Origin: Pseudomonadota bacterium
Lineage (GTDB): Bacteria > Pseudomonadota > Gammaproteobacteria > Steroidobacterales > Steroidobacteraceae
Assembly: GCA_018261655.1 (NCBI GenBank)
Contig: JAGTSG010000013.1
Span: forward strand, 1 to 44,955
Length of the DNA: 44,955 nt
Direction: 5' to 3'
Part shown: in pieces, positions 1-44,955 of the stretch
Position numbering within the stretch: the stretch's first letter is position 1
Layout of the letters: each line of letters opens with the position of its first letter
Translations under genes and position numbers: made by a program
Notes under the pieces: generated by a model
Told to the model about the DNA's origin: nothing
Seen by the model: the letters and a program-made list of their open reading frames with translations, nothing else
Databases searched by the model: none

Positions 1-64
1 GCGCCACGGCCAGTGCAACGGGGTGCGCGCGCCGACGGGCGCCCGCATGTCGGGTGGGGTTCAT
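1..64 (-). CDS. 5' fragment of an unidentified, probably exported protein
   Basis: Only the first 21 codons are inside the window. An ATG at 64 is preceded at 9 bases by a perfect AGGAGG (plus-strand cctcct, 74-79). The start encodes MNPTRHAGARRRAHPVALAVA, with several Arg and then a small hydrophobic run, which looks like the beginning of a signal peptide. It lies downstream of the DUF2946 gene on the same strand. DUF2946 proteins are often followed by TonB-dependent receptors or other metal-related envelope genes, so an outer-membrane or periplasmic product is plausible, but the body of the protein is not visible. The function is unknown. Confidence 0.45.
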   Translation of the reverse strand, partial: MNPTRHAGARRRAHPVALAVA

Positions 65-160
65 CTCGGCATGCCTCCTGGTCGGCGGGACGCCTTCGTA
101 CGTCCCGCGCAATGCGCCGCCGGTCCTGCCGGCAGCGCGGTCACGTCCTGTCGTGGGTGA

Positions 161-556
161 TCAGGCGACCAGGGGCGGGGCGCGCGCGCCAGGACGGCGC
201 GCGTGGTCCCGGGGCAGCAAGGGCTCGGCCGGATCCGGCCCGAGGGTGGCCGGGCCGGTGTCGGTCGAGCGGGCGACATCGATCGCCGGCGGCGGCGCCA
301 GCAGCGCGCTCGCGGCGTAAGGGCAGAGTCCGCTGGCGTCGTGGTCGGAGCGGCCATCGACCGGCCGGCCGTCGTCGTCGTAGTGGACGACGGTCAGGCG
401 CGACTCGGCGCCGTGGCACAGCCTGACCGTGAGCGAGGCGCCATCCCCGCTGGCGAACATGAAGCCCGCCGGCACCAGCGCGCGGAACACCAGCGCCGCG
501 AGGATGAAGGCGACGGCCTGGTCGCGCACCGAACGATGGCGCAGCCGGTGGAGCAT
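161..556 (-). CDS. DUF2946-family protein
   Basis: A 131-residue protein with an N-terminal hydrophobic segment (about residues 12-33, containing AFILAALVFRALVPAGFM), a short soluble part with an isolated Cys (RLCHG), and a Cys-Pro pair near residue 77 (GLCPYAAS) followed by a Pro/Ala/Arg-rich tail. The single membrane anchor, the LVPAGFM stretch and the Cys-Pro motif match the DUF2946 family, often found beside copper-related and TonB receptor genes; its biochemical role is not established. I chose ATG 556; an in-frame ATG at 586 would add ten residues, but an AT-rich -10-like stretch just upstream of it makes the shorter form more likely. Neither start has a clear ribosome site. Confidence 0.6.
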   Translation of the reverse strand: MLHRLRHRSVRDQAVAFILAALVFRALVPAGFMFASGDGASLTVRLCHGAESRLTVVHYDDDGRPVDGRSDHDASGLCPYAASALLAPPPAIDVARSTDTGPATLGPDPAEPLLPRDHARRPGARAPPLVA

Positions 557-657
557 GGCCGGGAGTCTTACGGAACCGCCCGGCATAAGTAAATACCACT
601 ATGGGTCGAAAGGCGGCCCGAAGGGAGTGACCCTGACCCCTGACCGGCCGGAGTTAG

Positions 658-708
658 ACATATGTTCATTGATTGACACGATGACAACTTCAGCTTAGCC
701 TCTGGGCC
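658..708 (+). promoter_or_regulatory. Promoter and possible operator of the TetR gene
   Basis: A perfect -35 box TTGACA lies at 673-678, with a weak -10 candidate TAGCCT at 696-701 (17-base spacer). This puts the predicted transcription start at about 708, right at the ATG (709), and no Shine-Dalgarno sequence precedes that ATG, so the message may be leaderless. An 8-base perfect palindrome ACATATGT at 658-665 sits just upstream of the -35 box and could be an operator half. The promoter is read from sequence; the operator is a guess. Confidence 0.4.
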
Positions 709-1344
709 ATGTCATACCTTGCCGAACGCCGTGAGGAGGAGAAGGAACGCCGCCGGCTCGAGATCATCGAGGCCGCCGAGCTGCTCTACGCGGAGAAGGG
801 CTGGGACGCGGTGACCATGGACCAGGTCGCGCGCACCGCGCGCCTGTCGCGGGCGCTGCTGTACGTCTACTTCAGGGACAAGGAAGACCTGCTGTTCGCG
901 ATCACGAGCCGCGCGCTCGAGGAACTGCGGCAGCGGTTCGAGCGTGCCATCGCGGGCCAGGCGCTCGGGATCGACCAGATGACCGCCATCGGTCGCGCCT
1001 ACGTGCTGTTCCAGCAGGAAAAGCCCTTCCAGTTCGACGCCTGCAGCCGCTACCACGCCCACCACGCCCACGAGGGCCAGGAGAACGAACTCGCCTGCGC
1101 TGCCCAGGGCGACGGCCTGATCGCCGTGATGATCGGGGTGCTGCAGCGTGGCATCGCCGACGGCTCGATTCGCGCCGACATCGGCGATCCCGTCAAGGTC
1201 TGCGTCATGCTCTGGGCCTTCAGCCACGGGCTGATCCAGATCGCGACCAACAAGTCGGTGGAAATCGCGCGGCAGGGAGTCTCGGCCGGTACGCTCATGG
1301 AAGACGGCCAGGCGATGCTGCGTTATCTGCTCGCGGTGAAGTGA
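709..1344 (+). CDS. TetR/AcrR-family transcriptional regulator
   Basis: A 211-residue TetR-type repressor. Residues about 15-60 form the N-terminal DNA-binding domain: the helix ending in AAELLYAEKGWDAVTMDQVA, then the recognition part with ARLSRALLYVYFRDKEDLL, which fits the family pattern of GxxxxTMDxVAxxAxxSRxxLYxYFxxKExL. The C-terminal two thirds are the variable ligand-binding and dimer domain. The gene stands 28 bases upstream of the tolC-like gene and points the same way, so it is most likely the local regulator of the RND pump, with the pump substrate or a related molecule as inducer. The ligand cannot be read from the sequence. Confidence 0.9.
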   Translation: MSYLAERREEEKERRRLEIIEAAELLYAEKGWDAVTMDQVARTARLSRALLYVYFRDKEDLLFAITSRALEELRQRFERAIAGQALGIDQMTAIGRAYVLFQQEKPFQFDACSRYHAHHAHEGQENELACAAQGDGLIAVMIGVLQRGIADGSIRADIGDPVKVCVMLWAFSHGLIQIATNKSVEIARQGVSAGTLMEDGQAMLRYLLAVK

Positions 1345-1372
1345 CCCGTTTTTTTGAATCTGGTCCTGACAC

Positions 1373-2839
1373 ATGTCCAACGATTCAACGACCGCCAAAC
1401 TCGGCTGTGTGATCGCCCTCGCGGCGGCCTGGGCCGTGGCGCCGCCCGCCGCAGCCGCCGCACCCCTGGACGCGGTCGTCGAGCAGCTGGTCCTCGAGGC
1501 TGAGGCCGCCAACCTGGAGCTTGCGGGTGCCGAACAGGGCGTCGCGCAGCGCCTCGCCGTCCTCGACCAGGCCCGCGCCCGCTTCCTCCCCGCCCTCGAT
1601 CTCGGGATGCGCTACTCGATGGCCGACGGCGGCCGCCAGATAGACATCCCGGTGGGCGACCTGCTGAACCCGGTGTACGCGTCGCTCAACTCGCTGCTCG
1701 CCGCCAGCGGCCAGCCGGCGCCCTTCACGCCGATCGACAACGTCTCGGTGCCGTTCCTGCGCGAGGAAGAGCTGCAGGCCGTCGTGTCCCTCACCCAGCC
1801 GGTGTACGACGCGCGCATCCCCGCCGCGAAGCGCGCGGCCGAGCACGAGTACATCGCTTCGCGCCAGGGCCTCGACGCGCTGCGCGTGCGCCTGCGCCGC
1901 GACATGCAGCAGGCCTGGTTCCGCTGGCTCGCCCTGCGCGAGTCGGCGGCGGTCCTCGAGGCGTCGCTCGAGGCCGCCCGCGAGAACCAGCGGGTCAACG
2001 AGAGCCTGCACCGCAACGGGCGCGTGACCCGCGACCTGGTGCTGCGCGCCGAGGCCGACGTGCTCGAGATCGAGCAGCAGCTCGAGGCCACGAACGGCGC
2101 GCAACGCATCGCCCGGAACTACGTCAACCTGCTGCGCAACCAGCCGCTCGAAGCGCCGTTGCCGGAGGCCGCGGTGTCCGATGCGGACGTCGCCCGGCGG
2201 CGCGACGCGCTCGTGCGGCAGGCCGGCGGCGTGGCGCGCGACCGCGGCTGGCTGCAGGACACGGCGGTCGAGCGCCGCCAGGAGCTCAGGCAGATCGACT
2301 CGGGCATCGAGGCGGCCGGCGCCGCCGAAGACCTCGCGCGGGCGGCGTTCAGGCCGCAGCTGGCGCTCGCCGTGGACGCGGGCGTGCAGAGCGAGGAGCT
2401 CGGGTTCGAGGGAGACGAGAACTTCGTGCTGGCCTCGCTGGTGCTGCGCTTCAACTTCTACAACGGCGGCGCGGATCGCGCAGCGCTGCGCGAGGCGCGG
2501 GCGCGCAGCGGCGAGCTGCTCGCCGCGCGCGACCTCGCGGAGCAGCACGTGCGGCTCGAGGTGCTCGAGTCGGTGAAGGACTTCGAGGTTGCGGAGGCCT
2601 CGCTGCGCACCGCGGCCAAGCGCGTGGCGGCGGCCGACGGCGCGTTCGGGATCGCGCGGCGCAAGCGCGACCTCGGCCAGATCGCGCAGGTGGAATTCAT
2701 CGACGCGCGCCGCGCCGTGACGAGCGCGCAGCTGAACCAGCAGGTGAACCGCTTCCAGGCGCTGTCCGCGCTGGCGGCGGTCGAGTACGCGGTGGGCGGG
2801 CCGGTCCGGTCCGCGCCGCCGCCGGAGACCGGACCATGA
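1373..2839 (+). CDS. TolC-family outer-membrane efflux channel
   Basis: A 488-residue TolC-like outer-membrane factor. An N-terminal signal peptide (hydrophobic stretch VIALAAAWAVAPPAAAAA, cleavage near residue 29) is followed by long, Ala/Arg/Glu-rich helices with the heptad character of the periplasmic alpha-barrel, in two structural repeats. The second repeat contains LALAVDAGVQSEELGFEG and LVLRFNFYNGG, the usual TolC strand pattern. It would trimerise to form the exit duct of the pump encoded by the next two genes. Its stop overlaps the adaptor ATG (ATGA at 2836-2839), so all three parts of the pump are translated together. It starts with ATG 28 bases after the TetR stop. Confidence 0.9.
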   Translation: MSNDSTTAKLGCVIALAAAWAVAPPAAAAAPLDAVVEQLVLEAEAANLELAGAEQGVAQRLAVLDQARARFLPALDLGMRYSMADGGRQIDIPVGDLLNPVYASLNSLLAASGQPAPFTPIDNVSVPFLREEELQAVVSLTQPVYDARIPAAKRAAEHEYIASRQGLDALRVRLRRDMQQAWFRWLALRESAAVLEASLEAARENQRVNESLHRNGRVTRDLVLRAEADVLEIEQQLEATNGAQRIARNYVNLLRNQPLEAPLPEAAVSDADVARRRDALVRQAGGVARDRGWLQDTAVERRQELRQIDSGIEAAGAAEDLARAAFRPQLALAVDAGVQSEELGFEGDENFVLASLVLRFNFYNGGADRAALREARARSGELLAARDLAEQHVRLEVLESVKDFEVAEASLRTAAKRVAAADGAFGIARRKRDLGQIAQVEFIDARRAVTSAQLNQQVNRFQALSALAAVEYAVGGPVRSAPPPETGP

Positions 2840-3909
2840 AGACGACGTCGTCCGCGCGCGCCCACCGGGCACCGCGGATCGTGCCGTGGCTCGCGGCGAT
2901 GGCGTTGGCCGCCGCCTGCAGCGGCGAAACCGTAACACCGGCACCTTCGGGGACGCCGGTGCGGACGGCGCCGGTCGAACAGGCCGCGCTGCGGGGCACC
3001 CTGCGCGCGGTCGGCATGCTCGAGCCGGCGAACGAGGTGCGACTGTCCTTCAAGGCAGGCGGCGTGATCGCCTCCATCGAGGTCGCGCAGGGCGAACGCG
3101 TCCGCCAGGGACAGCCGCTCGCCTCGCTGGCGCAGCAGGAAGTGGCCGCAGCCGTCGCCCAGTCGCGGGCGCTGGCCGACAAGGCGGAACGGGACCTCGA
3201 GCGCGGCGAGGCGCTGTACGCCGACGAAGTCGCCACGCGCGAGCAGCTCGACGACCTGACGACTGCGCGCGACGTGGCGCGGGCCGGGCTGCGTGCCGCT
3301 GAGTTCAACGCGCGTTTCTCGCGCATCGAGGCGCCGGCCGACGGCATCGTCCTGCGCAAGCTGGCCGAGCCGAATGAGCTGGTGGCCGCCGGGCAGCCCG
3401 TGATCGTCCTCGGCGACACCTCGGGCGGCTGGGTCGTGAGCGCATCGCTGTCGGACCGCGACATCGTCCGCGTCCGCGTCGGCGACGTCGCGCGCGTGAC
3501 GCTGGATGCCTTCCCGGGACGCGGGTTCGACGCGACCGTGAGCGAACTCGCCTCGGCCGCCGACCCGCTCACCGGCACCTACGAGATGAAGCTCGCCATC
3601 GACCCGGCCGGGGCGCGTTTCGTGCAGGGCCTGGTCGCCAAGGTGGAGATGGCCGGCGACCCGGGCGCATCCGTCACCGTCGTGCCGGTGCAGTCGCTGC
3701 TGGAAGCCGACGGCTCGGAGGCCGTCGTCTACGTCGTCGCGACGCGCGACGGCGCCCTGGTGGCCCAGCGTGTCCCGGTGCGGATCGGCAGGCTGGTCGG
3801 AGAGCGGGTCGAGGTGCTGGAGGGACTCGAGGGCGGCGAGCAGGTGGTCACCGATGGCGCCGCGTACCTGCGCGAGGGCCAGTCGGTCCGCATCGCGGGC
3901 GCCGGCTGA
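2836..3909 (+). CDS. RND efflux periplasmic adaptor (membrane fusion lipoprotein)
   Basis: A 357-residue adaptor with a lipoprotein signal: a basic N-terminus, the hydrophobic stretch LAAMALAAAC and Cys at about residue 31, so it is probably lipid-anchored in the inner-membrane outer leaflet. Then come the lipoyl half-motifs (VRLSFKAGGVIASIEVAQGERVRQG and SRIEAPADGIVLRKLAEPNELVAAGQ) flanking a helical hairpin, the beta-barrel domain and a membrane-proximal domain. This is the HlyD/AcrA order. It bridges the TolC-like channel and the RND permease. The ATG overlaps the tolC stop by four bases. It is somewhat shorter than AcrA (about 397 residues), within the normal range for the family. Confidence 0.9.
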   Translation: MKTTSSARAHRAPRIVPWLAAMALAAACSGETVTPAPSGTPVRTAPVEQAALRGTLRAVGMLEPANEVRLSFKAGGVIASIEVAQGERVRQGQPLASLAQQEVAAAVAQSRALADKAERDLERGEALYADEVATREQLDDLTTARDVARAGLRAAEFNARFSRIEAPADGIVLRKLAEPNELVAAGQPVIVLGDTSGGWVVSASLSDRDIVRVRVGDVARVTLDAFPGRGFDATVSELASAADPLTGTYEMKLAIDPAGARFVQGLVAKVEMAGDPGASVTVVPVQSLLEADGSEAVVYVVATRDGALVAQRVPVRIGRLVGERVEVLEGLEGGEQVVTDGAAYLREGQSVRIAGAG

Positions 3910-3926
3910 GCCGAGGGCAGGTCCCC

Positions 3927-6900
3927 ATGAGTCCCTGGGCATTCGCGGTCAAGCGCTGGCAGTTCACCCTGGTCGTGTTCGCGCTGCTGGTCGTCACGGG
4001 CATCACGGTCCTGAAGACCATCCCGCGCCAGGAGGACCCGTCGCTGACCTTCCCGGGGTCCATCATCGTGGTGACCTATCCGGGCGCCGATCCGGAGGAC
4101 ATCGAGCAGCTGGTGGTGGAGCCCATCGAGGAGGCCCTCAACGCCCTCGATGACATCAAGATGATGGAGAGCGAGGCCCAGGACGGCTTCGCGATGATCC
4201 GCATCGAGTTCATCTGGGGCGTGGACCCCGATCGCAAGTACGACGAGGTGCTGCGCGAGGTGAACCGGCTGCGGCCCACCCTGCCGGCCGACATCCTCGA
4301 CATCGACATCCGCCAATTCAAGCCGAGCCTGGTCAACATCGTACAGCTGGCGCTGGTGAGCGAGTCGCTCGGATGGCGCGAGCTGCGGGAGCTGGCCGAG
4401 GACCTCGAGGAGGCCATCGAGATCGTGCCGGGCGTGCGCCGTGCGCAGAGCTGGGCCTTCCCCGAGCCCGAGATCCGCGTCGCCGTGGACCTGGAGCGGC
4501 TGTCCGCCTCAGGCGTCACGCTCGGCCAGATCACCGACGCCATCCGCAGCGAGAACGCCAGCATCCCGGGCGGCGCAGTCGACGTCGGCCAGCGCCGCTA
4601 CAACCTCAAGACCTCGGGCGACTACCAGTCGCTCGACGAGATCGGGAACACCGTCGTCAGCGCGCGACAGGGCCGCGCGGTCCGCGTCCGCGACATCGCC
4701 GAGGTGTCGTGGAGCACGGCGGAGGAGCGCTACCTCGGCCGTTTCAACGGCGAGCGCGCCGTGTTCGTCACCGCGAACATGAAGGACTTCCAGAACGTCT
4801 TCGACGTGCGCAACGGCATCTACGAGCGGCTCGACAGCTTCGAGGCCTCGCTGCCGCAGGGCGTGCGCCTGGAGCGTGGCTTCGACCAGTCCCGCAACGT
4901 GGACCATCGCCTGTCGCGGCTGCAGTTCGACTTCTCGCTGGCCATCAGCCTGGTGGCGCTGACCCTGTTGCCGCTCGGCCTGCGTGCGGCCGGGATCGTC
5001 ATGCTGTCGATCCCGCTGTCGCTGGCGATCGGCCTGGCCGCGCTGTACTTCACCGGGTTCACGCTGAACCAGCTGTCGATCGCCGGCTTCGTCGTGGCGC
5101 TGGGCCTGCTCGTGGACGACTCGATCGTGGTGGTCGAGAACATCGCCCGCCACGTGCGCGAAGGCATGCCCCGGCGCCAGGCAGCGATCGCGGCCACCAA
5201 CCAGATCTGGCTGGCCGTGCTCGGCTGCACCGCCACGCTGATCCTGGCCTTCCTGCCGCTGCTGTTCCTGCCGGAAGCCTCGGGCGAGTTCGTGCGCTCG
5301 CTGCCGGCCGCGGTCCTGTACACCATCCTGGCCTCGTTGTTCGTTGCCGTGACCATCATTCCCTTCCTGGCCAGCCGGCTGCTGCGCGGCGGCGCTCCGG
5401 GGCCCCTGCCGCGCCAGCCCTGGCTGGCGCGCGTCGTGCTGGTGGGGCGCGGCCTGGTCGAACGCTCGGACGCGCTGGCCGACCGGGCGCTGGCCGGGGT
5501 GATGCGCGGCATCCACGCGTTCTACGGGCCGGCCCTGCGACGTGCCCTGTCCTGGCCACGCACGACCTTTGCGCTGGCGATGCTGGTGTGCGCGGGCGCG
5601 GTGGCGCTGGCTGTCTTCGCCATGGGCGTGAGCCTGTTCCCGACGGCCGACATCCCGCAGTTCCGCGTGCGCGTCGAGGCGCCCGACGGCGCGAGCCTGG
5701 CCGAGACGGACCGCGCCCTGCGCTTCGTCGAGGCGGAGCTGGCGAGGCGACCGGAGGTGAAGTACTGGTTCGCCAACCTCGGCCACGACAACCCGCGTAC
5801 CTACTACAACATCATCCCGAAGACCTACTCGGCCAACGTCGCCGAGGTCCTCGCGGAGGTGCGCGAGTACCATCCACAGCGAACCAACCGGATGCTCGAC
5901 GAACTGCGCGCGACCTTCGCCGGCTATCCGGCCGCGCGCATCACCGTGCGGCAATTCGAGAACGGGCCGCCGATCAACGCGCCGATCGAGATCCGCGTGA
6001 TCGGCCCGGACCTGTCCACCCTGCGCACGGTGGCCGCCGACGTCGACCGGATCATCTCCGGGATCGAGGGGACCCGCGACGTCGAGAACCCGCTGCGCCT
6101 GCAGCGCACGGACATCGACCTGCGGGTCGACACCGAGAAAGCCGCGCTGTTCGGCGTGCCCGCGATCGAGGTGGACCGGACGGTGCGCCTCGCGGTGGCC
6201 GGCGTGCCGGCCGGGCAGTTCCGCGAAGCCGATGGCGACGAGTACGACATCACGCTGCGGCTGCCGATCGAGGGCCGGCCGACACTCGCGCTGATCGACG
6301 CGATCCAGGTGTCGTCGCTGGCCGGCCGGCAGGTGCCGCTCAGGCAGGTCACCGACCCGCAGTTCAGCTCTGCGCCCAACCTGATCCGCCGCTACAACCG
6401 CGAACGCTCGGTCAGCATCACCGCCTGGCCCGCCAGCGGCTACACCACGGACCAGGTCACGCGGCAGGTGCTCGCGGCCGTCGCGGACTACGACTGGCCG
6501 CAGGGCTACCGCTACATGGCCGCCGGCGAGGTCGAGGCCCGCGAGGAGGCCTTCGGCGGCCTCGGCATCGCGCTGCTGGTGGCGATGTTCGGCATCCTCG
6601 CGGTGCTGGTGCTGGAGTTCGGCAGCTTCCGCTCCACCCTGATCGTCTTCGGCGTCGTGCCGCTCGGCATGGTCGGCGCGGTCGTGGCGCTGTTCGTGAC
6701 CGGCTACACGCTGTCGTTCACCGCGCTGATCGGCATGATTGCCCTGGTGGGCATCGAGATCAAGAACTCGATCCTGCTGGTGGACTTCACCAACCAGCTG
6801 CGCGAGGCCGGCGCCGGCCTCGACGAGGCCATCGAGAAGGCGGGCGAGATCCGCTTCTTCCCCATCCTGCTGACCTCCCTGACGGCGATCGGCGGCCTGA

Positions 6901-7085
6901 TGCCGCTCGCCGTCCAGGGCTCCGGCCTGTACTCGCCGCTGGCCGTCGTCATCATCGGCGGCCTCATCTCCTCGACGCTGCTGGCGCGGCTGGTGACGCC
7001 GGTCATGTACAAGCTGCTGCCGCCGGCCATCGAGCCTCGCAAGGCCGCGGCGCTGTCGGGCGGCCAGGCACCGGCCGTCGCCTGA
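3927..7085 (+). CDS. RND efflux pump permease (AcrB/HAE1-like)
   Basis: A 1052-residue, full-length RND transporter with 12 predicted membrane helices in two pseudo-repeats and two large periplasmic loops. The proton-relay pair is present in helix 4 (GLLVDDSIVVVENI, Asp397-Asp398), and the matching Lys is present in helix 10 (VGIEIKNSILLVDF). The N-terminus has a helix-1 run followed by KTIPRQEDP, and the first porter loop includes YPGADPEDIEQLVVEP, both typical of proton-driven drug or hydrophobic-compound pumps and not of the metal (CzcA) group. It starts 17 bases after the adaptor gene. The substrate is unknown; solvents, dyes, bile-like or fatty compounds are possible. Confidence 0.93.
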   Translation: MSPWAFAVKRWQFTLVVFALLVVTGITVLKTIPRQEDPSLTFPGSIIVVTYPGADPEDIEQLVVEPIEEALNALDDIKMMESEAQDGFAMIRIEFIWGVDPDRKYDEVLREVNRLRPTLPADILDIDIRQFKPSLVNIVQLALVSESLGWRELRELAEDLEEAIEIVPGVRRAQSWAFPEPEIRVAVDLERLSASGVTLGQITDAIRSENASIPGGAVDVGQRRYNLKTSGDYQSLDEIGNTVVSARQGRAVRVRDIAEVSWSTAEERYLGRFNGERAVFVTANMKDFQNVFDVRNGIYERLDSFEASLPQGVRLERGFDQSRNVDHRLSRLQFDFSLAISLVALTLLPLGLRAAGIVMLSIPLSLAIGLAALYFTGFTLNQLSIAGFVVALGLLVDDSIVVVENIARHVREGMPRRQAAIAATNQIWLAVLGCTATLILAFLPLLFLPEASGEFVRSLPAAVLYTILASLFVAVTIIPFLASRLLRGGAPGPLPRQPWLARVVLVGRGLVERSDALADRALAGVMRGIHAFYGPALRRALSWPRTTFALAMLVCAGAVALAVFAMGVSLFPTADIPQFRVRVEAPDGASLAETDRALRFVEAELARRPEVKYWFANLGHDNPRTYYNIIPKTYSANVAEVLAEVREYHPQRTNRMLDELRATFAGYPAARITVRQFENGPPINAPIEIRVIGPDLSTLRTVAADVDRIISGIEGTRDVENPLRLQRTDIDLRVDTEKAALFGVPAIEVDRTVRLAVAGVPAGQFREADGDEYDITLRLPIEGRPTLALIDAIQVSSLAGRQVPLRQVTDPQFSSAPNLIRRYNRERSVSITAWPASGYTTDQVTRQVLAAVADYDWPQGYRYMAAGEVEAREEAFGGLGIALLVAMFGILAVLVLEFGSFRSTLIVFGVVPLGMVGAVVALFVTGYTLSFTALIGMIALVGIEIKNSILLVDFTNQLREAGAGLDEAIEKAGEIRFFPILLTSLTAIGGLMPLAVQGSGLYSPLAVVIIGGLISSTLLARLVTPVMYKLLPPAIEPRKAAALSGGQAPAVA

Positions 7086-7124
7086 TGGCGACATATACGG
7101 GCACTTCCGGGGAGCCGCGAGGTC

Positions 7125-7157
7125 TACAATGGGTCCATTCCCCCTCGGCACACGGAG
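7125..7157 (+). promoter_or_regulatory. Likely promoter -10 box and RBS of the YSC84-family gene
   Basis: TACAAT at 7125-7130 is a good -10 hexamer in an otherwise GC-rich 80-base gap. GGAG at 7154-7157 is a ribosome site 8 bases before ATG 7166. No convincing -35 box is seen, so the strength is uncertain. Its presence suggests the gene is transcribed on its own as well as by read-through from the pump operon. Confidence 0.4.
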
Positions 7158-7165
7158 TACATGCC

Positions 7166-7741
7166 ATGACCCGAAAGATCCTGATGGCCGCCTGGCTGGC
7201 CCTGGCCTCGCTGGCCTTCGCCGTCCCCGCGCAGGCCGACAAGTGGTCGGACACCATCGACCTGTTCAAGAACGCCGGCGAGAGCCGTGACTTCTTCGGC
7301 AAGAGCTACGGTTACGCCGTGTTTCCCACCGTCGGCAAGGCCGGCCTCGGCATCGGCGGCGCCTACGGCGAGGGACGCGTGTACCGCGGCGGCGCCGCAG
7401 TCGGCCGGACGAAGTTTTCCCAGCTCAGCGTCGGCTGGCAGGCCGGCGGCCAGGGCTACAGCCTGATGATCTTCTTCGAGGACAAGCGCGCCTTCGACGA
7501 GTTCACCTCGGGCAGCTTCGAGTTCGGCGCCCAGGCGAGCGCGGTCGCCATCACCGCCGGTGCACAGGCCGGTGCCGGGACGACTGGCAATACGGCGGGC
7601 GCCAGTGCGGGAAAGAAGGATGCGACCACGGCCGGCCAGTACAACAACGGAATGGCCGCCTTTACGATCGTCAAGGGCGGGTTGATGTACGAGGCCGCGC
7701 TCTCGGGCGCGAAGTTCTCGTACGAACCGATCAAGAAGTGA
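7166..7741 (+). CDS. YSC84/Ysc84-actin-binding-domain family exported protein
   Basis: A 191-residue secreted protein. The signal peptide spans about residues 1-23 (MTRKILMAAWLALASLAFAV, cleavage after AQA). The mature part carries the YSC84/DUF500 lipid-binding fold: residues about 40-65 with SYGYAVFPTVGKAGLGIGGAYG, then GQGYSLMIFFEDKRAFDEFTSG and a C-terminal GLMYEAALSGAKFSY. In eukaryotes the fold binds phosphoinositides; bacterial members are periplasmic and of unclear role. A low-complexity Ala/Gly/Thr stretch (about residues 130-150) interrupts the domain. The start is chosen on the GGAG 8 bases upstream. It lies between the RND operon and a terminator hairpin. Confidence 0.85.
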   Translation: MTRKILMAAWLALASLAFAVPAQADKWSDTIDLFKNAGESRDFFGKSYGYAVFPTVGKAGLGIGGAYGEGRVYRGGAAVGRTKFSQLSVGWQAGGQGYSLMIFFEDKRAFDEFTSGSFEFGAQASAVAITAGAQAGAGTTGNTAGASAGKKDATTAGQYNNGMAAFTIVKGGLMYEAALSGAKFSYEPIKK

Positions 7742-7750
7742 CGGCACGGC

Positions 7751-7777
7751 TGCGTGACGGGCGTCGCCCGTCACGCA
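7751..7777. terminator. Bidirectional hairpin terminator
   Basis: A perfect 12-base stem, TGCGTGACGGGC at 7751-7762 and its complement at 7766-7777, with a 3-base loop. It lies between the YSC84 stop (7741) and the frame-restored stop of the convergent permease gene (7781-7783), so it would stop transcription from both sides. There is no T-tract, so it may work with other factors or mainly as an mRNA 3'-end stabiliser. Confidence 0.65.
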
Positions 7778-7780
7778 GGT

Positions 7781-8921
7781 TCACTCGTAGCGCAGCGCCT
7801 CGATCGGGTCGAGCCGCGCGGCACGCAGTGCCGGCATGAGCCCGAACAGCAGGCCCACCGCCGAGCAGCATGGACAGCCCGGCGCCGAGGGCGATGCCCA
7901 GCACCCCGCCCAGCGCGCACAGCGTCACCGACTCGACCAGGAACTGCAGCAGTATCGTCGTCCGCCTCGCGCCCATGGCCTTGCGGATGCCGATCTCGCG
8001 CGTCCGCTCGGTCACCGTGACCAGCATGATGTTCATGATGCCGATGCCGCCGACGACCAGGCTGACGCCGGCGATGCTGGCGAGCAGGTAGGAGAAGATC
8101 TCGGTCGCCTCGGCGCGGGCGTTGAAGAAGGTCTTGCGGTCGAAGATGGCGAAGTCGTTGTCCCGGCCCGGCAGGATCCCGTGGGCCCGGCGCAGGATGC
8201 GCTCGATGTCCACCATCGCCTGCTCGATGGTCGAGCTCGGAGCGACTTCCACGCTGATGGACTGCAGCGTGTCCTCACCGGTCAGCCGGTGCCGCGCCGT
8301 CTGCAGCGGAATCCAGACGTCGTCGTCCGGGTTGCTCATGCCGACCGCGCCCTTGGCCTCGAACACGCCGATGACCTCGAACGGCACGGCGCGGACCTGC
8401 AGCGTCTGCCCGACCAGCGCCGCCGCGTCCGTGTCGAGCATGCCCGGCACCTCGGCGCCGACCACGATGACGCGGCGCCGCGCGGCGTCGTCCGCCCCGC
8501 CGAACATCCGGCCCGCGGCCAGGGTGAACCCCTGGACGTCGGCAAAGTTCGGCGTCGTGCCGGTGATGCTGACGTTGATGTTGCGGTTGCCCGACTTGAC
8601 CTGGTCGCGGATGGACATCTCCGGCACCACCGCCGTGAGGTGCACGGCCTCGCGCCCCAGCGCCTCGGCGTCGTCGATGGTCAGCGTGTTCTGTTGACGC
8701 GAGACGCCGCGCATGAACCACATGCCCGTGTTGATCGTCAGCAGGTTGGCGCCGAGCGACTGCAGCTGCTGGTCGATGGCCTTCTGCGCGCCCGAGCCGA
8801 GCGCCACCATGGTGATGACCGCGGCCACGCCGATGATCACCCCGAGCATCGTGAGGGCCGCGCGCATGAAGTTGGCGCGGATCGATTCGAGGGCGACGCG
8901 GACGATCTCGGCGAAGGGCAC
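7781..8921 (-). pseudogene. MacB-like ABC transporter permease, frameshifted with an internal deletion
   Basis: The first about 353 codons encode a normal permease-only MacB/FtsX protein: helix 1 (FMRAALTMLGVIIGVAAVITM), a periplasmic MacB_PCD domain, then helices 2 and 3 (GIGIMNIMLVTVTERTREIGIRK is the family motif). After GAGLSMLL, near 7855-7865, the frame is lost. The correct ending, [25 protein letters not shown], is present in a different frame and stops at 7781-7783. Compared with family members of about 405 residues, some 30 residues leading into helix 4 are missing. If the original frame is followed instead, translation runs on to 7731 through unrelated sequence. Either the gene is dead or the sequence has an assembly error. 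The gene begins 13 bases after the adaptor gene. Confidence 0.75.
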
Positions 8922-8934
8922 GGACGGCGTCCCG

Positions 8935-10371
8935 CTACTGCCGCTGGCTGATGCCCGGCACGCCGCCCATCCGGCGGTTGATGAAGGACTGCAGCTGCTG
9001 CTGCGTCTCCATCAGGTGGGAGCTCGGCAGCAACAGCACCTTCTCGCCCTCGGCGAGGCCCGCGACGATCTCCGCGCGGTCGAGGTCCGTGATGCCGGTG
9101 CGGACCGCGACCGGCACCGGCCGGCCGTCGCGTTCGGCCACCACCCAGAAGTCCGAGCCGAACTGGTAGCTGCCGGCCGGGCGGCCGCCGCCGGCCCCGT
9201 TTCCCTGGAATACCCTGCGCATCATGGCGCTCTCCCCGGGCGTGAGCTCGGCGCCCGAGCGGCGCTTGTCCATGGCGGCCCGCACCTGCTCGGCCGTGAC
9301 GCCTTCCGGCAACTCGACGGTCCGGTCGCCGACCGTGAGCGTGCGCGGCGCCGACGAGGCCGCCGCGTCCCCGCCCCCCTCGTCCCCGCGGGACGCCTGC
9401 AGCTGGGCTGACAGGTCGTCCTCGGTGAGGCCGAGGATCTGCGCCGTGGTCGCCAGGTCGCGGCTGGTGCGCAGCGCCGGGACCGGCAGGGCCAGCACGT
9501 CGTCCTTGCGCGCGACGGTAATCGTCACCTCGGAGTTCATGCCCGGCTTGAGCAGCCGGTCGCGGTTGTCGATCGAGACCAGCACGCCGAACATGGTGAC
9601 GTTCTGCTCCACCACGGCCTGGGGCTCGACCTTCAGCACCGTGCCGCTGAAGGGCTGGTTGGGATAGGCCGACACGCTGACGGTCGCGGGCAGGCCCGCC
9701 GCGATCTTGCCGATGTCGGTCTCGTCCACCAGCACGCGGACCTGGACCTGCGACAGGTCCGCCATCTTGAGCAGCAGCGTTCCGCCGCCGACGTCCTGCG
9801 TCGGCGAGGAGATCACCTGGCCGGTCTCGACCTTCTTCTCGATGATGGTCCCGGCGATGGGCGCGCGGATCTCGGTGTCGTTCAGGGCGATGCGCGCGTT
9901 CTCGACGCTGACCTGGCCGGCGACGACCTGCGCCTGCGAAGTAGCCAGCTCGAGCGCAGCCTTCTCGTAGTCGGGCTTGGATAGCAGCCCCTGGTTGAGC
10001 AGCGTCTCCGCCCGCTCCTGCTGGGCCCTGGCGATGGACAGCCGCGCGCGGGCCGCGGTCAGGTCGGCCTGGGACTGGTCGAGCCGGTTGCGCGCCGTGC
10101 GCGGGTCGATCCTGACCAGCAGCGCGCCCTGCCCGACCTCGTCGCCCGTCTCCGCAGAGATGTCGAGCACCTCGCCCGAGGCCTTCGACTTGAGCTCTAC
10201 GGTCGAGATCGGCTCGATGGTGCCGGCCGCTTCCACCGCCACGACGATGTTGCGGCGTTCCACGGGCACCGATTCGTACAGCGGCGTGGTCGCCTCGCCG
10301 CCTGGCTCGCAGGCGACGAGCAGCGAGCCGAGCAGGACCGGCGCGAGCATGCCTGGGCGCAGTCGGGTCAT
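8935..10371 (-). CDS. MacA-like ABC efflux periplasmic adaptor lipoprotein
   Basis: A 478-residue adaptor with a lipobox (LLGSLLVAC, Cys about residue 21). The lipoyl half-motifs are KASGEVLDISAETGDEVGQGALLVRIDP and TEIRAPIAGTIIEKKVETGQVISS, with an alpha-helical hairpin between them, then the beta-barrel. It resembles MacA. Unusually, about residues 310-400 hold a polar insert with TLTVGDRTVELPEGVTAEQVRAAM and a Gly-rich linker before the membrane-proximal domain, which makes it about 100 residues longer than typical MacA. It would pair with the downstream permease, but no MacB-type ATPase gene is found here. The start ATG overlaps the stop of the upstream gene (10368-10371). Confidence 0.85.
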   Translation of the reverse strand: MTRLRPGMLAPVLLGSLLVACEPGGEATTPLYESVPVERRNIVVAVEAAGTIEPISTVELKSKASGEVLDISAETGDEVGQGALLVRIDPRTARNRLDQSQADLTAARARLSIARAQQERAETLLNQGLLSKPDYEKAALELATSQAQVVAGQVSVENARIALNDTEIRAPIAGTIIEKKVETGQVISSPTQDVGGGTLLLKMADLSQVQVRVLVDETDIGKIAAGLPATVSVSAYPNQPFSGTVLKVEPQAVVEQNVTMFGVLVSIDNRDRLLKPGMNSEVTITVARKDDVLALPVPALRTSRDLATTAQILGLTEDDLSAQLQASRGDEGGGDAAASSAPRTLTVGDRTVELPEGVTAEQVRAAMDKRRSGAELTPGESAMMRRVFQGNGAGGGRPAGSYQFGSDFWVVAERDGRPVPVAVRTGITDLDRAEIVAGLAEGEKVLLLPSSHLMETQQQLQSFINRRMGGVPGISQRQ

Positions 10372-11774
10372 GGGGTGTCGCTCGTCTCCAGGCGCGCCAG
10401 CAGGCGGCCCTCTGCGCCGTAGAGCTCGAGTTGCCGGCCGAGGACGCGCCAGCGGGCCGCCGCGGCGAGCGCCTCGGTGAAGCGGCGCGCGACCTCCATG
10501 CCCTCGGCGCAGGCCATCATCGTCGAGGCCGCCTGCGTGAAGCGGAGCCGGTCCGCCTCCAGCTCATAGCCCGCCATGAACCGGTTGCAGCCGTCCGAAC
10601 CGGCGGCGCGCCTGTCCTCCGCGCGCAGCACCAGGCCCGCAACCGGCCGCCCGTCCGGCGGCGGCGCCACCGCCTCCTCGCCCAGCGCGACCAGCCTCCA
10701 CTCCGTGCCTTCGAGGCGCGCCGTCCGGAACCGGGCCGGGCACGCCGCGCCCGGTTCCAGGCGGAGGAACCCGTCGACCAGCAGCGTCGGGACCGGCGAC
10801 GGCCCCTCCATCGGCGGCCGGAGCGCGATGGCGCCCTCGACCAGCGCCATGACCGGCTGGCCGGGCTCGCCCTTCGCGGAGAGATAGGCCCGCTCCAGGT
10901 CGGGATACGCCCTTTCCATCGCCACCGGCAGCCGGCGCCCGGTCGTGCACTCCAGGAAGCTCGCTGCGTCCGCCATGTAGGTGAACATGCCCTGCATCGT
11001 GGCGCGCGGCTCGATGGGCTCGAACGCCGTGCGGCGCCGCAGGTCGTAGTCCAGCTCCGAGTCGATCGGCCGCCCCAGCAGGTCGAGCTTGCGCAGGGTC
11101 TGCGCACTCTCGATGGAGAAGTGGACCGGCGCCTCGCGCCCGCCCTTGAGCGTCAGCGTGATGCCGTCCGACGACAGGGCCCAGGTGCCGATGTCGTCGT
11201 GGGCCCGATCCACCTCCTTGCCCAGGTAGCGGTTGCGCAGCGCATAGGAGCCGTCCGGCATGATGTCGAGGTGATAGTCGATGCCTTCGCAATCGGCGCA
11301 GGGCAGCACCCCGACGAAGGTCGCGGGCAGCGAGGCGAACAGGTCGCCCGGCTTGCCCGCGGCGTCACGGCCGGCCCCGCCGGCGACACGCTTCATCACG
11401 ATCTCGACGGTCGCCGGGTTGCCGTTCGTCAGCACCGGATGGACCTGGTCGCTCGTGAAGACCAGCCGGCCTTCCAGCGTGACGCGCGAGCGCACCGCAT
11501 AGCTGCGGGACGGGACGATGCGGGCCGGATCGTAGGCCAGCTCGAAGCTGTAGGGCGCGCTGCCGGCGTTCTCCTGGCGGACCGTCGAGATGACGTCGGC
11601 CGGCGCGTCGGCGCGCGAGATGTCCTCCAGCGTCGCCTCGAACACGGCCCCGGGCGGCATGGCGATGCGTTCCAGGTAGGTCGCCGTTCCCTTGACGATC
11701 CCATCGGCCGCCTGCGCGGCCACCGCGCCCGACAGCGACAACACCATTGCCAGCGAAACGATCCCTGCCTTCAT
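10368..11774 (-). CDS. Three-domain envelope protein: YbaY + NlpE + META (HslJ-like)
   Basis: A 468-residue exported protein with a signal peptide to about residue 22 (AQA-ADG). Domains in order: YbaY-type beta domain (about 26-130, GTATYLERIAMPPGAVFEATLEDIS); NlpE N-terminal domain (about 145-245, with the hallmark GVLPCADCEGI and its CxxC pair); an NlpE C-terminal-like region (about 255-345); and a META/HslJ domain (about 350-462, GSDGCNRFMAGYELE and TMMACAEG). NlpE activates Cpx envelope stress signalling in E. coli, and META proteins bear on envelope stress and drug resistance. Being first in a unit with a MacA-like adaptor and a permease suggests a link between envelope-stress sensing and export. 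GGGAG lies 7-8 bases before the ATG. It has no lipobox, unlike E. coli NlpE. Confidence 0.82.
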   Translation of the reverse strand: MKAGIVSLAMVLSLSGAVAAQAADGIVKGTATYLERIAMPPGAVFEATLEDISRADAPADVISTVRQENAGSAPYSFELAYDPARIVPSRSYAVRSRVTLEGRLVFTSDQVHPVLTNGNPATVEIVMKRVAGGAGRDAAGKPGDLFASLPATFVGVLPCADCEGIDYHLDIMPDGSYALRNRYLGKEVDRAHDDIGTWALSSDGITLTLKGGREAPVHFSIESAQTLRKLDLLGRPIDSELDYDLRRRTAFEPIEPRATMQGMFTYMADAASFLECTTGRRLPVAMERAYPDLERAYLSAKGEPGQPVMALVEGAIALRPPMEGPSPVPTLLVDGFLRLEPGAACPARFRTARLEGTEWRLVALGEEAVAPPPDGRPVAGLVLRAEDRRAAGSDGCNRFMAGYELEADRLRFTQAASTMMACAEGMEVARRFTEALAAAARWRVLGRQLELYGAEGRLLARLETSDTP

Positions 11775-11808
11775 CGATGCACTCCCTGGCCATCCGCAGC
11801 CCGCGCGA

Positions 11809-11817
11809 AAAATAGCA
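11809..11817 (-). promoter_or_regulatory. Extended -10 promoter for the YbaY-NlpE-META unit
   Basis: On the minus strand TGCTATTTT (TATTTT at 11814-11809 with an upstream TG) forms an extended -10 element about 35 bases before the ATG at 11774. No -35 box is seen, as expected for an extended -10 promoter. It is the most AT-rich stretch in the 129-base gap behind the rhomboid gene. Confidence 0.4.
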
Positions 11818-11903
11818 CAGCCCGTGACCGCTGCCGTCCGGCCTGTCCGGGCTCCCTTTCCTTCGTCTTCCGGCCCGGCGCCATGGGTTGACGACCGGCG
11901 GAC

Positions 11904-12995
11904 CTAATCGTTCCCCTCCGCCAGGGGTTCCACGGGCATGGAGAGCTCTTCGGCGGCGCGCTCGACCTTGGCACGGTTCCTCTCGCGCACACCGTTCGCA
12001 AAGAGCTCCAGGGCGGATGCCCGGCGCTGCACGAACCCGAGCGCCCGATCCCGCTCTCCGGCCAGGGGCGACCCCGGCGGCAATGTCTGCGCGGCGAAGC
12101 GCGCCGCGGCATCCGCGTAGAAGGGAATTCCCGTCGTCTCCAGCCACTCCACGACATCGGCATCCGCCACGCGCCGGTCACGCGCCGCCGTCATGATCCC
12201 GTTCATGCCGGCCAGCATCGCGGGCTCCGCCTGCGCGTACCGGCGCCACTCCAGCAGCCAGGCCTGCTCGTCGGCGTGCGCCGCCGCCGAGCCACGCGCC
12301 AGGGCGACGCCGCCGGCGGCCACGACTGCCGCCAGCGCAATGGCCAGAACGATCCCCGCCCGGTCCTGCGAGCGGCTTGCCGGCACGCCGAGCGGCCGCG
12401 CCAGCAGCCAGCCCAGCGCAAAGCCCGTCGTCAATCCGCCGAGGTGCGCGGCATTGTCGATTCCCGGGACGATGAAGCCGAAGGTCACCGAGTAGCCGAT
12501 GAACGCCAGGGTGCTGTTGCGCTGCGCGCGCACCACCTCGGCCGGGATGCGATGGCCGCCCCGGGTGAAGAAGGCCAGCTGCGCGCCGATGATCCCGAAC
12601 ACCGCGCCGGAGGCTCCGGCGCTGTTGACCAGCGGGTTCCAGGCGATGCTGGCGAGGCTGCCCGCGAGGCCTGCCGCCGCGTAGATCGCGCCGAAGCGGG
12701 CGCGCCCGAACAGGCGCTCCACCAGGGTACCGATGGACCACAACGCCCAGGCGTTGAACAGCAGGTGCACGGGGCCGAAGTGCAGGAACGGCGCCGTTGC
12801 GAGCCGCCACCACTCGCCCGTCACCGTCAGCGGCGCGAAGTTCGAACCCCATTCGATGTACTCCAGCGGCCCCGGGTGCAGGACGTCCACGCCGGCGACA
12901 GCCATGGCGGCGAAGACGGCGACGTTGGCGAGCGTCAGCGCCCGCGTCAGCCACGGCGTGAACGGTCTGGCTGGCTGCGCTGCATCCGTCGGCAT
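11904..12995 (-). CDS. Rhomboid-family intramembrane serine protease
   Basis: A 363-residue protein with six or seven membrane helices. The catalytic serine motif GASGAVFG places Ser129, and the catalytic His is His184 in AAHLGG; the oxyanion-side HxxxN motif is HLLFNAW (His77, Asn81). The helix order and the WR-containing L1 loop (GEWWRLATAPFLHFGPVH) match bacterial rhomboids. After the last helix (VLAIALAAVVAAGGVALA) a soluble tail of about 120 charged residues remains, with no recognised domain. Rhomboids cleave membrane-spanning substrates; the substrate here is unknown. I chose ATG 12995; a GTG at 13052 in the same frame would add a 19-residue basic extension. Neither has a good ribosome site. 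Confidence 0.85.
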   Translation of the reverse strand: MPTDAAQPARPFTPWLTRALTLANVAVFAAMAVAGVDVLHPGPLEYIEWGSNFAPLTVTGEWWRLATAPFLHFGPVHLLFNAWALWSIGTLVERLFGRARFGAIYAAAGLAGSLASIAWNPLVNSAGASGAVFGIIGAQLAFFTRGGHRIPAEVVRAQRNSTLAFIGYSVTFGFIVPGIDNAAHLGGLTTGFALGWLLARPLGVPASRSQDRAGIVLAIALAAVVAAGGVALARGSAAAHADEQAWLLEWRRYAQAEPAMLAGMNGIMTAARDRRVADADVVEWLETTGIPFYADAAARFAAQTLPPGSPLAGERDRALGFVQRRASALELFANGVRERNRAKVERAAEELSMPVEPLAEGND

Positions 12996-13319
12996 GGTGA
13001 ATGTCGCGAGGAAAGCCCGGCTGGAGGGCCGTCGTGCCGAACGGTTGGGCACGGGAATCGATCGCTGTCGTCGATCGGAAGACCCGCCGCGCTGCGCCCC
13101 GAGCTTGGACTAACCCGTTAAACTATTGACGGATAAACCCGACCGCAGCGCGACGGGCATGACAACAATGCCGCGCTTCGTGGTTGGAATTCAAGTGGAA
13201 ACGTAACGGCGTCGCTCCCGGAGGGTCGTGCCGGACCTTCGTGGACCGGTGGACGGTGACGACTCACCGGCGCAGACTTCCGCTGAAGTTCGGTAATCGA
13301 GCCCCGGAGAACCCAGGCA
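12996..13319. other. Divergent intergenic region between rhomboid and GFA genes
   Basis: 324 bases without a credible gene. It contains one AT-rich patch at about 13116-13137 (cgttaaactattgacggata) that includes TTGACG at 13126-13131 and would suit a promoter for either direction. I could not pair it with a convincing -10 box. No terminator, repeat or RNA gene is evident. Confidence 0.35.
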
Positions 13320-14171
13320 ATGACCACCGGAACCTGCCTTTGCGGTGCCGTTCGTTACGAGATCGACGGCCCGTTCAGCATGATGGCGATTTGCCACTGC
13401 TCGATGTGCCGCAAGGAACACGGCACACAGTTCGCGACCTTCGTCGGCGCGCCGCTGTCGGGATTCCGCTGGCTCTCGGGCGAGGACAACATCACGGATT
13501 ACGCGTCGTCGCCGTCGGGTCACCGTTACTTCTGCAGGACCTGCGGGTCACCGGCGCCGATGCTCATCCCGGCGATGGACATGGTCGTCGCGCCCGCCGG
13601 AAACCTGGAACAGGACCCGGGCATCCGCCCCCAGATGCACCTCTTCGTCGGCTCGAAGGCGCCGGGATACGTCATCACCGATGACCTGCCGCAGTACGAC
13701 GCCTATCCGCCGGAATGGGGCGGCGGCGGCGGCGTGAAGCGGCCGACGGTGACCGCGCCGGAAGGCATCGTGCCCGGCAGCTGCCTCTGCGGTGGCGTCG
13801 CCTGGGAGGTGACCGGCAAGCCGTCGCTCATGATGAACTGCCACTGCTCGCGCTGCCGGCGCGGGCGCGGCGCGGCGCATGCCACCAACGCCTTCTACAA
13901 GCTCGACCAGTTCCGCTGGGTCCGCGGCGAGGAGCTGACCGATTCCTTCAAGGTGCCGGACGCGCAGTTCTTCACCCAGCACTTCTGCCGGGTCTGCGGA
14001 AGCCCGACACCCCGCGTGATGGAGAAGTTCAACCGCGTGCTGGTACCGGCCGGAGCGTTCGACGCCGACCCGGGCGTGCAGCCGACCGCGCACATCTTCG
14101 TCGCCTACAAGGCGCCGTGGTTCGAGATCACCGACGACATTCCGCAGTTCAGCGAAATGATGCCGCGATGA
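13320..14171 (+). CDS. Tandem two-domain GFA (glutathione-dependent formaldehyde-activating-like) protein
   Basis: A 283-residue zinc-binding protein made of two GFA/CENP-V domains. Domain 1 (about 1-115): [22 protein letters not shown] and CRTCGSP. Domain 2 (about 145-275): [22 protein letters not shown] and CRVCGSP. Each half keeps the seven cysteines that hold two zinc ions, so the gene looks like an internal duplication with both copies intact. Most proteins with one such domain are about 130 residues. Family members were named for formaldehyde-glutathione chemistry, but for most the real substrate is unknown. The cation diffusion facilitator gene follows 37 bases downstream on the same strand. 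Confidence 0.87.
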
Positions 14172-14208
14172 ACCGGGACTGCCGGGACGGAAGGTCGCCA
14201 TACCGCTC

Positions 14209-15147
14209 ATGAGCAGCGCCGCGGGGCCGGGGAAGGCGCGTTTCGACCGCGGTTCGCTCAAGCGCTTCGCCTGGCTGTCGATCGCGGCGGCCGTGGCCAC
14301 GATCCTGCTCAAGGCCGTGGCGTACTGGGTGACCGGCTCGGTCGGCCTGCTGTCAGACGCCCTCGAGTCCTTCGTCAACCTTGCCGGCGCGCTGATGGCG
14401 CTGGCCATGCTGTCGCTGGCCGCCCGGCCGCCCGACGCCAATCACGCCTATGGCCACGGCAAGGCCGAGTACTTTTCCAGCGGCGTCGAGGGCGGATTGA
14501 TCCTGGTCGCGGCGATCAGCATCGGCGTCGCGGCGGTCGACAGGCTGTTCCACCCCCGGCCGCTGGAGCAGGTGGGACTCGGGCTCGGCGTCTCGGTCGT
14601 CGCCTCGCTGGTCAACCTCGGCGTGTCGGTCGTGCTGATGCGCGCGGCAAAGCAGTACGACTCCATCACGCTGAAGGCCAACGCCCACCACCTGATGACG
14701 GACGTGTGGACGTCGGCGGGCGTCCTGGCCGGCGTCGGGGCCGTCGCCTTCACCGGCTGGCTGTGGCTCGACCCGGTGGTGGCGCTCGCGGTCGCCGCCA
14801 ACATCGTCTGGACCGGCGTGCGCATCGTGCACGCCTCGGTGCTCGGCCTCATGGACACGGCCCTGCCGGAAGCGGAGCAGGCCGCCATCGTCGCGGTCCT
14901 CGACCGCTACGTCACGGACGAGGTGAAGTACCACGCGTTGCGCACGCGCCAGGCCGGGCCGCGGCGATTCGCATCGGTCCACGTGCTGGTGCCCGGCGCG
15001 TGGTCCGTGGCGCAGGGACACGACCTGCTCGAGAAGATCGAGGCAGACCTGCGCGCCGTGCTGCCGATGATGACGGTGGACACGCACCTCGAGCCGCTCG
15101 AGGACCCGGCGGCGCACAACGACCTGGACCTCGACCGCGCCTACTGA
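14209..15147 (+). CDS. Cation diffusion facilitator (CDF) family transporter
   Basis: A 312-residue inner-membrane metal-proton antiporter with six predicted helices and a cytoplasmic C-terminal domain. Helix 2 carries [16 protein letters not shown] (Asp50, with Glu53 and Asn57 nearby) and helix 5 carries [13 protein letters not shown], giving the His161-x3-Asp165 pair of the transport site. The HGKAEYFS motif between helices 2 and 3 is the classic CDF signature. Zinc, iron or manganese are the likely cargo; the residues do not decide between them. The C-terminal part ends in [10 protein letters not shown], typical of the ferredoxin-like domain. It converges with the thioredoxin-like gene, leaving only 15 bases between stops. 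Confidence 0.9.
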
Positions 15148-15162
15148 ACGCCCCGCAGCGCG

Positions 15163-15738
15163 TCACGCCCAGTCGGGCGCGTTCCCTGCCTTCCACTTGA
15201 TGCTGCAGCCGACGCTCGGGAACTGCTCCCCCGGCACCGGCCTGCCGGACAGCACCGCGTCGGCGGCCGCGCGCAGCGCCGCGCCCGTGACGGGGATGCC
15301 GCTGTTCGGCCGGCTGTCGTCGAACTGGCCCCGGTAGGCCAGCCTGCGGTCGCGGTCGAACAGGAAGAAGTCGGGCGTGCAGACGGCCTGGTAGGCCAGC
15401 GCGGCGGCCTGGGACTCGTCGTGGAGATAGGGAAAGGTGAACCCGTGTCGCAGGGCGACTTCGGCCATGGCCGGCGGCGCGTCGGCCGGATAGGCCTCCG
15501 CGTCGTTGGCGCTGATGGCCACCACGGCGAGCCCCCTGGCTCCATACTCGCGCGCGAAGCCGGCGAGTCCGTCCGCGATGTGCTTCACGTAGGGACAGTG
15601 GTTGCAGATGAAGGCCACGAGCAGCGCCGGCGCCTCCCGGAACTCGTCCAGGGTGTAGGTCCGCCCGGAGGGATCGGACAGCGCAAAGGCGGGGGCCGGG
15701 GTTCCCAGCTCGAGCATCCGGGACTGCCTGCGTGCCAC
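15163..15738 (-). CDS. Thioredoxin-like (AhpC/TSA, redoxin-domain) protein
   Basis: A 191-residue thioredoxin-fold protein. The active site is FICNHCPYVKH, a CxxC pair at Cys45 and Cys48 followed by cis-Pro-region sequences later (AVCTPDFFLFD). This CNHCPYVKH form marks a large group of uncharacterised redoxin-domain proteins that are predicted cytosolic; no signal peptide is seen here. I chose GTG 15738 because AGGAGGG (15744-15750) lies 5 bases upstream; an internal ATG at 15717 lacks such a site. The C-terminus (SVGCSIKWKAGNAPDW) is typical of the group. Its target is unknown; it may reduce peroxides or disulfides. Confidence 0.87.
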   Translation of the reverse strand: MARRQSRMLELGTPAPAFALSDPSGRTYTLDEFREAPALLVAFICNHCPYVKHIADGLAGFAREYGARGLAVVAISANDAEAYPADAPPAMAEVALRHGFTFPYLHDESQAAALAYQAVCTPDFFLFDRDRRLAYRGQFDDSRPNSGIPVTGAALRAAADAVLSGRPVPGEQFPSVGCSIKWKAGNAPDWA

Positions 15739-15743
15739 GTCAT

Positions 15744-15765
15744 CCCTCCTGGATCCCGGATTATG
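15744..15765 (-). promoter_or_regulatory. -10 box and strong ribosome site of the thioredoxin-like gene
   Basis: On the minus strand, CATAAT (15765-15760) matches the -10 consensus at five of six positions, and AGGAGGG (15750-15744) follows, 5 bases before the GTG start at 15738. This arrangement decides the start codon. The 5' leader would be only about 15 bases. Confidence 0.5.
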
Positions 15766-15879
15766 TGCGCCCGCGCACACTGCAGCCTCGTCGCGCCCCG
15801 CCGCAGGATAGCCAGCCCGGCGGACCCGTGCTAGCGTGTTTCCCGATCCCGGGCGGGACCCGGTGGGCAGGGAGGCGCC

Positions 15880-16215
15880 ATGTCGCTCAAGGACCTTCTG
15901 GACGCAGCGAAACGCCGCCTCGGCGTGGCGGACGCGGCGGCTGACGCCACCCCGTCGCCGCGCGAGCACGTGCGCCTGACGAATCCCTGGCACGCGGTCA
16001 CGATCCAGTCCGGCCCGAAGCGCTGCCGCGCGGCAGAGGCCCTCGCCGGGCAGCGGTTCCTGTCGAAGGAGGCGCCGACGCTCCCGCTGCGCGACTGCAC
16101 CGAGCCCCAGTGCACCTGCCGTTACCGGCACTACGACGACCGGCGCCACGCGGGCGTGCCCCTCGACAGCAACGGGGTGCCGCTGCCGCACGGGAAACGC
16201 CGCAACACGGACTGA
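15880..16215 (+). CDS. Conserved hypothetical protein with a C-terminal Cys/His motif
   Basis: A 111-residue soluble protein. The N-terminal 30 residues are a charged, Ala-rich helix; the rest includes NPWHAVTIQSGPKRC, RFLSKEAPTLPLRDC and CTCRYRHYDDRR, then an Arg/Lys-rich tail. The spacing of the cysteines (C-x5-C-x-C) followed by YRHYDDRR recurs in small proteins of gammaproteobacteria whose function is unknown to me. It may bind a metal or nucleic acid, but that is a guess. A ribosome site GGGAGG is 4-5 bases before the ATG. Divergent from the thioredoxin-like gene. Confidence 0.7.
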   Translation: MSLKDLLDAAKRRLGVADAAADATPSPREHVRLTNPWHAVTIQSGPKRCRAAEALAGQRFLSKEAPTLPLRDCTEPQCTCRYRHYDDRRHAGVPLDSNGVPLPHGKRRNTD

Positions 16216-16295
16216 GCGGGCGGCATCCGCTTCCTCCCCGCGCCGCGCGCCACGCGGTTGCTACAATCCCGGGCCTGCCTGGAGCCCGGAACCAC

Positions 16296-16883
16296 GTGCT
16301 GCCCCACTCGGAAGCCTGCGAGCGCAACAAGGAGCCGATCCTCGCCATCCTGCGCGCGGCCCTGTCCGAGGCGACCAGCGTGCTCGAGATCGGCAGCGGC
16401 ACCGGCCAGCACGCGGTGCATTTCGCCCGGCGGCTGCCGCACCTCGACTGGCAGCCGACCGACCGCGGCGAGTACCTGCCGTCCCTCGCCACGCGCATCG
16501 CGCTGGAGGGACCGCCGAACCTGCGGTCGCCGGTCGAGCTGGACGTCAACCATGCAGGCTGGCCCTTCGCCGGCATGGACGCGGTTTTCAGCGCCAATAC
16601 CCTGCACATCCTGTCCTGGCCGTCGGTCGAGGCGTTCTTCGCGGGCGTGGGCCGCGTGCTCGTGCCGGGAGGGCGGCTCCTCGTGTACGGGCCGTTCCGC
16701 TACGGCGGCGCCTTCACCACCGGCAGCAACGCGGCCTTCGATGCCGACCTGCGCGCGCGGGATCCCGCCAGCGGCGTCCGCGACTTCGAGGCGGTGGACG
16801 CGCTCGCCCGCGCGCAGGGGCTGAGCCTCGAGGCGGACCACGCGATGCCCGCCAACAACCAGCTACTGCTCTGGCGGCGGTAG
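16296..16883 (+). CDS. DUF938-family SAM-dependent methyltransferase-like protein
   Basis: A 195-residue class I methyltransferase-like protein. It opens with the DUF938 signature SEACERNKEPIL, then the SAM-binding loop VLEIGSGTGQHAVHFA (about residues 29-44), the acidic strand end at DWQPTD, and a later AMDAVFSANTLHILSWPSVE. The C-terminus has the PANNQLLLWRR ending seen in the family. The substrate is not known. The start is GTG 16296, with GGAG at 16281-16284; there is no in-frame ATG close by. The usual family length is about 200 residues, which fits. TACAAT at 16260-16265 is a possible -10 box in front of the gene. Confidence 0.85.
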   Translation: MLPHSEACERNKEPILAILRAALSEATSVLEIGSGTGQHAVHFARRLPHLDWQPTDRGEYLPSLATRIALEGPPNLRSPVELDVNHAGWPFAGMDAVFSANTLHILSWPSVEAFFAGVGRVLVPGGRLLVYGPFRYGGAFTTGSNAAFDADLRARDPASGVRDFEAVDALARAQGLSLEADHAMPANNQLLLWRR

Positions 16884-16925
16884 AATTACCGGGGCCAGGC
16901 CGACCCGGAAACCGCCATCTTGCCG

Positions 16926-17825
16926 ATGCTCGTGAACCTGAGAGGCGCCCTCGTGCTGGCGCTGATCGCGCTGAATACCGTGCTGTGGGGCACGCTGCTG
17001 CTGCTGCTCGCCGCGGTCAAGCTGGTGACGCCCACGGGCGCCGCACGGAGGTTCCTGAGCCGCGGCCTGGTGGCCCTGGCCGAGAACTGGATCAGCACCA
17101 ACAACCTGGTCCTCGTGGCAACCCGCGCGCTGCGCCTCGAGCGCCGCGGCGACGTGGACCTCGTGCGGCAGCAGTGGTACCTGATGATCTCGAACCACCG
17201 CTCGTGGGTGGACATCCTGGTCCTGCAGTCGGCCTTCAACCGCCGCGTCCCGTTCCTCAAGTTCTTCATCAAGGACCAGCTGAAGTGGGTGCCGATCCTC
17301 GGGCTCGCGTGGTGGGCGCTCGACATGCCGTTCATGCGGCGCCACTCGCGTGAATACCTCGAGCGGCACCCCGGGGCGCGCGGCCAGGACCTCGAGGCGA
17401 CGCGGCGCGCCTGCGAGAAGTTTCGCCGCGTGCCGACCACGGTGATCAACTTCGTCGAGGGCACGCGCTTCACGCCGGCCAAGCGCGATGCCACCGGCGC
17501 TCCCTACCGGCACCTCCTGCCGCCGCGCGCGGGAGGCATCGCCTTCGTGCTCGGCGCGATGGGCGACATGCTGCACGCGACGCTCGACGTGACGATCGCC
17601 TACGGCGCGAGGACACCGAGCCTGTGGGACCTGTGCTGCGGCCGGATGAGGCGCGTAATCGTCCACGTCCGCAGGTGCGCGATCGAGCCGTGGATGACCG
17701 GCGGCAGCTACGCCGACGACCCGGCCTTCCGCGCGAACTTCCAGCAGGGGCTTGCGGCAATGTGGATGGCCAAGGACCGGCTGCTGGACGAGCTGCAGGC
17801 GGAACTTGCCGCGGACACCGCCTGA
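16926..17825 (+). CDS. PlsC-like lysophospholipid acyltransferase (YihG type)
   Basis: A 299-residue inner-membrane acyltransferase. A hydrophobic N-terminal helix (about residues 8-34) anchors it. The catalytic HX4D motif is NHRSWVDILVL, about residues 94-104, and the phosphate-binding EGTR motif is NFVEGTRFTP. An FIKDQLKWVPILGLAWWALD segment corresponds to the acyl-chain block. The length and the RR/HSRE region resemble E. coli YihG/YihG-like 1-acylglycerol-3-phosphate acyltransferases, not the short PlsC. It would add an acyl chain to lysophosphatidic acid or a related lipid. A TTG six bases earlier (16920) could also be the start. The next genes are a kinase-like protein and a dehydrogenase. 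Confidence 0.85.
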   Translation: MLVNLRGALVLALIALNTVLWGTLLLLLAAVKLVTPTGAARRFLSRGLVALAENWISTNNLVLVATRALRLERRGDVDLVRQQWYLMISNHRSWVDILVLQSAFNRRVPFLKFFIKDQLKWVPILGLAWWALDMPFMRRHSREYLERHPGARGQDLEATRRACEKFRRVPTTVINFVEGTRFTPAKRDATGAPYRHLLPPRAGGIAFVLGAMGDMLHATLDVTIAYGARTPSLWDLCCGRMRRVIVHVRRCAIEPWMTGGSYADDPAFRANFQQGLAAMWMAKDRLLDELQAELAADTA

Positions 17826-17884
17826 GCAGGACCGCGCCGCGCAGGCGGTGCGAACCTCCGCTCGCCGGCAGGCTCCAACCAACC

Positions 17885-19201
17885 ATGACCCGGAAACCCC
17901 GCCAGCAGTCCTCCGTTCCCGCCAGCCGCATCGGCCGCGCGGTGCGGCTCGGCCTGATGGCCGGAGAGGTCGCGCTCGACGGCGCGCTGGCCAGCATGCG
18001 GCAACTGGCCTCCGGCAAGCGGCCGACCGCGGGAGACTGGCTGTCCGTCCGCAACGCCGAGACGCTGGCGCGGCGCCTGTCGACGCTGCGGGGCGCGGCA
18101 ATGAAGCTCGGCCAGATGCTCTCGCTGCAGGAGAACCTGCTGCCCCCGGAGTTCCGCCAGGCCCTCGCCCTGCTCCGCGCCGAGGGCTACTCGATGCCCT
18201 CGACCCAGCTGCATCGCATGCTGGGCCGGGAATACGGCCACGGCTGGCAGCGCCGCTTCGCCGACTTCGACGAGGAGCCGATCGCGGCCGCCTCGATCGG
18301 CCAGGTCCACCGCGCGCGAACGCGCGACGGCCGCGAGCTCGCGCTCAAGATCCAGTACCCCGGCGTCGCGAGGAGCATCGACAGCGACGTGGACAACCTG
18401 GCCATGCTGCTGCGCTGGCTGAACTTCCTGCCGGTCGAGCTGGACGTCGCGGGGCTGGCCGCGGAGGCCAAGCGCCAGCTGAAGGTCGAGGCCGATTACC
18501 TGCAGGAGGCGGACCACGCCGGGCGCTTCGCGCGCCTGCTGCGCGGCGCCCCGGGCGTCGTGGTGCCCAGGGTCCACCGCGACTTCACCACCCGGCGCAT
18601 CCTCGCGCTCGACTACATCGAGTCCGAGCCGCTCGAGGCCATGGCGGGCGACGACGTCCCGCAGCGGCTGCGCGACAGCATTGCCCGCCGCATCGAGGAC
18701 CTGATGTTCCGCGAGTTGTTCGAGTTCCGGCTCATGCAGACCGACCCGAACCCGGCCAACTACCGCTACCGGCGCGGCACCGACAGCCTGGTGCTGCTCG
18801 ACTTCGGCTCGACGCTCGAGATCGACGAGGAGCGCGTCGACGGCTACAGGGAGATCTGCCGCGCGGTCATCGCGGGCGACCCGCAGGCGATACGCCGCGC
18901 CGCGATACGGCTCGGCTACCTGCGCGACGACACCCCCGCCGAGTCCGCTGCGGGGGTGCTCGAGATCATCGGGCTCGTCTGCCTGCCGCTCGCGCACCGC
19001 GGCGCCTACGACTTCGGCGCGTCCCGGCTGGCGCAGCACACCCTCGACCTCGGGCTGGAGGTCGCGTTCCGGCAGGGCCTGCCCACGCCGCCGGCGTCGA
19101 CCATGTTCCTGCACCGCAAGCTGGTCGGCACGTTCATGCTGTGCGCACTGCTGCGCGCGCGGATCGACGTGCATCGCCTCGTGGCGCCTCACCTCGCATG
19201 A
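17885..19201 (+). CDS. ABC1/AarF/UbiB-family atypical kinase (COQ8-like)
   Basis: A 438-residue ABC1-family protein. It has the diagnostic KxGQ motif (AAMKLGQMLSLQ, Lys74-Gln77), the Ala-rich nucleotide loop PIAAASIGQVHRA, the ion-pair Lys in LALKIQYPGV, the ExD-type segment VEADYLQEADHAGRF, the catalytic loop QTDPNPANYRY and the DFG motif VLLDFGST. Unlike E. coli UbiB (about 546 residues) it lacks C-terminal membrane helices, so it belongs to the soluble short group. Relatives support quinone or isoprenoid lipid metabolism, by ATPase and not by protein kinase activity. The gene overlaps the downstream dehydrogenase by four bases, so the two are translationally coupled. Confidence 0.9.
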   Translation: MTRKPRQQSSVPASRIGRAVRLGLMAGEVALDGALASMRQLASGKRPTAGDWLSVRNAETLARRLSTLRGAAMKLGQMLSLQENLLPPEFRQALALLRAEGYSMPSTQLHRMLGREYGHGWQRRFADFDEEPIAAASIGQVHRARTRDGRELALKIQYPGVARSIDSDVDNLAMLLRWLNFLPVELDVAGLAAEAKRQLKVEADYLQEADHAGRFARLLRGAPGVVVPRVHRDFTTRRILALDYIESEPLEAMAGDDVPQRLRDSIARRIEDLMFRELFEFRLMQTDPNPANYRYRRGTDSLVLLDFGSTLEIDEERVDGYREICRAVIAGDPQAIRRAAIRLGYLRDDTPAESAAGVLEIIGLVCLPLAHRGAYDFGASRLAQHTLDLGLEVAFRQGLPTPPASTMFLHRKLVGTFMLCALLRARIDVHRLVAPHLA

Positions 19202-20232
19202 AGGACCAGCCCGGCAGTCCCGGCCCGCTGCTGCGCTCTGCCGCGGCAGCGCTCTCGCGGATCCTGGACCCGACGATCGTCCTCTCGTTCGATCGCAGCG
19301 GATTCAGGCGCCATGCGATCAACTTCGACCCTGCGGACCTCGATGCGGATTTGAAGGGCCGGACCTGCCTGGTCACAGGTGCCAATTCCGGCATCGGGTT
19401 CGCTACCGCCGAGGGGCTTGCGGCCCGCGGGGCATCCGTCTGGCTGCTGTGCCGCAGCCGGGAACGGGGCGCGCAGGCGGCGCTGGCGCTGCGCGAGGCG
19501 ACCGGCTCCCGCAGCATCCACGTCGCGACAGTCGACGTAGCGGACTTCGGCTCCATCCGCCGTTTCGCGGCAGGATTCCGCGCCGGCGCGGTGGACGTGC
19601 TCGTCCACAATGCGGGCGTGCTGCCCGACGAGCGCGTGCTGACGGCCGATGGCAACGAGTTGACGCTGGCCACCAACCTGCTCGGCCCGCTCCTGCTGAC
19701 GCTGCTCCTGCTGCCGAAGCTGAGGGCATCGGGCGCGGCGCGGGTCATCTTCGTTTCCTCGGGCGGGATGTACACGCAGCGCCTGTCGGCCGCGGATCCC
19801 GACTGGAAGTCCCGGCGCTTCGACGGTGTCGCCGCCTATGCGCAGACCAAGCGCATGCAGGTGACGCTGGCCGAACTGCTGGCCGAGGCCCTGGCGCCCT
19901 TTCAGGTCGTGGTCCACTCGATGCACCCGGGCTGGGCCGACACCCCGGCGGTACGGTCTTCCCTGCCGAGGTTCCACGCGGCGACCCGGCACATCCTGCG
20001 CAGTCCTGCGCAGGGCGCCGATACGGTGCTGTGGCTCGCGGTCAGCGCCGTCGCGCGTCACTCCAGCGGCCGGTTCTGGTTCGACCGCAAGGCCCGGCCG
20101 ACGCACCTGTTGTCCCGGACGCGGGAGACGCCGGCCGACCGGCAACGATTCCGCGCGCTGTGCGCGGAACGTGTCCCGGAGTTCAGGTCACTCGCGGCGG
20201 CAGCGCCACCGGCGCCATCACGGCCTCGATGA
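19198..20232 (+). CDS. Short-chain dehydrogenase/reductase (DHRS12-like)
   Basis: A 344-residue SDR with the classical Rossmann motif TGANSGIG (residues 60-67), NAG in VHNAGVL, the catalytic Ser region VIFVSSGGMYTQRL and the YxxxK pair Tyr214-Lys218 (YAQTK). The YTQ-type serine region and the lengthened N-terminus (about 50 residues before the fold) look like DHRS12-type enzymes, which act on lipids or steroids; the substrate is not established. It starts inside the ABC1-kinase stop (ATGA). Its last 50 bases lie opposite the end of the ThDP-enzyme gene, a tail-to-tail overlap. Confidence 0.88.
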   Translation: MKDQPGSPGPLLRSAAAALSRILDPTIVLSFDRSGFRRHAINFDPADLDADLKGRTCLVTGANSGIGFATAEGLAARGASVWLLCRSRERGAQAALALREATGSRSIHVATVDVADFGSIRRFAAGFRAGAVDVLVHNAGVLPDERVLTADGNELTLATNLLGPLLLTLLLLPKLRASGAARVIFVSSGGMYTQRLSAADPDWKSRRFDGVAAYAQTKRMQVTLAELLAEALAPFQVVVHSMHPGWADTPAVRSSLPRFHAATRHILRSPAQGADTVLWLAVSAVARHSSGRFWFDRKARPTHLLSRTRETPADRQRFRALCAERVPEFRSLAAAAPPAPSRPR

Positions 20233-21754
20233 GGAACGGCCCGCGCCGCGCGCCTGCGGCACCGAGGGCATCGTCGAGCGCCTCGGCCGTGTCCACCGTC
20301 ACCGCTTCCACGCCGAAGCCACGCGCCAGGCCGGCGAAGCCGACCGCCGGCCGGTCGAGGGAGAGCACCGGCAGGGCGCGCGGGCCCGGCAACCGGCCCT
20401 CGATCTGCAGGTGCTCGTAGGCCAGGATCGCGTAGCTGCGGTTCGCGCAGATGACCGTGGTGACGTCGAGGTTCTCGCGGGCCTGGGTCCACAACGCCTG
20501 GATCGTGTAGAGCGCGCTGCCGTCGCCCGACACGCAGGTCACGCGCCGCGACGGATCGCCGAGCGCGGCGCCAGTAGACAGGGGCAACGCGCCGCCGATC
20601 GCGCCACCCATCAGGTCGAGGTGGTCGTAGGGCGCGGCGGCGGCCAGGACCTCCGGGAGCGCGAGGCCGGAGGTGATCGCCTCGTCGCACAGCACCCCGC
20701 CCTCCGGCATCCGGTGCGCCAGCGCGCGGGCCAGCGACACGGCGTCGATCGGTCCTGCCGGCCCCTGCGGCGCCGGGCCCTGCGGCAGCCTGCCCGGCGT
20801 CGCCGCGCCGAGCCGCTCGCACAGCGCCTCGAGCGCCCAGCCGCCGTCCTCGCCCGGGGCCGCGAGGGTCTCGACCCGGGTTCCCGGCGACACCGGCGTG
20901 CCGCGCTTGCCCGGATAGCCGAAGAAGTTCACCGGTGAACGCGCCTCGACGAGCAGCAGCACGTCCACGTCCTTCAGGAACGCCTCGGCCGCCTCGCCCA
21001 TGTAAGGCACCTTGGGAATGAAGGGCCTGCCCGCGCCGCGCGCGGCGCGCCTGTTGAAAGTCTCGCTCGCGAGGCGGGCGCCGGTGTGCGAGGCAATGCG
21101 GTGGGCGAGGGTCACGCCGCGCGCGCCCAGCGCGCCGCCGCCGAGCAGCAGCATGGCGCGCGGGCCTCGTCCGCCGAGCAGCCCGGCGGCCAGGTCGACG
21201 AGAGCGGCGTCGGGTCGCGCCGGCGCCATGGCTGCAGGCGTGTCGGCCGGTGTGCCGCCCTCGGACCACGCCACGTCGGCCGGCACGATCAGCGTGGCCG
21301 GCCCGCCGAGCCGGCGCGCGGCCGCGATCGCGGCCGCCGTGTCGCGCCCTGCCTCCGCGGTGGCGCCGATGGTCCTGACCCACCTCGAGAAGGGCCGCGC
21401 GATGGCCTCGATGTCGGTCGTGAGCGGCGCATCCAGCGCGACGTGACCGCGGGCGTGCTCACCGACGACGTTGACGACCGGCGACCGCGCGCGGCGGGCG
21501 TTGTGCAGGTTGGCGCCGGCGTTGGCGAGTCCCGGGCCGAGGTGCAGCAGCGTCGCTGCCGGCTTGCCTGCCATCCTCGAGTACCCGTCGGCGGCACCGC
21601 TGACCACGCCTTCGAACAGCGCCAGCACCCCGCGGATGGTGCCGGCGTCGTCGAGCGCGCGGACCAGCGCCATCTCGGAGGTGCCCGGGTTCGCCAGGAT
21701 GGTGTCGACGCCCGCCCGATAGAGCGTCTCGTAGATGGCCTGCGCGCCTTTCAT
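20183..21754 (-). CDS. ThDP-dependent acetolactate synthase-like enzyme (IlvB-like paralogue)
   Basis: A 523-residue ThDP enzyme. The N-terminal pyrimidine-binding domain has NPGTSEMALV and the activating Glu in FEGVVSGAADGYSRM. A middle FAD/DHAP-type domain follows (about 190-320). The C-terminal diphosphate-binding domain has VSGDGSALYTIQALWTQARE, ending in CANRSY, which supplies the metal-binding GDG...N pattern. The ANPGTSEM opening is typical of the IlvX/benzoylformate-decarboxylase-like group and not of true acetolactate synthase, so the 2-keto acid substrate is open. I chose ATG 21754; ATG 21769 in frame is possible. It is transcribed away from the DOMON-like gene. Confidence 0.83.
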   Translation of the reverse strand: MKGAQAIYETLYRAGVDTILANPGTSEMALVRALDDAGTIRGVLALFEGVVSGAADGYSRMAGKPAATLLHLGPGLANAGANLHNARRARSPVVNVVGEHARGHVALDAPLTTDIEAIARPFSRWVRTIGATAEAGRDTAAAIAAARRLGGPATLIVPADVAWSEGGTPADTPAAMAPARPDAALVDLAAGLLGGRGPRAMLLLGGGALGARGVTLAHRIASHTGARLASETFNRRAARGAGRPFIPKVPYMGEAAEAFLKDVDVLLLVEARSPVNFFGYPGKRGTPVSPGTRVETLAAPGEDGGWALEALCERLGAATPGRLPQGPAPQGPAGPIDAVSLARALAHRMPEGGVLCDEAITSGLALPEVLAAAAPYDHLDLMGGAIGGALPLSTGAALGDPSRRVTCVSGDGSALYTIQALWTQARENLDVTTVICANRSYAILAYEHLQIEGRLPGPRALPVLSLDRPAVGFAGLARGFGVEAVTVDTAEALDDALGAAGARRGPFLIEAVMAPVALPPRVT

Positions 21755-21805
21755 GTGACTCGCCCCCATAATGCGTGTCCAAGCAAGGGAGCGAGTCTGC
21801 CAGAG

Positions 21806-22384
21806 GTGACTTTCAACGCCGTCGTGGAAATGAGCAGCCACCCCGGCTCCGCCGGCCGCGCCGCACGGCGCATCGCCGTCGACGTCGGCTGGCACGCGCA
21901 CGCGCGCGAGCTCGTGCTGCGCTACCGGCTGGTGGCCGACGCCGACCGCCTGCTCGTTCCGCCGGACCGCGGCCACGTCCGGGCCGAGGGGCTGTGGCGG
22001 CACACCTGCTTCGAGGCGTTCGCGCAGCCGGAAGGCGAGGATCGCTACCTCGAGTTCAATTTCTCGCCCTCGGGCGAGTGGGCCGCCTACGGTTTCGAGG
22101 GGCGGCGCCGGGGCATGCGCGATCTCGACCTGGCCTCCCCGCCCCGGCTCGAGTGCACCCGCGCTGCGGGGTCGCTGGACCTCGACGTGACGCTTCACCT
22201 GGATGCGCTGCCGGCCCGGACCGTCCGCGTGGGGCTGTCAGCCGTGGTCGAGGATCGTGACGGCGCACTCGCCTGGTGGGCCTTGCGACACGCGGCTGGA
22301 CCTCCCGACTTCCACGACCCGGAATCGTTTACGCTGCGCCTCGAGGCGCCAGGCGTGGCGTCGGCGGCGAGTGTCATCCCATGA
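21806..22384 (+). CDS. DOMON-like domain protein
   Basis: A 192-residue protein with an all-beta domain. The middle includes RAEGLWRHTCFEAFAQPEGEDRYLEFNFSPSGEWAAYGFEG, a pattern found in bacterial 'DOMON-like' (type 9 carbohydrate-binding-like) proteins: the LWRHTCFE and YLEFNFSPSGEWA segments line the ligand face. No signal peptide is seen. The family binds sugars or heme in other contexts, and here the ligand is unknown. The start is uncertain: GTG 21806 (with GGGAGCGAG upstream) or ATG 21830. Its stop overlaps the NamZ-like ATG, so they form an operon, which hints at a cell-wall sugar context. Confidence 0.78.
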   Translation: MTFNAVVEMSSHPGSAGRAARRIAVDVGWHAHARELVLRYRLVADADRLLVPPDRGHVRAEGLWRHTCFEAFAQPEGEDRYLEFNFSPSGEWAAYGFEGRRRGMRDLDLASPPRLECTRAAGSLDLDVTLHLDALPARTVRVGLSAVVEDRDGALAWWALRHAAGPPDFHDPESFTLRLEAPGVASAASVIP

Positions 22385-23586
22385 ACTTCGGCATCGACAG
22401 GCTGGTGGCCGACCGTGAGCTGCGCCGGCCGCTGGCGGGACGGCGCGTGGCGCTGCTCGCGCACCCGGCGTCCGTCACCTCGAGGCTGCAGCACTCGCTC
22501 GACGCGCTCGCGGGCCTCGACGGCGTCCGCCTCTCGGCCGCGTTCGGTCCGCAGCATGGACTGCGCGGCGACAAGCAGGACAACATGGTCGAGTCGCCGG
22601 ACTTCACCGACCCGATCCACGGGATCCCGGTGTTCAGCCTCTATGGCGCGGTGCGGCGCCCGACGGCTGCGATGCTGGACAGCTTCGACGTGCTGCTCGT
22701 GGACCTGCAGGACCTCGGCTGCCGCATCTACACGTTCATCACCACCCTGCGCTATGTCATCGAGGAGGCCGCGCGCGCCGGCAAGTCGGTCTGGGTCCTC
22801 GACCGGCCCAACCCCGTCGGCCGCCCGGTCGAAGGACTGACGCTGCGCGCAGGCTGGGAGAGCTTCGTCGGCGCAGGCGCCCTGCCGATGCGCCATGGCC
22901 TGACGCTGGGCGAACTCGGCCGCTGGTTCATTGCCAGCGGCCGCCTCGACGTCGACTACCAGGTCGTGCCGATGACCGGCTGGGATCCCGCGTCGGCGCC
23001 GGGACACGGCTGGCCGCTCGGCGCGCGCACCTGGGTCAACCCGAGCCCGAATGCGCCGAACGTCTACATGGCGCGCTGCTACCCGGGCACGGTGATGTTC
23101 GAAGGGACGACGCTGTCCGAGGGGCGCGGCACCACGCGTCCCCTCGAGCTGTTCGGCGCGCCGGACGTGGACACCGGGCGGCTGCTCGCGACGATGCAGG
23201 AACTGGCGCCGGAGTGGCTGGCCGGCTGCACGCTGCGCCGCTGCTGGTTCGAACCCACCTTCCACAAGCATGCCGGCCAGCTGTGCGCGGGCCTGCAGGT
23301 GCACGTCGAGGACGCGCGATACGACCATGAGGCGTTCCGGCCGTGGCGCCTGGTCGCGCTGGCCTTGAAGGCGCTGCGACGACTGCAGCCCGATTACCCG
23401 CTGTGGCGGGACTTCCCCTACGAGTATGAGACCGGCCGACTCGCCATCGACCTGATCAACGGCAGCGCGCTGCTGCGCGAGTGGGTGGACGACCCGGGGG
23501 CCGCGCCCGGCGACCTCGATGCACAGGCGCGCGCGGACGAGGCCGCGTGGCGCGAGGCCCGCGCGCCCTTCCTGCTCTATCCCTGA
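22381..23586 (+). CDS. DUF1343 protein, NamZ-like exo-beta-N-acetylmuramidase (GH171)
   Basis: A 401-residue protein of the DUF1343/YbbC family, whose founding member NamZ removes MurNAc from the non-reducing end of peptidoglycan fragments. The family pattern is clear: LLAHPASVT, SAAFGPQHGLRGDKQDNM, PVFSLYGAVRRPTA, VLLVDLQDLGCRIYTF, VLDRPNPVGRPVEG, and NVYMARCYPGTVMFEGTTLSEGRGTT. It has no visible signal peptide, so it may act in the cytosol in peptidoglycan recycling or be exported by a route I cannot see. It begins in the DOMON-like stop (ATGA), and its last ten bases overlap the end of the opposite-strand DUF3014 gene. Confidence 0.87.
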   Translation: MNFGIDRLVADRELRRPLAGRRVALLAHPASVTSRLQHSLDALAGLDGVRLSAAFGPQHGLRGDKQDNMVESPDFTDPIHGIPVFSLYGAVRRPTAAMLDSFDVLLVDLQDLGCRIYTFITTLRYVIEEAARAGKSVWVLDRPNPVGRPVEGLTLRAGWESFVGAGALPMRHGLTLGELGRWFIASGRLDVDYQVVPMTGWDPASAPGHGWPLGARTWVNPSPNAPNVYMARCYPGTVMFEGTTLSEGRGTTRPLELFGAPDVDTGRLLATMQELAPEWLAGCTLRRCWFEPTFHKHAGQLCAGLQVHVEDARYDHEAFRPWRLVALALKALRRLQPDYPLWRDFPYEYETGRLAIDLINGSALLREWVDDPGAAPGDLDAQARADEAAWREARAPFLLYP

Positions 23587-24398
23587 CCCGCCGGCGGCGG
23601 CTGCGAGGCGATGCGCGCGCGAAGGCCGCGCAGCTTGTCCTTGATGCGTGCGGCGTTGTCCGGGCCCATCCGCAGGAGGAACTTCTGGCCCGCGGAACGC
23701 GACTCGAGGGCCGGGTCGGCGAACTGGAACATCACCCCGGGCCGCGACAGCGGGATCGGCCCCTGGATTTCCGGCGTCGCCAGCAGGTGGTCGATGACCT
23801 CGACCACGCGGTCATTGAAGTAACCGTCGAGGTTGCCGAGCTCGGCGTAGGCCTGCTGGAACAGCGGATACAAGCGCGTGTAGAGCGCGGCGACGTCGCC
23901 GCTGTCGAGCGCCTCGACGAGCGCTACGTAGGGCTCGTAGCGGACGTAGTTGTCGGGGCCGAGCGTGTACGCACCCTCCTGGCCCGACGCGACGAACGGG
24001 CTGTCGATCGGCTTCAGCGGCCGCAGGCGCGTCGCGACCTTCTCGCGCGGCAGGTTGTCGATCGTGGCGGTGAGGCGGCGCACCAGGTCGTCCCCCAGCA
24101 CCAGCGACTCGTAGCGCTCCCGTCCAAGGAGGCCGGCCAACTCGTCGGCGACGGCGGCATCGCTCGCGTCGAGCCCCGGCAGGGTGGCCGCGTCCGTGGG
24201 CGGTGTGACGGGATGCGCGATGGCGGGCCCGGCCGCGGCCACCGGCGGCGGCGCGATCACTTCCGGGGGCGGGGCCGGCTCCAGCGCGAGCTGGCGCCAC
24301 GCATAGTAGCCGCCCGCCACGACGCCGATCACGGCCAGCACCCACAGGGCCTTGCGGCCGGCCGCCGAGTCGTCGCCATCGCGCCCCGGCCTCGTCAC
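23577..24398 (-). CDS. DUF3014 domain protein, single-pass membrane anchored
   Basis: A 273-residue protein. A short charged cytoplasmic N-terminus is followed by one helix (ALWVLAVIGVVAGGYYAW, about residues 17-34), a Pro/Ala-rich linker (about 40-75) and the DUF3014 domain, with the characteristic LPGLDASDAAVADEL, DNLPREKVATRLRPLKP, YVRYEPYVALVEALDSGD and LYTRLYPLFQQAYAELG. The domain lies outside the membrane and its role is unknown. The start is GTG 24398, supported by GAGGGGG about 6 bases upstream; it overlaps the stop of the small membrane protein gene by four bases (GTGA). Confidence 0.83.
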   Translation of the reverse strand: MTRPGRDGDDSAAGRKALWVLAVIGVVAGGYYAWRQLALEPAPPPEVIAPPPVAAAGPAIAHPVTPPTDAATLPGLDASDAAVADELAGLLGRERYESLVLGDDLVRRLTATIDNLPREKVATRLRPLKPIDSPFVASGQEGAYTLGPDNYVRYEPYVALVEALDSGDVAALYTRLYPLFQQAYAELGNLDGYFNDRVVEVIDHLLATPEIQGPIPLSRPGVMFQFADPALESRSAGQKFLLRMGPDNAARIKDKLRGLRARIASQPPPAGQG

Positions 24399-24589
24399 GG
24401 CTTCCCCCTCAGCAACTTTGAGGGGAGGAGGATCACGGATCGCAGCAGCTCGAAGACTCCCTCGACCGCGATGCCCACGAGCCGGAACGGCAGCAGCAGC
24501 AACCACACCAGCGGGTAGAGGAGCAGCGCCAGCAGGGCCAGCGGCCAGCAGAGTACGAACAGCAGCAGCCAGAGCAGGAAGCTCAGCAT
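24395..24589 (-). CDS. Small two-helix membrane protein
   Basis: A 64-residue, very hydrophobic protein: MLSFLLWLLLFVLCWPLALL and a following LLYPLVWLLLLPFRLVGIAV form two close membrane segments, and the tail ELLRSVILLPSKLLRGKP is basic. The function is unknown. It is transcribed just ahead of the DUF3014 gene with a GTGA overlap, and GGAGG precedes its ATG by 8 bases, so the two are expressed together and may interact. Similar short Leu-rich proteins accompany DUF3014 genes in other gammaproteobacteria to my recollection, which I could not check. Confidence 0.7.
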   Translation of the reverse strand: MLSFLLWLLLFVLCWPLALLALLLYPLVWLLLLPFRLVGIAVEGVFELLRSVILLPSKLLRGKP

Positions 24590-24695
24590 CGGCGGTCCTC
24601 CCGGACGGCAGCCCGGCAAGGCGAGAGGATACCAGCGCACCCGCTGCCCCGGGCCCGACGGTGGCTTCGCTGCAGGACCACGGGTCGATGCCCGC

Positions 24696-25064
24696 CTACC
24701 GGTGCCAGTGCTCCAGGTCGTGCTCGACCGACTCGAGGCGACGATCAATCGCCGTCAGCGTCGGCAGCCACTTCGGCGACGGGCGTTCACGGGCCAGCGT
24801 CTCGAGTTCACGATGCGCCGACGTCACCGCTGGCGCGAAGAGTTCCGCCTCGACCTGCGACATGCGGCTGCTGCCGTTCGGCCCGCGCCGCGCGAGCGAA
24901 TCGACGGCGAGGCGGTTGACCAGGTCGTCGTAGGCCACCAGCGTGTCGCTGCCCGGCCCCGTCTTTTGCGGTGCGTTGATCAGGGCAGCCAGGCACGCCA
25001 CACCCTCGCGATAACGCTCGAGCGCCTCGCGACAGTTTTCGGCCCCGAGTCCGAGCGGCGTCAT
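24696..25064 (-). CDS. Hypothetical protein, helical
   Basis: A 122-residue, charged, probably all-helical protein with no recognised domain or signal peptide (MTPLGLGAENCREALERYRE near the start, TAIDRRLESVEHDLEHWHR at the end). An AGGAGG site ends 9 bases before the ATG, which supports real translation. It lies 106 bases upstream of the small membrane protein gene on the same strand. I do not recognise the family. Confidence 0.55.
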   Translation of the reverse strand: MTPLGLGAENCREALERYREGVACLAALINAPQKTGPGSDTLVAYDDLVNRLAVDSLARRGPNGSSRMSQVEAELFAPAVTSAHRELETLARERPSPKWLPTLTAIDRRLESVEHDLEHWHR

Positions 25065-25174
25065 GGCCGGATGCCTCCTGGATTACTGTCGGTCCCGTGC
25101 CCCCACCGGACGCACGTTAGGGCACGGGCAGCCGGTCACCCGTCCGCAATTTCCACGCGGAACTATTCCGGCCT

Positions 25175-25209
25175 GCGCTGATCGCAGCGCGTCTCGGGAA
25201 TATCCGAGA
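25175..25209. repeat. Two adjacent hairpins downstream of the LytTR regulator gene
   Basis: Within the 225-base gap (25065-25289), a 6-base stem GCGCTG/CAGCGC (25175-25190, loop atcg) is followed by a second stem TCTCGG/CCGAGA (25192-25209, loop gaatat). They are 3' to the response-regulator stop on the minus strand and could act as a terminator or mRNA-end structure, but there is no T-tract on either strand. The rest of the gap shows nothing recognisable. Confidence 0.35.
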
Positions 25210-25289
25210 GGCGCCTCGGCAGCCTCACGGATGCGAAGGACAGATGTACGCGGAGGGGACCCGCGCCGCGACCTCCGGCCCGCTGCGCG

Positions 25290-26120
25290 TCAATGGATGC
25301 GGCCGGCGCGCAGGAAGTGTTCCACCTTGTCGCGGAAGGTCCGCGACAGCTTGATCTCGTGGCCGCCGGCGAGGATCAGGAAGAACTCGCCGTTCATGTG
25401 CGGGCGCAGGCGCTCCACGCGGCCCAGGTTGACGATCGTCGAGCGGTGCACGCGCTGGAAGGCCGCCGGGTCGAGAGCATCTTCGAGGCTCTTCATGGTG
25501 CCGCGCAGGATGTACGTCTGCCCCGAGGCGTGGACGCACATGTAGTCGCCCGCCGCATCGATCCAGTCGATGGACGCGAGCGGCAGGCGGACGATCTCGC
25601 GCCCCTGCCGGATGGCGAGGACCGGGGCGATGCCCGTGGCTGCCGACCCGCCCGGCTCGAGGTCCGCCAGGTCGTCGGGCCAGTCGGTCGAGCCGCGCAG
25701 GTCGGCCATGAGCTGGACGAGCCGGTCGCGCTGGTCCGCCGCCTTGCGCTGCTGCAGCTGCTGGCGGATGTGCTCGAGGGCGTCGGCGAAGCGTTCTTCG
25801 TCCACCGGCTTGAGCAGGTAATCCACCGCGCGCGCCTCGAAGGCCTGGATGGCGTAGCGGTCGAAGGCGGTCACGAACACCACCAGGGGCATGGTCTCGG
25901 TCGGCAGCTGGCTGACGACGTCGAGTCCCGACATGCCGGGCATCTCGATGTCGAGGAAGACGACGTCCGGCTGGCTGCGCCGGATCGCCTCGAGCGCGGT
26001 GCGCCCGTTGGAAGCCTCCCCCACGACCTCGATGTCCGGCACTCCCTGCAGGCGGATCAGCAGGCCGCGCCGGGAGAGCGACTCGTCGTCGACGACCAGC
26101 GCCCGGATGCGGTCGCTCAC
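25290..26120 (-). CDS. LytTR-family response regulator (AlgR/LytR type)
   Basis: A 276-residue two-domain regulator. The receiver (about 1-125) has the acidic pair Asp11-Asp12, the phosphorylation site Asp57 in VVFLDIEMPGMSG, a Thr in FVTAFD and the conserved Lys in YLLKPVDEE. A linker of about 50 residues precedes the LytTR DNA-binding domain (about 170-272, with IDWIDAAGDYMCVH, RGTMKSLEDAL, FQRVHRSTIVNLGRVERL and ASP-like ending). LytTR proteins bind pairs of direct repeats about 21 bases apart. The start codon overlaps the sensor-kinase stop, so this is a co-translated pair with the kinase of the next entry. Confidence 0.92.
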   Translation of the reverse strand: MSDRIRALVVDDESLSRRGLLIRLQGVPDIEVVGEASNGRTALEAIRRSQPDVVFLDIEMPGMSGLDVVSQLPTETMPLVVFVTAFDRYAIQAFEARAVDYLLKPVDEERFADALEHIRQQLQQRKAADQRDRLVQLMADLRGSTDWPDDLADLEPGGSAATGIAPVLAIRQGREIVRLPLASIDWIDAAGDYMCVHASGQTYILRGTMKSLEDALDPAAFQRVHRSTIVNLGRVERLRPHMNGEFFLILAGGHEIKLSRTFRDKVEHFLRAGRIH

Positions 26121-27187
26121 GGCGCCCGTTCCCGCTCGAGCGGCATCGCGATTTCCACGCGCAGCCCCGGCTGGGCGTTCAGCGCCGCCAGGCGGTGCCC
26201 GGCGCCGTAGACGGCCGCAAGCCGCTCGCGGGTGTTCCTGAGCCCCACGCCGCGGCCGTTGCTGAGCGCCTCGGGGCTGGCGAGCCCCGGGCCGTCGTCC
26301 GTGACCGACACCTCGAGCATGCCGGCGCGGATGCGGCCCTCGACGCGGATGCGTCCGCCGTCCTCCCGCGGTGCAACCGCGTACTTCACCGCGTTCTCGA
26401 TCAGCGGCTGCAGCAGCAGGCTGGGGAGCAGCGCTTCGAGCGCCTCCTCCTCCACGGCGAATTCCAGGGTCAGCCGCTCGCCGAAACGGAGCCGCTCGGT
26501 GGACAGGTACAGGTTGAGCGCGTCGATCTCCTGCCTCAGCGTCACCTTCTTCATCGGGTCCTGGTCGAGCGTGTAGCGCAGGAACTCGGAGAGGCGCGTG
26601 ACCGCCTGGTTGGCGGCCCGGTTCTCGTTGGCGAGGATCAGGGTCGAGATGGCGTTCAGCGTATTGAACAGGAAGTGCGGGTTGAGCTGGTAGCGCAGCA
26701 TCTTGACCTGCGCCTCCTGTGCCAGCGCCTCCGCGCGCAGGCTGCGCTCACGCTCGATCCGCAGGGAGTCGTAGTACTTGGAGCCGAAGTACAGGGCCGT
26801 CCAGGTCAGCAGGTCGAGGCCGATCCAGACCGAGTCGGTCAGGAAGCCGCCCCGCGTGAAGTGATAGTGGGGGTTCCTCCCCATGATCTCGCCGAAGGAC
26901 CAGTCGATGAACAGGTGCCAGGCCACGCTGCCCGCATACCAGGTGAGCAGCGCGCCGGCGATCATGACCGCGGGCGGCTTGTCCCACAGCCGCCCGTAGA
27001 TGAACCGGAAGCAGATCGTCACCAGGTAGCCGGTGAGGAACATGAGCTCATTGGCCGGGAAGGGATACGACTTTCCCTTCAGGTCGCTGTTCAGCTCCAT
27101 CAGCAGGTAGTACGCCAGCCAGCCGAGCGTGTTCAGCGTCCAGAAGAGCCGGTTCCGCCCGGCCGGTGTCCTGTCGAAGACCAGCAT
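26117..27187 (-). CDS. LytS/AlgZ-type sensor histidine kinase
   Basis: A 356-residue membrane kinase. The N-terminal half holds four predicted helices (about residues 15-140). A coiled-coil (ERERSLRAEALAQEAQVKMLRYQ) leads into the His_kinase domain with the phospho-acceptor His171 in LNPHFLFNTLNAISTLI, then an ATPase domain with LLLQPLIENAVKYAV (N box), TDDGPGL (G1) and NGRGVGLRNTRERL (G2). This is the AlgZ/FimS organisation. The short periplasmic loops suggest it senses membrane conditions or a lipophilic ligand. Its stop overlaps the response regulator start. No clear promoter was found, but see the repeats at 27245-27281. Confidence 0.9.
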   Translation of the reverse strand: MLVFDRTPAGRNRLFWTLNTLGWLAYYLLMELNSDLKGKSYPFPANELMFLTGYLVTICFRFIYGRLWDKPPAVMIAGALLTWYAGSVAWHLFIDWSFGEIMGRNPHYHFTRGGFLTDSVWIGLDLLTWTALYFGSKYYDSLRIERERSLRAEALAQEAQVKMLRYQLNPHFLFNTLNAISTLILANENRAANQAVTRLSEFLRYTLDQDPMKKVTLRQEIDALNLYLSTERLRFGERLTLEFAVEEEALEALLPSLLLQPLIENAVKYAVAPREDGGRIRVEGRIRAGMLEVSVTDDGPGLASPEALSNGRGVGLRNTRERLAAVYGAGHRLAALNAQPGLRVEIAMPLERERAP

Positions 27188-27244
27188 TCGCCTACCCCGT
27201 TGCCTCCGGCCCCGACAGCTTATGCCGTGATCGCGCCGCCATCA

Positions 27245-27281
27245 CTCGCTTCGTCGTGCGAACCGCTCGCCTCGTCGCGCG
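27245..27281. promoter_or_regulatory. Direct repeats upstream of the kinase gene; candidate LytTR binding site
   Basis: Within the 310-base gap 27188-27497, CTCGCTTCGTCGTGCG (27245-27260) and CTCGCCTCGTCGCGCG (27266-27281) match at 14 of 16 positions and start 21 bases apart. This is the spacing used by LytTR/AlgR regulators. Nine-base cores cgcttcgtc and cgcctcgtc share seven and six positions with the AlgR box CCGTTCGTC as I recall it. They lie about 60-95 bases upstream of the kinase start and so suggest autoregulation. The rest of the gap holds no gene; GGAG is the ribosome site for UrcA at 27498. Confidence 0.35.
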
Positions 27282-27497
27282 GGGGCAGAAACCCGGGAAA
27301 ACAAGCCGCGGGACGCCCTCTCCGGATGCGACGGATCGCCCGGTCCGCGCGACCAGCCGAGCGCACTTGCGCGTGGCCGCGTGGTGACATGTGCCCGACC
27401 CAGGCAAGACACGATCCTTCACCCGCGACGACGATTCAAACCCTTCAGGCAGCGCGCTCATCCATGAGGATGACGCCAACGGAACCAGGAGCACAGC

Positions 27498-27938
27498 ATG
27501 AACACCGCACGCGACATCGGGAAGACCGGCTCTCCCTTCATCCGCTTCATCGGCCGCGCGCTACTCGCGGTCGCCTTCAGCGCCGCCGGCCTGGCGCTGC
27601 CGGTCGGCCCGGCGCTGGCCGGAGGCCAGGTCATGAAGCCGCCCAGCGTCACGGTTCACTACGCACGTTCCCGGCTCGACCAGGCCGGGTACGCTGTCGA
27701 TCTCCACGCGCGGCTGTCGGACGCCGCTTCGCAGGTCTGCAGCGAGTCCGCCGAGATCCTCGCGAAGTCGCGGATCCGGGGCCACCAGCCGATCGCCGTC
27801 AACCGGCGCGAGGCCGACATCAATCGCTGCATGACCCACTCCATGGCGCGGGCCGTCGCCGATGTCTCCTCGCCGGAGCTCGAGGCCGTGCACGAGCAGT
27901 CCCGCAAGGGCACGGTGCGCATCGCCGCCCGCCGCTGA
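27498..27938 (+). CDS. UrcA-family protein
   Basis: A 146-residue exported protein. The signal peptide spans about residues 1-41 (long n-region, then ALLAVAFSAAGLALPVGPALA, cleavage after LAG or ALA). The mature part carries the UrcA pattern: VTVHYARSRLDQAGYAVDLHARLSDAASQVC, with a second Cys about 50 residues later in INRCMTHSMARAV. Two conserved cysteines probably form a disulfide. The family is common in Steroidobacterales, Sphingomonads and Xanthomonads, with unknown role in the envelope. AGGAGC before the ATG is the ribosome site. A strong terminator follows, so this is probably a single-gene unit. Confidence 0.82.
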   Translation: MNTARDIGKTGSPFIRFIGRALLAVAFSAAGLALPVGPALAGGQVMKPPSVTVHYARSRLDQAGYAVDLHARLSDAASQVCSESAEILAKSRIRGHQPIAVNRREADINRCMTHSMARAVADVSSPELEAVHEQSRKGTVRIAARR

Positions 27939-27979
27939 GGACACACGCCGCCCCCTCCCCCCCCCGGCGGCACGCAGTC

Positions 27980-28011
27980 GAGGCCCGTCAGGCGACGGGC
28001 CTCTTCTCTTT
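27980..28011 (+). terminator. Rho-independent terminator after urcA
   Basis: A perfect 10-base GC-rich stem, GAGGCCCGTC (27980-27989) with its complement at 27994-28003, a 4-base loop and the tail TTCTCTTT. It lies 41 bases after the UrcA stop and just before the end of the opposite-strand cysK. A run of ten C (27956-27965), the longest homopolymer I noticed here, lies just upstream. Confidence 0.8.
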
Positions 28012-28037
28012 GCCCGGAGGCATTCACGGCCCCGCCG

Positions 28038-29033
28038 TCAGGTCACGCCGGTCGCGGCCTTCAGCAGGCCCTTCGCTTCGAGCCAGGTGCGGTCGTAGAG
28101 CCGCGACTGGTACTTGTGGCCGCTGTCGCAGAGGATGGTGGCGATCCGGTGCCCGGGCCCCATCTGCCGCGCGACCGCGACTGCGGCGGCGACGTTCACC
28201 CCCGCGGCGCTGCCGAGGAACAGGCCTTCCTCGCGCAGCAGGCGATGCACCATGCCCACGGCCTCGACGTCGGTGACGTGCAGCGCGTCGTCGATCGGCG
28301 CGTCCTTGAGGTTGGCCGTGACCCGCCCGATGCCGATGCCCTCGGTGATCGAGCCGGGACCCTCGGCCTTCAGCTCGCCGGACTTGACCCAGCGGTACAG
28401 GGCGCTGCCCTGCGGGTCGGCGAGCACCGTGCGCAACGACGCGCCGCCCTGCTCCTTCAGGAAGGTCGCGGCGCCGCCGAAGGTGCCGCCGGTGCCGGTC
28501 GCCGCCACGAAAGCGTCCAGGCGCCCGCCGGCATCGCGCCAGATCTCCGGGCCGGTGGTGGCGTAGTGCCCGTCGCGGTTGGCCGTGTTGTCGAACTGGT
28601 TGGCCCAGATTGCGCCGTCGAGCTCCTCCGCGCGCCGCTTTGCCACCCGCTGGTAGTGGTTCGGGTCCGCGTAGGGCACGGGCTTGACGAGCTCGAGCTC
28701 GACGCCGAGCGTCCTCAGGATCTCGAACTTCTCCGGCGACTGGTTGTCCGGCATCACGATCACGCAGCGGTAGCCGCGCGCGTGGCACAGGTGCGCCAGC
28801 GAGATGCCGGTGTTGCCGGCCGTGCCCTCCACCACGGTCCCGCCCGGGCGCAGGCTGCCGTCGCGCTCGGCCGCCAGGATGATGGCCCGCGCGGCGCGGT
28901 CCTTGACCGACCCGCCGGGATTCATGAACTCCGCCTTGCCCAGGATGTCGCAGCCCGTCTCCGCCGACAGCCGGCCGAGGCGGATCAGCGGGGTGTTGCC
29001 GACGGCGCCGGCGAATCCTTCGACGATGGCCAT
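28038..29033 (-). CDS. cysK: Cysteine synthase A / O-acetylserine sulfhydrylase
   Basis: A 331-residue PLP enzyme that makes cysteine from O-acetylserine and sulfide. The PLP lysine is Lys44 in NPGGSVKDRAA; the substrate loop is EGTAGNTGISLAH and the phosphate-binding loop is ATGTGGTFGGAA. The C-terminal region with DSGHKYQSRLYD also fits. It may be one of the CysK paralogues related to human CBS (short N-terminus, no heme or CBS domain). It is the last gene of a minus-strand series that starts at suyA, and 96 bases separate it from the DUF808 gene. If the suyAB genes deliver sulfite in the cell, cysK could use part of it after reduction; that link is inference. Confidence 0.9.
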   Translation of the reverse strand: MAIVEGFAGAVGNTPLIRLGRLSAETGCDILGKAEFMNPGGSVKDRAARAIILAAERDGSLRPGGTVVEGTAGNTGISLAHLCHARGYRCVIVMPDNQSPEKFEILRTLGVELELVKPVPYADPNHYQRVAKRRAEELDGAIWANQFDNTANRDGHYATTGPEIWRDAGGRLDAFVAATGTGGTFGGAATFLKEQGGASLRTVLADPQGSALYRWVKSGELKAEGPGSITEGIGIGRVTANLKDAPIDDALHVTDVEAVGMVHRLLREEGLFLGSAAGVNVAAAVAVARQMGPGHRIATILCDSGHKYQSRLYDRTWLEAKGLLKAATGVT

Positions 29034-29129
29034 GTTCCTACCCTCCAGCCGTGCATTGTCAGCGGCCGCCGCGGCTCCCGGAAAGAACCATCCGGCATGA
29101 CCGCCACCTCTCGTGGCATGGGGCCGGCC

Positions 29130-30080
<951 letters not shown>

Positions 30081-30095
30081 GTGTGTTCTCCCCGG

Positions 30096-30719
30096 TCAGG
30101 ACAGGCCGATCATCACGTGGCGCCGGAACGCCGGCCGCCCGGCAAGACGCGCGTACCAGGCGGCCAGCGCCTGCAGGTCCGGCCGCTCGATCGGCAGGTT
30201 CATCCAGCGGTATGCCAGCACGCCGCAGGGGATGTCCGCCACCGTGAACCGCTCCCCGCCCAGCCACGGAGTCCGCGAGAGCGCTTCGTCGAGCAGGCGG
30301 AATGCGCCCGTCGCCTTCTCCAGGGACTGCCCGATCAGCGCCGGGTCGCGCTGCCCGGGCGGTGTCCTGACGTATTGCTTGAACAGGGGCCTCATCGCAC
30401 CGGGCGATAGCACCGTAAGTTGCCAGTCCATCCACTTTTCACCGTCAGCGCGCCGACCCGGGTCCGGCTCCCACAGTCCGCCGGTGTCGTAGCTTGCGGC
30501 CAGGTAGCGCAGGATGGTGTTCGACTCCCACAGCGCTCGACCGCCGTCAAGGACGGTCGGGATCAGGCCATTCGGATTCAGCGCGAGGTAGTCCGGGTCG
30601 CGGTTGCGACCGAAGGCGCCGCCGACGTCCTCCCGCTCGAAGGGCACTCCGATTTCGTCGACACACCAGAGCACCTTCTGCACGTTGCTCGAATTGGTCC
30701 GTCCCAGAATCGTCAACAT
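30096..30719 (-). CDS. Glutathione S-transferase-like protein
   Basis: A 207-residue GST. The N-terminal thioredoxin fold (about 1-80) has ILGRTNSSNVQKVLWCVDE with Ser10/Ser11 as the likely activating residues, GLIPTVLDGG (cis-Pro loop) and ESNTILRYLA, the glutathione-binding ES pair. The C-terminal helical domain (about 88-205) has FTVADIPCGVLAYRW, the N-capping box. This resembles theta- or beta-like bacterial GSTs. GGGGAG is 5 bases before the ATG. It follows glpK by 42 bases and may be the downstream end of that transcript. No link to sulfonates is visible. Confidence 0.87.
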   Translation of the reverse strand: MLTILGRTNSSNVQKVLWCVDEIGVPFEREDVGGAFGRNRDPDYLALNPNGLIPTVLDGGRALWESNTILRYLAASYDTGGLWEPDPGRRADGEKWMDWQLTVLSPGAMRPLFKQYVRTPPGQRDPALIGQSLEKATGAFRLLDEALSRTPWLGGERFTVADIPCGVLAYRWMNLPIERPDLQALAAWYARLAGRPAFRRHVMIGLS

Positions 30720-30761
30720 TCCCGCTCCCCGGGGTCGTGGTGCCGGCGCAGGCCGGAATCA

Positions 30762-32267
30762 TCATCCGTCCGCCATGCTCCAGCTCTTCGACCGTTCGAC
30801 AGCGCGCCGCCAATCGTGCATCAATTCCGCCGCTCGGTCGCGCCCGATCTGCGGCTCGAACCGGCGCTCGATCTGCCAGCCAGCCGCCAGTTCGTCCGCG
30901 GACTCCCAGAATCCCGTCGCGAGCCCGGCGAGGTAGGCGGCGCCGAGGGCCGTGGTCTCGGTAACGCGCGGACGCACGACAGGCACGCCCAGGATGTCCG
31001 CCTGGAATTGCATCAACAGGTTGTTGACGGTCGCGCCCCCGTCGACCCGCAGTTCGATCAGTGGCTGGCACGCATCCTGCTGCATTGCCTCGAGCAATTC
31101 GGCGCTCTGAAAGGCGATGCACTCCAGGGCTGCGCGCGCGATATGGGCGCGCGTCGTGCCGCGGGACAGGCCGACCATGGCGCCGCGCGCGTAGGGATCC
31201 CAGTGCGGACTGCCAAGGCCCGTGAAAGCCGGCACGAGGAAGACGCCGCCGCTGTCCGGGACGCTGTCCGCAAGCGCCTCGACGTCCCCGGACCTTTCTA
31301 TGAGGCCCAGCCCGTCGCGAAGCCACTGCACGACGGCGCCGCCGACGAAGACGCTGCCCTCCAGCGCGTAGCATCGCCCGCTCAGATCCCAGGCCACGGT
31401 CGACAGCAGGCGATTCCTGGATGGCAGGGGGCTGGCGCCGGTGTTCATCAGCATGAAGCAACCGGTGCCATACGTGTTCTTGGCCATGCCGGGCTGGAAG
31501 CAGGTTTGCCCGAACAGGGCGGCCTGCTGGTCGCCGGCGATTCCGGCGAGTGGCAGCACATTCCCTTCCAGTGTGATGGTCAGGGGTCCTCCGACGTCCG
31601 GACCCAGGGACGAAGGCACGACCTCCGGCAGGCAGGCAGGCGGGATGCGGAACAGGTCCAGCATGGCCTCGTCCCACCGACCGGTGCGGAGGTCGAGCAG
31701 CAACGTGCGGCTGGCGTTGGTTACGTCGATGACGTGCAGCCCGTGCCCTGACAGCTTCCATGCCAGCCAGCTGTCCACGGTGCCAAAGCACAGTTCGCCC
31801 CGCTCCGCGCGGCTACGCGCCCCGGGGACATGGTCCAGCAGCCAGGCAAGCTTGGTCCCGGAGAAGTACGGGTCGAGCAGCAACCCAGTTCGTTCGGTGA
31901 CCAGAGGCTCGTTGCCGGCCTCCCGGACAGCGGCACACAGATCGGCGGTGCGGCGATCCTGCCAGACGATCGCCGGCGCGACCGGCCGGCCCGACGACCT
32001 CTCCCAGAGCACGGTCGTCTCGCGCTGGTTGGTGATGCCGACCGCCGCAATGTCGCGCAGCGAGGCACCAGCGCGCGCCAGGACCTCGGCGATGGTCACG
32101 GCTTGCGAAACCCAGATCTCGTCGGCGTCGTGCTCCACCCAGCCTGGTTGCGGGAAATACTGGGTGAACTCCCGCTGCGCGCTGGCGACGATGTTGCTCT
32201 CCCGGTCGAACAGGATCGAGCGCGAGCTGGTCGTGCCCTGGTCCAGGGCAAGGACATATCGGGACAT
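30762..32267 (-). CDS. glpK: Glycerol kinase
   Basis: A 501-residue FGGY-family kinase that makes sn-glycerol 3-phosphate from glycerol and ATP. Recognisable GlpK segments: [18 protein letters not shown] (phosphate 1), [48 protein letters not shown], and the glycerol/ADP site [11 protein letters not shown] and [19 protein letters not shown]. It sits 33 bases downstream of glpD and 42 upstream of the GST. It is the last metabolic gene in the suyAB-slcD-slcC-glpD-glpK series, where it would handle the glycerol released from sulfoquinovosyl glycerol. GGAG before ATG. Confidence 0.95.
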
Positions 32268-32300
32268 CGGTGTCTCCTCGCCCGGAAACCGCGTCCGGGA

Positions 32301-33815
32301 TCACCCGCCGCCGGTGTTTCTTGCGAGCCAATCGTCGATCCGGCCAGCGTCGTCCGGTCGCGACCGCAGCCCGAGCTTGCTGCGCCGCCACAAGATGTCG
32401 TCGGCCATGACAGCCCATTCGTGCTGGCACAGGTACGCCAGCTCCCGCTCGTACAGCCCGGGCGCAATCTGCTCGCCCAGGTCCTCGAGGCCGGCGCAGT
32501 CGCCGAGCATCCGGCTCATGCGCGATCCATAGGCGTGCGCCATGCGCAGGAGCAGCGGGCCGGGCAGCCAGGGCCAGCGTGCTCCGCATTCTGCCGCGAA
32601 AGTGTCGAAATTGCCGTCCGGCAGGTCTCCGCCGGGCAGCAGCGCGCCGGCGGTCCAGGCTTGTGCCTGGCGACCCAGGACGTCCGCGAGCCGGTCGACC
32701 ACTTCCTCTGCCAGGCGGCGGTAGGTCGTGATCTTGCCACCGAAAACGGAGAGCAGCGGCGGACCGGAGCGATCCAGTTCCAGCGCGTAATCGCGCGTGA
32801 CGCTGGGCGCGTCGGCCGAACGGTCGCTCAGCAGCGGCCGCAGGCCGGCGTAGCTCCAGACGACATCGTCCGGCGAGATCCGCTGGCGGAAGTACCGTGC
32901 CGCCATCGCGCAAAGATAGCGCGTCTCCTCGTCCGTAATGCTGACCGCACCCGCCTCTCCCGGGTGGTCCACGTCAGTGGTGCCGATCAGGGTAAAATCC
33001 TGCTCGTAGGGAATCGCGAACACGATCCGGCCATCCGGCCCCTGAAAGATATAGGCGTAGGGATGGGCGAACATCCGCGGCACGACGATGTGGCTGCCCT
33101 TGACCAGTCGCACGCCGTTCGCGCTCCTGACCGGCGTGCCTTCACGCAGGAACTGTGCCGCCCAGGGACCGGTCGCGTTCACCACCGCCCGCGCATGCAG
33201 CGCGACCACGCCACCGTCCCGGCCACGCAGAGTCGCCCGCCAGCCGTCGCCATCCCGCTGTAGGGTCTCGCAGCGGGTCCGCGTCAGGACCGTCGCGCCG
33301 CGCTCGCGCGCGTCCACCGCATTCAGGACGACGAGTCGAGCATCGTCGACCCAGCCATCGGAGTACTCGAAGCCGGTGCGGAACCCGGCGACGAGCGAAG
33401 CGCCGGCCGGGTGGTCTGCGAGTTCGACCTTGAACGAGCCAGGCAGCCGGTGGCGGCGCGCGAGATGGTCATACAGAACGAGACCGGCACGGATCATCCA
33501 GGCCGGCCGCAGGTGACTGTCGTGCGGCAGCACGAAGCGCAGCGGCCACATGATGTGGGGCGCCATCGCCAGCAGCACTTCACGTTCCTGGAGCGCCTTG
33601 CGCACCAGGCCGAACTCGTATTGCTCGAGGTAACGCAGGCCGCCGTGGATCAGCTTGGTGCTCGCCGAGGAGGTGTGGGAGGCGAGGTCGTCCTGCTCGC
33701 AAAGCAGGACCTTCAGGCCGCGCCCGGCCGCATCCCTGGCAATACCGCAGCCGTTGATGCCTCCGCCGACGATGAGCAGGTCGTGACGTTCCACGGTCAA
33801 CGGCGGCGAAATCAC
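32301..33815 (-). CDS. glpD: Aerobic glycerol-3-phosphate dehydrogenase
   Basis: A 504-residue FAD enzyme that oxidises sn-glycerol 3-phosphate to DHAP at the membrane, passing electrons to quinone. FAD is bound by HDLLIVGGGINGCGIARDAAGRGL; the family signature STKLIHGGLRYLEQYEFGLV follows, with FVLPHD and VRSANGVRLVKGSHIVVPR. The C-terminal cap domain has LAYLCQHEWAVMADDILWRRSKLGL, typical of GlpD. The start is a GTG 33815, 15 bases after the slcC stop. It is in a run with sulfolactate genes, which is unusual, since glpD normally lies with glpF/glpK only. Confidence 0.95.
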   Translation of the reverse strand: MISPPLTVERHDLLIVGGGINGCGIARDAAGRGLKVLLCEQDDLASHTSSASTKLIHGGLRYLEQYEFGLVRKALQEREVLLAMAPHIMWPLRFVLPHDSHLRPAWMIRAGLVLYDHLARRHRLPGSFKVELADHPAGASLVAGFRTGFEYSDGWVDDARLVVLNAVDARERGATVLTRTRCETLQRDGDGWRATLRGRDGGVVALHARAVVNATGPWAAQFLREGTPVRSANGVRLVKGSHIVVPRMFAHPYAYIFQGPDGRIVFAIPYEQDFTLIGTTDVDHPGEAGAVSITDEETRYLCAMAARYFRQRISPDDVVWSYAGLRPLLSDRSADAPSVTRDYALELDRSGPPLLSVFGGKITTYRRLAEEVVDRLADVLGRQAQAWTAGALLPGGDLPDGNFDTFAAECGARWPWLPGPLLLRMAHAYGSRMSRMLGDCAGLEDLGEQIAPGLYERELAYLCQHEWAVMADDILWRRSKLGLRSRPDDAGRIDDWLARNTGGG

Positions 33816-33830
33816 CGGCGAAGCGCCGTA

Positions 33831-34757
33831 TCAGCCATCGAGGTGCCGCAGCACCGCGGCCGCGGTGACGATGCTCACACGAACGTTCGACTGCTCGGTG
33901 ACTCCGGCGATGTGCGGCGTGAGGAGCAGGTTGCCGATGCCGCCGAACATCGCACCATGCGCGGCATCGAGGGGCTCGGTCTCGAAGACGTCAAGCGCCG
34001 CGCCGGCAAGTGTGCCGGCGCGGAGCGCCGCAGCGAGCGCCGCTTCGTCGACGATTCCGCCGCGCGCGGCGTTGATCAGGACGGCGCGCGGCTTCATCAG
34101 CGACAGCGCGCGACCGTCGATCAGCGAGCGCGTTTCGCTGGTGAGCGGCACGTGCAGGCTGACGACGTCGCTCGCCGCAAGCAGTTCGTCCAGCCCAAGG
34201 TGGTCGACCCCTTTCCAGGCCGGGTGCCCATCGGGCAGGTATGGATCGCAGGCGGCCACCGACATGCCCAGTGCACGTGCCCGCGCGGCCGTCTCGCGCG
34301 CGATGGCGCCGAAGCCGACCAGTCCGAGCCGCTGGCCGGACGCTTCGCGCCCGATCAGCGCCATCCGCGGCCACTCGCCGGCCGCGACGCGCGCGGTGGC
34401 GAACCAGGCGCCGCGCAGCAGGACCAGCGCGGCGGTCAGTACATACTCGGCGACCGCGATGTCGTTGGCCCCGGTGGCGGGGCAGACGGCGATGCCGCGC
34501 GCATCACAGGCCGCCGTGTCGATGTTGTCGAGCCCGACGCCGAGCCGGCCGACCACCCGCAGGCGGGGCGCGACGGCCAGCAGCGGCGGCCGCACCTGCG
34601 TGCGGTTGCGTACTACCAGAGCGCGCGCATCGCCCAGCAGCACCGCGAGTGCGTCGGGCCTGTCGACCAGCGTCGGGTCGTACACGACGTCGCGCCCGGC
34701 GAGGTCCCGTGCAATGACTTCCTCGTCCATGAACTCGGTGATCACTATGTCGGCCAT
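33831..34757 (-). CDS. slcC: (S)-sulfolactate dehydrogenase (D-2-hydroxyacid dehydrogenase family)
   Basis: A 308-residue NAD-dependent dehydrogenase. The N-terminus MADIVITEFMDEEVIARDLAG, followed by YDPTLVDRPDALAVLL and RALVVRNRTQVR, is the hallmark of SlcC-type proteins that oxidise (S)-sulfolactate to 3-sulfopyruvate. The nucleotide fold is LGLVGFGAIARETAARA; catalytic residues are Arg in INAARGGIVDE, Glu in ALDVFETEP, and His in LTPHIAG. I chose ATG 34757 because the family starts there and GGGGGAG precedes it. Beside suyAB and the Ldh-type comC/slcD, this is the first half of the sulfolactate inversion. Other 2-hydroxyacids are possible, but the neighbours argue for sulfolactate. Confidence 0.85.
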   Translation of the reverse strand: MADIVITEFMDEEVIARDLAGRDVVYDPTLVDRPDALAVLLGDARALVVRNRTQVRPPLLAVAPRLRVVGRLGVGLDNIDTAACDARGIAVCPATGANDIAVAEYVLTAALVLLRGAWFATARVAAGEWPRMALIGREASGQRLGLVGFGAIARETAARARALGMSVAACDPYLPDGHPAWKGVDHLGLDELLAASDVVSLHVPLTSETRSLIDGRALSLMKPRAVLINAARGGIVDEAALAAALRAGTLAGAALDVFETEPLDAAHGAMFGGIGNLLLTPHIAGVTEQSNVRVSIVTAAAVLRHLDG

Positions 34758-34788
34758 CGAAGATGACTCCCCCGCAATGCCCCCGCGT

Positions 34789-35811
34789 CTACGGCCGCCC
34801 GCCGGCGAGCAGCCGGATTTCCTCGGCCAGCACCGACGGGACCTGGATTCCATCCCGTGCAGCGCGCATGCGGGCCTCGAGCCGCCTCGACCCAGGCAGT
34901 CGCGCGTCCGGTTCCTCGGCCAGCGCGGCGAGCAGATCCGCCATGCGGCCGGGGAACGCGCCGCCCGACAACGGACCAGGGTCGATCGCCAGGAACACGT
35001 GGCCCATGTCGGGTGGCCCGCCCTGGGCGTCGAACATGGAACTGGCCTCCCAGCCGAAGGAGCTGCCCGTCAGCGCCGCAGCGAGGATCTCGACCATGAG
35101 TGCCAGGGCCGCACCCTTCGGGCCGCCGATCGGCGACAGGGCGCCGGCGAGCGCCGCGTCCGGATCCGTGGTCGACTGGCCGTCACGGTCCACCGCCCAG
35201 CCGGCCGGGATGGGTCGACCCGCCTTCTGCGCCGCGACGATCTTGCCGCGGGCGGCGACCGATAGTGCCAGGTCGATGACCAGCGGCGCGTCCGCGCCTG
35301 GAAGGGGCGCGGCGAAGGCAATCGGATTCGTGCCGAGCGCCGGCCGCCGGCCGCCCCAGAAGGCCATCGCCTTCGGCGTGTTGCCGAATACCAGCGCGAC
35401 GAGTCCCTGCCCGGCGAGCCGCTCCGCGTGCGCACCCGCCTGCCCGAAGTGGTGCGATGCGCCTACCGTCGCCAGGGCCACGCCCGCCTGCCGTGCAAGC
35501 GGAACCAGCGCGCCGAGGGCCAGGTCGATCGCCGGGTAGGCGAAACCGTGGGCCGCGTCCACGCGCAGGGCGGCCGCGGCTACCTGTTCGAGCCTGGGCC
35601 GCGCGAAGCCATTCACCTTGCCTACGCGGGCGTGCAGTGCGTAGGGTGGTACGCGGGACAGGCCGTGCCCGGACTGGCCGTCGGCCTCCGCCGCCACCAG
35701 CGCGCGGGCCGTCGGCGCAGCGTTTTCCGGGCTGCAACCGCTGGCCTGCAGCGCGGCGAGGACGAGTGCCTCGGCCTCGGACAGGGACAGGCGCGTGACT
35801 TCGGCGCTCAA
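34789..35811 (-). CDS. comC: (R)-sulfolactate dehydrogenase, ComC/SlcD type (Ldh family)
   Basis: A 340-residue protein of the malate/L-lactate dehydrogenase (Ldh_2) superfamily, which has its own NAD(P) fold, not the Rossmann type. Typical segments: SGHGLSRVPPYA near residue 47, VDAAHGFAYPAIDLAL, VGASHHFGQAGAHAERLA (catalytic His region), FGNTPKAMAFWGGRRPALGTNPIAFA, and GPKGAALALMVEILAAALTG. In the sulfolactate pathway ComC (also called SlcD) reduces sulfopyruvate to (R)-sulfolactate with NADPH. Together with SlcC it inverts the S to the R enantiomer that SuyAB uses. The start is TTG 35811 (GGGAGA 8 bases upstream). It lies between suyB (38-base gap) and slcC (31-base gap). Confidence 0.82.
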   Translation of the reverse strand: MSAEVTRLSLSEAEALVLAALQASGCSPENAAPTARALVAAEADGQSGHGLSRVPPYALHARVGKVNGFARPRLEQVAAAALRVDAAHGFAYPAIDLALGALVPLARQAGVALATVGASHHFGQAGAHAERLAGQGLVALVFGNTPKAMAFWGGRRPALGTNPIAFAAPLPGADAPLVIDLALSVAARGKIVAAQKAGRPIPAGWAVDRDGQSTTDPDAALAGALSPIGGPKGAALALMVEILAAALTGSSFGWEASSMFDAQGGPPDMGHVFLAIDPGPLSGGAFPGRMADLLAALAEEPDARLPGSRRLEARMRAARDGIQVPSVLAEEIRLLAGGRP

Positions 35812-35849
35812 GGCTGCGTCTCCCGGCCGGGGTGGCGGTCGTCGGCCGG

Positions 35850-37022
35850 TCAGGCGCTGCGGTAGAGCTTCGTCATGACGAATTCGCGATGGCCGAGGGC
35901 CTCCGCGGCCGTCAGCCGGCCGTTCGCCGTGCTCACGATGCAGTCGATCAGTGCATCGCCCGCCTGGTCGATGGTTATTTCACGCCGGACGACGCCCGAG
36001 ATGTCCACGTCGATGTGTTCGGACATCAGCCTGACGGTGCGCGGATTCCCGGTGACCTTGATGACCGGCATGATCGGGTTGCCGATCACGTTTCCCTGGC
36101 CGGTAGGGAAGATGTGCACCACGTAGCCCGCCGCTGCCTGCAGGGTGCAGCACTCGGCTGCCGCCGAGGAAGTGTCCATGAAGTACAGCCCCGGCCCGCG
36201 CGCCGGCGCCTCGGCCGGCTGCAGCACGTCGATGAAGCTGATCTTCTTGCCGATCTTCTCCAGGTTGCCTAGCGCCTTTTCCTCGATCGTGGTCAGGCCG
36301 CCGGCGATGTTGCCCTTGGTGGGCTGGCTGTCGGACAGGTCCGAGGTCTTGTGGGCCTCGATGACCTCATCCTGGTAGGCCTGCCAGGTCTTCATGAACT
36401 TCTCGCGCACCTCGGGCGTGGCGGCACGCGCCGCGGCGAGGTGCTCGGCACCGGTCAGTTCTGAGGTCTCTCCGAAGCAGCCGTACACGCCCTGGGGCAC
36501 GAGCTTGTCGTACATGTTGCCGACGGTAGGGCAGGATGCCAGGCCGGTGGTCGTGTCCGACTCGCCGCACTTGGCCGCGATCCAGAGCTCCTCGAGGTCG
36601 CATTCCACGCGCACCTGCGCGGAGGCCTGGTGGACGAACTCCTTGGCCTTGCGGGAGGCGGCCGCGACGGTGGCGATGTCGCCGTTGTTCTCGATCGCGA
36701 ATCCCGCCACCGGCTTGCCGGTCGCGGCGATGCCGTCGACGATGCGTTGCGTCCAGCCCGGCTCGATGCCGATCACGATGCAGGCGGCGACGTTGGGATT
36801 GGCCCCTGTGCCAATCATCGTCCTGAAGTGCAGGTCCAGGTCCTCGCCGAACTGCAGGCGGCCGTATGCGTGCGGCAACGCGAGGGTGCCTTGAATGTGG
36901 GCGGCGACGGCCTCGCAGGCTGCGTTGGAGATATCGTCGACCGGTAGTATGGCGACGTAGTTGCGGACGCCCACCCGACCGTTCTCACGGCGGTAGGCCC
37001 AGATCTTCCTGCCGGTGCTCAT
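35850..37022 (-). CDS. suyB: (2R)-sulfolactate sulfo-lyase, large subunit
   Basis: A 390-residue UxaA-family protein that, with SuyA, splits (R)-sulfolactate into pyruvate and sulfite. The features match SuyB as I know it: [75 protein letters not shown], and [12 protein letters not shown]. This sets it apart from altronate dehydratase (UxaA), which usually is one chain of about 495 residues with the small domain fused. The start is ATG 37022, 14 bases after the suyA stop. As in other Suy loci, the small and large subunits are split and adjacent. Iron is expected as cofactor by analogy. Confidence 0.92.
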
Positions 37023-37036
37023 GGGATGGTCCGCTC

Positions 37037-37324
37037 CTACCAGCGCTTGGTCTTGAGGTTGTGGACGTGGACGTGTTCGCCGCGGGCAGCCGGGGCCACC
37101 ATCCTGCCGATGTCCTGCCCGTACTTGATGACGGTATCGCCCGGCTTGAGGTCCGCCAGCGCGATCTTGTGCCCGATCGGCACGGCCTGTCGCGCCACCA
37201 TGCGGAAGTCGGAATTGTCTGCGGTCACCACACACAACATCTCGGTGCCGGCCTCGAGACCCTCCACCACCACCACGCCGACGTTGTCGGCATGGTCGTG
37301 GACCAGTAGTTGCGGTGCGCTCAC
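37037..37324 (-). CDS. suyA: (2R)-sulfolactate sulfo-lyase, small subunit
   Basis: A 95-residue SAF-domain protein, the small subunit of the sulfo-lyase. The pattern is [18 protein letters not shown], then [30 protein letters not shown], where the IPxGHKxA(L)xxixxGdxViKYG motif is the UxaA small-domain signature. In the family this domain helps bind substrate next to SuyB. The start is GTG 37324, supported by an excellent AGGAGG 8 bases upstream. It is the first gene of the leftward operon. Its own promoter lies in the AT-rich patch at 37351-37380. Confidence 0.9.
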
Positions 37325-37350
37325 GGCTTCGACCTCCTGCGGGCGACGGG

Positions 37351-37380
37351 TACTATAAGTCTTATATAAGATACTATACA
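37351..37380. promoter_or_regulatory. Divergent promoter with candidate GntR/HutC operator
   Basis: This 30-base AT-rich patch stands out in a GC-rich background. It contains the perfect 12-base palindrome TCTTATATAAGA (37360-37371) flanked by direct repeats TACTATA at 37351-37357 and 37372-37378, 21 bases apart. On the minus strand TATAGT (37357-37352) is a good -10 for suyA, with a start about 12 bases later. AT boxes on the plus strand (TATAAG, TATACA) could serve the regulator gene. The palindrome has the size of a GntR/HutC operator, so the adjacent regulator may repress both directions. This is inferred from position and symmetry. Confidence 0.55.
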
Positions 37381-37455
37381 GGAGATGCTAGACGTAAGAG
37401 AAACCCAACGCGTACCATCGGGCGACGCACGCCAGTGACAACACGGCCAGAGCAG

Positions 37456-38175
37456 ATGGACGATTCGCCCCACTACCGCCCCCTGTACCGCCAGGTGTAC
37501 GACTTCCTGGTGCGGCAGATCGCCGAGGGTGCGTGGCGGCCGGCCGAAGCGCTGCCCAGCGAGCAGGCACTGGCCGACAAGCTGGGCGTCAGCCAGGGAA
37601 CCGTGCGCAAGGCACTCGACGTGCTGGCGGTCGAGAAACTGGTCGAGCGCCGCCAGGGCAAAGGCACCTATGTCGCCGAGCACACGCAGGAGCGGGCCCT
37701 GTTCCGCTTCTTCCGTATCAGCGAGCCGGGTGGCGAGCGCAGCTTCCCGACCAGCGCCGACGAGACGGCCCGCCGCAGGCCGGCCCGCCCCGTCGAGGCC
37801 CGCAAGCTGCATCTCGACAAGGGCGCGCAGGTGGTCGAAATCAGCCGCACCCGCCTCATCGATGGCAAGCCCGCGGTGCTGGAACGCAGCGTGCTGCCAG
37901 TCGCGCTGTTCCCGGACATCGACAAGCGCCGGCCACTGCCCAATGCCCTGTACGCCCTTTACCAGCAGGAGTTCGGCGTGAATATCGTCAGCGCCGACGA
38001 GGAACTGCGCGCCGACGCGGCGACCCGCGAGGACGCGCGACTGCTGGGACTGCAGCCGGGCGCGCCGTTGCTGCACATCGAGCGGGTCGCGATCGCGCTC
38101 GACGGCAAGCGGGTCGAGTGGCGAGTCAGCCGCTGCAACACCACGCACCTCGTCTACGCCGTCACGCTCTCCTGA
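37456..38175 (+). CDS. GntR/HutC-family transcriptional regulator
   Basis: A 239-residue regulator of the HutC type. The winged-helix domain (about 8-75) reads PLYRQVYDFLVRQIAEGAWR, LPSEQALADKLGVSQGTVRKALDVL and VERRQGKGTYVAEH. The UTRA ligand-binding domain (about 90-235) has VVEISRTRLIDGKPAVLERSVLP and PLLHIERVAIALDGKRVEWR. UTRA domains bind sugars, sugar phosphates or related acids; here a sulfosugar or sulfosugar phosphate is the natural guess. The start ATG 37456 fits the family; a GTG at 37435 would add 7 residues. It divides the suyAB operon from the kinase-aldolase operon and likely controls both. Confidence 0.9.
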   Translation: MDDSPHYRPLYRQVYDFLVRQIAEGAWRPAEALPSEQALADKLGVSQGTVRKALDVLAVEKLVERRQGKGTYVAEHTQERALFRFFRISEPGGERSFPTSADETARRRPARPVEARKLHLDKGAQVVEISRTRLIDGKPAVLERSVLPVALFPDIDKRRPLPNALYALYQQEFGVNIVSADEELRADAATREDARLLGLQPGAPLLHIERVAIALDGKRVEWRVSRCNTTHLVYAVTLS

Positions 38176-38198
38176 GTCGTGACGGCGCCACGCAAAGC

Positions 38199-39125
38199 AT
38201 GACCATGGCGACGGTCCTGTGTGTCGGGCACGCGGTGCAGGACTACGTGTTCAGCGTCGTCGATCTGCCGCGGCTTGCGGTCAAGCACCAGGCGTCGGCG
38301 CTGCGGCGCGTCGGCGGCGGTCCCGCCGCGACCGCCGCGGTCGCGGTTGCCCGGCTCGGCGGCCGGGCACTGCTCGCCGCGCGCGTTGGCGACGACGCGG
38401 TGGCGGGGGAAATGGTCGCTGAGCTGGAGTCCTACGGCGTCGACTGCGCCTATGTCCGCCGCCTGAAGGGCCACCGTTCGTCGCTCTCCGCCGTCATGGT
38501 GGATCGCAGCGGGGAGCGGATGATCGTCAATTACCTCGACGAGAACATGCCCACCGCCGCCGGCTGGCTGCCGGCCCCGCAGGCCGTCGGCGCCGAGGCG
38601 GTGCTGGCGGACAGCCGCTGGCCCGAGGGCGCTGCCTGGGCACTCGCGGCGGCGCGGGTCGCCGGCATTCCCGGCGTTCTCGATGCCGACAAGCCGGTCC
38701 CGCCCGAGGACGGCGCATTGCGGGCGGCGACCCACGTCGCCTTCTCGGCGGAGGCGCTGTCCGACTACACGGGCATCGGCGACTGCGTCCTTGGGCTGCG
38801 GACGGCCGCCGCCCGGCTGGGGGGCTGGTGCTGCGTAACGGCGGGGGCCGAAGGCGTCTACGTACTCGACGGCGGCGCGATGTCCCACTTTCCCGGGCAT
38901 CCTGTTGAGGTCGTCGACACGCTGGGTGCCGGCGACGTATGGCACGGGGCGTTTGCGCTCGCGCTGGCCGAAGGCGCTGACTGGCGCGACGCGGTCCGCT
39001 TCGCTTCCGCGGCCGCCGCGCTCAAGGTGCAACGCCCGGGTGGCCGTGCCGGGGTTCCGTCCCGCGCCGAAGTGGAAGATTTTCAACGCCAGGCGGGGAT
39101 GCCTGCCCCGAGGACGCCCGAATGA
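38199..39125 (+). CDS. PfkB-family sugar kinase (candidate 6-deoxy-6-sulfofructose kinase)
   Basis: A 308-residue ribokinase-like enzyme. The glycine-rich entry motif is RRVGGGPAATAAVAVARLG (about residues 37-54) and the catalytic DTxGAGD motif is DTLGAGDVWHGAF (Asp240-Asp246, with Asp246 as base). E. coli YihV, the 6-deoxy-6-sulfofructose kinase, is of this same family, and this gene sits directly before a LacD/YihT-like aldolase and with other sulfosugar genes, so it probably phosphorylates 6-deoxy-6-sulfofructose at C1. That is an inference from context; an unmodified ketose is the alternative. It ends inside the aldolase start (ATGA). Confidence 0.8.
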   Translation: MTMATVLCVGHAVQDYVFSVVDLPRLAVKHQASALRRVGGGPAATAAVAVARLGGRALLAARVGDDAVAGEMVAELESYGVDCAYVRRLKGHRSSLSAVMVDRSGERMIVNYLDENMPTAAGWLPAPQAVGAEAVLADSRWPEGAAWALAAARVAGIPGVLDADKPVPPEDGALRAATHVAFSAEALSDYTGIGDCVLGLRTAAARLGGWCCVTAGAEGVYVLDGGAMSHFPGHPVEVVDTLGAGDVWHGAFALALAEGADWRDAVRFASAAAALKVQRPGGRAGVPSRAEVEDFQRQAGMPAPRTPE

Positions 39126-40168
39126 TCCTGTCTGCCGGCAAGTACCGTGGCATGAAGCGCATGGCCGACGCCGCGGGCCGATTCAAGATGACGGCAGTGG
39201 ACCAGCGTCCGCCCATCAAGAACCTGATCCGCACGCGCCTGGGTACTGTCGAGGCGCCCTGGGAGGACGTGGCCGGGTTCAAGGAACTGCTGATCCGCGA
39301 ACTCCAGGGCGAATCGTCGGCCATGCTGCTCGACCCGCACTACGCCTACCCACGCGGCGTCACCATGCTGAATGCTTCACTCGGCATGATCCTCACGCTC
39401 GAGGACTCGATATTCGAAGAGACTCGCGGCGGCCGCCTGTCAGCAGAGATTGACGACTGGTCGGTCGAGAAGATCAAGCGGGCCGGTGGCGACGGCGTCA
39501 AGCTGCTGACCTGGTACCGACCCGACGCCGAGCCGGCGGTATGCCGGGCACAGCAGGACTTTACCGCGCGCGTGGGCGATGCCTGCGCGCGCTTTGACAT
39601 TCCCTTCGTGTTCGAGCTGCTGGTGTATCCGCTGGCGCGGGACGCGGAGCAGACGCGCGACTACGTGGAAATGAAGACCAAGAGGCCCGAGCTGGTCCTC
39701 GAGAGCGTCGAGACCTTCGCAGCACCGCGCTTCGGCGTCGACCTGTTCAAGCTCGAGAGTCCGGTGGCTGCCGACGACGTTCCCGAAGCCGGCGCGGAAG
39801 GATCGGCCGAGGTGCAGCGGTGGTTCGACCAGCTTGGACGCGCGGCAGGCAGGCCCTGGGTCATGCTCTCGGCCGGCGCCGGGATGGACGAGTTCGCGCG
39901 CGTCCTGGCGCACGCGTACCGCGCCGGGGCCTCCGGGTACCTGGCCGGACGGGCGATCTGGATGAAGGCCTTCGACCAGTTCCCGGACTGGGACGCGATG
40001 TCCGCCGGCCTGAAGGGCGAGGCCGTGGCCTACATGCGCCAGTTGAACCTTCTGACCGACGCCGGGGCGCTACCCTGGCACCGGCACGCCTGCTACGGCG
40101 AGGGCGGGGCGCGCGTGCTGCCGGCCGACGCCGGATTCCGCCACGCCTATCCGGGCTTTGGAGGCTGA
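39122..40168 (+). CDS. LacD/DeoC-type aldolase (candidate 6-deoxy-6-sulfofructose-1-phosphate aldolase)
   Basis: A 348-residue class I aldolase of the tagatose-bisphosphate aldolase (LacD) group, with the Schiff-base lysine Lys127 in GGDGVKLLTWYRP. Other family segments: TAVDQRPPIKNLI near the start, SAMLLDPHYAYPRGV, FVFELLVYPL, and SAGAGMDEFARVLAHAYRAGASGYLAGRAIW near the C-terminus. The sulfo-EMP aldolase YihT is of this same group but shorter (about 290 residues). It would split the ketose 1-phosphate to DHAP and sulfolactaldehyde. Identity as YihT-like is inferred from fold and neighbours. It overlaps the kinase (ATGA) and has a GGAGGCTGAC site before the next ATG. Confidence 0.8.
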   Translation: MILSAGKYRGMKRMADAAGRFKMTAVDQRPPIKNLIRTRLGTVEAPWEDVAGFKELLIRELQGESSAMLLDPHYAYPRGVTMLNASLGMILTLEDSIFEETRGGRLSAEIDDWSVEKIKRAGGDGVKLLTWYRPDAEPAVCRAQQDFTARVGDACARFDIPFVFELLVYPLARDAEQTRDYVEMKTKRPELVLESVETFAAPRFGVDLFKLESPVAADDVPEAGAEGSAEVQRWFDQLGRAAGRPWVMLSAGAGMDEFARVLAHAYRAGASGYLAGRAIWMKAFDQFPDWDAMSAGLKGEAVAYMRQLNLLTDAGALPWHRHACYGEGGARVLPADAGFRHAYPGFGG

Positions 40169-40169
40169 C

Positions 40170-41248
40170 ATGGGACTCAGATACGGCGTCGCCGCCCTGG
40201 CCCGCCCCACTTTCGACGTGCCCTTCGCCGAGGAGATGAAGGAACGCGCGTTCGCCGCGCTTGCGGCGGCCGGCATCGAGGCCGTCGGGCCCCGCGAACT
40301 GCTGTTCGACAGGGCCGCCGCCGAACGCGCCATCGCGGAGATCCGGTCCGCCGCGCCGATCGACCTGCTGCTGGTCCTGCAGGTCACCTTCACCGACGCG
40401 ACCATGACGGTCGAGCTGGCACGAAGCGGAGAATTTCCGCTGGCGATCTGGGCCGTGCCCGAGCCGCGGGCCGGTGGCCGGCTGCGGCTCAATGCCTATT
40501 GCGGACTGAACCTCGCAGCCCACGCACTCGGCCGGGTCAATGCCGACCACGGCTGGCTGTACGCATCGCCGGATGAGCCGGGACTTTCCGCGCGGCTGCG
40601 GGCGCTGGCGACCCCCGCCCGACACGCTGCACCAGCGGCCCGGGCGCCAGCGCAGCCGGATAGCGGCGCCGTGGCGGTCGCCGACCGGGCCCTGGCGAAG
40701 CTCGCGGGCGGCACGATCACGGTCGTCGGCAAGCACCCCGACGGCTTCGACACCTGCGAGTACGACGAAAGCCTGCTCGACCGTCTCGCCGGCATGAAAG
40801 TCAGGAGCTGTCCGACCAGCCGGCCTGGATGGCCGACCTGGTGGACATCACGCCTGCGGACGACACGGCGGTCATCTGGCACTGTGGCCTCGCGCCGCTG
40901 TCGATGCGCGATCCCGAGGTTCCCGCCGAGGCCACGATCCACACCAATCGCCGCATGCCGCTGCTGCACCAGTTCCCGATCAAGCCCGGCCGCATCACGC
41001 TGGCGCGGCTCTCGCGCGCCCGCAACGAGGTCAAGCTGATGATCGCGGGCGCAGAAGTGATCCGCGCGCCCATGGCCTTCACGGGCTGCTCCGGCACCAT
41101 CCGTTTCGACCGGCCGGCGGCGGACGTCCACCAGACGATCATGGATGAGGGACTCGAGCATCACTTCGCACTCGCCTACGGCGACCACAAACCTGCGCTC
41201 CGCGCCATCGCCGCGCGCTGGAGGCTGCCGGTCCTGGAGCTGGCCTGA
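40170..41248 (+). pseudogene. L-fucose/arabinose isomerase-family protein (candidate sulfoquinovose isomerase), broken by an out-of-frame deletion
   Basis: The first about 210 codons (MGLRYGVAALARPTFDVPFA to LLDRLAGMKV) are in one frame, including GKHPDGFDTCEYDESLLDRL. From 40802 a second frame continues (QELSDQPAWMADLVDITPADDTAVIWHCGLAPLSM and onward to RWRLPVLELA). Both parts look like one protein of the FucI/AraA-type family, in which the middle about 100 residues, with metal-binding Glu/Asp, lie between these two segments. So a piece of about 300 bases is absent near 40797-40804 and the frame is lost. FucI-like isomerases replace YihS in some sulfo-EMP variants. An assembly error or a recent true deletion are both possible; as written, it could not work. 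Confidence 0.72.
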
Positions 41249-41250
41249 AC

Positions 41251-43293
41251 ATGTCAGGGTTCGCGCTGGACTCGCCAAACTGGGGGCGGATCCCGCCGGT
41301 CCGCGTCACCGGCCGGGCGGAGATACTCGCCTCCGGGGAGGTCCTGCTACCCACCTCGGCAGGCACGCTCACGGTCACGCTGCACGAGAGTGGCGCGCGA
41401 CTGCGGATGGGTCCGCCGGCACGGGACTACGGCATCCTTGTTGACCTGCCCGCCGTCCGGGTGCCGACAGTGGCCCACGGTGACGGCGAAACGGTGGTCT
41501 CGAGCGGCGCGCAGGCCCTGGCGATCGGCCACGAGCCGCTGTCCTTCGTGCTGTCGCGCGGCGGGCGCCAGGTGCAGGCCTCGCCAGGAGACGGCCACTT
41601 CGTGCGCCGCTTCCGCCTGCCGCCTTTCGCACTGGTTGACGGCGGCTGGTTCGTGAGCCTGGAGCTCGGCGAGGACACAGCCGTCTACGGCCTGGGCGAG
41701 AAGTGGGGGCGCCTCGATCGGCGGGGCCAGCTCATCCGCTCCTTCAACCACGACGCACTCGGTGTCAACGCCGAGGTGAGCTACAAGAACGCACCCTTTG
41801 CCTGGAGTCCGGACGGATGGGGTGTCTTCGTCCATACGACGGCGGCGGTAACGCATGGCGTCGGCTACGCGCCCTGGTCACAACGCGCCTACGGGCTGTG
41901 GGTGGACTCCCCGTCGCTCGATCTCTTCCTGCTCGACGGGGCTGACGGCGCGGCGCAGCTTCGGCAGTACACCGCGCTGACAGGCCGGGCACCGGTGCCG
42001 CCGCGCTGGAGCCTGGGCGTGATCCTCTCGAAGGCCTATTACCGGGACGCGGAGGAGATCCTGTCCGTAGCTCGCGAGGTCCGCGCGCGCGGCATGCCCT
42101 GCGAGACGATCACCTTTGACGGCCGCGCCTGGCAGGACACGGACACCCGCTTCGCCTTCGAGTGGTGCCCGAAGCGCTATCCAGACCCGGCGCCGGTCAT
42201 CGCCGAGCTGAAGTCCCTCGGCTTCCACATCTGCGTGTGGGAATACCCGCTCATTTCCGTCAGGAACCCGCTCTTCGCCGAGCTCGCCGGGAAAGGCTGG
42301 CTGCTCACGGACCGCCGCAGTGGTGAAGCCTACCGCTACCGGTGGGATCCCGAGCCCTTCGGGGCGGTGCTGACGGCGCTTCCGGAATCGGGGCTGCTCG
42401 ACTTTACCCATCCCGACGCCTATGCGTACTGGCGCGACCGGCACCGCGCCCTCTTCGAAGCGGGCGTCGACATGATCAAGGCCGACTTCGGCGAGCAGGT
42501 CGACGACTTCATGGTCGCCAGCGACGGCTCGAGCGGCAGCGAGCTGCACAACGCCTATGCGCTGCTCTACAACCGCTGCGTCTACGAGGCGGCCGAGCGC
42601 TACGCCGCCGACGGCGCCTTCCTGTTCAGCCGTTCGGCCTGGTCGGGCTCGCAACGCTATCCCTCGCAGTGGGGCGGCGACCCGCAGGCCGACTGGGGTG
42701 GCCTTGCCGCGAGCCTGCGCGGCGGACTGTCGTGGGGACTCTCGGGCGGCCCTTACTACGCCACGGACGTGGGTGGCTTCTACGGCGACCGGCGCGACCC
42801 GGAGCTGTATGTGCGATGGGCACAGGCCGCGGTCTACTCTGCGCACATGCGCCTGCACGGGATCGGGCCGCGCGAACCCTGGTCATACGGCCCCGAGGCC
42901 GAGGCGGCGGTGAACTCGGCGCTGCGGCTGCGGTACCGCCTGATCCCTTACCTCGAGCACGCGATGACGCAGGCGAGAGAGACGGGATTGCCGGTGCAGC
43001 GTGCGATGGCGCTCGCCTGCCCGGGCGAGCGCGTGGCGCGCAGCTTCGAGAACCAGTTCTTCTGCGGCGACGACCTGCTGGTCGCGCCCTGCCTTCAGCC
43101 GGGCGGCGAGGTCGAGGTCTATCTGCCCGCCGGACGCTGGCGTCGCTTCCCCGAGGGCGCCACGTTCGACGGTGGCCGGATCCTGCGGCTCGAGCTCGCG
43201 CTGGACGAAACGGCCGTGTTCGCGCGCGACGAGGCGCGGATACCTCTCGGTCCCGACGTGATCCACACCAGCGACCTGGGAGGCGGACCATGA
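41251..43293 (+). CDS. GH31 alpha-glycosidase (candidate sulfoquinovosidase)
   Basis: A 680-residue, intracellular GH31 enzyme, full length and without a signal peptide. The N-terminal beta-sandwich covers about 1-240 (with YGLGEKWGRLDRRGQ near 146), followed by the (beta/alpha)8 barrel. The catalytic nucleophile is Asp412 in KADFGEQ, and the acid/base is Asp477 in QWGGDPQADW. The segment around 285-310 has TFDGRAWQDTDTRFAFEW. In GH31 sulfoquinovosidases a sulfonate-binding Arg lies in this region and an Arg (Arg300) is present here, but overall the enzyme looks closer to YicI-type alpha-xylosidases than to E. coli YihQ. It follows the isomerase gene by 2 bases and overlaps the TRAP gene. Confidence 0.85.
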   Translation: MSGFALDSPNWGRIPPVRVTGRAEILASGEVLLPTSAGTLTVTLHESGARLRMGPPARDYGILVDLPAVRVPTVAHGDGETVVSSGAQALAIGHEPLSFVLSRGGRQVQASPGDGHFVRRFRLPPFALVDGGWFVSLELGEDTAVYGLGEKWGRLDRRGQLIRSFNHDALGVNAEVSYKNAPFAWSPDGWGVFVHTTAAVTHGVGYAPWSQRAYGLWVDSPSLDLFLLDGADGAAQLRQYTALTGRAPVPPRWSLGVILSKAYYRDAEEILSVAREVRARGMPCETITFDGRAWQDTDTRFAFEWCPKRYPDPAPVIAELKSLGFHICVWEYPLISVRNPLFAELAGKGWLLTDRRSGEAYRYRWDPEPFGAVLTALPESGLLDFTHPDAYAYWRDRHRALFEAGVDMIKADFGEQVDDFMVASDGSSGSELHNAYALLYNRCVYEAAERYAADGAFLFSRSAWSGSQRYPSQWGGDPQADWGGLAASLRGGLSWGLSGGPYYATDVGGFYGDRRDPELYVRWAQAAVYSAHMRLHGIGPREPWSYGPEAEAAVNSALRLRYRLIPYLEHAMTQARETGLPVQRAMALACPGERVARSFENQFFCGDDLLVAPCLQPGGEVEVYLPAGRWRRFPEGATFDGGRILRLELALDETAVFARDEARIPLGPDVIHTSDLGGGP

Positions 43294-43874
43294 CCAGCGC
43301 CGCTCCGGGCCGGCTGCTCCGCCTCGTCGACCGCCTGCTCGCGGTGCTGGCGGCCTTCAACCGGCCGATCGCCCTGGCGGGCCGCAACCTCGCGGCCGGG
43401 CTGATCGGGGCCATGGTCGCCCTGGCGCTCGCGCAGATCCTGTCCCGCGCGTTGTTCAGCTACACGCTCGACTGGGCCGAGGAACTCGCGCGCGTCGCGC
43501 TGGTGTGGTCGGTGCTGCTGGTCGCGCCCTTCGCCTACCGCAGCGGCGCGCATGTCGCCATCGACTCGCTGGCGGCCTCGCTGCCGCCGCGCCTGATCAT
43601 CGCCGTGAGCCTCGGGCTCAACCTGCTGGTGCTGTGGATCTGCGCCGAGATGTTCCGCCAGAGCCTCGCCTTCTGGTCGCGGGGGCTGACGCTCACCGCT
43701 TCGGCGCTCGGGGTACAGATGGCCTGGATCTACGCGATCGTCCCCACGGCCTTCGCGTTCCTGATCCTCGTGGGCATGGAGCTGGTGCTGCGGCTGCTGG
43801 CCTCGCTGGTGCGTCCAGATACCGGACTGACGCTGGTCGGCACCGTGCCCGCCGTCAAGCCGGAAGGACGCTGA
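43290..43874 (+). CDS. TRAP transporter small permease (DctQ-type)
   Basis: A 194-residue inner-membrane protein with four predicted helices (about 28-50, 66-88, 103-125 and 143-166). Family pattern: a helix-1 region, then SYTLDWAEELARVALVWSVLLVAPFAYRSGAHVAIDSLAASLPPR, where the WAEELAR and GAHVAID segments are the DctQ hallmark. It pairs with the large permease encoded 3 bases downstream. The ATG overlaps the GH31 stop (ATGA) and GGGAGG is close upstream. TRAP systems take up carboxylates and sulfonates; a sulfosugar or its glycoside would fit the cluster. Confidence 0.9.
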   Translation: MTSAAPGRLLRLVDRLLAVLAAFNRPIALAGRNLAAGLIGAMVALALAQILSRALFSYTLDWAEELARVALVWSVLLVAPFAYRSGAHVAIDSLAASLPPRLIIAVSLGLNLLVLWICAEMFRQSLAFWSRGLTLTASALGVQMAWIYAIVPTAFAFLILVGMELVLRLLASLVRPDTGLTLVGTVPAVKPEGR

Positions 43875-43877
43875 GCG

Positions 43878-44955
43878 ATGTCCACCGCGTTCTTCTGGAT
43901 CTTCGTGATGCTGCTGGCGCTCGGGATGCCGGTGGTGTTCGCACTGCTGGTGGGCCCCGGCCTGAGCCTCGTCATGGACGAGCAGCAGCAGTACTTCCCG
44001 GCGCTGCTCTCTCGGCTCTACAACGGCATCGACAGCTTCCCGCTGCTCGCGGTGCCGTTCTTCATCCTGGCCGGTGAACTGATGAACTCCGGCGGCATCA
44101 CCGAGCGGATCGTTCGCTTCAGCCAGTCGCTCGTCGGTCACGTCCGCGGCGGCCTGGCCCAGGTCAACATCCTCTCCTCGATGCTGTTCGCCGGTATCTC
44201 CGGTTCGGCGGTGGCCGACGCCTCGGCCATCGGCAAGATGATGGTCCCGGCCATGGAGCGCAACGGATACAGCCGCGCCTTCGCCGCCGCGGTGACCGCC
44301 GCCGCGGCCGTGATCGGCCCGATCATCCCGCCGTCCGGGATCATGATCCTCTACGGCTTCGTCATGAACGTCTCGATCGGCGCCTTGTTTGCCGGCGGAA
44401 TCGTGCCTGGCATCATGATCGGGCTCGCCCTGATGACCGTCACGCGGCTGCTCGCCCGGCGCTATAACCTGCCGATAGCCTCGCGCAAGGCCACCTGGCG
44501 CGAGCGCGGGCGCTCGCTGCGCGGCGCCTCGCTCGCGCTGCTCATGCCATTCATCCTCCTCGGCGGCATGCTCGGCGGCATCTTCACGGCCACCGAGGCA
44601 GCCGCCGTCGCCGCAGCCTACGCGCTCGTCGTCACACGGTTCGTGCTGCGCACGCTGTCGTTCGCCGACATGCGGCACGTGTTCATCGCCACGGCCGTGC
44701 AATCGGGGGTGATCCTCATGCTGGTCGGTGCGGCGGTCACCTTCGGCTGGCTGGTCACCGTCTCCGGCATGGCCGAGCGCATGGCGGCGTTGCTGGTGGG
44801 CATCACCGACGACCCGCTGCTGCTGCTGCTGCTGCTCAACCTGCTGCTGTTCCTGATCGGCATGTTCCTCGACGCCGGGCCGGCCATCCTGATCCTCGGA
44901 CCCGTGCTCGCGCCGATCTTCACGACGCTGGGCGTGGACCCGGTGCACTTTGCGC
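43878..44955 (+). CDS. TRAP transporter large permease (DctM-type), partial
   Basis: About 359 codons are visible and the gene runs off the end of the window. The N-terminus is AFFWIFVMLLALGMPVVFALLVGPG, and typical DctM segments follow: YNGIDSFPLLAVPFFILAGELMNSGGIT, SSMLFAGISGSAVADASAIG, AAAVIGPIIPPSG, and FTATEAAAVAAAYAL. Normal family length is about 425 residues, so some 65 residues are missing. It is the membrane subunit that carries the substrate with sodium. The periplasmic binding protein gene, needed for uptake, is not in the window and is probably downstream, as may be a sulfolactaldehyde dehydrogenase. Confidence 0.9.
   Translation, partial: MSTAFFWIFVMLLALGMPVVFALLVGPGLSLVMDEQQQYFPALLSRLYNGIDSFPLLAVPFFILAGELMNSGGITERIVRFSQSLVGHVRGGLAQVNILSSMLFAGISGSAVADASAIGKMMVPAMERNGYSRAFAAAVTAAAAVIGPIIPPSGIMILYGFVMNVSIGALFAGGIVPGIMIGLALMTVTRLLARRYNLPIASRKATWRERGRSLRGASLALLMPFILLGGMLGGIFTATEAAAVAAAYALVVTRFVLRTLSFADMRHVFIATAVQSGVILMLVGAAVTFGWLVTVSGMAERMAALLVGITDDPLLLLLLLNLLLFLIGMFLDAGPAILILGPVLAPIFTTLGVDPVHFA

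Follow-up and report, generated by a model that had tools for sequence, protein, structure and literature searches.

Has a gammaproteobacterium of the Steroidobacteraceae lost the isomerase that would open its sulfosugar pathway, or has the gene been damaged only in the deposited assembly? The question is raised by positions 40170-41248 of the window, the 44,955-nucleotide stretch of DNA analysed here, which is contig C25 (JAGTSG010000013.1) of a MAG of 2.22 Mb in 122 contigs that is 74.6% complete. The region holds two in-order parts of one isomerase of the FucI/AraA fold, and these lie in different frames:

40170-40801, plus strand: N-terminal part of the isomerase, Met1-Lys207 in the numbering of relatives, followed by GT, two bases of the next codon (A1 match, codon alignment)
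40801-40802, plus strand: junction, at which 328 nt are absent relative to intact relatives (codon alignment, codon-usage scan)
40802-41248, plus strand: C-terminal part of the isomerase, Gln318-Ala465 and stop (A1 match; PF02952, Fucose_iso_C, 36.5 bits against a cut-off of 29.3)

The two parts were delimited with a profile (A1) built from the alignment of three intact isomerase relatives and searched against the whole MAG, which returned exactly two matches, both at this locus, and no third match elsewhere in the MAG for the block that is missing between them. The first frame is open from the ATG at 40170 and corresponds to residues 1-209 of the intact relatives (40170-40805, E = 9e-98), and the second, from 40802 to 41245 with the stop reaching 41248, corresponds to residues 318-465 (E = 4e-91). 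Identity to relatives of 71-75% in the N part and 81-91% in the C part, with the order kept, rules out chance similarity. In the codon alignment, Lys207 ends at 40799 and is followed by GT and then by the CAG codon of Gln318, placing the junction at 40801|40802, and the interval between these two residues is exactly 110 codons (330 nt) in nine of nine intact relatives compared with 2 nt in the window. The deficit is 328 nt (residues 208-317 minus the 2 nt kept), and since this is not a multiple of three the frame shifts between the two parts; past the junction the first frame stays open, with no homology, to a stop at 41037-41039. Judged against relatives, the sequence shared at the join is at most about 1 nt, and a codon-usage scan found this to be the only frame break across the 45-kb window. 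The original prediction of two in-order parts in different frames, joined near 40797-40804 after an out-of-frame internal deletion, is thereby confirmed by alignment to intact family members; its estimate of about 100 missing residues becomes a measured 110.

The missing block is present in all 80 isomerase relatives retrieved in a scan that took one genome per species, and within the same taxonomic family as the window the gene was found in 12 other genomes, at full length in every one. Family members that naturally lack this part, named at the outset as the finding that would speak against a deletion, were looked for among the 80 and none was seen, so that a naturally short form of the enzyme is rejected. 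In an alignment of 42 homologues the densest invariant run falls within the block, around CWPE, GCAxCGPMAMM and CExD, and more than 20 of its columns are invariant, including Glu305 and the CGPMAMM motif. In a profile comparison to E. coli FucI, residues E337, D361 and H528, the metal ligands of FucI, align with Glu305, Asp329 and His437 of the isomerase, in an alignment that is near full-length and of weak probability (14.7%, E = 0.0018), yet consistent with the fold. All three residues are invariant across the 42 sequences. Glu305 alone among them falls inside the missing block, and the retained C part of the window isomerase keeps Asp329 (D361) and His437 (H528) while Glu305 (E337) is gone. 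The block had been described as carrying the metal-binding acidic residues, which holds for Glu305 and fails for Asp329. The further claim that the product would be inactive stands as an expectation, as either frame taken alone would lack the invariant glutamate that is the predicted metal ligand.

Because searching the PDB with profiles of the isomerase alignments yielded no match at the sequence level, the enzyme was compared by fold. L006, the closest intact relative, was modelled with AlphaFold2 (mean pLDDT 90.5), and the model matches L-arabinose and L-fucose isomerases over residues 161-465, with Z scores of 28-33 and an rmsd of 2.4-2.8 over about 300 residues, and with Foldseek E values down to 1e-20. 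Together with the Fucose_iso_C domain in the C part, this bears out the assignment to the FucI/AraA family. The likeness thus consists of the fold of the modelled relative and of the invariant equivalents of E337, D361 and H528. The differences are an identity of only 10-18% to FucI/AraA enzymes, a different N-terminal region, the sulfonate context and, in the window isomerase as assembled, the lack of the Glu305 equivalent.

Both an assembly error and a real deletion had been proposed for the break, and the evidence favours the former: it is quite likely that the 328-nt break is an artefact and that the organism's isomerase gene is intact. A codon-usage scan that took up to 20 kb from each of 100 further contigs of the MAG, 1.27 Mb altogether, found five further clean out-of-frame internal breaks:

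Contig C3 (L142) 15930-17013, minus strand: split TrpB, exactly 59 nt missing relative to same-genus genomes
Contig C70 (L208) 13951-14684, minus strand: split class I fructose-bisphosphate aldolase (FBA), 145 nt missing relative to same-genus genomes
L145 near 695: BcaP-like permease, model match to 312 and again from 323, about 10 residues missing
L147 near 6371: NadN-like nucleotidase
L156 near 5545: trypsin/PDZ-type protein

The TrpB break places TIGR00263 positions 1-205 and 226-383 in two frames of what is the sole TrpB copy of the MAG, a gene that is intact in five of five same-genus genomes. The FBA matches NF003784 to position 164 and resumes from 214, and is intact in four of the five. 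There is no easy biological explanation for losing TrpB and a glycolytic aldolase, which makes joins of this kind in the assembly suspect. At the three measured joins (isomerase, TrpB and FBA) at most 1-2 nt appear to be shared, as inferred from relatives that stand in for the lost sequence, and to that extent they seem unlike ordinary slippage or deletion between short repeats. False pseudogenes are a common product of assembly, more so at low coverage (PMC11017572). The artefact argument rests on the identity of the genes hit, and the break rate itself is no evidence. That the MAG simply has too many broken genes was considered and rejected, since its rate (six breaks in 1.31 Mb) does not clearly exceed that of two MAGs from the same genus (two in 0.53 Mb, made up of two in 0.30 Mb and none in 0.23 Mb in the same type of scan) or an ordinary pseudogene load.

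The state of the remaining sequence points in the same direction. Values of dN/dS against close relatives are about 0.21-0.30 for the N part and 0.10-0.20 for the C part, broadly of the same order as between intact relatives, and alignment to relatives revealed no further lesion in either part. Constraint on both parts without a further lesion means that the break, if it is real at all, arose very recently. A genuine deletion of such recent date, with which the dN/dS values are compatible, would mean that the strain, or a variant dominating the sample, has lost 328 nt and that the isomerase is a young pseudogene, leaving the pathway blocked at its first committed step or dependent on an isomerase encoded in the missing quarter of the genome. 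This is, after all, what the deposited sequence displays, and the MAG, at 74.6% completeness, yielded neither a match to the YihS-type isomerase of classical sulfo-EMP (PF07221) nor a second FucI-type copy. The isomerase is also absent from the five same-genus genomes (G001-G005), so that the trait is dispensable in the genus. Real loss is nonetheless unlikely, because both isomerase parts remain constrained and free of secondary lesions, all other genes of the surrounding cluster are open and conserved, and joins of this kind also interrupt the sole TrpB and the class I FBA of this assembly. A contig that joins isomerase fragments from two organisms is very improbable: a wrong join within a conserved MAG gene could produce such a picture, but direct evidence for one was not found, and a two-organism chimera is rejected on the relatives shared by both parts and the usual synteny on both flanks. 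Hardly credible at all is a natural two-piece locus that makes a shortened isomerase from overlapping frames, both of which are open with an ATG (40829) 27 nt past the junction, or by programmed frameshifting, as a block kept in 80 of 80 relatives with more than 20 invariant columns, Glu305 and CGPMAMM included, is missing and frameshifting cannot restore absent residues.

Read literally, the break would point to decay of a sulfosugar pathway at its first committed step, a conclusion that the evidence advises against drawing from this MAG. Likewise, apparent auxotrophies or missing pathway steps in this genome need checking against the reads, and a tryptophan auxotrophy read from it, given the split TrpB, is suspect.

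The isomerase lies within a cluster of sulfonate-related and accessory genes, for which the names slcC, comC, suyA and suyB are inferred:

30762-33815, minus strand: glpK (30762-32267) and glpD (32301-33815), above NCBIfam cut-offs, adjoining the cluster in relatives too
33831-34757, minus strand: D-2-hydroxyacid dehydrogenase, SlcC-like (PF00389, PF02826; named from context)
34789-35811, minus strand: Ldh_2 dehydrogenase, ComC-like (best NCBIfam match L-sulfolactate dehydrogenase NF040650, 181.7 bits against a cut-off of 500)
35850-37022, minus strand: SuyB-like large subunit of a candidate (R)-sulfolactate sulfo-lyase (PF04295, PF20629; below the TIGR03248 cut-off; named from context)
37037-37324, minus strand: small subunit, SuyA-like, corresponding to the N-terminal region of galactarate/altronate dehydratase family proteins (TIGR03248 matched weakly, at 38 bits; named from this and synteny)
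37456-38175, plus strand: GntR/UTRA regulator (domain match)
38199-39125, plus strand: PfkB-family (PF00294) sugar kinase, YihV-type candidate (domain match)
39122-40168, plus strand: class I aldolase (PF01791, DeoC/LacD), a YihT-type candidate for cleaving the sulfoketose-1-phosphate (identity to E. coli YihT 30.5% across 285 aligned positions)
41251-43293, plus strand: glycosidase of family GH31, a candidate sulfoglycosidase (retains the catalytic Asp residues; the sulfonate residues of YihQ are replaced)
43290-44955, plus strand: TRAP transporter genes, DctQ (43290-43874) and DctM (43878 to the contig end)

The order glpK-glpD-slcC-comC-suyB-suyA on the minus strand and gntR-pfkB-aldolase-isomerase-GH31 with the TRAP genes on the plus strand recurs, whole or largely, in more than 20 loci of Gammaproteobacteria and some Alphaproteobacteria. 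For the putative SlcC/ComC/SuyAB module the gene order is conserved, with the ComC-like protein under its cut-off and the SuyA/B-like proteins weakly matched by TIGR03248. Among named and sequenced strains, Exilibacterium tricleocarpae R142 (L023) also has the isomerase and the cluster. Within the genus of the window the cluster is patchily distributed, the isomerase being found in none of G001-G005. The GH31 and DctQ genes of the window overlap by 4 nt (43290-43293), whereas in the close relatives L006, L017 and L035 they are separated by a gene resembling those of TonB-dependent receptors, about 2.4 kb long.

The gene, if intact, had been assigned to sulfo-EMP2, said to be described for Arthrobacter and notable in a gammaproteobacterium. 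However, reviews place sulfo-EMP2 in Firmicutes (Bacillus urumqiensis and Megamonas), and Arthrobacter carries the classical YihS/YihV/YihT set (PMC9594981, PMC12890257). Sulfo-EMP2 is defined by a PfkA-type kinase, SqiK (PF00365), and a class II aldolase, SqiA (PF01116) (PMC9594981), whereas the kinase of the window is of the PfkB type (PF00294) and its aldolase of class I (PF01791), so that membership of sulfo-EMP2 falls away. At the family level, the FucI-type isomerase, PfkB kinase and class I aldolase in one cluster are the components of the hybrid sulfo-EMP1/2 sets of Proteobacteria and Actinobacteria (PMC9594981, PMC12890257). The gene set of the window therefore fits the hybrid type of sulfo-EMP that has already been described from Proteobacteria (PMC12890257) and found as the same cluster in many gammaproteobacterial MAGs, and its occurrence here is less of a surprise than had been supposed. 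Compared with these hybrid sets, the window adds the putative sulfolactate-cleaving SlcC/ComC/SuyAB-like module, glpKD and the TRAP transporter. The module, together with PF00294 and PF01791 genes, resembles the tandem sulfofucolytic-sulfolactate sulfolyase cluster of Paracoccus wurundjeri, in which desulfonation is completed in one organism; that route differs, however, in using Entner-Doudoroff-type enzymes on sulfofucose, and no isomerase activity was found there (PMC12421959).

Of the NCBIfam models, that of the sulfoquinovose isomerase SqvD/SftI (NF048012), itself of the FucI/AraA type, is the best and only match of both window parts and of the intact relatives. Against three intact relatives its best E value is 9e-92, and the two window parts score 72.6 and 92.7 bits. 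The intact relative scanned in full, the first member of A1, reaches 262 bits, far below the curated cut-off of 700, and the partner enzymes in the window differ from those of SqvD/SftI, with no SqvB mutarotase gene seen in the window's cluster.

Residues R301, W304 and Y508 (E. coli numbering) are those by which YihQ binds the sulfonate. The GH31 protein of the window, 25.5% identical to YihQ, has D, F and F at these positions and keeps the catalytic D405 and D472, in an alignment that is locally uncertain and has a conserved Arg nearby, in TRFAFEW. It scores higher on the model of the alpha-xylosidase YicI than on the YihQ-type model. This GH31 enzyme may act on a different sulfosugar linkage.

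The sulfosugar context is drawn from the conserved synteny and from a homologue of the isomerase near sulfopyruvate decarboxylase genes in L044 (8995-15459), from a SAR11-like marine alphaproteobacterium, in which the alpha and beta genes both score above curated cut-offs. The isomerase homologues of L044 and of a Thioglobus locus (L040, 7868-14824) are distant, at about 35% identity, and adjoin a Gfo/Idh-type oxidoreductase, a PfkB kinase and a 2-hydroxyacid dehydrogenase. These loci possibly encode a sulfosugar route in abundant marine bacteria.

The following scheme is proposed for the isomerase pathway, its metal site, its substrate and each of its reactions. In the organism the FucI/AraA-type aldose-ketose isomerase gene is most likely intact, at about 465 codons, and the MAG assembly would have dropped 328 nt from its middle, closing the gap without trace and so shifting the frame. 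The intact enzyme probably works as FucI does: a divalent metal held by Glu305, Asp329 and His437 would guide ene-diol isomerisation, turning a sulfonated aldose in its open-chain form (sulfoquinovose or a related sugar) into the 2-ketose. Phosphorylation of this ketose would fall to the PfkB kinase, and the class I aldolase would split the product into DHAP and sulfolactaldehyde. The window's cluster showed no recognisable sulfolactaldehyde dehydrogenase; a candidate for this activity is the succinate-semialdehyde-type aldehyde dehydrogenase encoded between gntR and pfkB in Exilibacterium tricleocarpae R142 (5514-6962). The SlcC/ComC/SuyAB-like proteins would then convert sulfolactate to pyruvate and sulfite.

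The deletion itself is probably no feature of the organism, and the interest that remains lies in a conserved isomerase family that scores below the curated cut-off for sulfoquinovose isomerases. A tentative reading, somewhat short of an even chance, is that the intact enzyme stands at the head of a separate family of FucI-type sulfosugar isomerases, apart from SqvD/SftI, whose members range from Steroidobacteraceae, Woeseiaceae and Parvularcula-type bacteria to the marine lineages of Thioglobus and SAR11-like bacteria, and that the gammaproteobacterial cluster encodes a hybrid sulfoglycolysis that releases sulfite in the same cell. Because the GH31 protein lacks the YihQ sulfonate triad, the substrate is perhaps a sulfosugar glycoside other than the usual sulfoquinovosides. 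The intact isomerase gene would be a divergent relative of already known isomerases, and its cluster could allow a single organism to take a sulfosugar through to sulfite.
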